Of a DNA stretch of 64,000 bases, positions 1 through 64,000 are shown piece after piece (the stretch's first letter is position 1; each line of letters starts with the position of its first letter). The stretch is taken from contig CM020618.1 in the NCBI GenBank assembly GCA_009829735.1, forward strand, positions 9,701,119 through 9,765,118. Direction: 5' to 3'. The notes under the pieces are model-generated. The model was given only the letters and a program-made list of their open reading frames with translations, ran no database searches and had not been told where the DNA came from. This stretch comes from Pyropia yezoensis (taxonomy: Eukaryota; Rhodophyta; Bangiophyceae; Bangiales; Bangiaceae). The position numbers and the translations under genes are program-made.

Positions 1-140
1 ACAGCGTGGTGTCGCCCAGGGTAGTGGGGAATTGATGTGTCTTGGGGGGAGTTATCGGGGCCGGACATGTAAGGAGAGGTCCCAGTCCATATCCCCTGGG
101 TTCCGGGTGGGGATTTAAGGGGCAAATCCTTACACACCTG
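1..140. other. Unassigned left edge
   Basis: No reading frame, repeat or family similarity is recognisable here. Similarity to the LTR-element family begins near position 140, so this stretch lies beyond the left break of fragment B. Confidence 0.4.
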
Positions 141-198
141 CTTGCAAGGAGCAGTACTACCCCAAGAAGCCCGAGTGGTGGCCTCAAGTCGAGGTCCC
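141..198 (-). mobile_element. Element B, left fragment (Ty3/gypsy)
   Basis: This short piece encodes, on the + strand, the EQYYPKKPEWWPQVEVP stretch of the family's antisense ORF. It continues directly at 9578 on the far side of element A. It is therefore the left remnant of an older family copy (element orientation minus) into which A inserted. The last five bases, GTCCC, recur right after A. B is a fossil fragment, truncated on both sides. Confidence 0.85.
194..198. repeat. Target-site duplication GTCCC, left
   Basis: The five bases GTCCC immediately before the 5' LTR are repeated at 9578-9582 after the 3' LTR. A 5-bp duplication is usual for Ty3/gypsy integrases. The first base of the duplication is also the last base of a small hairpin (182-194) in the target copy B. 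Confidence 0.9.
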
Positions 199-666
199 TG
201 TGGCAGTATTGACCCCCAGGTAGGGGGCAACACGTGCCATGCAAGGGGCGGCAGGCCACTAGCCTGGTCCGTTCCTCCCCCTGCATTTGGGTCCATATTC
301 CCTAAGTTCGGGATAGTTAGCTTAGTAGTAAATCCAACTTGGATTTGAGGGTTTTCTGCATTTATCGTCTTGAATTTTCGTGTGGCCCGGTGGGCAGGTG
401 CTGGGGTGGGAGATTCTGAGTGGCGAGATTCTGAGTGGACCCTGGGGGGATAAGGGGAGGGACAGCGGGGCTTGGCCCTGCGTCCCCGTCCCGACCAAGA
501 AACTGTTGGACCACACACCATCTTCTTGTTTGTCCGTGGGGGGATTGCCCCACAACAGGGATAGAGTGTGTGCGACTTGCACTTCTTCCGGTTCCCCCGA
601 CACGGGAGGCAGCCCTCGCACACCGCCCCAACTTGGGTACTGTGTGTGCGAGTGGTTTTTGCCACA
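199..666 (+). repeat. 5' LTR of element A
   Basis: It begins TGTGGCAG and ends TGCCACA, giving 7-bp terminal inverted repeats TGTGGCA/TGCCACA. It contains a 14-bp direct repeat (GAGATTCTGAGTGG at 410-423 and 425-438) and two of the N-A-S-T-N hairpins (330-346, 570-582). No clear TATA box is visible. Confidence 0.95.
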
Positions 667-668
667 TT

Positions 669-685
669 TGGTGGAGCAGCAGGGG
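669..685 (+). other. Putative primer-binding site (tRNA-Ala-like)
   Basis: Two bases after the LTR lies TGGTGGAGCAGCAGGGG. Its complement is a tRNA 3' end ...CTGCTCC-A-CCA. In that acceptor strand position 70 is U and the discriminator base 73 is A, while positions 71 and 72 are C. This matches the G3-U70 wobble plus A73 signature of tRNA-Ala. The same sequence follows the LTR in copies C and D, with one change in D. Assigning the primer to tRNA-Ala is inference, because no host tRNA is present in the window to compare. Confidence 0.5.
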
Positions 686-761
686 ACAGAGGTAAACTTT
701 ACCTCCGGGTGCACCCGGGTGTAGGGGGCCCTCTGTCTCAGAGGAACGGTGGACTTGGACC

Positions 762-2732
762 GTGTCATACGGATCGTTAGCCAACATGGCTAGCTCGGAC
801 CCCCCGTCGTCCGGGGAGTACACGGGTGACGCACGTACTTCAGTGCCTTTGAATACTGGTGAGACACAGGTGGGTTTACCTGGGGTCGCAGAGGGACTAG
901 AGGTCCCTCAAGCCAGCAGGACTGGAAGTGCGGGCGGGCAACAGGCCACCCCGACTCAGTCGGGAGTTCACTCGGGTGACACTTCTGACGTGGGTGGGCC
1001 GAAGTCTGGCCACCGCGTGGTATACTCAACGGGAACGTCCCAAGGGGTGAGGACTGTCCCCGCGAGTTCCACTCGGGTTGGAGCCAACTTTGGCATGGAG
1101 CCATCGCCAACTAGGCTTTCGGAGGACGGCGGACCTCCGTTGGTCGGCGATGGGCTCGCGCCCATGCCCCCGGTTGAGACCCCTGAGGAACGTGGTTACC
1201 CCTCAGGTGGACTCCCGGAGGCGGACCGAGACTCAACTGGAGTCGTCAATCCACTCCTCGCGGAAACTGTCCGTCGGGAGGCGACCAATGTGTTGCGGCA
1301 GACTTTGCCGGACCTGGTGGTCACGATGACGAATACTATTCTGAATCAGATTGTAGCGAGTTTGCCAGATGGCCTGAATGTCCAGACCGGATTGGGGCTT
1401 GCGAGCCCACAGGCGCAGGGGGAATCCCTCCCCACGCCTATCTCGGGTCGCCCCGAACTGGGGGCGACACCTGTGACTCCCAACGAGGGAGCCACACCAT
1501 ACGCGGTGGGGCGTACGCCCTTCACGGGGGAGTTCCCCTCGGAAACGCCGGCGGCTACACCAAGCTCGCCGTACCAGACTACAGGCACTGAGGGTGGACT
1601 TACCCCAGTGCCACAGCGGCTGTTCCCTCAACGTGAGGTGCCGCCCAAGATCCAGGTAGCCAACCCGGTCTACCAGAGGATCTTTGACTGTGAGACCTAC
1701 GCCCTCCACAACAAGTCGGTGGCGTATGGTCCTGACCAGGCCCGAGCCATGGGCCGTGCCAAGAAGAATGCACTTCACTCTTTTGGGCACAAAGCGGAGT
1801 GGGATGGAACTCCCCCCCTCCGTGTCTTTGAGTTCCTACGTCGTTTCACAAAAGCCTGTGACGACAATGCCATAAGTGAAGGCATGGCTTTTTACATGCT
1901 ACAGGAGTTTACGAAGGGAGACCTGCGGACAGAACTTATGTCCGTCATGCCCAGCTCCTCAAGTGGAGGCGCTGGGGAGGTGACGTCCTATTTGGAGCTC
2001 GTCAACTGGTTGTTGAGGGCCATGGTTGATGAAGCGGCGTTGGCTTCTCAAGTCGAGGAGTTTACGCAAGCCCATCAGGAAGAGGCGGAGGACGAGTTGT
2101 CCTTTGCGGAGCGAGTCCGTAAGCTCAACAATCTTTGTGGGTTTCTTCATCCACAAGCTGTGGTGAAGAGTCGGTTTGTGGAAGGACTCCACTGGTCAGT
2201 CCGGATGGAGACCCGGGAGCATAACACTGCCCGGGCGACCCTGGCCGAGTTGGCTAGGTTCGCCTACCGCAGAGGCGAGGCCTACCGCAAGTTGCGGGAG
2301 GAACAACGCCAGGAGCGTCAGGCCGAGTTGGCCAAGGAACGGGAAGAGGCGCGCCAGGCCAGAGAGTTGCGAGAGGCACGCCGAATCCGCAAGGAGAGGG
2401 TGGTAGCTGCCGTGGGAACTTCCCAAGGTACCTCGTCGTCTTCCCCAGTTGGGAAGACCCCTCCGGGAACTGATCATCGGTGTTGGAACTGCAACTCCGA
2501 TGGTCACTGGGCATATGATTGCCCCAAGTTGAGTAAACGCATCCAACAGCTTGTTAGGAATGCGAGTAAGAAGTCGGCTACGAACGAAGTACGTTCACGC
2601 CGCGAGGGTGGGTCTCGACCAGTGGTGGCGGTCGCCACACCCTCGACGGAGGGGGCGGACACGTCGTCCTCGGACTCGTCGTCGTCCCCTTCGCCCTCAG
2701 ATTCGGACGCCAAGTCGGCGGGAAACGAATGA
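762..2732 (+). CDS. gag: Gag polyprotein, element A
   Basis: 656 residues. The first 250 are a Gly/Pro/Thr-rich disordered region. Residues about 340-470 are the retrotransposon-Gag capsid-like region (VFEFLRRFTKACDDNAISEGMAF and following). Residues about 505-550 form an Arg/Glu-rich coiled coil. A single CCHC zinc knuckle of the C-x2-C-x4-H-x4-C form (CWNCNSDGHWAYDC) lies near residues 574-587, followed by a Ser/Asp-rich acidic tail. The stop codon overlaps the pol start by four bases (ATGA, 2729-2732). The role is particle assembly and RNA binding. It looks whole. The start was chosen as the first ATG of the open frame after the leader; MASSD nine codons later is an alternative. Confidence 0.93.
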   Translation: MSYGSLANMASSDPPSSGEYTGDARTSVPLNTGETQVGLPGVAEGLEVPQASRTGSAGGQQATPTQSGVHSGDTSDVGGPKSGHRVVYSTGTSQGVRTVPASSTRVGANFGMEPSPTRLSEDGGPPLVGDGLAPMPPVETPEERGYPSGGLPEADRDSTGVVNPLLAETVRREATNVLRQTLPDLVVTMTNTILNQIVASLPDGLNVQTGLGLASPQAQGESLPTPISGRPELGATPVTPNEGATPYAVGRTPFTGEFPSETPAATPSSPYQTTGTEGGLTPVPQRLFPQREVPPKIQVANPVYQRIFDCETYALHNKSVAYGPDQARAMGRAKKNALHSFGHKAEWDGTPPLRVFEFLRRFTKACDDNAISEGMAFYMLQEFTKGDLRTELMSVMPSSSSGGAGEVTSYLELVNWLLRAMVDEAALASQVEEFTQAHQEEAEDELSFAERVRKLNNLCGFLHPQAVVKSRFVEGLHWSVRMETREHNTARATLAELARFAYRRGEAYRKLREEQRQERQAELAKEREEARQARELREARRIRKERVVAAVGTSQGTSSSSPVGKTPPGTDHRCWNCNSDGHWAYDCPKLSKRIQQLVRNASKKSATNEVRSRREGGSRPVVAVATPSTEGADTSSSDSSSSPSPSDSDAKSAGNE

Positions 2733-5700
2733 CCGTTGGAGCTGGTCGTCCGAAGCTCACAACGGCAGCCTCGGCCAAGTGGGCCAAGAGGACGAACCAA
2801 CCGTGTCGGATACTGCGGCGACCTAAGGGAGTCCGCCCACCTCGGGTGGGACTTCCCAAGAACGTAAACTCACGTCGGGTCATCGCGGTGCTGACGGGTG
2901 AGAACTTCCAGGTGGCTGGACGGGTGCAACTTGCCCCCGGCCGCGCCTGTTGTGCCCGTATCGTACTTGATACCGGGTCAGGAGCCTCCTTGATACGCAA
3001 GTCGCTATTACCTAAGGGGATGAGGCTCCAACGCTGGAAGTCTAAAGCTGACCATCTGATCGATATCAATGGTGGGGTACTTCCCATCGTTGGTGCCGTG
3101 ACCCTACCAACTCGGTTGGGGACCCATGAGGTCGACGTGACCTATGGTGTAGTTGAGAATATATCGGTACCCCTGCTTCTGGGTACCCCTTATGTCGTAA
3201 CACAAGTGCCTTTGATTTGTGGCCCTGAGTACTGGGTCAAGTTGATGAATGGGGAGACTATCCCCATCCTTGGTAAGGGAAAGTCTGTGGCTCCTGTGAC
3301 AGTTTCACAGTCGAAGCCTGTTTGTTCTGTGAGGGAAGGGTTTACTGCTACTCTGCGTTTAGCCCGTAAAGTCACGTTGCCCCCCAACTCGGTGGCGCAC
3401 GTGGATGTTGTAACTGATTATGCGGGGAACGGGTTGGTGCACCCTAACCCCCGTCTTGCTCGCAAGCACCAAGTGCATGTTGCCCTGGGCACGATGGACT
3501 CCAAAGCCGGAGTCCCGTGGAGGATCCAGGTGATGAACCTGAGCTCGTCGCCCAAGTTCTTCAAGTCGGGGGCCAAGTTCGGCTATATCGACCAACACGA
3601 GGGACCGGTAGTAGCGGTCACCCTCAACGCGGGCGCAAGTAGCGACCCGAAGTCCGGAAAGGAGAAGCATCAAGCCAAGTCGGCCGCCTCTCCTCGGCCC
3701 CAGGTAAACATGGAGGGTGTTCCACCCAGGTTGAGGGTTCAAGTTGAACGCCTCTTGGACCAATATCACAAGTTGTGGGATGGTCAATTGGGACTCATGA
3801 GAGCTACCCAACACCGGATCGAGTTGAAACCCGGTGCGCCCCCTATACGCCAACAACCGTATAGGGGGGGACCCCGTTCAAGGGCCCTCGTTAAGGAGCA
3901 AGTTGCTCGCATGGAGGCCCTCGATGTGATCGAGGCCAGCAACGCCGAGTGGGCGAGTCCGGTGGTGATCGTCCCCAAAGTTGATGGGACCCCCCGGTTC
4001 TGTATCGACTACCGTAAGCTCAACGAGAGCACGGTGAAGGATAGTTATCCCCTACCTCGGATGGATGACTGTCTGGACTCTCTGGGGGAGGCAAACGTGT
4101 TCTCTACCCTGGACTGTAACGCGGGGTACTGGCAAATTCCCATTGCCCCGGAGGACAGGCATAAAACTACCTTTACCTGTCACTGTGGTACCTACCAGTG
4201 CAAGCGCCTACCGTTTGGCCTGTGTAACGCGCCGGCAACTTTCCAGCGCGCTATGGACATGATTCTGGCCGGAGTACGGTGGCAGATCTGTCTCGTGTAC
4301 CTAGACGATATCATTGTGTTCTCCCGAAGTCCGGAGGAACACATTGGCCATCTTGGCCAGGTGTTCAAGCTACTTGCTGACGCCGGAGTGTCACTGAAGG
4401 CGAGTAAGTGCCACCTCTTCACTCAAGAGGTGGAGTACTTGGGACATGTTGTCCGTCCGGGGCGTCTCAGTGTCAACGAGAAAAACTTGAGGGCCATCCG
4501 CAAGGCTCAGTACCCCCGGACCCAGACCCAGATGAGGAGCTTCCTCGGGATGTGTAACGTGTACCGACGTTTCACTAAGGGCTTCGCCAAAGTGGCGAAG
4601 CCGTTGAATGAGTTAGTGAGCTCAACGCTACCGAAGAACCTGCCTCCCCCAAGTCGGGTGGAGCAGGAATCCTTTGAGACTCTTCGTGACCTTCTGCTGA
4701 AGCCCCCTATCCTGGCTATTCCCAGGTTGGGAGGCCACTACATCCTGGATGTGGACGCTAGCTACGACCAACTTGGTTGTGTGTTGCTTCAGCAACAGCC
4801 GGACAAGGAGTACTTGCCGGTGGGATACTTCAGCAAGGGGCTAAACTCGGCCGAGAAGAACTACGGAGTCACCGAGTTGGAAGGACTCGCAGTGGTATGG
4901 GCGGTGACGTCACTTCGTCACTACCTAGAGGGTGAGAAGTTCCTCATCCGCTGCGACCACCGCGCGTTGCAGTTCATCTTCAAGACGGACTGTACGAACA
5001 CTCGTCTCAACCGGTGGAGGGTGCGACTTGCACCCTTCAACTTTGATATTGAGTACCGACCTGGCAGGCAACATGCCCTTGCCGACGGCCTCTCTCGGGT
5101 ACCTACCGAGGGACTGGACACCACCCCAGTCGATGAGGACATCCCCATCGTGGGGGTAGTCACGCGCTCGGGTCAGGCGTTGAATCCCGAGGCGCCAGGG
5201 AACAAGAAGTACTTGCCCCTGTCCCTGGACGAAGTAGTGAAGGCCCAGGCCGAGGATCCCTTCTGCAAGTCGCAGAGGGATACCCTGGATACAGTGGCGG
5301 AGACGCGGTTCTTCCTGGGAGACGATGGCCTCCTCATGAGGAGGGGGGTATTCCAGGGGACCGAACAACTTGTCGTCCCCGCATCCCTCAAGGACAGTAT
5401 CCTTGAGAGGGAGCATAACGCTCCCACGGGTGGACACCTGGGGTCTAGTAAACTGTACCAGACCCTGAGGACCAGGTACTACTGGCCGTCCATGGTGGTG
5501 GACATCTACAGTTGGGTGGCTGCCTGCACAAGTTGTGCACAGAACCGTCTGATGGAACGGCGGCCTACTACGGCTATGCTATTGTTCCCGGCCAAGGAGC
5601 CCTTCGCCGCGTTGGCGATGGACATCCTTGGGCCACTGCCAGTGACCGAGGAGGGCAACCAGTACCTCCTGGTCATCTGTGACCGCTTCACGAAACTTAC

Positions 5701-6712
5701 GCGAGCGATCCCACTGGCAGAGATCACGGCCATGTCGGTCGTGTCAGCCTTCCTAGATCACTGGGTTGCCGCGTATGGCATTCCGGATAGTACACTATCA
5801 GACAATGGACCGCAATTTGCGTCTGTACTGTTTCAAGGAGTGCTGGATATGTTGGGGGTTAAGGCAAACTATGCCACCCCCTACCACCCACAAACTAATG
5901 GGCAGGTGGAGCGCTTCAACAAAACTATTGTTAGGCAGCTGCGCCATTATGTGAGTGAGCACGTGAAGACGTGGGACCAATACATTTCTATTCTGACCAC
6001 TGCCTACAATTCGCAGGTTCACTCATCTACCGGGGAAGTACCCCTCGCTTTTGTGACCCCCCGTCGCGTGCGGTCTATTGCCGTGCGGCGGCCGCTCCCA
6101 ACTAGGGAGGATGGTGGCAGTACGCCCACTCCTACTGAGAGTAAGGCGGAGTTCGCTGCTAGGCTTGAAAACCTCATCCCTAAAGTCAGGGCTGAGATGG
6201 ACAAAGCACAAAAGCGCTACAAGCGTACCTTTGACAAAAAGGTGCGCAACGCCAAGCATGTCCCCGAGCAGGGTGACTGGGTATTGGTCCACTCACACAC
6301 CCCAACTGGGGGTAAGTTGGTGTTCCAGACGAAGGGGCCGTACCAGGTCCTTCGTACTGATGGGCGGCGCTTCACCATCGAAAGTGACGATGGGGTCCGC
6401 ACAGTGAACGGACAGGACGTGGTCAAAGTTGCACCACCGCCTGCAGGCGACCCAGCTTGGGCGCGTGCCTTGAAAACGTGGCGCCTGCCCTCGCTGCCTG
6501 CAGCCAAACAGGGCCCGCAGGAGTACGTGTTCGACAAGTTCATCGACCACGGCTGGGATGAGGATACTGACCGCCTCATGTTGAGGGTGCGTTGGTTTGG
6601 CTACAAAGCCAAGGACGATACGTGGGAGTATGTGGAGGACCTTCCTGCTGAGAAGGTCCGGGCGTACTGTGCCCGGAACGAGATAGACCCTAACAGCCCT
6701 CCCTCAACGTGA
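2729..6712 (+). CDS. pol: Pol polyprotein (PR-RT-RH-INT-chromodomain), element A
   Basis: 1327 residues, open throughout. The aspartic protease active site DTGSGAS lies at residues 81-87. Reverse transcriptase spans about 380-560, with YLDD at 524-527. RNase H spans about 670-790. The integrase zinc motif includes H896 and C933/C936, and the catalytic triad is D965, D1025 and E1061 with 35 residues between the last two. A C-terminal chromodomain spans about 1266-1318 (FIDHGWDEDTDRLMLRVRWFGY and following). Domain order RT-RH-INT and the chromodomain place it in the Ty3/gypsy chromoviruses. The start ATG overlaps the gag stop as ATGA, suggesting coupled termination and reinitiation rather than a slippery-site shift; that mechanism is inference. 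It looks whole. Confidence 0.95.
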   Translation: MTVGAGRPKLTTAASAKWAKRTNQPCRILRRPKGVRPPRVGLPKNVNSRRVIAVLTGENFQVAGRVQLAPGRACCARIVLDTGSGASLIRKSLLPKGMRLQRWKSKADHLIDINGGVLPIVGAVTLPTRLGTHEVDVTYGVVENISVPLLLGTPYVVTQVPLICGPEYWVKLMNGETIPILGKGKSVAPVTVSQSKPVCSVREGFTATLRLARKVTLPPNSVAHVDVVTDYAGNGLVHPNPRLARKHQVHVALGTMDSKAGVPWRIQVMNLSSSPKFFKSGAKFGYIDQHEGPVVAVTLNAGASSDPKSGKEKHQAKSAASPRPQVNMEGVPPRLRVQVERLLDQYHKLWDGQLGLMRATQHRIELKPGAPPIRQQPYRGGPRSRALVKEQVARMEALDVIEASNAEWASPVVIVPKVDGTPRFCIDYRKLNESTVKDSYPLPRMDDCLDSLGEANVFSTLDCNAGYWQIPIAPEDRHKTTFTCHCGTYQCKRLPFGLCNAPATFQRAMDMILAGVRWQICLVYLDDIIVFSRSPEEHIGHLGQVFKLLADAGVSLKASKCHLFTQEVEYLGHVVRPGRLSVNEKNLRAIRKAQYPRTQTQMRSFLGMCNVYRRFTKGFAKVAKPLNELVSSTLPKNLPPPSRVEQESFETLRDLLLKPPILAIPRLGGHYILDVDASYDQLGCVLLQQQPDKEYLPVGYFSKGLNSAEKNYGVTELEGLAVVWAVTSLRHYLEGEKFLIRCDHRALQFIFKTDCTNTRLNRWRVRLAPFNFDIEYRPGRQHALADGLSRVPTEGLDTTPVDEDIPIVGVVTRSGQALNPEAPGNKKYLPLSLDEVVKAQAEDPFCKSQRDTLDTVAETRFFLGDDGLLMRRGVFQGTEQLVVPASLKDSILEREHNAPTGGHLGSSKLYQTLRTRYYWPSMVVDIYSWVAACTSCAQNRLMERRPTTAMLLFPAKEPFAALAMDILGPLPVTEEGNQYLLVICDRFTKLTRAIPLAEITAMSVVSAFLDHWVAAYGIPDSTLSDNGPQFASVLFQGVLDMLGVKANYATPYHPQTNGQVERFNKTIVRQLRHYVSEHVKTWDQYISILTTAYNSQVHSSTGEVPLAFVTPRRVRSIAVRRPLPTREDGGSTPTPTESKAEFAARLENLIPKVRAEMDKAQKRYKRTFDKKVRNAKHVPEQGDWVLVHSHTPTGGKLVFQTKGPYQVLRTDGRRFTIESDDGVRTVNGQDVVKVAPPPAGDPAWARALKTWRLPSLPAAKQGPQEYVFDKFIDHGWDEDTDRLMLRVRWFGYKAKDDTWEYVEDLPAEKVRAYCARNEIDPNSPPST
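3839..3868. other. Long hairpin before the RT domain
   Basis: Stem CCCCCTATACG with CGTATAGGGGG (11 bp) and an 8-base loop, coding for APPIRQQPYRGG. It does not have the N-A-S-T-N loop. The stem is kept in C1, while other copies carry a small stem change. Confidence 0.85.
4411..4433. other. Example N-A-S-T-N hairpin in the RT domain
   Basis: Stem CCACCTCTT with AAGAGGTGG, loop CACTC, within RT coding sequence. In C1 and D the stem is identical and the loop reads TACTC. Confidence 0.95.
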
Positions 6713-6823
6713 GGGAAGGCCGAGCAACAGTGCCAAGAGAGTGCTTCAAGTCGAAGTGGTACGCAGAGTGGCTTTAAACTACAGCCCTAACCCTCACACT
6801 CTCACAACAAAGGCAGCTGCCAA

Positions 6824-8767
6824 CTAGGCACGCATGCTAGACTCTCCCACTCCACGGCCCTCGCCCTCACGTGGAGGCGAGCGGCGAGACCCACGCCGAT
6901 AACGGTCTCCACTCGTTGGAAGGGGCGGCGGCTCCAAGTCGGAACCGTCGCGCCCCTCACGGTCGCGCAAGTGGCGCCGACCGTGGCTACTCTTCTGCCT
7001 GGTCTTGCGCGCAAGTTTGCGACGCAGACGCTGGACAGACTCCGTCTCCGATGGGGTAGAGGACTCCGAGACGGAGTAAGACAACTCGTCTTCCGACACG
7101 GAGGGAGAGCGCCGCGAGTGACGGCGACGACGGCGAGGAGGCGAGTATGCCCGGCTCGCACGACGCTTGCCACGCCCAAGTGGGGTTGGCTGGGGCATAA
7201 TAGCCCCAATGCGAGCCAACTCGGCCGTCATAAACTCCGCCACCGACTCGCAACTCGCGGTCGCCACTGCAGTACGAACGCGCTCCTCAAGTTGAGGAGT
7301 CTCGGAACTTTGGAGGGTTGCGGTCGACGCGGCCAACCAGGAAATGGTGCGCACCAACGTGGTGATCATCATCTCTGAGGTTAGAGGCGTGGGCGGTAAC
7401 ACCAACTTGGGGTATACCGTCAGGAGGGTGGCCCCCAAGTTGGGAGACACCGGTGTGGATGACTCCACGGCCACGCTGATCGGGATGTTCCCGTGAGGCT
7501 GGAAAGGAACAGGAGGAAGCGGAGGGGCACGCCGAGGTGGCGGTACCCGGGTGTAACTGCGACCCCGACTTGGGGCTCCCGCAGTAGGTTGAGTCATATG
7601 GTCATCATATGAGGGCACAGCCATAACTATGGGCTTGTCCGGGGGTGGCGCAGTGTGACGATCCACCCCCGGGGCATACGGGTAGTCCCCGATGCCCAAC
7701 CCCTCTCGTAGGACCACACGGCCGTCGTGAAGTTCACGAGCGACCCACACGAACTGGCGAAGTGCGCCATCGTCCTTGGGCCCCCGAGTGGGGCGGCGCA
7801 ACTTGTGCTCAATGCTCTCCCACTCGATAAACTTGTGGAGGCGGAGCATCTCCTCAAGTAGAGTGAGTTGTCCTGACGAGCACCCCTCAGCAACTAGCTG
7901 AGGGGTGAGCTGTTCCAAACCCTGGATGAGCCGGAGGGGGAGATGCCAGAGCATCCCCCGCCGCTGAACACAGGACACCCAGGTCGACATGACCTCGAGG
8001 AGCCACTGGGTGGCCAACATGGCCCACACCAGATGATCAGGGCCAGCCGTCAACATGACGGAGCCGAAGTGGTCAAGCAACCGTGGCAACAATGCCGGGA
8101 ACCCGTAGGGGACCTCAACTTGAGGCCACCACTCGGGCTTCTTCGGGTAGTATTGCTCCTTACTGGCAGCAGACTGCTGAGGAAACTCAAGTTGAGCCGA
8201 GGTCACCAAGTAGGGACCTCGCCGGAAGTCCTTCTCCATCCGCACATCAAAGTGATGAGTGTGCGGATCGGCCTCGTGAAGGTACGGGGGGCGAGTTGCC
8301 ACCGCGTCCCAAGTGAAGGTCGGCAAGTCGCCGGGACCCGGGATAGTTCCCCCGCGGTCCACCATGGCCTTGGCCCGCTGCACGTCCTCGACCTCCTCGT
8401 CGTCCAGGAAGGCAAACTGGTCCGTCCTGAAGCCGGCAGGGAACCCGACCCTACGGGGATACTTCTCCCGTAGGCGGTCCCATACCCGACCCATCGCTGC
8501 GCCGAGTCGGCCACAGCGAAGAACAGTCAACCCCTCCTCATACAGAGGCCAAGCGGGGTAAAACCACCGCCCCAAGGCCTCACGCGGGACAACTTGTCCC
8601 GCCTCCGGGGGAGATCCTGCCGTCAACCCAAAGCCGGGTGACGCGGGAGTCCCACCCCCCGGAGCGATCGCGGAGCCCCCGCCGGAAGTCCCGGCAGGCG
8701 CTGCACCGTAGGAGGTGTCCTCCATACGCTCATCGAGAGAGTCCGTCTCCACTCCCGGAGTCGCCAT
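6824..8767 (-). CDS. Antisense ORF protein of element A, unknown function
   Basis: Read from 8767 this encodes 647 residues on the strand opposite gag-pol. An upstream in-frame ATG at 8938 would add 57 residues. I prefer 8767 because its context is gccATGGc and the N-terminus from there is conserved between copies. Residues 1-60 are Gly/Ser/Pro-rich. About 60-350 is a conserved Trp/Leu-rich core (RWFYPAWPLYEEG, PEWWPQVEVP, TWVSCVQRRGMLWHL). About 395-430 is Pro/Arg-rich. About 530-647 is an Arg/Ser-rich tail resembling RS domains (PPRRRRRHSRRSPS). No catalytic motif, membrane segment or known domain is visible. Its stop lies 111 bp from the pol stop, tail to tail. The frame is kept in five copies. 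It could be an RNA- or DNA-binding accessory protein; that is inference. Confidence 0.85.
   Translation of the reverse strand: MATPGVETDSLDERMEDTSYGAAPAGTSGGGSAIAPGGGTPASPGFGLTAGSPPEAGQVVPREALGRWFYPAWPLYEEGLTVLRCGRLGAAMGRVWDRLREKYPRRVGFPAGFRTDQFAFLDDEEVEDVQRAKAMVDRGGTIPGPGDLPTFTWDAVATRPPYLHEADPHTHHFDVRMEKDFRRGPYLVTSAQLEFPQQSAASKEQYYPKKPEWWPQVEVPYGFPALLPRLLDHFGSVMLTAGPDHLVWAMLATQWLLEVMSTWVSCVQRRGMLWHLPLRLIQGLEQLTPQLVAEGCSSGQLTLLEEMLRLHKFIEWESIEHKLRRPTRGPKDDGALRQFVWVARELHDGRVVLREGLGIGDYPYAPGVDRHTAPPPDKPIVMAVPSYDDHMTQPTAGAPSRGRSYTRVPPPRRAPPLPPVPFQPHGNIPISVAVESSTPVSPNLGATLLTVYPKLVLPPTPLTSEMMITTLVRTISWLAASTATLQSSETPQLEERVRTAVATASCESVAEFMTAELARIGAIMPQPTPLGRGKRRASRAYSPPRRRRRHSRRSPSVSEDELSYSVSESSTPSETESVQRLRRKLARKTRQKSSHGRRHLRDREGRDGSDLEPPPLPTSGDRYRRGSRRSPPREGEGRGVGESSMRA
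7881..7907. other. Example N-A-S-T-N hairpin, 11-bp stem
   Basis: Stem CACCCCTCAGC with GCTGAGGGGTG, loop AACTA. It lies inside the antisense ORF. C1, C2 and D keep the stem and show the same loop read on the other strand. It is the longest member of the hairpin family in element A. Confidence 0.95.
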
Positions 8768-8769
8768 GG

Positions 8770-8790
8770 CTCTCCCCAAGTTGGGGAGAG
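8770..8790. other. Example N-A-S-T-N hairpin at the antisense-ORF start
   Basis: Stem CTCTCCCC with GGGGAGAG, loop AAGTT, ending three bases upstream of the antisense-ORF ATG (8767). In the antisense mRNA it would sit directly before the start codon. C1 and C2 keep it perfectly. Confidence 0.95.
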
Positions 8791-9096
8791 ACGTCCTGGC
8801 TATCGCGGCACGAGACCCGCCTCGAGTTGAGGGGGACTCGGATCGTGGGTAAACGGGTGGCCTCCCCAGCGTGGGGTGGCCCCGTGTAAGGTGAAGGAGA
8901 AGTGGTGGTGGTGGTGAGGTGTGAACCGGGGAGAGCAAGCTGCCAAGTGGGCAAGCTTGAGGAGAGGGGCGGCCAACGTGACCGCCTCCACATCCGCGTT
9001 ACGTACTCAAGGGGGGACAGCAAGTCGCGTCCCCCCCCAACGCCGAGACGTGCGTTTACGCACCCCCTCACAGGGCCGACCGGGTCGGTCGGAACT

Positions 9097-9109
9097 GAGG
9101 AGAGGGGAG
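9097..9109 (+). other. Polypurine tract of element A
   Basis: GAGGAGAGGGGAG directly abuts the 3' LTR, the expected place for plus-strand priming. The same purine run, reversed, borders the corresponding LTR in copies C1, C2 and D. Confidence 0.8.
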
Positions 9110-9577
9110 TGTGGCAGTATTGACCCCCAGGTAGGGGGCAACACGTGCCATGCAAGGGGCGGCAGGCCACTAGCCTGGTCCGTTCCTCCCCCTGCATTTG
9201 GGTCCATATTCCCTAAGTTCGGGATAGTTAGCTTAGTAGTAAATCCAACTTGGATTTGAGGGTTTTCTGCATTTATCGTCTTGAATTTTCGTGTGGCCCG
9301 GTGGGCAGGTGCTGGGGTGGGAGATTCTGAGTGGCGAGATTCTGAGTGGACCCTGGGGGGATAAGGGGAGGGACAGCGGGGCTTGGCCCTGCGTCCCCGT
9401 CCCGACCAAGAAACTGTTGGACCACACACCATCTTCTTGTTTGTCCGTGGGGGGATTGCCCCACAACAGGGATAGAGTGTGTGCGACTTGCACTTCTTCC
9501 GGTTCCCCCGACACGGGAGGCAGCCCTCGCACACCGCCCCAACTTGGGTACTGTGTGTGCGAGTGGTTTTTGCCACA
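9110..9577 (+). repeat. 3' LTR of element A
   Basis: 468 bp, identical by eye to the 5' LTR at 199-666, with the same TGTGGCA/TGCCACA ends. It is followed directly by the GTCCC target duplication. Confidence 0.95.
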
Positions 9578-10861
9578 GTCCCCTACGGGTTTCCGGCGTT
9601 GCTACCACGGTTGCTCGACCACTTCGGCTCCGCCATGTTGGCGGCTAGCCCGGACCACGTGGTGTTCGCCATGTTGGCAATCCAGTGGCTCCTCGAGGTC
9701 ATGTCGACCTGGTTGTCTTGTGTCCAGCGGCGGGGGATGCTCTGGCATCTCTCCCCCCGGCTTATCCAAGGTTTGGAGCAGCTCACCCCTCAGCTAGTTG
9801 CTGAGGGGTGCTCATCAGGACAGCTCACTCTACTTGAGGAGATGCTGCGCCTCCACAAGCTCATCGAGTGGGAGAGCATCGAGCATAAGTTACGCCGATC
9901 CTCCCGCGGACCCAAAGACGATGGCGCACTTCGCCAGTTCGTCTGGGTCGGCCGTTAACTTCACGACGGCCGCGTGGTACTCAAGGAGGGGCTGGGCATC
10001 GGGGACTACTCGTGTGCCCCGGGGGTGGAACGCCACACTGCGCCTCCCCCGGACAAGGCAATCGTTGCGGCCGTGGCCTCCCAAGATGATTACGTGACTC
10101 AACCCCCTGCGGGGGCCCCGAGTAGGGGTCGCAGTTACTCTCGGGCTCCGCCTACTCGGCGAGCCCCTCCGCTTCCTCCTGTCCCGTTCCAGCCGCACGG
10201 GGACATCCCGATAAGCGTTGCTGTTGAGACATCCACCCCGGTGTCCCCCAACTTGGGGGCCACCCTACTCACGGTCTATCCCAAGTTGGTACTGTCAGCC
10301 ACGCCCTTGACTTCCGAGATGATGATCACCACGTTGGTGCGCACCATTTCTTGGTTGGCCGCGTCGCCTGAAACACTTCAAGTTTCCGAGACTCCTCAAA
10401 TTGAGGAGCGCGTTCGTACTGTTGTGGCGACCGCGAGTTGCGAGTCGGTAGCGGGATTCATGACGATCGAGTTGGCTCGTATTGGGTCGATTGTGCCCCA
10501 GCCGGCCCCACTTGGGCGCGGCAAGCGTCGGCCGAGCCGGGCATGCTCGTCTCCTCGCCGTCGTCGCCGTCACTCGCGGCGAACTCCCTCCGTGTCGGAA
10601 GACGAGTTGTCTTACTCCGTCTCGGTCCTCTACCCCGTCGGAGACGGAGTCGTTCCGGCGTCTGCGTCGCCAACTTGCGCGCAAGACCAAACAGATAGCC
10701 GCGGTCGTCGCCACTTGCGCGACCGTGAGGGGCGCGACGGTTCCGACTTGGAGCCGCCGCCCCCGCCGACGGGTGGGGAACGTTATCGACGTGTGTCTCG
10801 CCGCTCGCCTCCACGTGAGGGCGAGGGCCGTGGTGTTGGGGAATCTACCATGCGTGCCTAG
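9578..10861 (+). pseudogene. Antisense-ORF remnant of element B
   Basis: This encodes roughly the C-terminal two-thirds of the antisense protein, including the Trp/Leu core end and the Arg/Ser-rich tail. It is a broken fossil with about one break besides its truncation. Despite higher divergence it keeps the core motifs such as LLEVMSTWLSCVQRRGMLWHL. Confidence 0.8.
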
Positions 10862-10972
10862 TTGGCAGCTGCCTTTGTTGTGAGAGTGTGTGGGTTAGGG
10901 CTGTAGTTAAAGGCCACTCTGCGTACCACTTCGACTTGAAGCACTCTCTTGGCACTGTCACTTGGCCTTCCC

Positions 10973-11569
10973 TCACGTTGAGGGAGGGCAGTTAGGGTCG
11001 TTATCATTTCGGGCGCAGCATGCCCGGACCTTCTCAGCAGGAAGATCCTCCACATACTCCCACGTTTCATCCTTAGCTTTATAGCCGAACCAACGCACCC
11101 TCAACATGATGCGGTTAGTGTCCTCATCCCACCCGTGGTCGATGAACTTATCGAGCACGTACTCCTGCGGGCCCTGTTTGGCCGCAGGTAGCAAAGGCAG
11201 GCGCCACGCTTTCAGTGCACGCGCCCAGGCCGGGTCGCCTTCAGGAGGTGGTGCAACTTTTACCACGTCCTGTCCGTTTACTATGCGGACCCCATCGTCA
11301 CTTTCGATGGTGAACCGCCGTCCATCTGTACGAAGGACCTGGTATGGACCCTTCGTCGGGAACACCGACTTACCCCCAGTTGGGGTGTGTGAGTGAGCCA
11401 ACACCCAGTCACCCTGCTCGGGGACGTGCTTGGCATTACGCACCTTCTCGTCAAAGGTAGGTTTGTAGCGCTTTTGCGCTTTGTCCATCTCAGCCCTGAC
11501 TTTCGGGATGAGTTTCTCGAGCCTGGCAGCGAACTCCACCTTACTCTCAGTGGGAGTAGGTGTACTGCC
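10973..11569 (-). pseudogene. Pol C-terminal remnant of element B (integrase tail, chromodomain)
   Basis: The open frame corresponds to the last 200 or so residues of pol, ending in the same ...NCPPST-like terminus and chromodomain (KFIDHGWDEDTNRIMLRVRWFGY). It lacks protease, RT, RNase H and the integrase core. It is a truncated fossil. Confidence 0.85.
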
Positions 11570-11900
11570 TGTGGGACTTGCTGTTGTACTTGCTTTTAGG
11601 GGCACTGGCCCGTGGCTGGGATGACCCGTGGGAGAGGGGCGGGGAGACTCCTTCTGTCACCGCGGGCTTGGGATATGATTGGCCCGCACGTTGCACGGGG
11701 TGTAAGATCGCTGGGTGCGGGGTGAGGGAGGTATATGTGCGCGCAGGTGGTGTTCGTTGCTTGTCCCCTTCGTAAAAGTACACTTGTGTATGCGCGAATA
11801 CTGCCGTCCTGGTGCGTGCTCGTCACGTCTCAGACAGCCAGGCGGTTGGGGGCTCCGTGTCTCACCGGTCTCCCTGGGTTTACCATCGGTAAGGTTCTCT
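11570..11900. other. Unassigned spacer
   Basis: This lies between the break of element B and the first hAT-like sequence. I see no convincing gene or repeat. Confidence 0.4.
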
Positions 11901-11978
11901 GTGATATCCGGGGGCTACACGCCTACGACGTGAACCCACTACAAGTCCCTTTGCCGAGCGTACTACACTTAGGACCCG

Positions 11979-12946
11979 TTGACTGCGTATCTTCACGCGG
12001 CATCCCTCTTGGCGGAGCAGCGGAAGCGTCGCATCACCCGTATGGACTGGAACAAGATTTGCCATGTTGTTAGAGTCCTGACGCCATCGTACGAGGTCAC
12101 TAAGGGGGCAGAGAGCGGGGCGGGAACCCTGAGGGACCTTTTCCCTTTCATAGTGAGTGGCGCTGGGTAAGACCAGGCACGGCGAAACCGTTGCCGTACC
12201 TATGTACCCGGAGCCACCACTCGCCATTGTCGCCGAGGCAATTGAGCTCTACCTTTATGGCAACATCGATGAGCACGTCGTGGAGCTGGATGATCGCCTT
12301 TTCCCCGCGGAAGACGTGTACATAGACGCTACTCCCGGCTTTGATAGCCTTTTCCCAGAGGCTAGGGCTGCTGTGCACCTTCTTCGATCGGAGTTGAATC
12401 GGCTTGTACTTTACGCAAGGGACGATACGAAGAACTAGCTGAAAAACCGAGCTGTCCTAAGCGCGCTGATGTCGACGCCATCGGGGGCAGCACCGCTTTG
12501 CGTGGTGACCACGTGGCTGGAGGTGGCAGACTCATGGTCGTCGGCAGCCGAAGCGGCCGTTCTTGAAACCGCTTCGAGAAAGTCGGGTGCGTCCGACAAG
12601 GGAGGCACTCCACGTGCAGAGGCGACGCGGAGCGCCCCGTCCACGAGTGCTTCTCATTCGGAGCAAAGAGCCGCTGCAAGGGTCCTTCATGGTGCGCTCG
12701 GCGGCGGCAAATGCTGGTCGCCATCAACGTGGCCGTCCAGTGCAAACCGGGCGCGCTCGAGGTGTTCAAGCGGAGCTCGCGCGCTTCCACGTGCATTCAA
12801 AGAGAACGGCCGAGGACGAAGCGGCCTTGTTCTGGCGACGGCATCAAGAGCAGTTGCCAAGCCTGTTTTCGGTCGCGGGCCCGGCTCTTGGAGCCGTGCG
12901 GTCATCTGCTTCGTGTGAGAGAGAATTTGTATTCACAGGTCGGTAG
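11979..12946 (+). pseudogene. Decayed hAT-family transposase, C-terminal half
   Basis: Three stretches in different frames together resemble the C-terminal half of a hAT transposase. The first (11979-12170) contains MDWNKICHVVRVLTPSYEVTK, matching the W..I..V..VL.P....TK block of hAT proteins. The second (12157-12438) continues with helical sequence (AEAIELYLYGNIDEHVVELDD). The third (about 12750-12946) contains ALFWRRHQEQLPSLF...SSASCEREF, matching the hAT dimerisation domain, where FW/WW, P-L and SSA..ER are hallmarks. The frame changes and stops show it is not functional. No terminal inverted repeats were found around it. The family assignment rests on motif recognition and needs a profile search. 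Confidence 0.6.
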
Positions 12947-12949
12947 CCT

Positions 12950-13640
12950 GACTGGCTTCCCGCGTCTTCCTACGCTCCAGGAGTCCACCCAGACTGCTGC
13001 GCATTAGGTAACTCTAGGTTGGCCATACACGGACCACCTTTCGCTTCTGCACAGAAGCGAGGCATGGATACATGTTTGTAGGGACTGAAGGACGTCTCCT
13101 CTTCCCAGAGAGACAAAAGAACTAGCTTCTGGTAGCTCTGTGCGCGCATTGAGGGGAAGAAAGAAACATCACGTGCGCAATTGGTAAGCCCCAAACTCCA
13201 GGTGATCGTAAACTTTGGTCCCCCCCTGTACCATACAAACTCCCATTGAATGGGAACGGCGCATCCCCCCAGCCAGGATTTGGGCAACCCACCCATCCAA
13301 ACTTGAGGTATCTCAAACAAATACTTATCCCGCCCGGTATCCCAGCCGGTCGTTTCCTCACCCCCCTTCCCCCTCGGGCCACACCCCATTCCCAACAGGG
13401 GAGGGGCGTCCCGCCTGGGGCTGAATCCGTCTCCTGGCCAGTGAGCAACCAAGCGTCGTGTTGGGTCGGGCGGGCCCCTTCGCAGGGGCCCCTCCACATT
13501 CTACACAGAACACCTACACGGCCCACTCCCCCTTCTGTCCTCCAACTCCGCAACGCACAGCGCCCTCCATCGCTCCAGCCCGTCTTCCTAACCTTCCAAT
13601 GTCTCCCAAGGCACAGATGCGATCCAAGAGCCCGTCCGAT
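12950..13640. other. Unassigned, C-rich in part
   Basis: No gene is recognised. From about 13270 to 13560 the + strand is strongly C-rich. Confidence 0.4.
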
Positions 13641-14020
13641 GGGTCCGCAGTGTACATATACTGAAGGATGTCCAGGGCCGTAAGCTTGGATGGGCTCCGA
13701 GCCTGCTCGCGCTCAGCAGCATCTCGCTGCTCGTCGACAGGAAGCTCCTTAGGGCAAAGACAATCTGTCGGTCCTCCCGCCGCTCGTCGGGCTTAACCTG
13801 GCGCTCAGCTTGGGGCTCCGCCAAGACTACCTGCACGCGCGGACCGGAGGGCAAAGCTGGCCTCACTGTCATTAGCCGCGTTTGAGGCCTCCATTGCTTC
13901 TCGCTTGAACTCGATCACATAGTTTTCACCTAGCGCTGCCTGCACTTCCGTTTTTCCGCAGACTGCCTGCGCGACGGAGTACCTCTCTAGGACCTTTTTG
14001 CATCTCCTCCGAGGGTCCAT
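13640..14020 (-). pseudogene. Possible coding remnant, unknown
   Basis: Read leftward from the ATG at 14020, about 70 codons look protein-like (MDPRRRCKKVLERYSVAQAV and following). After a change of frame, a second protein-like stretch follows near 13770-13640 (KLTALDILQYMYTADPSDG). I do not recognise a family. It could be a small gene with an intron or a decayed transposon or host frame. The evidence is only amino-acid texture. Confidence 0.25.
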
Positions 14021-14993
14021 TTTGTATGAGTATACCCCTGGTAAAATAAAATTGGGTATGTGCTCTGCGATGATTGCAATCTTTTAAGTTGGTCCCTCAC
14101 CTGCGTTTGCTATCTCATCTGCTTGTCCTTCGCCGCGTGCGCAAGTGACGAGAGCTCCTCTCTCGTCTCATCCTACATAGAAGGGTGTGCCTTGGTATTG
14201 AGCCATACTAGCGTCATGTATGGCAGTAAAGCGCGCACTGATCAACACGGTCTCGTCATCTCAATAGCAGCGAGTGACCAGTCTTGCTTGGTACGTACTC
14301 ATGAATTCTAATGAGTACGGGAGTCAACAATCAGCTAGGAGGGAGTTCGCGTAAGTATCAGCCTGACCAGAACTGTTACAAGTCTGGGTGTACTCAACAC
14401 ACTACTTGTTAAAACAGTTACTGCTGAAATACTCATGGTGAGGCCTGACAGTAGGGACTGGCAGCATGTCAGCTTGAATCATTGGCGCAACCCTTTTCCC
14501 CTTCCACATCCCATTCCCACAGTCTCCAGGAAGCAATGTGACATCACCCACCAGCCCCCCCGCCATCCCTGATAAACCCGTTCCCCACCGCGCACCTTCC
14601 GGCACACCCTCGTCCCCACGAGCTTGCTCCTCCCCGAGCAATGTACCGGGGCGCGCGAGGAGGGTGCTACAGCTTATCTTGCCACGAAGAGGTCTTGACC
14701 TGTAAAGGGGAGATGAGGGGGGTTGGGGAGCGACAGGAAGTGAACACAAGAGGGCATAGCAGAAGATGAGGACATGGCCGCGAGACGCTAAATAGCTGCA
14801 GCACCGCCAGTCGTACGCGAGGACATACTCATGGATGCATCAGTCGCAGCACATGACCTCTGGGCACCAACTGGGCAGCAGAGACCACTCGCACCCCACT
14901 CCCCCGACGGCATGACAGACTCCCACCCCACGGGCCATCTCCACCACTTGAAACAACCCACCAGGCGCCCAAGCCAGCTGGCAGGGCGGCAAC
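14021..14993. other. Unassigned
   Basis: No gene is recognised. A hairpin with an 8-bp stem (GTACTCAT/ATGAGTAC) lies near 14296-14319. Confidence 0.35.
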
Positions 14994-15248
14994 TGTGAGG
15001 AACCACCCAGACGTGGGCAGCCCGCAACGTACTCGTGATGGTGTCAGCGACCCGTGCAAGCCAATAGGGCAAAAGCATGCGGGGAAGAGGATGCAGGTGG
15101 TGTCGGTGGTGGGTCTGGGGAATAGGACGGCGCGACGTCGGTGGTGATCGAGGGGGGTTCAAAAGTTAAAGGTTGTCTTTGGTCTGCGTCTGTTGTTGAC
15201 CGTCCGGTCTCCCCCGGTGGTGCCGACACCCACGCACTATATTGTAAG
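14994..15248 (+). repeat. Left arm of long inverted repeat
   Basis: This arm, from TGTGAGGAACCACCC inward, matches the reverse complement of 15841-16084 along its whole length at roughly 80-85% identity by eye. The arms enclose about 590 bp. Confidence 0.8.
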
Positions 15249-15840
15249 GATTTCCCCCCTCATCCCACGCCTCATATCTAAGGGATAATATCTGAGACCT
15301 CTGCTTACAGGTCCTGCCGAACCAACTCCTGGCAACATGGATCACTTCCTTACATTGTGGGGCATGACACGGTGTACCTTCCAGACTCAAGATGAGTCAG
15401 CCGCTGTCTCACGGTGTCTACTGGCCGCACGACAGCAACCATCGACAACCCAGCGTGGCCTGTCGGAAGGCGCCACCGTCAGCACCCATGAAGCGCCACA
15501 TCTGCCACAGCTGGCGAGTCCGTTAGAATGTCCTCGCTGCAGCATTGCAGCGATGTGACTGGCTAGCCGGCTGGCAGATTCGATCGACTCGATCGAACGT
15601 TGCATACACGCCTCTCGGACCTTCGGACCGCCTGGCGTCTGGGGCCGGCTGGGACGGCGCACTCGGCGCCGCACGCCGGACCCCTTCGTTTGGGGCAAAC
15701 TGGGGCTGCACTCCTTTAGTGCGCACGCCCGCCCATGTTTTGTTTTGAGAGCCATGCATTGTTCTTGGGCCGTATTGTGCCTACCGGCGGCGCGACTGGG
15801 AAACGCATGCTGTGGGGCACCTCGGGTGCCCCGACGTGAG
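15249..15840. other. Spacer between inverted-repeat arms
   Basis: No long open frame of recognisable type is present. If the arms are terminal inverted repeats this would be the body of a non-autonomous DNA element. Confidence 0.4.
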
Positions 15841-16084
15841 TACATAATGCGTGAGTTTCGGCGCCACCGGGGGAGACCGGAAGGGAAACCAGAGACACAG
15901 ACCAAGGAAGACCTTAACCCTTTGAACCCCCCTCGCTCACCACCGACGTCGCGCCGCCTTCTTCCCCAGACCCACAACCGTCACCATCCCCATCCTCTTC
16001 CCCGCACCCTGTCGCCCTATTGGCTGGCACGGGTCGCTGACACGAGTACGTTGAGGGCTGCCCAAGTGTGGGTAGTTCCTCACA
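15841..16084 (-). repeat. Right arm of long inverted repeat
   Basis: Ends outward in ...GTTCCTCACA, the reverse complement of the left arm's TGTGAGGAAC. No matching target duplication is visible beside the outer ends, so a transposon origin is not proven. Confidence 0.8.
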
Positions 16085-16150
16085 TAAAAGTATGCATTAG
16101 ATTTTACATTAATCAATGAATGATATATTGATTAATTCATTGGCCCTTCG
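16085..16150. repeat. AT-rich palindromic patch
   Basis: An AT-rich island in GC-rich surroundings, containing ATTAATCAAT facing ATTGATTAAT at about 16108-16137. It sits directly outside the right inverted-repeat arm. Confidence 0.55.
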
Positions 16151-17306
16151 TGCCTTACGAACCAATTAATCCAGATGCAGGTATAGCCACTTACACGTCG
16201 TCAAACCATGACTGATTATAAGCCCCAGTCGCGTGATGTCGGGGCAGCGCAAGCTTCTCGGCGCGTGTGACCTTCTGCTTGCGGTAGTCCACTTGACTTC
16301 GGCGGCGCCGTGCGGGGGGCTACGAGGAACTGAAGTCGATTCCATATAGCTAGACGGATGAGAAAGTGCCCCGTGCAGCAAGCAGACTGCAGCTTTCAGG
16401 TCCAAACTTTGCAGGTAGACGAGAGAGTGCCCTGCGGCACACCTCTCATGCACGCTTTGTGACATTGGTATGGAGGTGGTGTGCTGGCGTCTCGTACGTC
16501 CATATTTTTCCGGGGACACCCTGAGTCTCGTCTCATCTGGTGCCTCTTCCTCCGAACGCCGCACCCGAGAGATCCTCACCTGCAAGAAAAGGGGACTACT
16601 TTTTTTTGTCAAATTCTGAGCATTGGATGGCTGCTGCCACGTTGCCCGGCCCCCTCCACGTGGACGAGTCCCCCCCTCCATAGCCTCCCCCCTCCCCCCA
16701 ACCACTCCTCAATCGCTTGCCTTCCCTTCCCCACGCCCGCCCTCGCCCCCGCCCTGCGCCCCCTCCCCAACGGCCCGCCCGCCCCGGTGCCGCCCCACAC
16801 CCGCCGCGCCGCCCGCAGTTCCTCACTTTGCCCGGCCAACCTGCTCCCAGTCACATGCCCGCCTCCCCCCCACCGCGCTCCCACCCACCCAACAGCGCCC
16901 CCACCACCTCTTCGTATCCCTGTTGCGCCCATGCCGTTCTCCGCTCCCCCGCTGCCAGCCATCTCGCGCCGCAAGGGGAGTATCTGTCCCCCTGAAACGC
17001 CGCCTCCCAGCGTGTAGCACTGGCCAGCTGCCCTGCTCCTCCCGAACGCCTTTCCAACCTTCGGCACGTGACTCTCCAAGGTGAGCCTCCTCAGGGCTGT
17101 CCCCCACGCCCCTCCCGGGACCTTCCATCCGACTCAGCCGACTCGTGACAGAGCTCCGCCCCCCCCCCCCTGTTCTGGGGGCTCCTTTCCGCACCCCGCA
17201 CTGCGAAATATTCACCACCCCTCAGGTCCTCCGTACGCTTGAGCAACTATTAGCAATCACAGCGAGTAACAATCACAATATGGAGCACTGCACCAACTCG
17301 CCGCAA
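16151..17306. other. Unassigned, strongly C-rich
   Basis: No recognised gene. From about 16620 to 17180 the + strand is very rich in C over G with many C runs, giving spurious Pro-rich frames. Confidence 0.4.
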
Positions 17307-18106
17307 TCAATCGTCATCCTCCATTTCACTCCCACTCTCGGAACCTCTATTCTCACTGCTGCCGGATCCCCCAACGTCGTTCGGCTCGAACTCTTCAATC
17401 TCGTTGTCCGTAGCCGCTTCCCCAGTCTCGTTTGCCGATGCCACAGTCCGGTAGTAATCCTCCATTTCGACCGCGTGATCTTCGTATCGGCCCCATGCTT
17501 CCGGCGTGATGCGCTCAAATTCCACCTCTACCAGCTCTTTCAGCCGCTTCAGCGAGAAGTCAATGTTGGCGCGCCGCAATGCCGCCTGCACGGTTCCCCA
17601 GACCATCTCAATAGGGTTGAGCTCGGGATGTGCTACAGGAGATATCAGGATGGGGACATCAAGCTGCGCCGCCAGGTCCTGCACCAAGAACCGCGGCGCT
17701 GGGCGGTGCTTGTCCGCCTGCTCCTTCATTTCTGCCCGTGTCCGATTCTGCCGCCAGTCCGCCTCACATCCTCTGGGAACAGCATCATGCGCTTCCAGCC
17801 AGTCCGCCAGCTCCGCCTTCCTCAGCTTTCTCGACGCCGGGCGGGTGTCGTCCGTCAGAACCATATGGTACGGGGCCCGGTCCACTACCAAAACGCCGCC
17901 CTTCATTTTCGGTAGCACGCTGTCCTCCAACCACTTCAGCCACACCTGGGAGTTCATTTCCCCATGGTAGTCGCCAGTCTTCTTCTTGCCGGTAAAGACC
18001 AGGGCCGCGTCCTTCACCAGTCCTGTGCTCTGGGATCCGACGTGCGTGATGATGATCCGCCCGCCCTTGCCCGATGGAACATTCAGTCGTGCCCGGAGGT
18101 TGCCGT
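17307..18106 (-). pseudogene. DDE transposase, C-terminal part (Tc1/mariner-IS630 type)
   Basis: Reading leftward from 18106, the frame NLRARLNVPSGKGGRIIITHVG continues to a stop at 17307. It carries the second catalytic Asp in VLVVDRAPYH (usually DNAPYH) and the third acidic residue in AHPELNPIEMVWG, the hallmark of the DDE_3 (IS630/Tc1-mariner) fold, plus an acidic tail. The N-terminal part of the same gene lies at 32029-32745. The two were separated by the 13.9-kb LTR composite inserted at GCCGT. The open frame running on to 18404 crosses into the LTR and is not native. Each half is intact in itself, so the gene was probably open when the insertion struck. Confidence 0.85.
18102..18106. 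repeat. Target-site duplication GCCGT, left
   Basis: GCCGT abuts the outer LTR at 18107 and is repeated at 32029-32033 after the outer LTR ending at 32028. It flanks the whole tandem composite, not each unit. Confidence 0.9.
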
Positions 18107-18576
18107 TGTGGCAAAAACCACATGCACACACGGCACCCAAGTTGGGGCGGTGTGCAAGGGCTGCCTCCCGTGTCGGGGAAACCGGAAGAAGTGCAAGTCG
18201 CACACACTCTGTCCCTGTTGTGGGGCAAACCCCCCACGGACAAACAAGAGGATGGTGTGTGGTCCAACAGTTTCTTGGTCGGGACGGGGACGCAGGGCCA
18301 AGCCCCGCTGTCCCTCCCCTTATCCCCCCAAGGGTCCCCTCAGAATCTCGCCACTCAGAATCTCCCACCCCAGCACCTGCCCACCGGGCCACACGAAAAT
18401 TCAAGACGATAAATGCAGAAAACCCTCAAATCCAAGTTGGATTTACTACTAAGCTAACTATCCCAAACTTAGGGAATATGGACCCAAATGCAGGGGGAGG
18501 AACGGATCAGGCTAGTGGCCTGCCGCCCCTTGCATGGCACGTGTTGCCCCCCTACCTGGGGGTCAATACTGCCACA
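18107..18576 (-). repeat. LTR 1 of composite C
   Basis: 470 bp with TGTGGCA...TGCCACA ends. It differs from the middle LTR at about five positions. This is the outer LTR on the transposase C-terminal side. Confidence 0.95.
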
Positions 18577-18914
18577 CTCCCCTCTCCTCAGTTCCGACCG
18601 ACCCGGTCGGCCCTGTGAGGGGGTGCGTAAACGCACGTCTCGGCGTTGGGGGCGCGACTTGCTGTCCCCCATCGAGTACGTAACGCGGATGTGGAGGCGG
18701 TCACGTTGACCGCCCCTCTCCTCAAGCTTGCCCACTCGGCAGCTTGCTCTCCTCAGTTCACACTTCACCATCACCACCACCTCCCCTTCACCTTCCACTG
18801 GGCCGCCCCACGCTGGGGAGGCCACCCGTATACTCACGATCCGAGTCCCCCTCAACTCGAGGCGGGTCTCGTGCCGCGATAGCCAGAGCGTCTCTCCCCA
18901 ACTTGGGGAGAGCC

Positions 18915-20856
18915 ATGGCGACCCCGGGAGTGGAGACGGACTCTCTAGATGAGCGTATGGAGGACACCACCTACGGTGCAGCACCCGCCGGGACTTCCGG
19001 CGGGGGCTCCGCGATCGCTCCGGGGGATGGGACTCCCGCGTCACCCGGCTTTGGGTTGACGGCGGGGTCTCCCCCGGAGGCGGGACAAGTTGTCCCGCGT
19101 GAGGCCTTGGGGCGGTGGTTTTACCCCGCTTGGCCTCTCTATGAGGAGGGGTTGACTGTTCTTCGCTGTGGCCGACTTGGCGCAGCGATGGGTCGGGTAT
19201 GGGACCGCCTACGGGAGAAGTATCCCCGTAGGGTCGGGTTCCCTGCCGGCTTCAGGACGGACCAGTTTGCCTTCCTGGACGATGAGGAGGTTGAGGACGT
19301 TCAGCGTGCCAAGGCCATGGTGGACCGCGGGGGAACTATCCCGGGTCCCGGCGACTTGCCGACCTTCACGTGGGACGCTGTGGCAACTCGCCCACCGTAC
19401 CTCCATGAGGCCGATCCACACACTCATCACTTTGATGTGCGGATGGAGAAAGACTTCCGGCGAGGTCCCTACTTGGTGACCTCGGCTCAACTTGAGTTTC
19501 CTCAACAGTCTGCTGCCAGTAAGGAGCAGTACTATCCGAAGAAGCCCGAGTGGTGGCCTCAAGTTGAGGTCCCCTACGGGTTCCCGGCGTTGCTGCCACG
19601 GTTGCTTGACCACTTCGGCTCCGTCATGTTGACGGCTGGCCCTGATCACCTGGTGTGGGCCATGTTGGCCACCCAGTGGCTCCTCGAGGTCATGTCGACC
19701 TGGGTGTCCTGTGTTCAGCGGCGGGGGATGCTCTGGCATCTCCCCCTCCGGCTCATCCAAGGTTTGGAACAGCTCACCCCTCAGCTAGTTGCTGAGGGGT
19801 GCTCATCAGGACAACTCACTCTACTTGAGGAGATGCTCCGGCTCCACAAGTTTATCGAGTGGGAGAGCATTGAGCACAAGTTGCGCCGCCCCACTCGTGG
19901 GCCCAAGGACGATGGCGCACTTCGCCAGTTCGTGTGGGTCGCTCGTGAACTTCACGACGGCCGTGTGGTCCTACGAGAGGGGTTGGGCATCGGGGACTAC
20001 CCGTATGCCCCGGGGGTGGATCGCCACACTGCGCCACCCCCGGACAAGCCCATAGTTATGGCCGTGCCGTCCTATGATGACCATATGACTCAACCTACTG
20101 CGGGGGCCCCAAGTCGGGGTCGCAGTTACACCCGGGTACCGCCACCTCGGCGTGCCCCTCCGCTTCCTCCTGTTCCTTTCCAGCCTCACGGGAACATCCC
20201 GATCAGCGTGGCCGTGGAGTCATCCACCCCGGTGTCCCCCAACTTGGGGACCACCCTCCTGACGGTATACCCCAAGTTGGTGTTACCGCCCACGCCTCTA
20301 ACCTCAGAGATGATGATCACCATGTTGGTGCGCACCATTTCCTGGTTGGCCGCGCCGACTGCAACCCTCCAAAGTTCCGAGACTCCTCAACTTGAGGAGC
20401 GCGTTCGTACTGCAGTGGCGACCGCGAGTTGCGAGTCGGTGGCGGAGTTTATGACAGCCGAGTTGGCTCGCATTGGGGCTATTATGCCCCAGCCAGCCCC
20501 ACTTGGGCGTGGCAAACGTCGCGCGAGCCGGGCATACTCGCCTCCTCGCCGTCGTCGCCGACACTCGCGGCGCTCTCCCTCCGTGTCGGAAGACGAGTTG
20601 TCTTACTCCGTCTCGGTCCTCTACCCCGTCGGAGACGGAGTCTGTCCAGCGTCTGCGTCGCAAACTTGCGCGCAAGACCAGGCAGAAGAGTAGCCACGGT
20701 CGGCGCCACTTGCGCGACCGTGAAGGGCGCGACGGTTCCGACTTGGAGCCGCCGCCCCTTCCAACGAGTGGAGACCGTTATCGGCGTGGGTCTCGCCGCT
20801 CGCCTCCACGTGAGGGCGAGGGCCGTGGAGTGGGAGAGTCTAGCATGCGTGCCTAG
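18915..20856 (+). pseudogene. Antisense-ORF region of C1
   Basis: Starts at the conserved gccATGG context and matches the element A antisense protein closely over almost its whole length. It is broken about once, towards the C-terminal Arg/Ser-rich part. C2 carries the same variant, so the two units share a recent ancestor here. Confidence 0.88.
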
Positions 20857-20967
20857 TTGGCAGCTGCCTTTGTTGTGAGAGTGTGAGGGTTAGGGCTGTA
20901 GTTAAAAGCCACTCTGCGTACCACTTCGACTTGAAGCACTCTCTTGGCACTGTTGCTCGGCCTTCCC

Positions 20968-23900
20968 TCACGTTGAGGGAGGGCTGTTAGGGTCTATCTC
21001 ATTCCGGGCACAGTACGCCCGGACCTTCTCAGAGGGAAGGTCCTCCACATACTCCCACGTATCATCCTTGGCTTTGTAGCCAAACCAACGCACCCTCAAC
21101 ATGAGGCGGTTAGTATCCTCATCCCATCCGTGGTCGATGAACTTATCGAACACGTACTCCTGCGGGCCCTGTTTGGCCGCAGGCAGTGAGGGGAGGCGCC
21201 ACGCTTCCAAAGCACGCGCCCAAGCTGGGTCGCCTGCAGGCGGTGGTGCAACTTTGACCACGTCCTGTCCGTTCACTGTGCGGACCCCATCGTCACTTTC
21301 GATGGTGAAACGCCGCCCATCAGTACGAAGGACCTGGTACGGCCCCTTCGTCTGGAATACCAGCTTACCCCCAGTTGGGGTGTGCGAGTGTACCAGCACC
21401 CAGTCACCCTGCTCGGGGACATGTTTAGCATTGCGCACCTTTATGTCAAAGGTACGCTTGTAGCGCTTTTGTGCTTTGTCCATCTCAGCCCTGACTTTAG
21501 GGATGAGGTGTTCAAGCCTAGCGGCGAACTCCGCCTTACTCTCAGTAGGAGTAGGCGTACTGCCACCATCCTCCCTAGTTGGGAGCGACCGCCGCACGGC
21601 AATAGACCGCACGCGACGGGGGGTCACAAAAGCGAGGGGTACTTCCCCGGTAGATGAGTGAACCTGCGAATTGTAGGCAGTAGTAAGGATAGAAATGTAT
21701 TGGTCCCACGTCTTCACGTGCTCACTCACATAGTGGCGCAGCTGCCTAACAATAGTTTTGTTGAAGCGCTCCACCTGCCCATTAGTTTGTGGGTGGTAGG
21801 GGGTGGCATAGTTTGCCTTAACCCCCAACATATCCAGCACTCCCTGAAACAGTACAGACGCAAATTGCGGTCCATTGTCCGATAGTGTACTATCTGGGAT
21901 GCCATACGCGGCAACCCAGTGATCTAGGAAGGCTGACACGACCGACATGGCCGTGATCTCTGCCAGTGGGATCGCTCGCGTAAGTTTCGTGAAGCGGTCA
22001 CAGATGACCAGGAGGTACTGGTTGCCCTCCTCGGTCACGGGCAGTGGCCCAAGGATGTCCATCGCCAACGCGGCGAAGGGCTCCTTGGCCGGGAACAATA
22101 GCATAGTCGTAGTAGGCCGCCGTTCCATCAGACGATTCTGTGCACAACTTGTGCAGGCAGCCACCCAACTGTAGATGTCCACCACCATGGACGGCCAGTA
22201 GTACCTGGTCCTCAGGGTCTGGTACAGTTTACTAGACCCCAGGTGTCCACCCGTGGGAGCGTTGTGCTCCCTCTCAAGGATACTGTCCTTGAGGGATGCG
22301 GGGACGACAAGTTGTTCGGTCCCCTGGAATACCCCCCTCCTCATGAGGAGGCCATCGTCTCCCAGAAAGAAACGCGTCTCTACCACTGTGTCCAGTATAT
22401 CCCTCTGCGACTTGCAGAAGGGATCCTCGGCCTGGGCCTTCACCTTCTCGTCCAGGGACAGGGGCAAGTACTTCTTGTTCCCTGGCGCCTCGGGGTTCAA
22501 CGCCTGACCCGAGCGCGTGACTACCCCCACGATGGGGATGTCCTCATCGACTGGGTTAGTGTCCAGCCCCTCGGTAGGTACCCGAGAGAGGCCGTCGGCA
22601 AGGGCATGTTGCCTGCCAGGTCGGTATTCAATGTCAAAGTTGAAGGGTGCCAGTCGCACCCTCCACCGGTTGAGACGAGTGCTCGTACAGTCCGTCTTAA
22701 AGATGAACTGCAACGCGCGGTGGTCACAGCGGATGAGGAACTTCTCACCCTCCAGGTAGTGACGAAGTCACGTCACCGCCCACACCACTGCGAGTCCTTC
22801 CAACTCGGTGACTCCGTAGTTCTTCTCGGCCGAGTTCAGCCCCTTACTAAAGTATCCCACCGGCAAGTACTCCTTGTCCGGCTGCTGCTGAAGCAACACA
22901 CAACCAAGTTGGTCGTAGCTAGCGTCCACATCCAGGATGTAGTGGCCTCCCAACCTGGGAATAGCCAAGATGGGGGGCTTCAGCAGAAGGTCCCGAAGAG
23001 TCTCAAAGGATTCCTGCTCCGCCCGACTTGGGGGAGGCAGGTTCTTCGGTAGCGTTGAGCTCACTAGCTCATTCAACGGCTTCGCCACCTTGGCGAAGCC
23101 CTTGGTGAAACGTCGGTACACGTTACACATCCCGAGGAAGCTCCTCATCTGGGTCTGGGACCGGGGGTACTGAGCCTTACGGATGGCCCTCAAGTTCTTC
23201 TCGTTAACACTGAGACGCCCCGGATGGACAACATGTCCCAAGTACTCCACCTCTTGAGTAAAGAGGTGGCACTTACTCGCCTTCAGTGACACACCGGCGT
23301 CAGCAAGTAGCTTGAACACCTGGCCAAGATGGCCAATGTGTTCCTCCGGACTTCGGGAGAACACAATGATATCGTCTAGGTACACAAGACAGATCTGCCA
23401 CCGTACTCCGGCCAGAATCATGTCCATAGCGCGCTGGAAAGTTGCCGGCGCGTTACACAGACCAAACGGTAGACGCTTGCACTGGTAGGTACCACAGTGA
23501 CAGGTAAAGGTAGTTTTATGCCTGTGCTCCGGGGCAATGGGAATTTGCCAGTACCCCGCGTTACAGTCCAGGGTAGAGAACACGTTTGCCCCCCCCAGAG
23601 AGTCCAGACAGTCATCCATCCTAGGTAGGGGATAACTGTCCTTCACCGTGCTCTCGTTGAGCTTACGGTAGTCGATACAAAACCGGGGGGTCCCATCAAC
23701 TTTGGGGACGATAACCACCGGACTCGCCCACTCGGCGTTGCTGGCCTCGATCACATCGAGGGCCTCCATGCGAGCAACTTGCTCCTTAACGAGGGCCCTT
23801 GAACGAGGTCCTCCCCTATACGGTTGTTGGCGTATAGGGGGTGCACCGGGCTTCAACTCGATCCGGTGTTGGGTGGCTCTCATGAGTCCCAATTGACCAT

Positions 23901-24951
23901 CCCACAACTTGTGATATTGGTCCAAGAGGCGTTCAACTTGAACCCTCAACCTGGGGGGGACACCCTCCATGTTCACATGGGGTCGAGGAGAGGCGGCCGA
24001 CTTGGCTTGATGCTTCTCCTTTCCGGACTTCGGGTCGCTACTCGCGCCCGCGTTGAGGGTGACCGCTACTACCGGTCCCTCGTGTTGGTCGATATAGCCG
24101 AACTTGGCTCCCGACTTGAAGTACTTGGGCGTCGGGCTCAGGTTCATCACCTGGATCCTCCACGGGACTCCGGCTTTGGAGTCCATCGTGCCAAGGGCAA
24201 CATGCACTTGGTGCTTGCGAGCAAGACGGGGGTGAGGGTGCACCAACCCGTTCCCAGTATAATCAGTTACAACGTCAACGTGCGCCACCGAGTTGGGGGG
24301 CAACGTGACTTTGCGGGCTAAACGCAGGGTAGCAGTAAACCCTTCCCTCACCGAACAAACAGGCTTTGACTGTGAGACTGTCACAGGAGCCACAGACTTT
24401 CCCTTACCAAGGATGGGGATAGTCTCCCCATTCATCAACTTGACCCAGTACTCAGGGCCACAAATCAAAGGCACTTGTGTAACAACATAAGGGGTACCCA
24501 GAAGCAGGGGTACCGATATATTCTCAACTACGCCATAGGTCACGTCGACCTCATGGGTCCCCAACCTAGTTGGTAGGGTCACGGCACCAACGATGGGAAG
24601 TACCCCACCATTGATGTCAATCATATGGTCAGCTTTGGACCTCCAGCGTTGGAGCTTCACCTCCTTTGGTAATAGCGACTTGCGTATCAAGGAGGCTCCT
24701 GACCCGGTATCAAGTACGATACGGGTACAGCATGCACGGCCGGGGGCAAGTTGCACCCGTCCAGCCACCTGGAAGTTCTCACCCGTCAGCACCGCGATGA
24801 CCCGACGTGGGTTTACGTTCTTGGGGAGTCCTACCCGAGGTGGGCGGACTCCCTTAGGTCGCCGCAGTATCCGGCACGGTTGGTTCGTCCTCCTGGCCCA
24901 CTTGGCCGAGGCTGCCGTTGTGAGCTTCGGACGACCAGCCCCAACGGTCAT
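20968..24951 (-). pseudogene. Pol region of C1
   Basis: Protease, RT, RNase H, integrase and chromodomain are all recognisable and closely similar to element A. It is broken about once. Pol begins with the same four-base ATGA overlap with gag (24948-24951). Confidence 0.9.
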
Positions 24952-26918
24952 TCGTTTCCCGCCGACTTGGCGTCCGAATCTGAGGGCGGGGAGGAAGACG
25001 ACGAGTCCGAGGACGACGTGTCCGCCTCCTCCGCCGAGGGTGTGGCGACCGCAACGACCGGTCGAGACCCACCCTCGCGGCGTGAACGTACTTCGTTCGT
25101 AGCCGACTTTTTACTCGCATTCCTAACAAGTTGTTGGATGCGTTTACTCAACTTGGGGCAATCATATGCCCAGTGACCATCGGAGTTGCATTTCCAACAC
25201 CGATGGTCCGTTCCGGGAGGGGTCTTCCCAACTGGGGAAGACGAAGAGATACCCTGGGAAGTTCCCACGGCAGCTACCCCCCTCTCCTTGCGGATTCGGC
25301 GTGCCTCTCTCAACTCTCTGGCCTGGCGCGCCTCCTCCCGTTCCTTGGCCAACTCGGCCTGACGCTCCTGGCGTTGTTCCTCCCGCAACTTGCGGTAGGC
25401 CTCGCCTCTGCGATAGGCGAACCTGGCCAACTCGGCCAGGGTCGCCCGGGCAGTGTTATGCTCCCGGGTCTCCATCCGGACTGACCAAAGGAGTCCCTCC
25501 ACAAACCGACTCTTCACCACAGCTTGTGGATGAAGAAACCCACAAAGATTGTTGAGCTTACGGACTCGCTCCGCAAAGGACAACTCGTCCTCCGCCTCTT
25601 CCTGATGGGCTTGCGTAAACTCCTCGACTTGAGAAGCCAACGCTGCCTCATCAACCATGGCTCTCAACAACCAGTTGACGAGCTCCAAATAGAACGTCAC
25701 CTCCCCAGCGCCTCCACTTGAGGAGCTGGGCATGACGGACATAAGTTCTGTCCGTAGGTCGCCCTTCGTAAACTCCTGTAGCATGTAAAAAGCCATGCCT
25801 TCACTTATGGCATTGTCGTCACAGGCTTTTGTGAAACGACGTAGGAACTCAAAGACACGGAGGGGGGGAGTTCCGTCCCACTCCGCTTTGTGCCCAAAAG
25901 AATGAAGTGCATTCTTCTTGGCACGGCCCATGGCTCGGGCCTGGTCAGGACCATACGCCACCGACTTGTTGTGGAGGGCGTAGGTCTCACAGTCAAAGAT
26001 CCTCTGGTAGACCGGGTTGGCTACCTGGATCTTGGGCGGCACCTCACGTTGAGGGAACAGCCGCTGTGGCACTGGGGTAAGTTCACTCTCAGTGCCTGTA
26101 GTCCGGCGCGGCGCGCTTGGTGTAGCCGCCGGCGCTTCCGGGGGGAACTCCCCCGTGAAGGGCGTACGCCCCACCGAGTATGGTGTGGCTCCCTCGTTGG
26201 GAGTCACAGGTGTCGCCCCCAGTTCGGGGCGACCAGAGATAGGCGTAAGGGGGGATTCCCCCTGCGCCTGCGGGCTCGAAAGCCCCTATCCGGTTTGGAC
26301 ATTAAGGCCATCTGGCAAACTCGCCACAATCTGATTCAGAATAGTATTCGTCATCGTGACCACCAGGTCCGGCAAAGTCTGCCGCAACACATTGGTCGCC
26401 TCCCGACGGACAGTTTCCGCGAGGAGTGGATTGACGACTCCAGTTGAGTCTCGGTCCGCCTCCGGGAGTCCACCTGAGGGGTAACCACGTTCCTCAGGGG
26501 TCTCAACCGGGGGCATGGGCGCGAGCCCATCGCCGACCAACGGAGGTCCACCGTCCTCCGAAAGCCTAGTTGGCGACGACTCCAAGCCAAAGTTGGCTCC
26601 AACCCGAGTGGAACCCGCGGGGACAGTCCTCACCCCTTGGGACGTTCCCGTTGAATATACCACACGGTGGCCAGACTTCGGCCCACCCACATCAGAAGTG
26701 TCACCCGAGTGAACTCCCGACTGAGTCGGGGTGGCCTGTTGCCCGCCCGTACTTCCAGTCCTGCTGGCTTGAGGGACCTCTAGTCCCTCTGCGACCCCAG
26801 GTAAACCCACCTGTGTCTCACCAGTATTCAAAGGCACTGAAGTACGTGCGTCACCCGTGTACTCCCCGGACGACGGGGGGTCCGAACTAGCCGTGTTGGC
26901 TGACGATCCGTATGACAC
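24948..26918 (-). pseudogene. Gag region of C1
   Basis: Contains the capsid-like region, the Arg/Glu-rich coiled coil and one CCHC knuckle (CWKCNSDGHWAYDC). It is broken about once and is otherwise very close to element A gag. Confidence 0.9.
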
Positions 26919-27013
26919 GGTCCAAGACCACCGTTCCTCTGAGACAGAGGGCCCCCTACACCCGGGTGCACCCGGAGGTAAAGTTTACCTCTGTCCCCTG
27001 CTGCTCCACCAAA

Positions 27014-27482
27014 TGTGGCAAAAACCACATGCACACACGGCACCCAAGTTGGGGCGGTGTGCAAGGGCTGCCTCCCGTGTCGGGGGAACCGGAAGAAGTG
27101 CAAGTCGCACACACTCTGTCCCTGTTGTGGGGCAATCCCCCCACGGACAAACAAGAGGATGGTGTGTGGTCCAACAGTTTCTTGGTCGGGACGGGGACGC
27201 AGGGCCAAGCCCCGCTGTCCCTCCCCTTATCCCCCCAGGGTCCACTCAGAATCTCGCCACTCAGAATCTCCCACCCCAGCACCTGCCCACCGGGCCACAC
27301 GAAAATTCAAGACGATAAATGCAGAAAACCCTCAAATCCAAGTTGGATTTACTACTCAGCTAACTATCCCAAACTTAGGGAATATGGACCCAAATGCAGG
27401 GGGAGGAACGGATCAGGCTAGTGGCCTGCCGCCCCTTGCATGGCACGTGTTGCCCCCCTACCTGGGGGTCAATACTGCCACA
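27014..27482 (-). repeat. Middle LTR shared by C1 and C2
   Basis: 469 bp with the usual ends. It serves as the 5' LTR of C1 and the 3' LTR of C2 in element orientation. It differs by about one to five positions from the two outer LTRs. Confidence 0.95.
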
Positions 27483-27820
27483 CTCCCCTCTCCTCAGTTC
27501 CGACCGACCCGGTCGGCCCTGTGAGGGGGTGCGTAAACGCACGTCTCGGCGTTGGGGGCGCGACTTGCTGTCCCCCATCGAGTACGTAACGCGGATGTGG
27601 AGGCGGTCACGTTGACCGCCCCTCTCCTCAAGCTTGCCCACTCGGCAGCTTGCTCTCCTCAGTTCACACTTCACCATCACCACCACCTCCCCTTCACCTT
27701 CCACTGGGCCGCCCCACGCTGGGGAGGCCACCCGTATACCCACGATCCGAGTCCCCCTCAACTCGAGGCGGGTCTCGTGCCGCGATAGCCAGAGCGTCTC
27801 TCCCCAACTTGGGGAGAGCC

Positions 27821-29762
27821 ATGGCGACCCCGGGAGTGGAGACGGACTCTCTAGATGAGCGTATGGAGGACACCACCTACGGTGCAGCACCCGCCGGGAC
27901 TTCCGGCGGGGGCTCCGCGATCGCTCCGGGGGATGGGACTCCCGCGTCACCCGGCTTTGGGTTGACGGCGGGGTCTCCCCCGGAGGCGGGACAAGTTGTC
28001 CCGCGTGAGGCCTTGAGGAGGTGGTTTTACCCCGCTTGGCCTCTCTATGAGGAGGGGTTGACTGTTCTTCGCTGTGGCCGACTTGGCGCAGCGATGGGTC
28101 GGGTATGGGACCGCCTACGGGAGAAGTATCCCCGTAGGGTCGGGTTCCCTGCCGGCTTCAGGACGGACCAGTTTGCCTTCCTGGACGATGAGGAGGTTGA
28201 GGACGTTCAGCGTGCCAAGGCCATGGTGGACCGCGGGGGAACCATCCCGGGTCCCGGCGACTTGCCGACCTTCACGTGGGACGCTGTGGCAACTCGCCCA
28301 CCGTACCTCCATGAGGCCGATCCACACACTCATCACTTTGATGTGCGGATGGAGAAAGACTTCCGGCGAGGTCCCTACTTGGTGACCTCGGCTCAACTTG
28401 AGTTTCCTCAACAGTCTGCTGCCAGTAAGGAGCAGTACTATCCGAAGAAGCCCGAGTGGTGGCCTCAAGTTGAGGTCCCCTACGGGTTCCCGGCGTTGCT
28501 GCCACGGTTGCTTGACCACTTCGGCTCCGTCATGTTGACGGCTGGCCCTGATCACCTGGTGTGGGCCATGTTGGCCACCCAGTGGCTCCTCGAGGTCATG
28601 TCGACCTGGGTGTCTTGTGTTCAGCGGCGGGGGATGCTCTGGCATCTCCCCCTCCGGCTCATCCAAGGTTTGGAACAGCTCACCCCTCAGCTAGTTGCTG
28701 AGGGGTGCTCATCAGGACAACTCACTCTACTTGAGGAGATGCTCCGGCTCCACAAGTTTATCGAGTGGGAGAGCATTGAGCACAAGTTGCGCCGCCCCAC
28801 TCGTGGGCCCAAGGACGATGGCGCACTTCGCCAGTTCTTGTGGGTCGCTCGTGAACTTCACGACGGCCGTGTGGTCCTACGAGAGGGGTTGGGCATCGGG
28901 GACTACCCGTATGCCCCGGGGGTGGATCGCCACACTGCGCCACCCCCGGACAAGCCCATAGTTATGGCTGTGCCCTCATATGATGACCATATGACTCAAC
29001 CTACTGCGGGGGCCCCAAGTCGGGGTCGCAGTTACACCCGGGTACCGCCACCGCGGCGTGCCCCTCCGCTTCCTCCTGTTCCTTTCCAGCCTCACGGGAA
29101 CATCCCGATCAGCGTGGCCGTGGAGTCATCCACCCCGGTGTCCCCCAACTTGGGGGCCACCCTCCTGACGGTATACCCCAAGTTGGTGTTACCGCCCACG
29201 CCTCTAACCTCAGAGATGATGATCACCATGTTGGTGCGCACCATTTCCTGGTTGGCCGCGCCGACTGCAACCCTCCAAAGTTCCGAGACTCCTCAACTTG
29301 AGGAGCGCGTTCGTACTGCAGTGGCGACCGCGAGTTGCGAGTCGGTGGCGGAGTTTATGACAGCCGAGTTGGCTCGCATTGGGGCTATTATGCCCCAGCC
29401 AGCCCCACTTGGGCGTGGCAAACGTCGCGCGAGCCGGGCATACTCGCCTCCTCGCCGTCGTCGCCGACACTCGCGGCGCTCTCCCTCCGTGTCGGAAGAC
29501 GAGTTGTCTTACTCCGTCTCGGTCCTCTACCCCGTCGGAGACGGAGTCTGTCCAGCGTCTGCGTCGCAAACTTGCGCGCAAGACCAGGCAGAAGAGTAGC
29601 CACGGTCGGCGCCACTTGCGCGACCGTGAAGGGCGCGACGGTTCCGACTTGGAGCCGCCGCCCCTTCCAACGAGTGGAGACCGTTATCGGCGTGGGTCTC
29701 GCCGCTCGCCTCCACGTGAGGGCGAGGGCCGTGGAGTGGGAGAGTCTAGCATGCGTGCCTAG
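27821..29762 (+). pseudogene. Antisense-ORF region of C2
   Basis: Nearly identical to that of C1, with only about four amino-acid differences seen in 649 shared codons of the long frame. It ends in the same variant way, broken about once. This internally deleted unit has lost most of gag-pol yet kept the antisense ORF. Confidence 0.88.
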
Positions 29763-29873
29763 TTGGCAGCTGCCTTTGTTGTGAGAGTGTGAGGGTTAGG
29801 GCTGTAGTTAAAAGCCACTCTGCGTACCACTTCGACTTGAAGCACTCTCTTGGCACTGTTGCTCGGCCTTCCC

Positions 29874-30869
29874 TCACGTTGAGGGAGGGCTGTTAGGGTC
29901 TATCTCATTCCGGGCACAGTACGCCCGGACCTTCTCAGAGGGAAGGTCCTCCACATACTCCCACGTATCATCCTTGGCTTTGTAGCCAAACCAACGCACC
30001 CTCAACATGAGGCGGTTAGTATCCTCATCCCATCCGTGGTCGATGAACTTATCGAACACGTACTCCTGCGGGCCCTGTTTGGCCGCAGGCAGTGAGGGGA
30101 GGCGCCACGCTTCCAAAGCACGCGCCCAAGCTGGGTCGCCTGCAGGCGGTGGTGCAACTTTGACCACGTCCTGTCCGTTCACTGTGCGGACCCCATCGTC
30201 ACTTTCGATGGTGAAACGCCGCTCATCAGTACGAAGGACCTGGTACGGCCCCTTCGTCTGGAATACCAACTTACCCCCAGTTGGGGTGTGTGAGTGAACC
30301 AGCACCCAGTCACCCTGTTCGGGGACATGCTTAGCATTGCGCACCTTTATGTCAAAGGTACGCTTGTAGCGCTTTTGTGCTTTGTCCATCTCAGCCCTGA
30401 CTTTAGGGATGAGGTGTTCAAGCCTAGCGGCGAACTCCGCCTTACTCTCAGTAGGAGTAGGCGTACTGCCACTATCCTCCCTAGTTGGGAGCGACCGCCG
30501 CACAGCAATAGACCGCAAGCGACGGGGGGTCACAAAAGCGAGGGGTACTCCCCCGGTAGATGAGTGAACCTGCGAATTGTAGGCAGTGGTAAGAAAAGAA
30601 ATGTATTGGTCCCACGTTTTCACGTGCTCACTCACATAGTGGCGCAGCTGCCTAACAATAGTTTTGTTGAAGCGCTCCTTAACGAGGGCCCTTGAACGGG
30701 GCCCTCCCCTATACGGTTGTTGGCGTACAGGGGGTACACCGGGTTTCAACTCGATCCGGTGTTGGGTGGCTCTCATGAGTTCCAACTGACCATCCCACAA
30801 CTTGTGATATTGGTCCAAGAGGCGTTCAACTTGAACCCTGAACCTGGGTGGAACACCCTCCATGTTCAC
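29874..30869 (-). pseudogene. Internally deleted pol remnant of C2
   Basis: Only the region just before RT and the integrase C-terminal part with chromodomain remain. C2 cannot supply its own enzymes and would depend on a complete relative. It is a non-autonomous fossil. Confidence 0.85.
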
Positions 30870-31052
30870 ATGGGGACGAGGAGAGGCGGCCGACTTGGCT
30901 TGGTGCTTCTCCTTTCCGGACTTCGGGTCGCTACTCGCGCCCGCGTTGAGGGTGACCGCTACTGCCGGTCCCTCATGTTGGTCGATATAGCCGAACTTGG
31001 CTCCCGATCAAAGATACTTTCTTTGAGGGTGGCGGGGGTAGCAACTTGCTAC

Positions 31053-31464
31053 GACCCCTGTCACAGGCTCGAGCCCATCACCGACGAGTGAAGGTCCGCC
31101 GTCCTCCACCCGCCTAGTTGGCGACGGCTCTATGCCGAAGTTGAATCCAACCCGAGTGGATCTCGCGGGGACAGTCCTCTCACCTTGGGACGTTCCCTTT
31201 GAGTGTACCACCCGGTGGCCGAAGTGCGAACCACCGGTCCGAGGAAGACCCTCAGGGTGAACACCCGACTGGGTCGGGGTGGCATACCGCTCGCACCGAT
31301 ACCCACGGCCCTGCTGGCTGGAGTGCCTCTAGCACCTCCGCGACCCCAGGTACACCCTGTGTCTGGCCAGTATTCAAAGGCGCCGGAGTAAAGTCGTCAC
31401 CGGAGAGTTTCCCGAACGTCGGGAGGTCCGATCCAGCCGTGTTGGCTAACGATCCACACGACAC
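31053..31464 (-). pseudogene. Divergent gag N-terminal remnant of C2
   Basis: Encodes a recognisable gag start (MSCGSLANTAGSDLP), but it is much more diverged from A, C1 and D than the rest of C2 is from C1. The unit therefore looks like a mosaic of two subfamilies. Confidence 0.7.
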
Positions 31465-31559
31465 AGTCCAAGACCACCGTTCCTCTGAGACAGAGGGCCC
31501 CCTACACCCGGGTGCACCCGAGGGTAAAGTTCACCTCTGTCCCCTGCTGCTCCACCAAA

Positions 31560-32028
31560 TGTGGCAAAAACCACATGCACACACGGCACCCAAGTTGGGG
31601 CGGTGTGCAAGGGCTGCCTCCCGTGTCGGGGGAACCGGAAGAAGTGCAAGTCGCACACACTCTGTCCCTGTTGTGGGGCAAACCCCCCACGGACAAACAA
31701 GAGGATGGTGTGTGGTCCAACAGTTTCTTGGTCGGGACGGGGACGCAGGGCCAAGCCCCGCTGTCCCTCCCCTTATCCCCCCAGGGTCCACTCAGAATCT
31801 CGCCACTCAGAATCTCCCACCCCAGCACCTGCCCACCGGGCCACACGAAAATTCAAGACGATAAATGCAGAAAACCCTCAAATCCAAGTTGGATTTACTA
31901 CTAAGCTAACTATCCCAAACTTAGGGAATATGGACCCAAATGCAGGGGGAGGAACGGATCAGGCTAGTGGCCTGCCGCCCCTTGCATGGCACGTGTTGCC
32001 CCCCTACCTGGGGGTCAATACTGCCACA
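31560..32028 (-). repeat. LTR 3 of composite C
   Basis: 469 bp with TGTGGCA...TGCCACA ends. Directly followed by GCCGT, the right target duplication. It shares variants with both LTR 1 and the middle LTR. Confidence 0.95.
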
Positions 32029-32745
32029 GCCGTCATTCCACGTTCGAGACGGCGTCATGTTTTTGTTTGCCCACGTCTCGTCCGTGTAGAAAATAGTCCG
32101 CCCAGCTTCTCGGTACTCCTGGATACGCCTCAGGAACTCGTTCCGCTGAGCCACGATTGACGGCTTTTCGCGGGCAACATCGTAGTGGTTTGGGCCACGA
32201 GAAAACGTAAAGCCCAAGTCTTGCATGCACCGAAACAGCGTTGCTCGAGTCCACTTGTACGTGCCATTTGACTGGCCAGCGGCCCGCTCAGCTGTCAGGT
32301 ACAGAAGCGTCGAGCTTAGCGTAGGAATAGATCTGTTCTCGTAGTGCTTGTAGACCGCTTCGCGCACTCTCGCCAGCTCCTCGCTCGGCACGCGGCGGCT
32401 CGACTGGCGTCGCTCTGGATCTCCCCCCCTCCGCCGCGAGCTTGCGTACGCCTCGTCGTTCACGCGCTGGACGGTCGACTCACTCAGCCCAGTGGCGAGG
32501 CGCGTCCTTTCGATCGGCCTGCCTAACGCGATGGACCGACCTCGACGGCACTCACGCTCGAAAAAGCGCCGCACGTTGGACACAATGACGGCCGCCTCCC
32601 GCGTGACGCTGTAAAGCGCGCGGTCCCGCTTGCGCCCGCCGACAGCAACCGAACGGGGGCTGGTCATGGCGCCTCGAAAGTGTGCCGCACCCAACAGTCG
32701 GAAGCGTCGCCCGCACAGGCGGACTGTCCGGACGCTGCGTCTCAC
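32029..32745 (-). pseudogene. DDE transposase, N-terminal part (Tc1/mariner-IS630 type)
   Basis: Reads leftward from the ATG at 32745. The ATG at 32667 (MTSPRSVAVGG) is the likelier start. It contains a helix-turn-helix-like segment (TGLSESTVQRVNDEAY), a second DNA-binding-like stretch (YKWTRATLFRCMQDLGF) and the first catalytic Asp in IFYTDETWANKNM. The frame then meets the LTR. The matching C-terminal part lies at 17307-18106. Together they cover the usual order of a Tc1/mariner-IS630 transposase. No terminal inverted repeats were found on either side. Confidence 0.85.
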
Positions 32746-34516
32746 CCAAATGGATCAGGCGGGTCAGAAAGGGCGGGCAATGCAACGGCAGGGGGGGGGG
32801 GGGATCAGGAGAAAAAAGGCGGGCAATGCAACAGGGGATCCAGGGATTCCAAAGATGTGGACCCCCTCAATTCAAATATTAGTAGCCCCCCTGAACTCTC
32901 ACATTGATGTCGACCGATTAAAAGCGGATGTCCGGATCGAGTGCGCTCGCAATGCATGCGAAGAAACGCAGCATGCTCAACGTCGTACCGCCCTGTGCGT
33001 GCTACCACGCCTCTAAGAACCGCTACAACTACAGAAGATGGCATCTCATGCATGTGGAGACACAATCGCAGTCCACGCCACTTCGCCAATTAGCTGTACC
33101 TGGGTGCTGCGGGGAAAACACGACGAAAAAGTGTCGGAAAAACCACAGCTACATTCACGGCGTGGAGCGTTTTTGACTGATACATCCGTACAGTGAGCTC
33201 GAGCGACGGCGCAGTCGAATGCCCGTGACATGAGCTACAAAATGAGCCTAGGCACATTGTCTGGATGTGAACGAGAAGGAAGATAGGAGGGGTCAAATTT
33301 GGGGGGTGCCAATCAGTCTAGCTGTATGGAATCGACTTTAAGCGGCGGCTGGCGGGAGCGATACCAGCCCTGCGAGGGGTAACAGGCGGAAGAGGAGGAA
33401 GCGCGGGCGTAGGAGCGGCAGCCAGGCCACCGTCAGCTGCAGGTTCCAGATCATCACAAGTTGATCCAACATCCGCAATAGCGGAGGTGCCCGCTGGGCT
33501 TCCGGGACGAGTTAAAGGGAGTCATTCAGCCTCGTTACCCACATCTCCCGTCGCAGAGGGGCGCTCAGGTGAGTTGGGGGGGAGCATGATCCATAATTGT
33601 GGTGGGAAGGCGTTGTGAACTGGGACTGAAGGGTTCCCGGTAGTCGAGAGTCGAACCTGGTGGCGGCGGCGGCGGCGCGACGGTGGGTTTATATGAGTGG
33701 CCGATCTGGCAAGGGGTGCCGCAGGTAGATTGGTAGGAATATAGAGCATTCATTCTCGCAGGCGTTCTTGGCAAGAGGGGGGGGGGTAGTGGCGGGGGGG
33801 GGGGCAAGGGGCGACACACGCGTCGCTCGCGGTGCCGTGCGTGTGTGAGGGCGGGAAGCTGCTTGGTTGTCCCTTGTATGCGGATAACGTCGCCATCGTG
33901 CGCGGTTAGTGCTGAGTAACCAGTCATTACTTGGTCCATCTGGTAAAAAAAAGCAGTAAATGTATTTACATAAGACAAGAAATGCATTGAACCAATCTAT
34001 GAATTAGTTGAAGGCTGAACAAAAAATGTATAATATTTTCCATCCATGCCTCGAATTGTTACCGAGACCCTCGAGGCGATCAACTATTTGGGCGCTGTGT
34101 GTCTGGTTTCCTCACAAGAGAATGTACTGTACTTGGGCACACACTCGAACAATTGACATGCATTTCTTTTCAGCTTTCCAGGCCTGAGGCCGACAGCAGC
34201 CGGCCTTTCGCTTGCTCTTCCCCATTGGACTCGGTGGCCCTCCTTTCTCTCCCCTCGCCCGGCCGACACCACGATCATCACCGGTTGCTTGCATGTTGTT
34301 CCTTGGCATCACACCCTGGCGTGCGTCGTGTCCCCGGACCTCGTCCCCGTGGCCGCTGGCCAGCCGTGCCGCTGCACTCCTCGTACTTCACCGCGCCCCC
34401 TGAACTGCCAGTGCTTGAAGCCCCGCCTGGCCCCCCACCCGCTCCCTCCTCCTGCTCTCCTGGACGTCCCCAAGGGGAGCCCCACTGGATAGCGGGCGTT
34501 TTGTGGTGGTGCCCCA
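32746..34516. other. Intergenic, upstream of AVL9-like gene
   Basis: No gene is recognised. It holds a 15-bp direct repeat GGCGGGCAATGCAAC (32772-32786 and 32818-32832) flanking a 13-G run (32791-32803). More G runs lie near 33776-33810. An AT-rich stretch lies around 33940-34050. A sequence like a splice acceptor (tttcttttcag) ends at about 34173, but no partner donor is evident. Confidence 0.45.
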
Positions 34517-37500
34517 ATGGCCGCTCGCCCGCCGCGACCGGCTGCGGACCGCGGCGCGGACGTCTCTGAGGCGGGTGCGTCGTCTGGCAGCCTGCCCCTG
34601 GACGGCGTACCACTGCTGGGGGTGGGCGGCAGTGGCGGAGGCCCGCCGCTTGGCGGCGGTGGTGGCGGCGGTGGTGGCTCCTCCCTGGTCGCCCATGTGG
34701 TGGTCGTCGGCTTCCACGCCTCCCTCGGCAACCGCATCGAGTTTTCCTACCCGCCCCTCCGCGGCTGCGTCACGCTCCGGTCGCCGCGACTGTCAGACAC
34801 GTGGGACATTGGGGCAGAGCCGACTGACGCGGCGGCCGCCACCGGCAGTGGCGGCGGTGGCGGCCGGGGTGGCCGGGGGGGCTCGTCCCCCTTTGGGGCA
34901 ATCCCCTCCCCCCCTGCTGGCGGGGGCGGCAGCGGCGCGGCCGCCCCCCTGTTTGGGGCAAACAGCGGCGGCGCACCGGTGGTGGTGGAGACGCGCGGCA
35001 GCTGGGGCGCCCTCCCCCCAGAATGGTCCTTCCTGCCATTTATGGCACTCCCAGATGGGGTGCACGAGGAGACGGCCGCGTCAGTGTTTTTCCTGCTGCC
35101 GGGGGGGGTCCACGCGGTCGCGGCGTTCCGCCAGGCCGACGCGGCGCGCACGCGGAGGGCGTCGGCGTCGGCAGGGGCGCCCGCGGCAGCCAGGGGGGTG
35201 CCAGTGGGCGGGCAGGCGAGGCCTTCTCAGTTGGGCGACGCTGGTGTTGGCGGCGGCGGAGGCGGCGGCGGCGGTGGCCTGGAGGGTCACCCTGGGAGGC
35301 CGGGGGGAGCTTCCGGCAACGGCCCAGATGGGGGCGGCGATGCTAGCGAGGCGGCAGCCGCGGCGGCGGCGGCGGCAGCGGCGGCGGTGGACGCGTCCAC
35401 CGCCGCCCGTGGGTCGATTCAGAAGTCTGTCGTTCTCCTTTGCCGTCGACCCCTGTACGGGGCGGTGAGCGCGCGGCTCGGCCCGGCGGTCAAGGCGTAC
35501 TTTGCTCAGCGGGACTTTGCGCGCACGGCGGTGCTGGCAGAGCTTTTCCACGCCGTCAACGCGGCCTTCCCGCTGACGCGCCCGCCCGGTCTGGTGGATG
35601 GGGCGATTCCCCGCGGCATCGGGTCCGCCGTCGATGCCACTCTGGGCGCGGCATCTGAGCCCCTGCTCTTTATGGGCCTCCACCTACGGCGGCTGGTGCG
35701 GTGCCTCGGCACCCACCTGCTGACGGTGGTCAAGCTGGTGCTCCTCGAGCGGCGGACTGTCTTGTATGGCCGCCCTGTGTCGGCTGCCTCGGCGGCAGTC
35801 GTGGCGGTGGCGTCGCTGTTTGCGGGTGGCCTGGATGCGCTCTCGAATGGGGGTGGGGGCGGCGGCTCTGGGGCCAGCTATGATGCTGATGACGTGATAG
35901 GGACGTTTTTTGGTGAGCCCCCAGCCCCGCTCGAGACGCCCACCGCCGCTGACACTGCAGCGGGTTGCCCCCTGGACCTGTTTGCGCCGCTCGACCGGGT
36001 GACGGTGCAGCCCTACGCGCCACTGCCCGTCGTGCAGCGCATTCTTAGCGCGCGGGGGTCGGCATGTCTGGTGGCCACGTCATCCAACGTGGCTACCCTG
36101 CTGACGTCGACCGCCGAGGCGGCAGCTGCCGCCGCCGTGGTGGCTTCATCGTCAACCGCGGCGGGGGGCGCCGGCGGCAGCAGCGGCGGTGCTGCAGCGT
36201 CGTCACTGGCGCCAGCGCCCGCCTCAGGCGGCCGTCCGCGGGCCGTTTCGGGCGCGCTGACCGCGTCATCGTCGGCCGCGGCCGGCCCAGCCTTTGCCGG
36301 CGGCTTGACGGCTGTGGGGGGGGGGGGGGCAGCCGCCTCCTCTGGCGGCGTTGGCGGCCGCCGCTTTGCGCCCAGTAGGTCGGCGCCCGCGTCGGTGCAG
36401 CGCAGCGTCGGCGACCGGGGGCGCCCCCCGCCCCCGGCCGTTGTGGACGCTCTGTTTGACGCGACCACGGGGGCGGCGTGGCTGTCCCCCAACGTGACCC
36501 CGCTGGTGCGGCTGAGCCGTCAAGAACGGCGGTTCTGCTATGACCTCGTCGCCGCCGCTCATGGCTACGACACGGGCCGGCGGGACGTGGTGCCACCCGC
36601 TTTGGACGGCCTTCCTGCCGCGGTGGCAGGCCCGCCGCCAGCGTCGGGCGACCACCAAGCGGTTGGTGGCGGCGGCGGCGGCGGCGCTGTGCCCGCTGCC
36701 CGGGTCATTGGCTCGGACGCGTACCTCCGTTCCCGCCTCCGCGCGTACGTGCGCGCCTTCCTGACCTCTGTCGCGTCGTCGGCCGACCTGGCGCCGGTGC
36801 TTGCGCACGCCGCTGCGGAGGGGGGGGCGGTGGGGGAGCGCGGCGGCCGTCTCCGCCCGCTCCTGCGGCGGTCTGACGCGGCGGCGGCGGCGCTGCCCGC
36901 CGTGGCTGCAGGGGGGTTTTCCGTGCCCACCGCCCGGGGGTGGCTGTCTACCCGTAACGCCGCTCTGTGGGCGCGGCGGGTGCACCTGCCGGTGGCGGCG
37001 CCTGGTACTGGGGGTGGCGGAGGCGGCGGCGGCGGTGTCGGCGACGTCCGTGGCCATACGTCCGCGGCTGGCGCGGTTGCCCCCGCCGCGGCTGTCCCCG
37101 CGCCAGACGTGGACGTGTCGCTCCTCGAGGCGGCGCTGCCGCCCACGGCGCTTGCGCACGTGGCCGCGGACCGCTTGGCCGCCGGGGTGGCGGCACTGCG
37201 GCAGACCTACCTGGGCCCCTCCTCCACCGGCGGCGGCAACGGCGGCGGCGACGGCGTCGATGCGCGGCGGCGACCGACGGGCGTCGGGGAGGGGGGCGGC
37301 AGCCACCCCGCCGGCGGCTTTGACGACAACCCTGTGGCAACCGCTGCCGCCGCCGCCGCCGCTGCCGCCCGCTCGCTCCCCGTGGGGGGGGTCCTCCACG
37401 GGGTGTCGGCAACGGCCAGCCGGGCGGTGGAGGGCATTGGCAGCTTCTTTCGGTCGGTCGAGCGGGAGATGTCGCGGCTTGAGACGGCCGTCACCGCCGC

Positions 37501-37642
37501 AGCGGCGGCGCCGCCGCAGGCGCAGACGCAGGCGCAGCCGGGGCCGCCGTCGCCGCCGGCACGGCAGGCGTCGACGGCAACGACGAGCAACGGGCGGGGG
37601 CCGCCGCAACCGGCCACCACCTCCTGGCGCTTGCGCCTGTAG
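34517..37642 (+). CDS. AVL9: AVL9-like late secretory pathway protein (DENN-type)
   Basis: 1041 residues in a single frame; the start context is ccaATGGcc. Recognisable AVL9/DENN blocks are VVVVGFHASLGNRIEFSYPPL (residues about 61-81), EWSFLPFMALPDGVH...VFFLLPGGVHAVAAFRQ (169-206), QKSVVLLCRRPLYGAVSARL (302-321) with AYFAQRDF, and LHLRRLVRCLGTHLLTVVKLVLLERRTVLYGRPVSA (388-423). AVL9 family proteins act in exocytic cargo sorting from the Golgi and in cell polarity. Yeast and human members are about 650-760 residues; the extra length here is Gly- and Ala-rich low complexity between blocks. GC content and codon use differ sharply from the surrounding LTR elements. It converges with the CobW-like gene downstream. 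Confidence 0.85.
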   Translation: MAARPPRPAADRGADVSEAGASSGSLPLDGVPLLGVGGSGGGPPLGGGGGGGGGSSLVAHVVVVGFHASLGNRIEFSYPPLRGCVTLRSPRLSDTWDIGAEPTDAAAATGSGGGGGRGGRGGSSPFGAIPSPPAGGGGSGAAAPLFGANSGGAPVVVETRGSWGALPPEWSFLPFMALPDGVHEETAASVFFLLPGGVHAVAAFRQADAARTRRASASAGAPAAARGVPVGGQARPSQLGDAGVGGGGGGGGGGLEGHPGRPGGASGNGPDGGGDASEAAAAAAAAAAAAVDASTAARGSIQKSVVLLCRRPLYGAVSARLGPAVKAYFAQRDFARTAVLAELFHAVNAAFPLTRPPGLVDGAIPRGIGSAVDATLGAASEPLLFMGLHLRRLVRCLGTHLLTVVKLVLLERRTVLYGRPVSAASAAVVAVASLFAGGLDALSNGGGGGGSGASYDADDVIGTFFGEPPAPLETPTAADTAAGCPLDLFAPLDRVTVQPYAPLPVVQRILSARGSACLVATSSNVATLLTSTAEAAAAAAVVASSSTAAGGAGGSSGGAAASSLAPAPASGGRPRAVSGALTASSSAAAGPAFAGGLTAVGGGGAAASSGGVGGRRFAPSRSAPASVQRSVGDRGRPPPPAVVDALFDATTGAAWLSPNVTPLVRLSRQERRFCYDLVAAAHGYDTGRRDVVPPALDGLPAAVAGPPPASGDHQAVGGGGGGGAVPAARVIGSDAYLRSRLRAYVRAFLTSVASSADLAPVLAHAAAEGGAVGERGGRLRPLLRRSDAAAAALPAVAAGGFSVPTARGWLSTRNAALWARRVHLPVAAPGTGGGGGGGGGVGDVRGHTSAAGAVAPAAAVPAPDVDVSLLEAALPPTALAHVAADRLAAGVAALRQTYLGPSSTGGGNGGGDGVDARRRPTGVGEGGGSHPAGGFDDNPVATAAAAAAAAARSLPVGGVLHGVSATASRAVEGIGSFFRSVEREMSRLETAVTAAAAAPPQAQTQAQPGPPSPPARQASTATTSNGRGPPQPATTSWRLRL

Positions 37643-38499
37643 TATGGGGGGCGTTCTGTACTCGGTCTCCCGCACGGCGTGCACCCGACGGAGCAGAGCT
37701 GTTAATGGAGGAGGAATTGTCCAAGGCGCATGCAGAGGTGGCCCCAAGGCGTCCCTCGTGCTGGCCGGTCTGGGCCACCCCACTTGCGGCCCGCGCGCTG
37801 CCCCTTGACGTCGGCAGGCGGGCCCGGTGGTCGACGTGGCTGGGCCGCCTCCCTCCCGCGCTAGCGGAAAGGGGGGGGTGTGGTGGCCGCAGATTGCTGC
37901 GCCCCCCGCCGTTACGGGTGTGCCTCGTTTCAGGGTGGATGCAGCCGCCGCGCACGCGGGCATCTCGGCAAGCCACCGCCGCCACCGCTGACGCACCCGA
38001 CGCGCCGACCGGAGGTGTGTGCGTCCAGCGCATCGCGCATGGCGCGCCCGGCGGAGAGCCTGGGCCAGCAGCGCCCCTCTCCCGCGCTGGCGCCGTCATG
38101 TAGCGGGGCATCCACAAGCATGGCCGTTCTCCCGCCGCCCACCGGTGTGCCTGCCGTTGGGACCCCCCTCCCCCTCCCCTCCTCTAAAAACCCTTTCCGT
38201 CACGACACCAACGGGGACTGGTCTGCCGGGCGCGGCGCACCACGCAATGGTTTAGTTAAAGAGACGCGAGAACCCACCCCACACGCTCGGCCCGATGCAA
38301 AAAAAAATAGAAAAAAAAAGTAGAGAGAGAACGAGTAGCGCACAGCCGCACCAGTCGCAGTCGATGCGGCGCACGCGCGAGCACATCGCGCCGCTCCTTG
38401 CACCCACACCGCCGACACCCTGGGCCACCGCATCCCGGCCAGCCAGTCCGCCCCCCCCCCCGCCGCCACCCCGCCACCACCACCAACACGACCTCGCAT
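37643..38499. other. Intergenic between convergent genes
   Basis: The 3' ends of the AVL9-like and CobW-like genes face each other across this stretch. It contains a short A-rich tract near 38299-38322. No gene is supported. Confidence 0.5.
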
Positions 38500-38640
38500 C
38501 TAGGAACCCCCGCAGTCATTCGGGGGGGGCGGACCAGGCGACAACGACGGTGGCGGCGGCGGTCGCATCGGGGGGGGGGGGGGGGAGACGGCCGGTGGCG
38601 CTACCGGCCCGCCGTCGGCCACGGGCGGCGGCGCCGACGC

Positions 38641-38678
<38 letters not shown>

Positions 38679-41214
38679 GCGCCGGCGACGACGGCGCCGC
38701 CGCCGCCGCCGGCGGTGTGGGGGGCGTCGACGGCGGCGCCAGCGCCGGCGACGACGGCGCCGCCGCCGCCGCCGGCGGTGTGGGGGGCGTCGACGGCGGC
38801 GGGGGGGTGGCGGCAGTCCCTGAAGGCGGCGGCGCCGCAGGAGCCGTGGTCGACGTCGACGCGTCTTCATGGGCCTCCCACTTGGCCTCCCACGCGGATT
38901 CAAGCACCGGGGGGTCCCCCCCGGCAGGAGGCGAGGCGGCGGAGACGGCACCGCCGTCTGCCTGCGTTGCCCCCTCCCGTAACTGCTGCTCAGCCACACC
39001 CACAGGCGGGGAGACGGCCGCCGCCGCCGCCACCGCCGCCGCCGCCGCAGAGTCGACGGCAGCGGTCGCGGGTGGGGTGCCCCCCATCGGCGGGGCGGGG
39101 GCGCTGCGGCCGTTGGCGTCGGGCGCCACCCCGGCGGTCGCCACCCCATTGGCCGGCGCGCCTGTGGCCGCGGCCGCGTCGTCCACAAGGGCGACCGGTT
39201 CGGCGCGGGGTGCCGCAGCGGCGGCCGCCGGCTCGTCCGTCGCAACCGAGGCGGCCAGCTCAGTGGCGGCCGCAATCTCCCCAGCTGCAGTTCTTGCCTC
39301 GGCGGCGCCCGCAGCGTCCATGGTCGGGGCGGCCGCCCCGCCGCCCACCGCCGGCTGCAGGCTGTAGGTCTCCAACGGGTCAGCATCCGGGACGGGCGGC
39401 GCCACAGTGTCCATACCGGTGTCGAGGTCGTCATCGTCGTCGTCCTCCTCCTCCTCATCTTCCTCGTCCGTCGCCAGCGGCACCCACTGCACAAACGGGT
39501 CGGACAGGGACTGCCACGCGTGGTCAAACACCATCTCTTCGTCTTGGAGCAAACACGAGTCGAGGAGGCCCTGCAGCTTGGCCTTGTCCATGCGCACCCC
39601 GACAAATACCAGGACCGTCTCGCGGTCGCCCCAGCGATCATCCCAAAGCACGTCCACCAGTGCCTGTCGGTCCTCGTCTCGCCATAGCTCCTCCGGGACA
39701 GACGCAAGGAAGGGGCGGCCGACCCGCACCGTGGCCGTGTCGCCCGCCTGGTTCCACTCGAGGGGCTTGGCCATGCGGGTGGCGAGCCAGAGCTTACCCG
39801 TGGACCGCAGGACGCCAGTAAAGGTGGTCATCACCTTGATCTGGTCGTACAGCCGGGCGGGGTGGAATGGCCGCTTAGCCCGAAACACAAACGTCGCTTC
39901 CCGCGCGGCACGTGGTAGCGCCGATCGCACGACCGTACCCGCCGCCTCCTCCCCGCCGCCGTTGGTGCCCCGCCCAATGGACAGCCCGCCGGCGCTGCCA
40001 TTGGCACCGCGGCCGCCCTTGCCATTGGCGCCCCCACCGCCGCCCGACCCACCCGACGGTGCGCCCTTGCCGCCCCCCTTTTCCGTGGAGCGGCCCTCCC
40101 CCCCTGGCGCAACGCTCAGCGGCCGGCCCTCCCCATCGGACGCAGCAAGGATGCGCTTCCACATCGGCAGCAGACCCGACGAGGAGCTGTACAGACCAGT
40201 GCCCACGACAGCCCCGGGGTCCACCGTCGGGCCTAGAGAGTGGACGACGCGCGCCTCGGCATTGAGGGCGGTGAGCACCACGGCGAGCTGCTGGGTGGCG
40301 CTTTCCCTCGCCGGCGGCGGGTCCCTGCCGCCGCCCGCCGCGCCGGTGCCACCTGACGCACCCGCCCCGGCGTCGCTGCTGCTGCTGGTCGTCTCCCCCC
40401 CCACCACAACAATGACGTTGGCGTGTTCGACGAGCTTGACAAACCGCATCGCCCGGGACACATCGTCTTGCAGGCCCGCCCCAGCGTCTAGCGCCAAAGT
40501 TTCGGCCTCGACCGCTGCTGCCGCGGCAGCGGCGGCCTCGGCGTCGCCGTGCGGCCCATACAGGTCGCCCAGCGCCTGCCGGCCGTCCAGCGCCACCACG
40601 AGCGCATCCACCGATACGACGCTCCCGCACTGCTGCGTGAGAGTGCGGGCGAGCACATGGGGTTCTGTGTCGGTGCCATCCGCGCGACCACCGTCCACCA
40701 GCACGTAATCCACACTCCTGTCTGCGGCAAGCGACTGGAGCGTCGACACCAGTGACGCCACGTCTGACACAGACACCCACTCATACGAGGAAGAAGGACA
40801 CGAGGTGGCGACCGTCGTGGGTCTCATCGCAGGCGGGTCCACCTGAGGGCGTGCAGCAGCAGGGAAGGGGGGCGTTGATCCGGTCGCAGTCGCTTCGCTA
40901 GGGGGGCTGGCGTCGGCTTGGGCGGCCCGTGCCGCGGCCGCCTCATCCAGCCGCGCAGCGGCCATGGCGGTCGCCGCATCCTCCACGTCCAGGCCATCGG
41001 TGGGACCGTCCTCGTCGGCCGTCTCCTCTGGAGCCGCCTCCACAGCCAGTGCCCTAGGAACGTCTTCCCCAGTCTCGGGCACAGGGTGGGGAAGCGCAGC
41101 CTCGGGCGCCGCAAGGGGGGGCACCTCGACGGGCGCAGGGGGTAACAACACGGGCTCTGGCGCGCGGCAGCCGCCCGCACCGAGTGACAAGACCACCACA
41201 TGTTGGTGCGTCAT
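38500..41214 (-). CDS. CobW/COG0523-family protein with degenerate GTPase domain
   Basis: About 904 residues from the ATG at 41214; an ATG at 41406 would add 64 residues of poor texture. The CobW C-terminal domain is clear: FVFRAKRPFHPARLYDQIK, GVLRSTGKLWLATR, WGDRETVLVFVGVRMD, LLDSCLLQDEEM and DPFVQWVPL, at about residues 440-580. The N-terminal G3E GTPase half is only a shadow. The beta-1 strand HQHVVVLSLGAGG lacks the GKT of a P-loop, DYVLVDGG replaces the usual E(S/C)TG, and ANVIVVVGGE replaces NKTD. COG0523 proteins are metal chaperones or insertases for zinc, cobalt or nickel. The tail has an acidic run, then long Ala/Pro repeats. It may be a pseudo-GTPase, or a P-loop exon may lie upstream unseen. 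Confidence 0.75.
38672..38797. repeat. 63-bp tandem duplication in the CobW-like gene
   Basis: Two copies of a 63-bp unit, offset by exactly 21 codons, encode the repeated stretch PSTPPTPPAAAAAPSSPALAP in the C-terminal tail. They lie next to long GGC and G runs (38570-38586). The duplication keeps the frame. Confidence 0.85.
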
Positions 41215-41406
41215 GCTTGCCACTAGCTGCTGAATCAGGTTGCAGCGAACATTTGCGTGCGTGCTGGACAGCAGCGATACGCTCAGCTGCATCGGACAAA
41301 ACAGCGACAAGCAGGGGCGATGCATCCAGCCAAACGAACAACGAGGCAGAGCAGCAGAACAAAAACAAGGAAGGGTGTTAGACTTGAGGCACGACGCGGT
41401 AAGCAA

Positions 41407-42967
41407 GGTGCAACAACGCGCGCGGCGCTCCTAAACCCGCCAACAAAACATGCCAAAGAAGGGCGCCCGCACACACAGACCGAAGCCCATACGCGATTCA
41501 GAGATACAAGAGAGAGTGCGCAAGCCACCGTACCTTGCCATCCCGTCCGGGAGGTGTCCTCGACTGCATGGCCGAGTCATCCGTGGCGGCATCTGCCGCC
41601 GGCGGCACGGCCATGTCCGCGTCCTCCCCCTCCACCACCGCCGCGGTGGTGGTCAGGCCGTGTGGTGGTACGGACGCCGCCGCCGCCGCCGCCGCCGCAC
41701 CTTCCTCCCCATCTGGAGATTGGACACCGCCGCCGGCGCCGCCACGGACTTGCTGGCCTGGCCGTCGCCCGTCCGCCGCGGCGGCCGCCTCCCGCCCCGC
41801 CATGCCCACCAGCCGCCGGCGGACCATCTCTACCGCCGTCGGGCTGCCCGCCGCCGTGCCGGCCCGGTGGTGGGGGTGGTGGATCCCGCCGCCAGGCGAG
41901 GCGGCGGCGGCGCCCGCCGCGGCAGTCCACCCCTCGTGGGTGCCCGGCCTCCGGCGGGGCGCCGCCGCCGCCGCACCAGCCCCAGCCGCGGCCGCCCCCA
42001 CGCCACCGCACCTGCGCCGCCGCCGGGCAGGGGGCGTCGAGGGGCAACAGGCGGGCCGGCGCAGGCCACCAGCGCCGCTACGGCCGCCACAAGCAGCGCC
42101 GCCGCCGCCGCCCAGCAGCGCCGCCGCCGCCGCCGATGCGGCCGCCGCCGCGCCGCCGCGCGTCGCCGCGACAGACGCGGGCGTCGGCAGCACCACAAAC
42201 GCGGCCGGCCGCGGGGGGGGTGTGGCGGCCGCGGCGGGTCGCCGGGCGGCGTCCGCACCCCAAAACGGTGGCCGCCGCACCCGCCGGACCGACGGCACCA
42301 TGCTCGCCGACGCGGATGCCAGAGGAAGAAGCTCCCGTGCCGCCGACGCAGCCTCCCCCTTCCCGGCACACCCGCCGTCAAGCGTCACCGCCAACGCCAG
42401 GGGGACCCCTCCCAACCACCCCCAACCCCTCCCAACCACCCCCAACCACCCCCAACCGGGACGAGGCGCCCTACACAAACGCCCGAATGTCTCGGTCGGA
42501 ATCCTCTCTCGCCCCCTGACCTGACCGCCCAGCAACTCCCCGACCTCCAACCTCCTCCTGGCTTCCACCCCCCTCCCCCCGCGCCCCCCTCCCCCTCGGA
42601 AAACACCAGCGGGGAAAAAACGAAACAGCTGCACGACGCCGCCGTCGCCAGCTGCGCCCCCCCACGCACGGGCACCAAAACCACGCACGGCAGACCGCGG
42701 GACCCACCAGGGACCGACCGGGACGTGGCCGGCGAGCTCCGTCGGCCGGCTTCCCGGCCGCGCCGCTCCACGCAGGGGAGCGCTGGCCCCCCCCCCCGGC
42801 GCGAGGCGCCCAACTCACCCCGGCGCCTCCCATAAATCGGGTGGCAATGCCACGTTGCATGGGTTGTGGCTGTGCTTCCATCGTTGGCAGTCGCGCGTAG
42901 GCAATCCTGGGGTGCTACATTCTGCAAAGCTCGGGCTGTGTGGAGCAAACACAAATGACTTGGCACC
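41407..42967. other. GC-rich intergenic region, possible hypothetical ORF
   Basis: Long frames exist on both strands (for example 41498-42688 minus, 41535-42524 plus), but both are driven by GCC/GGC repeats and neither shows a domain. The minus frame would lie just upstream of, and parallel to, the CobW-like gene. I cannot choose between no gene and a low-complexity gene. Confidence 0.3.
42403..42457. repeat. CCCAACCAC-type minisatellite
   Basis: Several imperfect copies of a short unit, CCCAACCAC(C) or CCCAACCC(T), follow each other. Confidence 0.75.
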
Positions 42968-43387
42968 GTGATGACTCAGACAAGTGACCGCTGCCCGTCT
43001 GTGTGTATGTACAGCACTGTACAGTGTACAGGCTCGTTACAGCCCCTGTCGATGGGTACCTACGTCGGCTCTCCGTATTGCACACGCCAACCTCTTTCCC
43101 CCATCTGGCGCCCTTGCTTGCCTACGCGAGAAGCGAGGCCAGATGGGCAAACCGGTCAGTCTGGTAAGGCATGACTTGCCATTTCACCGGCCTTGCACCC
43201 ATTGCACCAATCCTCCCCCGAAGCTCTCCCCTTCATTAAACCCCGCATCACCATCGTGTGGCAAGTGGCAATGAACCAACAAGCGGGCGTCATGGTCTCC
43301 ACATCTACATAGAACACCTTTACGCAGAGCATACGAATGGGCGACTTCCTCGGCACCACCCACTGATTGTGGGATGCAAAGCACGAC
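42968..43387. other. Intergenic, 3' side of MTHFR
   Basis: No gene is recognised. Composition is closer to average than in the flanking genes. Confidence 0.4.
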
Positions 43388-43488
43388 GCATGAGTAACTC
43401 CCAACACCGCCCACATTCATCACTCCAGGCGATGAATGACGCATGAGTAACTCCCAACACCACCCACATTCATCACTCCAGGCGATGA
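43388..43488. repeat. 53-bp tandem duplication in the MTHFR 3' flank
   Basis: A 48-bp segment starting GCATGAGTAACTCCCAACAC at 43388 is repeated at 43441 with one mismatch, an offset of 53 bp. It ends 17 bp from the MTHFR stop codon, so it probably lies in the 3' untranslated region. Confidence 0.85.
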
Positions 43489-43504
43489 CAACGGAACCAT
43501 GCCT

Positions 43505-45478
43505 CTACGCGGTGCGCGCCGACGCCTTGGTCGCCCCGCACGTCGACGGGATCACGTCGGAGAAGATCCTCCAGATATCCCCAGCCACAAAGTCGTTGTC
43601 CACCACGTTGATCAGCGAGTACGTGTCGTGGATGTTGCGCAGAACCCCCTTGGACGCGTCCTCCGCCTCGTACAGGTCCGCCCAGTGCGAAAGCCACAGA
43701 TTGAACGCCTCAGCCTTCCACACGCGGAACGAGTAGGGGTCCACAATCGTCGGCTGGATAATCTCCCGCTCGGGGAAGACGCCCCACGTCACGGCATTGG
43801 CGCCCGGGGTCTTCGAGTTGGTACGCAGCTCCTTCGAGTCCGCCTTCGCTGCGTACACCGTCAGGGAGGGGAAGCGCTCAGCGGCCTTGAAGAGGGCGTC
43901 TGTCATCTCGGGAGACGAAAAGAACTCCACGTACGCCTTTTGGTAGACAAACCCACCAGGCCCGCCCCAGCCGACGCTCATATCCGTCGAAGGGGCAGCG
44001 TTGACCCGCGGCTGCGAGTTGATCGTCATCAGCCCGTTGCGGTTCAACCAGAGCAGAGGTGCCGAAATGGCAACCGTCTCGTTGGCCAGCTCCGACGCCT
44101 CCACCCACGGGAGGCGCTTGAGGGAGCCCTTGAAGAAGCGCACAAAAACGTCCACCACGTCCTGCTCCGACCCGATGGGACCGTACAATTCACGCGAGGC
44201 AGCCCGAGCGTCTGCATTCGTCAGACCGCCAGAGCCAACCAGGTGATGGTTGGAGATGTCCCCAAACGCCGGCGACCGGTTGTCCCCCCAACGGCCATTG
44301 GGGAAGTCGTCCCACGCCGAAGTCCGCTCGAGGTACGACTTCGGCCGGTTGGCCCAGAAGATGGGCCGCACATCCTCCGTCCGACGCTTGTCCAGGGTAG
44401 CCGGCCGCCACGGAAGCGACCGGATGGACTGCGTTTGGGGGACGAGACCGAGCTGGTCTACCACCGCCATGACGCTCTTCTCCAGGTTGAGCGAGTAGAA
44501 ATGGATGCCCGGCGACAAGCCCGAGTCGAGAATGCGGCGGCACATGTCCGTAGCCATCTTGATGCCATACTCCTTGACCGCCGCATCATCGTCACGAATA
44601 GGCTCCAACGCCGCATCCACTGACGGAGGCACCTGGGTCTTGCAAAAGCCGGTCATGCGCTTGAAGCCGGCGTAGTTTTGAATGGGCAGGATGCCCGGCA
44701 GGATAGGCAGTTCCATGCCCCGCTTGCGACAGTCCAGTACAAACTTCAGGAAGACGTCCACGTCATAAAACATCTGGGTGATGATAAGGTCCGCACCTGC
44801 CTTCACCTTCTCCTCCAGGTAATCCATCTCCTGCTCGTACGTGATAGCGCCCGATAGGGAGCCTGCCGGGTGGCCCTCAGGGTAGCCAGCCACACAGATA
44901 CAAAAGTAGTCGCCGTACTCGGCGCGGATGAAGCGTACGAGGTCCACAGCGTGCGCAAAACCATCTTCACATTGCACCCACTCCTGCCCCGCGGGAGGGT
45001 CACCCCGCAGCGCCAGAATGTTGCGAATGCCTCGTGCTTTCGCCCCGTCTAGACCCTCCCGCACCTTGCCCGCGGGCATGTTCGTGCACGTCAGGTGCAT
45101 CATGCAGTCCAGGCCCAGGTACTTCTGAATATTGCCGCTCAGGTCCAGGGTTAGCTCCGATGTGGATCCACCCGCACCCCACGTCATGTCACAAAAGAGC
45201 GGCTCAACCCGGGACATCCGGTCAATGCGGTCGTACAGGTTTTCCACGCCCGAAGGGGTCTTGGGCGGGAAGTACTCGAAGGAGAAAAAGGTGCGCTGCT
45301 CCGCGACACGCTCCCGGATCTTGTCCGCAATGTGGGCCACCTGCCGCAGGTTCGGGTCCGTCTTGTGGCCCGTCGACGACAGGGCGGTCTGCAAAGCGGG
45401 CATGGCCGGCAGCGCCGCAGCCTTCTGGGCCGCCGTCGTTGGTGAGTCTGACGACCCAACCAGCACGGCGGACGACAT
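43505..45478 (-). CDS. MTHFR: Methylenetetrahydrofolate reductase
   Basis: 657 residues in one uninterrupted frame. It reduces 5,10-methylene-THF to 5-methyl-THF with FAD, feeding methionine synthesis; it acts in the cytosol. The TIM-barrel catalytic domain spans about 60-345, with the catalytic Glu in FSFEYFPPKT (E68), CDMTWGAGGST (96-106), LTCTNMP, ILALRGDPP and the ADLIITQMFYD block. The eukaryote-type regulatory domain follows (about 370-650), starting RSLPWRPATLDKRRTEDVRPIFWANRP. That is the domain that binds S-adenosylmethionine in animals and fungi, so SAM feedback is possible. Length matches the family (human 656). The ATG at 45478 was chosen as the first of the frame; the first 45 residues are low complexity and not conserved. 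No intron is needed. Confidence 0.95.
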   Translation of the reverse strand: MSSAVLVGSSDSPTTAAQKAAALPAMPALQTALSSTGHKTDPNLRQVAHIADKIRERVAEQRTFFSFEYFPPKTPSGVENLYDRIDRMSRVEPLFCDMTWGAGGSTSELTLDLSGNIQKYLGLDCMMHLTCTNMPAGKVREGLDGAKARGIRNILALRGDPPAGQEWVQCEDGFAHAVDLVRFIRAEYGDYFCICVAGYPEGHPAGSLSGAITYEQEMDYLEEKVKAGADLIITQMFYDVDVFLKFVLDCRKRGMELPILPGILPIQNYAGFKRMTGFCKTQVPPSVDAALEPIRDDDAAVKEYGIKMATDMCRRILDSGLSPGIHFYSLNLEKSVMAVVDQLGLVPQTQSIRSLPWRPATLDKRRTEDVRPIFWANRPKSYLERTSAWDDFPNGRWGDNRSPAFGDISNHHLVGSGGLTNADARAASRELYGPIGSEQDVVDVFVRFFKGSLKRLPWVEASELANETVAISAPLLWLNRNGLMTINSQPRVNAAPSTDMSVGWGGPGGFVYQKAYVEFFSSPEMTDALFKAAERFPSLTVYAAKADSKELRTNSKTPGANAVTWGVFPEREIIQPTIVDPYSFRVWKAEAFNLWLSHWADLYEAEDASKGVLRNIHDTYSLINVVDNDFVAGDIWRIFSDVIPSTCGATKASARTA

Positions 45479-45976
45479 CGTGACAGCGGTGGAAGGGTCA
45501 ACGAGTCAAAGACTAAGAGTGGGGAGAGAGAACGTGACCGCGAGCGCAAGTGCACACGGCAGGCGCAAGCGACAGTGACTCAGACGGAAGGACGACGGTC
45601 ACGGTGGAAAGGAGAAACGGCGCTACGGCCGACCAATGGTGGTACTGTTGGTGCCAGTCGCGGCTCCTGGGCACCGACACTCGCCAGCTGCGAGGGCCGC
45701 ACGCCGGAACACACGGAATCACGGGGCCCTCAGCGTCGATCGTGTCGCCGCCGTTGGCCACATTGCCCCAGACATCCCCGCGAGCCAGGGGCCGAGAGCA
45801 CGTCGAATTAGGGCTCGTGGAGAGGTTTTGGTCACGAGCCGGGAAGGCATCGCCATTATTAGAGACTTTCAGCAACGAGGATTCCCATAAGAATATGTTA
45901 TTCTCATGCCACGTGTATCCCCCGTGTGAGACTGGTATGGAGTGACCCCTTTTTTTGGCTTTTCTGGCAGCTTTAA
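45479..45976. other. Intergenic upstream of MTHFR
   Basis: Presumed promoter side of MTHFR. No recognised element or motif apart from mixed sequence. Confidence 0.4.
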
Positions 45977-45984
45977 CCTACAGG
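45977..45984. repeat. 8-bp target duplication CCTACAGG, left
   Basis: Identical to 47001-47008 on the other side of the element. Eight base pairs is the hallmark length of hAT insertions. Confidence 0.92.
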
Positions 45985-47000
45985 CAGAGGCGGGATTATA
46001 ATCATTTATGGCTGGATGACAATTGATTATAATCAACCCCTTGATTTTAAATCGTATGGAGCGATTTTTATTGATTACAATCATTGGCCATGATTATAAT
46101 AATTCAAGCCGAATTAGGTAACAATAAACGCGTCAGTCGAGTTTGTGACGCCCGAAAAGATGCCGCAGCAGCCGCGTGTGCCAACGACATGTCACGCTGT
46201 TCTCTTTACTCGTTCTCTGCATCAGCAACGGCTGTCAGTCGAGAAACTAGCTCATGCGCTCCCGCCACACTCGCTATATCTTCGGCGACCAGTGCGTCAG
46301 TCCCCTCGCCTTCGTTTAGCCTCTGCGCAAGCACGCCATTCCCACAGGCGCCCTTGACGCCATCATCTCCATTGGAACCAGCTCCTGTGGTTGCTTCACC
46401 GGCTTCACTCAGACCTTGAGAGCTCAGCATGCCCAGCAGGTTGGAGCAGGCAGGCAAGTGAGATTTGTAGCGTCCCACCTGCCACGACAAGCGGGCCAGG
46501 CACTCTCTGCAGGTCATCTTGCGGTCGGATTTGTCGATCGTGAAGTAGGAGCTGCACTCTGTCGCCGGCCGACCACGCTTCAGGGGACGAGAAAGTATGG
46601 CACTCCGGTCATCAGTTGCGTCTGGCGAGACGCTGCTGCCAGCGGGGAGTCCTCTGCTTGTCGATGCGCCAAGAGCCGCACTTGTAGCGGGGGATCCTGA
46701 CGCCGACGCGACAGTTTCGTTCCCAGTGGGGGGAGTTGCCTGGGAATCCATGGTCCAAGTGGCGGGTGGGAGGATGCAATGAGCCATCCTTGCGGCGGCC
46801 ACGGCTGGTGGACAGCGTCAAGACGCCGTTGATACTCTCTTGGGGTAATATCTAGGTGCCCCCTGGCTCTGAGAAAGTACTCCGCTGTTAGTTACCGCCG
46901 AATGCCCATGAGATTCTAATCAAAAGCGCCGTGATGATAATGATTATAGTCATTATAATCAACGTGATTATAATCAAATATAAAGTACCTCCCACCTCTG
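45985..47000 (-). mobile_element. Non-autonomous hAT element with complete ends
   Basis: The element is 1016 bp. Its left end is CAGAGGCGGGA and its right end is TCCCACCTCTG, giving 11-bp terminal inverted repeats with one mismatch and the CAG start typical of hAT. Both ends carry AT-rich subterminal repeats of the palindrome TGATTATAATCA and variants (about 45993-46098 on the left, 46937-46977 on the right). It encodes only a BED-finger protein and no transposase core, so it must move, if at all, by a transposase made elsewhere. Confidence 0.93.
46206..46802 (-). CDS. BED-type zinc-finger protein of the hAT element
   Basis: 198 residues from 46802; a likelier start is MDSQATPP at 46751. A Ser/Thr/Ala-rich N-terminus is followed by RGRPATECSSYF and a BED-like finger with C98, C101, H115 and C119 (C-x2-C-x13-H-x3-C). 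In autonomous hAT transposases this finger binds the subterminal repeats at the N-terminus. Here the frame stops about 80 residues later without the DDE core or dimerisation domain. It could be a decayed exon of a full transposase or a stand-alone DNA-binding protein. Confidence 0.65.
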   Translation of the reverse strand: MAAARMAHCILPPATWTMDSQATPPTGNETVASASGSPATSAALGASTSRGLPAGSSVSPDATDDRSAILSRPLKRGRPATECSSYFTIDKSDRKMTCRECLARLSWQVGRYKSHLPACSNLLGMLSSQGLSEAGEATTGAGSNGDDGVKGACGNGVLAQRLNEGEGTDALVAEDIASVAGAHELVSRLTAVADAENE

Positions 47001-47008
47001 CCTACAGG
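47001..47008. repeat. 8-bp target duplication CCTACAGG, right
   Basis: Perfect copy of 45977-45984, directly outside the right terminal inverted repeat. Confidence 0.92.
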
Positions 47009-47799
47009 ATGTTCACATCAGAAGTACATACTGGGTGCCACGTGGGGAGCCCTGACTGCAATGAAGAGCTCTTGGTTCGGCCGTTTCGTTCAGACAGCAA
47101 TTTGGGGCGCAGGGGCCCCCTCAGGGAGAGCCCGCTACCCCTGCAGAAGCGCATGGTAGCGCCAGCCCTCGTGCCACCGCCTAGTGCGCCTCCGTACCCT
47201 CCCTGGCCATCCCCACCACCACGCACTTTCCCTCTTTCTCGCCTTCTCCTGCGCTCAACAGCTTCATCCTCCCCTTCGCCCCTCCTCCCCCTCGTCGTCT
47301 CATCATATCCACCTCGCTCCCCGTTTTACTCGTCGCGGCTCAGCCCCTCGTCTGCGCAACTGCGTCGCCCTCACCTTCCCCCTTGTGAAGGGAAGCGTGA
47401 TGGAGCTGGGGATGTAAGAATAGCAGCGAAAGAACGAGGAGTTGATGCCGCATGGGCTGAGAGCGGCGGGTGCGGTGTGGCGATGGCCGAGATAAAAAGT
47501 AGAGCAGCGACAGCATTTCCATCTTTGTAACAGGCGCGCCCGCCCGTAAGGCGGGTGATGCGGGAGAGATCGGAGAGAGACGTAAGAGCTATTTCATACG
47601 CTTTCCTGCCGGTGCGTGCGGTAGGGGGAGTACAAGGTGGAGGAGGTGTGCTGACAAACAGCAGGATGCACGGTCATGCGACAAAATGTTTCCCGCGAAG
47701 GTAGTGGGCACGACTCAAATGGGCTTCTGCCAACTGTTGCCTCATAGCGTCAGTTACCTCCCAGAATAACGTATTCTCGCTTGCTGAAAATCATGCCCA
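47009..47799. other. Unassigned, pyrimidine-rich in part
   Basis: No gene is recognised. About 47180-47345 is strongly C/T-rich on the + strand. Confidence 0.4.
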
Positions 47800-48165
47800 T
47801 GACATTCGCGTGCCACGTTGGCGGCAGTTTTAGGTATATGTCGCGGATTTTTCTGGGGCACTTGAAGTTCGTCGTTTGAGGGCAGTAGTCGATGCAGGTC
47901 GTCGAGCTCTTTCTTCTTGCATCTCTTCCTTCTCCGCTTGCCTTTGTGTTGTACGCCTCTGTCTCTATGAGAATGTCCCGTATAAAGTTCCAACGGACGG
48001 TCGGAAAGTGTCAAGTTCTTTAGGAGCTGGGCGGGCTACCTTCTCGGAGCTGGCCCGATTTGCACCTGTTTCGCGCCCCCGAGCAAAAGGATAGGCGTAC
48101 CAGAAGGCAAATAGTCCAACGAGCGCACGCGGACACCTGCTGTGGCCGGCTACTTTGCGCATGGA
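47800..48165 (+). repeat. Dispersed repeat, copy 1
   Basis: Matches the reverse complement of about 62405-62700 in a series of blocks, for example the stretch from GGACGGTCG through GCGGGCTACCTTC and CTGTTTCGCGCC to AAGGCAAATAGTC. Translated, both copies keep DGR.xSS...G..RATF.E.ARFA.VSR, so the repeat may derive from a coding sequence. Family unknown. Confidence 0.6.
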
Positions 48166-48949
48166 GCACTGACTTACTTCAAATAGAAGACGCCATCTTC
48201 GGACGCCTCTACCGAACTCCGTTGGACCAACCTCGAGTAGAATGAAATATCCATAGTAAGCCACCACACACGATACGGGAATTCTCGATAGAAAAGCCCG
48301 TTGATGAAAGTCTGTATTAGATAGGTATCCCGTGTCAAAATAAAACATACGCAAATATTTACATGTAAGTACTTCTGCTGTATGAATTTTGTCCTGGTGG
48401 CCCGAGACCGAGACAAAGAGTGAATTCGGACCTTGAGGAACAGGGCATTGGCTGGGCAGCGCTCTCAGCTGCTTGGAAACCCAATCATGCGGTCGTATCC
48501 CGGGCCAGAAACAGCTGCAACTGTTTCTCACTATTTCTTCTCAGAAGCTTGAGGTTTTCTACTGTCAGGAGCACTTTGACGGGAGATCTTGGCGAAACCA
48601 CTTGTTTCCCGGGAGATGCGAAGAAAAGTAGTGGCGATTCCATCCTGTGGAGGCACATCGGCCTTGGAGTCGGTCCCAGCGGCGTATCTGATTGGCTGAG
48701 AGCCTGTGTGAGAGAGCCAGTCTCAGTCAGCCGGGACAGAATTCCGAAATTAGTAATGTCACGCTCCAAAGACGGGGGAGTGATGTGCAATCACGCTTGA
48801 TCATGCCCGATCACGTCTTGCTGTAGGCCTCAAGCACAAAGGGTCCCCCCTTTGCATTTGCTTATTCGTCTCTCATAACGTGGCATATACAAAATGGAGT
48901 CAATGCCGTTGCGCAGCAACCCACCTCCCGACGAGTCTCTTCAATGCTT
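48166..48949. other. Unassigned
   Basis: No gene is recognised; this is the left flank of element D. Confidence 0.4.
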
Positions 48950-48954
48950 AATAT
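48950..48954. repeat. Target-site duplication AATAT, left
   Basis: AATAT abuts the LTR at 48955 and recurs at 58328-58332 after the other LTR. Confidence 0.92.
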
Positions 48955-49423
48955 TGTGGCAAAAACCTCTCGCACACGCGACACCCAAGGTCGGGCGGTG
49001 TACAAGGGCTGCCTCACGTGTCGGGGGAACCGGAAGATGTGCAAGTCGCACACACTCTATCCCTGTTGTGGGGCAATCCCCCCACTGACAAACAAGAAGA
49101 TGGTGTGTGGTCCAACAGTTTCTTGGTCGGGACGGGGAAGCAGGGCCAAGCCCCGCTGTCCCTCCCCTTATCCCCCCAGGGTCCCCTCAGAATCTCGCCA
49201 CTCAGAATCTCCCACCCCAGCACCTGCCCACCGGGCCACACGAAAATTCAAGACGATAAATGCAGAAAACCCTCCAATCCAAGTTGGATTTACTACAAAG
49301 CTAACTATCCCAAACTTAGGGAATATGGACCCAAATGCAGGGGGAGGAACGGGTCAGGCTAGTGGCCTGCCGCCCCTTGCATGGCACGTGTTGCCCCCCT
49401 ACCTGGGGGTCAATACTGCCACA
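48955..49423 (-). repeat. LTR of element D (3' in element orientation)
   Basis: 469 bp, TGTGGCA...TGCCACA ends, bordered outside by AATAT and inside by the polypurine tract. Confidence 0.95.
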
Positions 49424-49761
49424 CTCCCCTCTCCTCAGTTCCGACCGACCCGGTCGGCCCTGTGAGGGGGTGCGTAAACGCACGTCTCGGCGTTGGGGGC
49501 GCGACTTGCTGTCCCCCCTCGAGTACGTAACGCGGATGTGGAGGCGGTCACGTTGACCGCCCCTCTCCTCAAGCTTGCCCTTTCGGCAGATTGCTCTCCC
49601 CGATTCTCACTTCACCACCACCAACACATCCCCTTCACCTTCCCCTGGGCCGCCCCACGCTGGGGAGGCCACCCATCTACCCACGATCCGAGCCCCCCTC
49701 AACTCGAGGCTGGTCTCGTGCCGCTGTAGCCAGGGCGTCTCTCCCCAACTTGGGAAGAGCC

Positions 49762-51705
49762 ATGGAGACCCCGGGGGTGGAGACAGACTCCCTTGATGAA
49801 CGTATGGAGGACACCTCCTACGGTGCAGCGCCCGCCGGGACTTCCGGCGGGGGCTCCGCGATCGCTCCGGGGGATGGGACTCCCGCGTCACCCGGCTTTG
49901 GGTTGACGGCGGGATCTCCCCCGGAAGCGGGCCAAGTCGTCCCACGTGAGGCCTTAGGGCGGTGGTTCTACCCCGCTTGGCCTCTGTATGAGGAGGGGTT
50001 GACTGTTCTTCGCTGTGGCCGACTTGGAACAGCGATGGGTCGGGTATGGGACCGCCTACGAGAGAAGTATCCCCGTAGGGTCGGGTTCCCTGCCGGCTTC
50101 AGGACGGACCAGTTTGCCTTCCTGGACGATGAGGAAGTCGAAGACGTACAGCGGGCCAAGGCCATGGTGGACCGCGGGGGAACTATCCCGGGTCCCGGCG
50201 ACTTGCCGACTTTTACATGGGACGCGGTGGAAACTCGCCCCCCGTACCTTAACGAGGCCGATCCGCACACTCATCACTTTGATGTGCGGATGGAGAAGGA
50301 CTTCTGGCGAGGTCCCTACTTGGTGACCTCGGCTCAACTTGAGTTTCCGCAGCAGTCCGCTGCCAGTAAGGAGCAGTACTACCCGAAGAAGCCCGGGTGG
50401 TGGCCTCAAGTTGAGGTCCCCTACGGGTTCCCGGCGTTGCTGCCTCGGTTCCTCGACCACTTCGGCTCCGTCATGTTGACGGCTAGCCCAGATCACCTGG
50501 TGTGGGCCATGTTGGCCACCCAGTGGCTCCTCGAGGTCATGTCGACCTGGGTGTCCTGTGTCCAGCGGCGGGGGATGCTCTGGCATCTTCCCCTTCGGCT
50601 TATCCAAGGTTTGGAACAGCTCACCCCTCAGCTAGTTGCTGAGGGGTGCTCATCAGGACAACTCACTCTACTTGAGGAGATGCTCCGCCTCCACAAGTTT
50701 ATCGAGTGGGAGAGCATCGAGCACAAGTTGCGCCGCCCCACTCGTGGGCCCAAGGACGATGGCGCACTTCGCCAGTTCGTATGGGTCGCTCGTGAACTTC
50801 ACGACGGCCGTGTGGTACTACGAGCGGGGTTGGGCATCGGGGACTACCCGTATGCCCCGGGGGTGGATCGCCACACTGCGCCACCCCCGGACAAGGCCAT
50901 AGTGATGGCCGTGCCCTCTCATGATGACCACATGACTCAACCCACTGCGGGGGCCCCGAGTAGGGGTCGCAGTTACACTTGGGCACCGCCACCTCGGCGT
51001 GCCCCTCCGCTTCCTCCTGTCCCCTAGCAGCCGCACGGGGACATCCCGATTAGCGTGGCCATTGAGTCGTCCACCCCGGTGTCCCCCAACTTGGGGGCCA
51101 CCCTTCCGACGGTATACCCCAAGTTGGTGTTACCGGCCACGCCTCTGACGTCAGAGATAATGATCACCACGTTGGTGCGCACCATTTCCTGGTTGGCCAC
51201 GTCGACCGCAACCCTTCAATTTTCCGAGACTCCTCAACTTGAGGAGCGCGTTCGTACTGCTGTGGCGACCGCGAGTTGCGAGTCGGTGGCGGAGTTCATG
51301 ACGGCCGAGTTGGCTCGCATCGGGGCTATTATGCCCCAGCCAGCCAAACTTGGGCGTGGCAAACGTCGTGCGAGCCGAGCATACTCGCCTCCTCGCCGTC
51401 GTCGCCGACGCTCACGGCGCTCTCCCTCCGTGTCGGAAGACGAGTTGTCTTACTCCGTCTCGGAGTCCTCTACTCCGTCAGAGTCGGAGTCGATCCGGCG
51501 TCTGCGTCGCCAACTTGCGCACAAGACTAAGCAGAAGAGCAGCCGCGGTCGTCGCCACTTGCGCGACCGTGAGGGGCGCGACGGTCCCGACTTGGAGCCG
51601 CCGGCCCCGCCGACTGGTGGGGAGCGCTATCGACGTGGGTCTCGCCGCTCGCCTCCACGTGAGGGCGAGGGCCGTGGGGTTCGAGAGTCTAGCATGCATG
51701 CCTAG
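49762..51705 (+). pseudogene. Antisense-ORF region of element D
   Basis: Starts METPGVETDSLDERMEDT and follows the element A protein to the Arg/Ser-rich tail. It is broken about once. About a dozen amino-acid differences from A are seen in the first 400 residues, with visibly more silent differences in the DNA. Confidence 0.88.
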
Positions 51706-51816
51706 TTGGCAGCTGCCTTTGTTGTGAGAGTGTGAGGGTTAGGGCTGTAGTTAAAAGCCACTCTGCGTACCACTTCGGCTTGAAGCACTCTCTTGGCACT
51801 GTTACTCGGCCTTCCC

Positions 51817-54800
51817 TCACGTTGCGGGGGGGCTGTTAGGGTCTATCTCATTCCGGGCACAGTATGCCCGGACCTTCTCAGCGGGAAGGTCCTCCACATA
51901 TTCCCACGTATCTTTCTTGGCTTTGTAGCCGAACCAACGCACCCTCAACATGAGGCGGTTAGTGTCTTCATCCCAGCCGTGGTCGATGAACTTATCGAAC
52001 ACGTACTTCTGCGGGCCCTGTTTGGCCGCAGGCAGCGAAGGTAGGCGCCACGCTTCCAACGCACGCGCCCAAGCTGGGTCGCCTGCAGGCGGTGGTGCAA
52101 CGTTGACCACGTCCTGTCCGTTCACTGTGCGGACCCCATCGTCACTCTCGATGGTGAAGCGCCGCCCATCAGTACGAAGGAACTGGTACGGCCCCTTCGT
52201 CTGGAATACCAACTTACTCCCAGTTGGGGTGTGTGAGTGAACCAGTACCCAGTCATCCTGCTCGGGGACATGTTTAGCATTGCGCACCTTTTTGTCAAAG
52301 GTACGCTTGTAGCGCTTTCGTGCTTTGTCCATCTCAGCCCTGACTTTAGGGATGAGTTTCTCAAGCCTAGCAGCGAACTCCGCCTTACTCTCAGTAGGAG
52401 TAGGCGTACTGCCACCATCCTCCCTTGTTGGGAGCGGCCGCCGCACGGCAATAGACCGCACGCGACGGGGGGTCACAAAAGCGAGGGGTACTTCCCCGGT
52501 AGATGAGTAAACCTGCGAATTGTAGGCAGTGGTAAGAATAGAAATGTATTGGTCCCACGTTTTCACGTGCTCACTCACATAGTGGCGCAGCTGCCGAACA
52601 ATAGTTTTGTTGAAGCGCTCCACCTGCTCATTAGTTTGTGGGTGGTAGGGGGTAGCATAGTTTGCCTTAACCCCCTACATATCCAGCACTCCCTGAAACA
52701 GTACGGACGCAAATTGTGGTCCATTGTCCGATAGTGTACTATCCGGGATGCCATACGCGGCAACCCAGTGATCTAGGAAGGCTGACACGGCCGACATGGC
52801 CGTGATCTCTGCCAGTGGGATCGCTCGCGTAAGTTTCGTGAAGCGGTTACAGATGACCAGGAGGTACTGGTTGCCCTCCTCGGTCACTGGCAGCGGCCAA
52901 AGGATGTCCATTGCCAACGCGGCAAAGGGCTCCTGTGCCGGGAACAGTAGCATAGCCGTAGTAGGCCGCCGTTCCATCAGACGGTTCTGTGCACAACTTG
53001 TGCAGGCAGCCACCGAACTATAGATGTCCACCACAATGGACCGCCAGTAGTACCTGGTCCTCAGGGTCTGGTACAGTTTACTAGACCCCAGGTGTCCACC
53101 TGTGGGAGCGTTATGCTCCCTCTCAAGGATACTGTCCTTGAGAGACGCGGGGATCACAAGTTGTTCGGTCCCCTGGAATACCCCCCTCCTCAAGAGGAGG
53201 CTATCGTCCCCGATAAAGAACCGCGTCTCCGCCACCGTATCTAGTGTATCCCTCTGCGACTTGCAGAAGGGGTCCTCGGCCTGGGACTTCACCACCTCGT
53301 CCAGGGACAGGGGCAAGTACTTCTTGTTCCCTGGCGCCTCGGGGTCCAACGCCTGACCCGAGCGCGTGACTACCCCCACGATGGGGATGTCCTCATCGAC
53401 TGAGTTAGTGTCCAGCCCCTCGGTAGGTACCCGAGAAAGGCCGTCGGCAAGGGCATGCTGCCTGCCAGGTCGGTACTCAATATCAAAGTTGAAGGGTGCC
53501 AGTCGCACCCTCCACCGGTTGAGACGAGTGTTCGTACAATCCGTCTTGAAGATGAACTGCAACGCGCGGTGGTCACAGCGGATGAGGAACTTGTCACCCT
53601 CTAGGTAGTGACGAAGTGACGTCACCGCCCACACCACTGCGAGTCCTTCCAACTCGGTGACTCCGTAGCTCTTCTCGGCCGAGTTCAGCCCCTTGCTGAA
53701 GTATCCCACCGGCAAGTACTCCTTGTCCGGCTGCTGCTGAAGCAACACACAACCAAGTTGGTCGTAGCTAGCGTCCACATCCAGGATGTAGTGGCCTCCC
53801 AACCTGGGAATAGCCAGGATAGGGGGCCTCAGCAGAAGGTCCCGAAGAGTCTCAAAGGATTCCTGCTCCACCCGACTTGGGGGAGGCAGGTTCTTCGGTA
53901 GCGTTGAGCTAACTAGCTCATTCAATGGCTTCGCCACCTTGGCGAACCCCTTGGTGAAACGTCGGTACACGTTACACATCCCGAGGAAGCTCCTCATCTG
54001 AGTCTGGGTCCGGGGGTACTGAGCCTTACGGATGGCCCTCAAGTTCTTCTCGTTGACACTGAGGCGCCTCGGACGGACAACATGTCCCAAGTACTCCACC
54101 TCTTGAGTAAAGAGGTGGCACTTACTCGCCTTCAGTGACACACCGGCGTCAGCAAGTAGCTTGAACACCTGGCCAAGATGGCCAATGTGTTCCTCCGGAC
54201 TTCGGGAGAACACAATGATATCGTCTAGGTACACGAGACAGATCTGCCACCGTACTCCGGCCAGAATCATGTCCATAGCGCGCTGGAAAGTTGCCGGCGC
54301 GTTGCACAGTCCAAACGGTAGGCGCTTGCACTTGTAGGTACCACAGTGACAGGTAAAGGTAGTTTTATGCCTGTCTTCCGGGGCAATGGGAATTTGCCAG
54401 TACCCCGCGTTACAGTCCAGGGTAGAGAACACGTTTGCCTCCCCCAGAGAGTCCAGACCGTCGTCCATCCTAGGTAGGGGATAACTGTCCTTCACCGTGC
54501 TCTCGTTGAGCTTACGGTAGTTTTTACAGAACCGTGCGGTCCCATCAACTTTGGGGACGATAACCACCGGACTCGCCCACTCGGCGTTGCTGGCCCCGAT
54601 CACATCGAGGGCCTCCATGCGAGCGACTTGCTCCTTAACGAGGGCCCTTGAACGGGCCCCTCCCCTATACGATTGTTGGCGTATAGGGGGTGCACCGGGC
54701 TTCAACTCGATCCGGTGTTGGGTGGCTCTCATGAATCCCAATTGACCATCCCACAACTTGTGATATTGGTCCAAGAGGCGTTCAACTTGAACCCTCAACC

Positions 54801-55799
54801 TGGGTGGAACACCCTCCATGTTCACATGGGCCGAGGAGAGGCGACCGACTTGGCTTGGTGCTTCTCCTTTCCGGACTTCGGGTCGCTACTTGCGCCCGCG
54901 TTGAGGGTGACCGCTACTACCGGTCCCTCATGTTGGTCGATATAGCCGAACTTGGCTCCCGACTTGAAGTACTTGGCCGACGAGCTCAGGTTCATAACCT
55001 GGATCCTCCACGGGACTCCGGCTTTGGAGTCCATCGTGCCAAGGGCAACATGCACTTGGTGCTTGCGAGCAAGACGGGGGTGAAGGTGCACCAACCCGTT
55101 CCCCGTATAATCAGTTACAACGTCAACGTGCGCCACCGAGTTGGGGGGCAACGTGACTTTACGGGCTAAACGCAGGGTAGCAGTAAACCCTTCTCTCACA
55201 GAGCAAACAGGCTTCGACTGTGAGACTGTCACAGGAGCCACAGATTTTCCCTTACCAAGGATGGGGATGGTCTCCCCATTCATCAACTTGACCCAATACT
55301 CAGGGCCACAAATCAAAGGCACTTGTGCTACGACATAAGGGGTACCCAGAAGCAGGGGTACCGATATATTCTCAACTACTCCATAGGTCACGTCGACCTC
55401 ATGGGTCCCCAACCTAGTTGGTAGGGTCACGGCACCAACGATGGGAAGTACCCCACCATTGATATCGATCAGATGGTCAGCTTTAGACCTCCAGCGTTGG
55501 AGTTTCATCTCCTTTGGTAACAGCGACTTGCGTATCAAGGAGGCTCCTGAACCGGTATCAAGTAAGATACGGGCACAGCAGGCACGGCCGGGGGCAAGTT
55601 GCACCCGTCCAGCCACCTGGAAGTTTTCACCCGTCAGCACCGCGATGACCCGACGTGGGTTTACGTTCTTGGGGAGTCCTACCCGAGGTGGGCGGACTCC
55701 CTTAGGTCGCCGCAGTATCCGGCACGGTTGGCTCGTCCTCTTGAACCACTTGGCCGAGGCTGCCGTTGTGAGCTTCGGACGGCCAGCTCCAACGGTCAT
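51817..55799 (-). pseudogene. Pol region of element D
   Basis: Protease, RT with YLDD, RNase H, integrase and chromodomain are recognisable. It is broken about three times. Pol begins with the four-base ATGA overlap with gag (55796-55799). Confidence 0.9.
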
Positions 55800-57763
55800 T
55801 CGTTTCCCGCCGACTTGGCGTCCGAATCTGAGGGCGAAGGGGAAGACGACGAGTCCGAGGACGACGTGTCCGCCTCCTCCGCCGAGGGTGTGGCGACCGC
55901 AACGACCGGTCGCGACCCACCCCCGCGGCTTGAACGTACTTCGTTCGTAGCCGACTTCTTACTCGCATTCCTAACAAGTTGTTGGATGCGTTTACTCAAC
56001 TTGGGGCAATCATATGCCCAGTGTCCATCGGAGTTGCAGTTCCAACACCGATTATCAGTGCCCGGAGGGGTCTTCCCGACTGGGGAAGACGAAGAGGTAC
56101 CCTGGGAAGTTCCCACGGCAGCTACTACCCTCTCGTTTCGGATTCGGCGTGTCTCTCTCAACTCTCTGGCCTGGCGCGCCTCCTCGCGTTCCTTGGCCAA
56201 CTCGGCCTGACGCTCCTGGCGTTGTTCCTCCCGCAGCTTGCGGTAGGCTTCACCTCTGCCGTAGGCGAACCTAGCCAACTCGGCCAGGGTCGCCCGGGCA
56301 GTGTTATGCTCCCGGGTCTCCATCCGGACTGACCAATGGAGTCCCTCCACAAACCGACTCTTCACCACAGCTTGTGGATGAAGAAACCCTCAAAGATTGT
56401 TGAGCTTACGGACTCGCTCCGCAATGGATAACTCGTCCTCAGCCTCTTCCTGATGGGCTTGCGTAAACTCCTCGACTTGAGAAGCCAGCGCTGCTTCATC
56501 AACCATGGCTCTCAACCAGTTGACGAGCTCCAAATAGGACGTCACCTCACCAGCGCCTCCACTTGAGGAACTGGGCATGACGGACATAAGGTCTGTCCGC
56601 AGGTCGCCCTTCGTAAACTCCTGTAGCATATAGAAAGCCATGCCTTCACTTATGGCATTGTCGTAACAGGCTTTTGTGAAACGACGCAGAAACTCAAAGA
56701 CACGGAGGGGGGGAGTTCCATCCCACTCCGCTTTGTGCCCAAAAGAATGAAGTGCATTCTTCTTGGCACGGCCCATGGCTCGGGCCTGGACAGGACCATA
56801 AGCCACCGACTTGTTGTGGAGGGCGTAGGTCTCACAATCAAAGATCCTCTGGTAATCCGGGTTGGCTACCTGGATCTTGGGCGGCACCTCACGTTGAGGG
56901 AACAGCCGCTGTGGCACAGGGGTAAGTTGACCCTCTGTGCCTGTAGTCTGGCGCGGCGAGCTTGGTGTAGCCGCCGGCGTTTCCGAGGGAAACTCCCCCG
57001 TGAAGGGCGTACGCCCCAACGAGAATGGTGTGGCTCCCTCGTTGGGAGCCACAGGGGTCGCCCCCTGTTCGGGGCGGCCCGAGATAGGCGTAAGGAGGAC
57101 CTCCCCCTGCGCCTGCGGGCTCGAAATCCCCAATCCGGTCTGGACATTAAGGCCATCTGTCAAACTCGCCACAATCTGATTCAGAATAGTATTCGTCATC
57201 GTGACCACCAGGTCCGGCAAAGTCTGCCGCAACACATTGGTCGCCTCCCGACGGACAGTTTCCGCGAGGAGTGGATTGTCGACTCCAGTTGAGTCTTGGT
57301 CCGCCTCCGGGAGTCCACCTGAGGGGTAACCACGATCCTCAGGGGTCTCAACCGGGGGCATGGGCGCGAGCCCATCGCCGACCAACGGAGGTCCGCCGTC
57401 CTCCAAAAGCCTAGTTAGCGACGGCTCCAAGCCAAAGTTGGCTCCAACCCGAGTGGAACCCGCGGGGACAGTCCTCACACCTTGGGACGTTCCCGTTGAG
57501 TGTACCACACGGTGGCCAGACTTCGGCCCACCCACATCAGAAGTGTCACTCGAGTGAACTCCCGACTGAGTCGGGGTGGCCTGTTGCCCACCCGCACTTC
57601 CAGTCCAGCTGGCTTGAGGGACCTCCAGTCCCTCTGCGACCCCAGGTAAACCCACCTGTGTCTCACCAGTTTTCGAAGGCACTGAAGTACGTGCGTCACC
57701 CGTGTACTCCCCGGACGACGGGGGGTCCGAACCGGCCATGTTGGCTGACGATCCGTATGACAC
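55796..57763 (-). pseudogene. Gag region of element D
   Basis: Capsid-like region, Arg/Glu coiled coil and CCHC knuckle (CWNCNSDGHWAYDC) are present. It is broken about once. Confidence 0.9.
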
Positions 57764-57858
57764 GGTCCAAGTCCACCGTTCCTCTGAGACAGAGCGCCCC
57801 GTACACCCGGGTGCACCCGGAGGTAAAGTTTACCTCTGTACCCTGCTGCTCCACCAAA

Positions 57859-58327
57859 TGTGGCAAAAACCTCTCGCAAACGCGACACCCAAGTTGGGGC
57901 GGTGTACAAGGGCTGCCTCACGTGTCGGGGGAACCGGAAGATGTGCAAGTCGCGCACACTCTATCCCTGTTGTGGGGCAATCCCCCCACTGACAAACAAG
58001 AAGATGGTGTGTGGTCCAACAGTTTCTTGGTCGGGACGGGGAAGCAGGGCCAAGCCCCGCTGTCCCTCCCCTTATCCCCCCAGGGTCCCCTCAGAATCTC
58101 GCCACTCAGAATCTCCCACCCCAGCACCTGCCCACCGGGCCACACGAAAATTCAAGACGATAAATGCAGAAAACCCTCCAATCCAAGTTGGATTTACTAC
58201 AAAGCTAACTATCCCAAACTTAGGGAATATGGACCCAAATGCAGGGGGAGGAACGGGTCAGGCTAGTGGCCTGCCGCCCCTTGCATGGCACGTGTTGCCC
58301 CCCTACCTGGGGGGCAATACTGCCACA
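57859..58327 (-). repeat. LTR of element D (5' in element orientation)
   Basis: 469 bp with the usual ends. It is preceded, on the inner side, by the tRNA-Ala-like primer-binding site, and followed by AATAT. Confidence 0.95.
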
Positions 58328-58332
58328 AATAT
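58328..58332. repeat. Target-site duplication AATAT, right
   Basis: Matches 48950-48954 exactly. Confidence 0.92.
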
Positions 58333-60408
58333 CTCACCTCTGGCAAAAGACTGCTGTTTCGTACGCCGTCTTTGCTTAGTTATCGGCCGATATCGTGTGC
58401 AAGAGGAAGCTGTGGGACGGCGCACAAGCGGCATCGCAAGTGGAAACAAGTCTCTTTCCCAAATTCCGCGACGCCCGATTAGAGGGCACAGCGACGCGGA
58501 CCACAAGAGTCGCCGTACACCCCCGCGGTTGCATTTCTGTCTGCGTGGGGAAGTCAGGCACAACAGTTAGACCAGGTTTGTCCAGTTGGATGACGACCAT
58601 ATTCACGCCTCGTCCACCGGCGGTGTGCAGCTGTCGGAGGGCTGTCCGCCATCGGTGCGGGACGGCAGGGCATCCCTGGCAGGGAGCGGTGCGCCTGCTG
58701 GGGGCGGCGGTATGTCGCTGTCGGGGGGCGGTGCGTCAGATTTGGGTGGCGGTGCCCGTGGATGGTGGTGTCGTGCCGCAGGCGCCTGTAAATGGCCTGC
58801 CGTTTGCCATCGGCTCTGCTCCGTCGCCGGGCCGCGCTGCACCCGTGGGCGCCGCCTGTGGTTCCAATGGGGCTGCCTTAAGCTACTCCTTGGGCCCTGG
58901 TGCCTGCCAGTGGGGTCGTCGTCCGGTGGTAGTGGGACCCTGTCGGCGGGCCCCACCGCACCGAGGCTGTCGGCAGGTGAGGCCCCGGAGGGAGGCGGTG
59001 CGGCGCTGCCGGCAGGCTGGTCGGTCTCGTTGAGTGTGCCGCCCTATGCTGCAGGGATGGCGCCCTCATCGACCCGGCTCCGGTTTGATAAACCGCGGGT
59101 TAGATTCCCGTGGGAGGTGGAGGGACCTCTGTTGTTAACAAGACTCAGGACTCGTCGAGACCGGCTCCCTGACTACCGCGGCGACGCTCTGGTCGGCCTC
59201 GAGAGAGTGTGGCTCCCACGTCTGCCGTTGCCCCGGTCAGCGCATCTGGCGCTGCCGGTGGTGACGCGGGTGTGAGTGGGAGTGGAGCGTCTCCGGGTAC
59301 GGCGATGCGTCACCGGATACGTCGTATGTGCTCTCCGCTAATTCGGCCAAGGGAGACCACGACCCCCCGGGATTGCGCCTCTGGGGGTCTCCCCCCCGGT
59401 CCCCCCAGGATCATGTGGTACCCCCAGGATTGGGATTATTCATAATGCAGCTCCATGATCAGCCATGGACCTGCTTCTGTTCATGGGCTCCGTCCTCCCC
59501 TCCACGGTCGCCAAGACTTGACCGACTCGTGCATTCCGTGCAGTATACAGCCAACGCCGCCGGCACGCCCCGGCCACCTGGCCGATCACCTCCCTGGCGC
59601 ACGCCCCCCACCTCGAATTGCCTGCGCCATGGCGATCATCAATTCCGCGCAATGAGGGGGTGGGGGGGGGGGGAGGGGTACGCTTCTTAAGGGGGACGAT
59701 TGTAGCTCCTCTTGATCAGACCTCCTTTGATCCTATCTCGCTGTTGCATTCCTTGCTATCCAAGGCAGTATTGCAGACAGCACCGTCTCGAGATGGCGCT
59801 ACATGCAGTCTTTCCTTTCATGATTGGCGATTCAGTCAGGCCAGCTTTGCCGTCGTTGTCATCCGCGAGACCGATGACATATGACCTATCACCGCCAATC
59901 AGCTTCGTCGGCAAAGTTTCACGCACTGCGGAATGGATGGCGTCCTCATGGTGTGCCTTTTACAGCGTTGCTCGCCTCGCGCGCTCGAAACCCCGTGGTA
60001 GAGAGAGCGAGATCGACATGACTCCCCGAATCTCGCTACTGCGCGGCCACGGGTAGCCACACATGACCGCGAGGTGAAGAGGGGCCGTCGAGGGCCCTTC
60101 ACACTCCAGCCCGGTGGACGCGGGTGGTCGTTCCCACTTCAAACACAGCGCTTCATCTCGAAGCTTCAGTCAGGACCCGGCTGGTCCTAGTTAAAAGCAG
60201 GTTGTGCTTCTCATTGGAAGAAGCGGCAAACTCTTTCGTACCTTACCCACGAAATTACACAATAGGTTACATTAGCGCCTGCTAAGAATGCCAGGTTGCC
60301 TCGTAGGACACGAGCCTGGACTTCGACAGCCACATTTTGCAACTCTTCTTGTCAATTCGAGACTGTTTGGTGAAAACTTTCTCAACAAGCATAATGACAT
60401 TGATAAAA
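58333..60408. other. Unassigned gene-poor region
   Basis: Frames up to about 230 codons exist (for example 58586-59275 plus) but none shows a domain or convincing texture. A G run lies near 59652-59675. Confidence 0.35.
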
Positions 60409-60456
60409 CATGACATGGACATTGTGCATGCCATCATGACATGGACATTGTGCATG
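60409..60456. repeat. 22-bp direct repeat
   Basis: CATGACATGGACATTGTGCATG occurs at 60409-60430 and again at 60435-60456, four bases apart. Confidence 0.85.
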
Positions 60457-60480
60457 TATTGTTCCATCCAAAGCTGAGTG

Positions 60481-60933
60481 TTGCAGTTCTCCCAATTATG
60501 GCCGATCTGGACAAGAACAACAATGGATGAACGATTTTGTGAGCCAATCGTGTGCTCTCAGCTGAGGGCGAGCCAATCGCGTGCTCTTGGGGCCCGATTG
60601 CTCTAAGCTGATGACTGGTGCAGCTCCAGTGGGCCTCGTACCGATGGCTGATTGTTCGAAACGCTGTTGTTCTCTCGGCTAGGATCGCCGGAGATTCTCC
60701 CCACCTAGGCTCGTTACTCTCTGGAACAGCAGTCCAGCTTGTCTCGGGTGATTTTTCGACTCGGGTTCTCCCCTCCACGTGCTCAGAGTCCCGGGATACT
60801 CGCAGATCGCACTGTTTGCACAACAATGGAGGCTGACTCGGAGCTCTCATTGGGCAGAGAGGCACCCTGTGAGGCATGTCATAGGTCAGTGGACTGTTGT
60901 TGTCCCGATCGGCCAACATTGGGAGAACTGCAA
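60481..60933. mobile_element. MITE-like element with terminal inverted repeats
   Basis: The first 43 bp (from TTGCAGTTCTCCCAAT) match the reverse complement of the last 41 bp (60893-60933) at about 85%. The 453-bp body has no transposase frame. It includes an internal direct repeat, GAGCCAATCG(T/C)GTGCTCT (about 60540 and 60568). No target duplication is evident. Confidence 0.6.
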
Positions 60934-62404
60934 TACGATGAATTTTAAGTGCCGTTTCAGATGAGCAAGCTCGGCAAGTAACGATGAGACGAAGAGGGGC
61001 GCGCGGGCCCGGTTGAGGGGAGACTTCCTATAAGAAGAGGGCGGCAGGGTGCCATGCACCGTGCGTCTGTGCTCAGGACAGACGTCACCTTCCAACAGCA
61101 CCGTAGGCGGTGATCTGCCTTGTCACCATGTCAAGCCGCCTACCCCCCGCCCTCCCCACCCCTCGGCACCCCCACCTCACCAAGTGATGGTGCGCCGTCC
61201 CCGAGCTCCTGCATTCGCTCGCCCTCCTCCGCCGTCGCCGCCCGGCGCGCTCCTCGACTTTCATAATCTCAACTTGCCGCCGAGCGCTGCTCACCGGATC
61301 CCGCCGTGCGCACCCGTGGCCGCTCCAGCAGCTGGAGCTCCTCCGCCCCATTGATCGCGTGCATTCCCCCCGAGGCGTCTGCGGGGGTGCCATCGCTGGG
61401 ACGCGGTGGCGGTCACCGCTGCCGCTGTTGCTACCGTCGGCTCGTACGCGGGCGAGAGGGCCGTGAATCGTGGAAGTTCGGGAGGGCTGCCGACCGACCT
61501 TGAGGTCGTTAGTAAAAATCTGATGCCTTTTTTAAACATCTCTTTTTTTTTTACTCTGAAGCTGACAAGCACCCACCAAAGTAGGTCAGCCTGAGGCCGC
61601 GCCTGTCCTATCTCACCCGCTTCTGTCCCTTCCGCCGACGCTTTAACGGGTCTCGTGATGAGGTACCGCGCCCCCGCCTCGGGCGTGCCTCGGTGGGCAG
61701 GGGGTTGGGGGGGGTACATATAACCTCCCATCCCGACTAGTGGGCGAGGGGTGCACCGGCCGCCGACGGCCGGCACGTGACTTTTCCCTCGCGCCCTTCC
61801 ACGGACCCGGCTTGTAGCCCCGCATTCGTCCACTCAAGTGCGATGCACAAATTTCCCCATTGGCGGTGGGGACACATCTTCCCCGTCGCCCTGAACAACA
61901 GGGGCTGCGACTTCCCGAGCCTTCTGACGGCCGGGATGTTCGGCTTCTGACGCCATGGTCAATAAACTGATTCAAACGGCAGACGCGATTCTTGAGTGCC
62001 CGGAGTAACCGGGGCAGGGGCAGGGAGAGGGGCAAACTTGGGGGGGGGGAGTGGCTGGAGGGGAGGGTTGGCTGTCGTTGCCACTCGCGGAGGGTGCCAG
62101 GGGGGGGGTCGTCGCTGAAAGAGATGGTCCGGGGTGTTGGGGCGTGCGGGATTACGGGCCATGGCTGGGAGGGGCTCCGACCAGCGCGTTTGGACATCCA
62201 CTCCTGCCAAGGAGAAGGGGGTGCCACGGCGCCTCTGTCTGCGGAGGGGCGGGCGGGCCGCCCGCGTATTTTCTTCAAGGGATGCGTGTATCTCACTGCC
62301 ACGCAGCCCTCTGGCTCGCGCTAGGCCCTGTCGCAATATGAATGACCGTATTGAAACCCCAACTTAGGGGGACTACTTCTAATCCGTATCCGCCAAGTTG
62401 GGAG
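60934..62404. other. Unassigned
   Basis: No gene is recognised. About 61130-61180 is C-rich and a T run lies near 61541-61550. Confidence 0.35.
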
Positions 62405-62700
62405 TTCGCTTTGGTTACAGTATCTACGAGTTACGTGCAAAGTAGCCTCTCACAGCCGTTGTCCAGGCGCGCTCGTTCGACTATTTGCCTTCTGGAACTC
62501 CGCCCGATTGGCTCAGAGGCGCGAAACAGATGCGAATCGAGCCTGTTCCGGGAAGGTAGCCCGCCTTGTTCCCACAGTGCTTGACCTTCTTCGACCGTCC
62601 GATGGAAGATCCGTGACATAAGAGAGCCTCGAAATGTCAGATCCCGGAATATCTCGGTAACATTTCTGACACGTGTGCCACGGAGGCTCTTTTTTCCGGA
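62405..62700 (-). repeat. Dispersed repeat, copy 2
   Basis: Inverted relative to copy 1 at 47800-48165. On the minus strand it encodes the conserved string DGRRRSSTVGTRRATFPEQARFASVSR, comparable with DGRKVSSSLGAGRATFSELARFAPVSR in copy 1. Confidence 0.6.
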
Positions 62701-64000
62701 ATATTGATAAGTAATATGAACCTGTCTGGGCCGATCCGGCCGCTTTATCGGAAATACTTACGGGTGTGGCACGTGATCGCTCATTGCGCCGCGTGGCCAT
62801 CTTTGTAGAAGTACAGTGTGCAAATGGTCGGTTTTGCTTCCACGCAGAAACGGCGGCGAAAAGGCTGGCAAGTGTCGCAAGAGGAAGCGCCGGCGCCCGC
62901 CGCGGGCGCTCGAAGAGCTGCATGCGCTCTACCCCCCTGTGCCGACCCCACTAATCAGCGCGCCAGGCTCGATCGTGCTCTCCACCAACAAACCACTTTG
63001 TCCACGAACCCAAGCCCATCGGTCAACGCGTCTGCGTCTGCCGGCATGGGTATCGCCAACTGCCCTCGGAGCATGAATAAGCGACGCGGACGTTGGCGTC
63101 GACGGCGGACGCTCTTGACTCTGTGGTCCTTGATGGTGACCATAGCATCGGCCGCTGAGAGATGTACTGTACTGGGTGTGCGAGATTGGGCCGGAAGTCG
63201 GTACCAATATTCTGGATACTCGGGCTAAGTAGGCCCGACCGAAAGCCGAAATTCACCCGACCCACTGTGGTGAAATTCGTTGACAATTGAACGGAAATTC
63301 GACTTGGACTTCCGGCAAGCTAGCGCAGAGTATTGCAGCTTGTTTATTGTCTCTCGGGACTCTTGTGTCGGGGCCAGACGGATTTTCTTCGTTTGTATGC
63401 TTGACGTGAGGAGTGCTTTGATTGGTTTGTTTGAGTGTCCGTTTTCTGAGTGTTTAGAGGGTTTTGCGTGAGCATGTGAGGAGGGTTGATGAGGAGGGCC
63501 AGCAAGGAGGGGAGGCCCCACCTTGGCTGCTCAAGCAAGTAAACACCGTCTGGCTCCGACACATCTTGTTCGTGCCCTGGTGAGTTGACCCAATCACCAC
63601 ACGCAAGACGCGTGATCGGCGGTTTGAGGTGCTTGCTTCCGGTGTCGCCAGTTGGGATATCGGCAGTACTCGTCCTCCTTCCCTCACTCGGGGTTGGTGG
63701 TTGGGAGTACTGCTACACTGGGGAGAGGCGTAGTACAAGAGTGTTCGGTGTTGCGGGGGTGAGCGGATGGTCCTCCGAGAGGGACACGGGCGCGAGCCGC
63801 GCTCACTCAAACTTGACTGAGTGGGCGAGCGGAAGAGCGGCTGATCTGTGGTCCGCAGCAATACACAGCGCTGTCGTGGAGTCCGTGTTGGCAAACGAGC
63901 TCAGGCACAGAGCGTGTGCCGCCCCCTCATCCGGTAGAACGCCGGCGACCCTTCGCCGGAGCACGAGCAAACCGGGGGCCGACGCCTGCCCTTCATCTTC
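62701..64000. other. Unassigned right edge
   Basis: No gene, RNA or repeat is recognised with confidence. Confidence 0.35.

Follow-up and report, generated by a model that had tools for sequence, protein, structure and literature searches.

Dispersed small hairpins with a shared loop motif in a Ty3/gypsy retrotransposon of Pyropia yezoensis, possible family-specific packaging sites

Dispersed packaging signals are described in single-stranded RNA viruses and in hepatitis B virus as stem-loops with varied stems and a shared loop motif, which is RGAG in HBV (PMC6281560, PMC7612645). For LTR retrotransposons, the Ty3 protein Gag3 binds RNA and packaging needs the UTRs and POL, with cis signals that are described as “not precisely defined” (PMC11381356). 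Even for yeast, there is no clear picture of the way in which such elements select their own RNA. Genome-scale ordered RNA structure (GORS), as described, is pervasive pairing along whole genomes that is found in certain lineages but missing from others. The window analysed here is a stretch of 64,000 nucleotides of P. yezoensis DNA that holds four copies of an LTR element, of which the first, element A, was followed up.

Element A and its hairpins

Element A is a Ty3/gypsy LTR retrotransposon, with LTRs, a CCHC gag, the RT-RNase H-integrase order and a short target duplication. Its 5′ LTR (199–666, + strand, 468 bp) is identical to its 3′ LTR (9110–9577, + strand), and the 5-bp target duplication GTCCC flanks the element on both sides. 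The gag ORF (762–2732, + strand) contains one CCHC zinc knuckle, and its product is a candidate reader of the hairpins described below. The pol ORF (2729–6712, + strand) encodes RT, RNase H and integrase. Its match to the chromodomain, which marks the chromovirus subgroup by its place at the end of pol, is weak (Chromo, E = 0.00096), the 19.5 bits lying below the cut-off of 25.1. An antisense ORF of 704 aa (6824–8938, − strand) has no Pfam family; the L016 family and the L012/L017 family carry homologues. The remaining copies are all inverted: copy B of the same family (18107–27482, − strand), the partial copy C (27531–32076, − strand) and the older copy D (48955–58330, − strand), which has the target duplication AATAT.

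The original prediction listed 25 perfect hairpins in element A with a five-base loop N-A-S-T-N (S is G or C). All 25 intervals were verified, and a complete scan for stems of at least 4 bp yielded 54 such hairpins in 199–9577, so that about half had been listed. Given with stem length in bp and loop, all on the + strand, those already listed are 330–346 (6, AACTT), 570–582 (4, GACTT), 2285–2297 (4, AAGTT), 2413–2425 (4, AACTT), 2438–2458 (8, CAGTT), 3737–3749 (4, AAGTT), 3896–3908 (4, AAGTT), 4411–4433 (9, CACTC), 5018–5036 (7, GACTT), 5262–5276 (5, AAGTC), 5387–5407 (8, CAGTA), 5525–5539 (5, AAGTT), 6095–6109 (5, AACTA), 6299–6313 (5, AACTG), 6744–6756 (4, AAGTC), 6818–6830 (4, AACTA), 7283–7299 (6, AAGTT), 7563–7575 (4, GACTT), 7881–7907 (11, AACTA), 8113–8125 (4, AACTT), 8321–8333 (4, AAGTC), 8584–8602 (7, AACTT), 8770–8790 (8, AAGTT), 8820–8832 (4, GAGTT) and 8941–8953 (4, AAGTG). 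The scan added 252–266 (5, CACTA), 689–705 (6, AACTT), 1230–1244 (5, AACTG), 1261–1273 (4, AACTG), 1296–1310 (5, GACTT), 1526–1538 (4, GAGTT), 1957–1969 (4, AAGTG), 2089–2103 (5, GAGTT), 2321–2333 (4, GAGTT), 2582–2596 (5, AAGTA), 2708–2720 (4, AAGTC), 2773–2785 (4, AAGTG), 3249–3267 (7, GACTA), 3294–3310 (6, CAGTT), 3943–3955 (4, GAGTG), 4804–4816 (4, GAGTA), 5203–5215 (4, AAGTA), 5863–5875 (4, AACTA), 5918–5932 (5, AACTA), 6032–6044 (4, AAGTA), 6965–6977 (4, AAGTG), 7078–7092 (5, AACTC), 7679–7691 (4, TAGTC), 7725–7739 (5, AAGTT), 7755–7769 (5, AAGTG) and 8681–8695 (5, AAGTC), as well as three in the 3′ LTR, 9163–9177, 9241–9257 and 9481–9493, which are copies of 252–266, 330–346 and 570–582, respectively.

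With the second LTR left out (199–9133), 51 NASTN hairpins were found, against a mean of 1.13 (sd 1.18, maximum 4) in 60 dinucleotide shuffles of the same interval. Synonymous shuffles (300 per ORF) gave 0.82 (maximum 6) against 12 observed in gag, 1.48 (maximum 5) against 18 in pol, and 0.78 (maximum 4) against 14 in the antisense ORF. Neither null reproduces the hairpin count, and the synonymous shuffles exclude amino acid or codon choice as the explanation. All three codon phases are used, as had been claimed: in the 18 pol hairpins, the third position pairs with a third, first or second position in 6, 7 and 5 cases. No other core comes close, the inner triples of the 129 five-base-loop hairpins in 199–9133 being AGT in 30, ACT in 21 and the next in 6. 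The remaining 78 are still about twice as many as the shuffle mean (about 39). Hairpin density per kb is 6.4 in the LTR, 6.1 in gag, 6.3 in the integrase region and 2.8 in the RT core.

The claim that only the loop is common while the stems are unrelated needs correction: the closing pair is mostly C-G (32/52 among all five-loop hairpins of element A with stems of at least 5 bp), and loop position 1 is rarely T. Only 1/51 hairpins have T there, compared with 42/276 of the AST sites that lie outside hairpins (p = 0.006). The corresponding figures for A at loop position 5, the mirror case, are 12/51 and 44/276.

All four copies are rich in NASTN hairpins, with 54 in A, 60 in B (18107–27530), 32 in the partial C and 43 in D (48955–58375). 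The non-element DNA of the window contains 2 in 16,878 bp (32077–48954) and 0 in 5,625 bp (58376–64000), and a sample of 17 further loci from this genome averages about 1.4 per 10 kb. Host DNA has a mild hairpin excess at most.

Conservation, related families and Gag

When the hairpins of A were scored in copy B, 0/548 stem bases and 0/162 core bases had changed, against 3.3% of the rest (p = 3.5e-8). Across five copies, the stem change rate was below that of the rest in 20 of 20 directed comparisons and significantly so (p < 0.05) in 16; three of the four non-significant comparisons were scored in L010. Stems and A-S-T core vary less than their surroundings in coding and non-coding DNA alike. 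At third codon positions, 0/105 had changed in stems versus 135/1829 outside between A and B (p = 0.0006), and 3/105 versus 166/1828 in D, while the values for L010 and L011 lacked significance. The comparison of A with B shows no such constraint at loop positions 1 and 5 (4/108 changed), and the hairpin core is better conserved than AST sites outside hairpins (p = 0.006). Single hairpins turn over, and the overall density persists. As judged from these sequence comparisons, the conservation of stems and core implies selection. The original prediction that the hairpins are recognised as structure stands in so far as the folded form most likely matters, given that both stems and loop core are conserved; the host factor that it offered as one possible reader has become less likely.

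Related elements of the same genome carry swarms with other grammars or lack them. The L016 family has a swarm of 4-nt loops closed by G-C, L030 and L023 have 4-nt loops closed by C-G, and L033 has broader loops. The swarm is absent from the L012/L017 family, which is the nearest to A in pol, and from the distant L029 type. L012/L017 carries a CCHC knuckle, pol and the antisense ORF, yet no swarm; not every clade member therefore needs one, and the presence of a swarm does not follow the antisense protein by itself. At the L016 locus the swarm ends with the element, four-loop hairpins numbering 17–26 per kb inside but 0–5 per kb over the next 2.2 kb downstream, with 6 in the first kb of the locus (part flank, part LTR). 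Their density per kb is 2.8 in the LTR, 14.6 in the spacer, 9.8 in the 305-bp stretch before the 3′ LTR, 14.2 in the integrase region and 9.2 in the RT core. For L016 stems of at least 7 bp, the maximal loop is 0, 2 or 4 in 16, 23 and 14 cases; since the longest stems often reach the centre, part of this signal is palindromic.

Changes in the L016 family amounted to 6/1148 in hairpin stems versus 53/3906 in control stems (p = 0.019), and to 6/486 versus 48/1236 (p = 0.003), with no conservation of the loops in the copy comparison. Between L030 and L023, which are 24% diverged, 32/82 hairpins are intact versus 64/551 controls (p = 8e-9); double Watson-Crick changes were not significantly enriched there (11 versus 9 not; control 56 versus 95; p = 0.15). 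Taken together, these comparisons make the hairpin code a property of the element family.

The Gag of A shares 25% identity with that of L016 over 220 aa and matches those of L030, L023 and L033 (E from 2e-18 to 5e-6). It has no match at E ≤ 1e-3 in L012 or L017, and none in the L029 element's own part. Gag diverges faster than pol between these families. In the families compared, Gag homology goes with the swarm, as a correlation only.

Candidate readers and functions

The reading we favour, tentatively and with a little less than an even chance, is that NASTN hairpins are dispersed packaging or assembly sites read by the family's own Gag. The genomic RNA of the element, and perhaps its minus-strand cDNA inside particles, would fold at the hairpin sites while single-stranded, and Gag would recognise the closing pair together with the length and core of the loop. 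A series of many weak contacts could then select the RNA of the element itself and compact it, and each family would have shifted its grammar so that its RNA does not mix with the RNA of relatives sharing the cell. The Gag protein coats the genome of LTR elements; it was chosen as the reader for this reason, and because it changes faster than pol and has detectable homology among the swarm families but none to the two swarm-free groups.

Ordered structure on a genome scale, in which dense pairing would shield element RNA from host silencing or decay and the loop would be secondary, is a possible but rather unlikely alternative. The RNA folding excess over shuffles is 17% in A, 14% in L016, 12% in L030 and 8% in L023, compared with 1% in L012/L017 and 2% in the host, and the sense strand of the swarm-free L029 also reaches 8.7%. 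The turnover of hairpins at a steady density and the plus-strand folding bias of L030 (z difference −0.49 ± 0.17) fit as well. However, ordered structure would not by itself lead one to expect a sharp loop length and closing pair, conservation of the A-S-T core or any difference in grammar between related families. In A and L016 the two strands have the same folding excess, pairing being nearly strand-symmetric in these two strongest families.

This symmetry would suit a function at both strands or at the DNA level, for example nucleocapsid or chaperone sites used during reverse transcription on minus-strand cDNA or extruded DNA, rather than RNA packaging. Reverse complementation turns the core loop motifs into one another (AGT 30 and ACT 21 in A; TG 34 and CA 28 in L018), many long L016 stems have palindromic centres, and standing stems with one interior mismatch show no excess of G-U over A-C (14 versus 26, pooled over A, L016, L030 and L023). 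We nevertheless consider such a function distinctly improbable: element A shows directionality at loop position 1, the sense RNA of L030 folds better, and recent single stem changes lean the opposite way and do not disfavour G-U (GT 18, AC 11, in six non-independent comparisons).

A host RNA- or DNA-binding factor could be expected to act on elements recently amplified in one host, which is where the swarm sits. It is very unlikely as the reader, since related families in one nucleus differ in loop grammar and two groups, L012/L017 and the L029 type, have no swarm, and the few NASTN hairpins at the other sampled loci argue against it as well.

The arms are exactly Watson-Crick and the swarm is strand-symmetric, as would be expected if RT template switching copied one arm from the other and functionless perfect hairpins accumulated; a family-specific loop length could then reflect each RT. 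Copying errors are disfavoured as the source by the finding of 0 double changes in 1,817 stem pairs (six comparisons of close copies), and 38 of 54 listed gains and losses need one substitution only. The core is conserved relative to AST elsewhere, the non-coding density is not clearly above the coding density in L016 and A, and the amino acid identity of stem codons is about as elsewhere (0.77–0.94 versus 0.86–0.88 of 2), so that we give this origin scant credence. That the hairpins are integration targets, with the loop as target duplication and the stems as a symmetric integrase footprint, is hardly credible: A does combine 5-nt loops with 5-bp duplications, and plant LTR elements reportedly integrate into palindromes (PMC6911290), but a check on five insertions gave no support, the duplications (GTCCC, GCCGT, AATAT, GCTGC and AACGT) not being NASTN, no hairpin being centred on a duplication in the flanks as read by eye, and the L016 family pairing 4-nt loops with a 5-bp duplication.

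Several observations sit awkwardly with packaging sites read by Gag, namely the folding excess in the swarm-free L029, the lack of preference for G-U in standing stems, the partly palindromic L016 signal and the non-significant double changes between L030 and L023. A reader of sense RNA only would predict neither reverse-complement-closed motifs nor equal folding of the two strands.

The packaging-site reading can be extended, though we regard the extension as doubtful, to related families that each carry a private genome-wide hairpin code, legible on both RNA and minus-strand DNA. Each Gag would pack its own nucleic acid, guide its copying and ignore competitors, and the alphabet would diverge as families split. 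The alphabet named in this extension comprises 5-nt NASTN loops, two kinds of 4-nt loop, one with G-C and the other with C-G as closing pair, and a broad-loop class.

Comparison with known systems

The family-specific grammars and the natural hairpin-free relatives in one genome make the question of RNA selection testable. If Gag does read these sites, dispersed packaging signals would extend from RNA viruses to retrotransposons, and the families would illustrate the splitting of such codes among elements in competition.

One compared system matches the 704-aa ORF in position and orientation, and was likened to it by those alone; in contrast to that system, the ORF type occurs here both with and without a hairpin swarm. 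Like Ty3 and Ty1 (see also PMC4974528 and PMC8396678), element A is an LTR retrotransposon whose RNA has dispersed structured regions, and the shared-loop swarm sets it apart from both as they are described in PMC11381356. With GORS it shares pairing that is pervasive genome-wide in some lineages but not others, and the folding excess over shuffles seen in A, L016 and L030 relative to the host. GORS as described names no shared loop, whereas each family here has its own set loop length, core and closing pair, and the structure is not independent of loop sequence, with an AST core in 51/129 five-loop hairpins and 0/162 core bases changed.

The likeness to viral packaging signals, as far as these are described in the sources cited at the outset, lies in many short, dispersed stem-loops with varied stems and one loop motif (51 versus 1.1 expected in 199–9133), conserved beyond the encoded protein (third positions in A versus B and in D, with L010 and L011 short of significance). 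Element A differs from them in presenting 54 perfect hairpins in an algal LTR retrotransposon, with a reverse-complement-closed motif and a reader that is predicted only, and in that related families with different grammars coexist here.

Hairpins of element A

Element A (199-9577) is a Ty3/gypsy LTR retrotransposon with identical 468-bp LTRs, a 5-bp duplication (GTCCC), a CCHC gag, RT-RNase H-integrase and, between pol and the 3' LTR, an antisense ORF of 704 aa (6824-8938, minus strand). The original prediction held that 25 small hairpins in this element share a five-base loop, N-A-S-T-N (S = G or C), and each of the 25 intervals is indeed a perfect stem around such a loop. A full scan for these NASTN hairpins with stems of at least 4 bp found 54 in 199-9577 and 51 in 199-9133. 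Dinucleotide shuffles of the latter stretch (n=60) yielded 1.13 +/- 1.18, with a maximum of 4, while synonymous shuffles (300 per ORF) gave means of 0.82, 1.48 and 0.78 for gag, pol and the antisense ORF, where 12, 18 and 14 were observed. Both nulls lie far below the observed counts, as had been anticipated, and chance, composition, and codon or amino acid preference are excluded as the source of the swarm. The prominence of this loop among five-base loops was likewise borne out: among the 129 five-loop hairpins of 199-9133, the inner triples AGT and ACT account for 51, and no other triple exceeds 6. The first seven hairpins (199-1310) all have ACT cores, and AGT is commoner downstream. The remaining 78 five-loop hairpins, with other cores, likewise number about double what the shuffles give (mean about 39). 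Loop lengths 1, 3, 7 and 9 are raised too (58, 89, 89 and 74 vs about 40), in part because AAGTT-like loops can also be read as shorter loops.

When a 1-kb piece of element A was compared with the source genome (107.5 Mb, with three large contigs of 43.6, 34.3 and 29.4 Mb), all 40 scored matches, from 1,321 first-look candidates, were 100% identical, from which recent amplification of the element appears likely. Its insertion site lies within an older relative in inverted orientation, whose flanking parts at 138-198 and 9578-11569 are 90% and 88% identical to element A, with a 5-bp overlap; a NASTN hairpin of this relative directly adjoins the insertion point. An LTR-internal-LTR-internal-LTR array at 18107-32027 (minus strand), with GCCGT common to both outer flanks, looks as if two copies had recombined through an LTR.

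Swarms and loop types across Ty3/gypsy families

The survey covered part of one genome, with a regular grid of twenty 10-kb samples (one of them, L009, mostly N) and six family groups, to which loci were assigned by similarity rather than full annotation. Two grid loci, L010 and L011, belong to the family of element A and hold 39 and 44 NASTN hairpins. With L009 set aside, the other 17 hold 24 in 170 kb, which excludes the swarm as a host-wide property. The window stretch 32077-48954, with genes for an Avl9-like transport protein (34517-37642, plus strand) and methylenetetrahydrofolate reductase (43505-45478, minus strand), contains only 2.

A scan of related elements had also been proposed, and swarms were found in further Ty3/gypsy families. 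Three of the 20 grid loci have an excess of four-base loops (L016, 174; L018, 201; L023, 108), compared with 32-49 in L012, L015, L017 and L019, which have similar G+C, and 83-116 at 71-74% G+C. Under 100 local dinucleotide shuffles, with stems of at least 5 bp and every loop of a given length counted, element A has 52 hairpins at loop 5 vs 11.8 expected (shuffle maximum 20). At loop 4, L016 has 122 vs 14.2 (maximum 24), L030 46 vs 8.9 (maximum 16) and L023 30 vs 6.3 (maximum 12); at loop 6, L033 has 42 vs 11.7 (maximum 23). L012 and L029 have 4 vs 9.0 and 12 vs 6.8 (maximum 13 in L029) at loop 4. The host stretch 32077-42076 shows a mild excess, and at loop 4 (37 vs 23.3, maximum 36) and loop 7 (44 vs 23.8, maximum 38) its count exceeds every shuffle.

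A swarm thus occurs in four of the six family groups examined, each with its own grammar, that of L033 being less sharply defined. L016 and L018 form one family (98.6% identical), in which, among 123 hairpins with stems of at least 5 bp, the closing pair is G-C in 100 and the loop centre Y-R in 67; in the L016 element the swarm ends at the LTR end. This family also has two 24-bp tandem arrays with repeated hairpins, located in the gap that separates the end of pol from that of the antisense ORF (L018:3267-3362). L030, an incomplete element, and L023 are 73-77% identical over aligned pieces and favour C-G closing (25/46 and 18/30). L033, also incomplete, has a pol 52% identical to that of L030 and a broad excess within 1-8000 at loops 4-12, strongest at even lengths, with stems of up to 13 bp. 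The pol of element A is 42% identical to those of both L016 and L030. No swarm was found in L012 and L017, whose pol is 45-50% identical to that of A over most of its length (only 30% across the first part in L012), or in the L029 type (L029, L034-L037; pol 32% identical). A search of viral_contigs for relatives outside this genome gave 32 pattern matches, of which 0 were confirmed.

Conservation and strand symmetry

Hairpins of one copy were scored in another among element A, the inverted window copies B and D, L010 and L011; copies of one family are non-independent, so that within-family p values overlap. In 20/20 directed comparisons stem bases had a lower rate of change than the remaining element sequence, with p<0.05 in 16/20; the four directions without significance all involve L010, as the copy in which hairpins of A, B and D were scored and as the source of hairpins scored in D. 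For A hairpins scored in B, 0/548 stem and 0/162 core bases had changed, against 3.3% of the rest; for B hairpins in A, 7/614 stem bases had changed, because some B hairpins are absent from A. The A-S-T core (0/162) also differs from AST sites outside hairpins (33/862, p=0.006), whereas loop positions 1 and 5 change like the rest of the element (4/108). Restricting the count to third codon positions in gag and pol gave 0/105 changes in stems vs 135/1829 at other sites between A and B (p=0.0006) and 3/105 vs 166/1828 for D (p=0.03), with no significance for L010 (p=0.41) or L011 (p=0.12). Protein conservation at stem codons is about the same as at other codons, which places much of the load on synonymous choice. 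Conservation in the L016 family covers the stems and not the loops; a third, short comparison, with an L023 fragment, showed no difference (2/178 vs 3/462). L030 hairpins were intact in L023 in 32/82 cases vs 64/551 control stems, and 26/61 vs 60/546 in reverse.

Core motifs and closing pairs are nearly alike on both strands, and the RNA folding excess of A and L016 is equal on both; loop position 1 is directional in element A. Sense RNA folds better than antisense in L030 and in the swarm-free L029, the latter (1-6180; 8.7% sense vs 3.8% antisense excess; z difference -0.59 +/- 0.19) being a signal unlike A and L016. Genome-scale ordered RNA structure (GORS; PMC9784701) is the main rival explanation for the hairpins. 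G-U is not favoured among standing one-mismatch stems, and recent single changes slightly favour it. An early G-U/A-C count, 2 vs 13 in each of L018 and L016, was read as a minus-strand signal and abandoned; the two loci, being 98.6% identical, are one observation, and wider criteria with more sequence gave 15 vs 20 or 10 vs 14 (strictest set, 8 vs 15). Strand-biased mutation as the source of mismatch types is rejected, the spectrum being roughly symmetric (private C>T 51, G>A 39). Loop-free palindromes are not in excess in element A (37 vs about 40), which, with the five-base loop, fits folded single strands better than duplex-DNA palindromes; the distinction is less sharp in L016, where pairing continues to the centre in many of the long stems. 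Function as both RNA and single-stranded DNA inside the particle would fit best.

Candidate readers and published models

Any protein that reads the hairpins would be expected to differ between families, to have access to the nucleic acid along its full length and to evolve more quickly than pol, a profile that makes Gag a candidate on sequence comparison. The Gag of A is 25% identical to that of L016 (220 aa) and 26-32% identical to those of L030, L023 and L033 over 104-181 aa. Neither the A nor the L016 Gag had a match at E<=1e-3 in L012 or L017, though the pol of these two is nearest to A; L012 starts near the gag end, so it is L017 that bears on this point. The sole match of A Gag in L029 was a neighbouring A copy. 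The CCHC knuckle is present in A, L016, L017, L029 and L033 (in L030 across a stop codon) and was not found in L012 or L023, and thus does not itself track the swarm. The homology pattern of Gag puts slightly more weight on packaging or assembly sites with Gag as candidate reader, a tentative reading to which we give a little under an even chance, and slightly less on a host factor or on hairpins written by RT. Writing by RT template switching is further disfavoured, as 38 of the 54 hairpin gains and losses listed need one substitution.

The antisense protein, which diverges rapidly and is common to several families between pol and the 3' LTR, is ruled out as sole partner. The version in A is 23-25% identical (E 1e-8 to 4e-7) to those of L016 (4351-7080, minus strand) and the swarm-free L012 (4804-6948, minus strand) and L017 (1168-3441, plus strand), and having such a protein is therefore not enough to account for the swarm. 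The A protein has no Pfam match, and a database search (7,995 candidates scored) gave one match, of 576 aa, 97% identical over 82%. A role as integration target sites found no support in five insertions checked.

Among the matches listed in a literature search, with subscription literature mostly outside its scope, no title or abstract opening described hairpin swarms in LTR elements. For the packaging reading, the closest published model is that of dispersed packaging signals (PMC6281560, PMC7612645).
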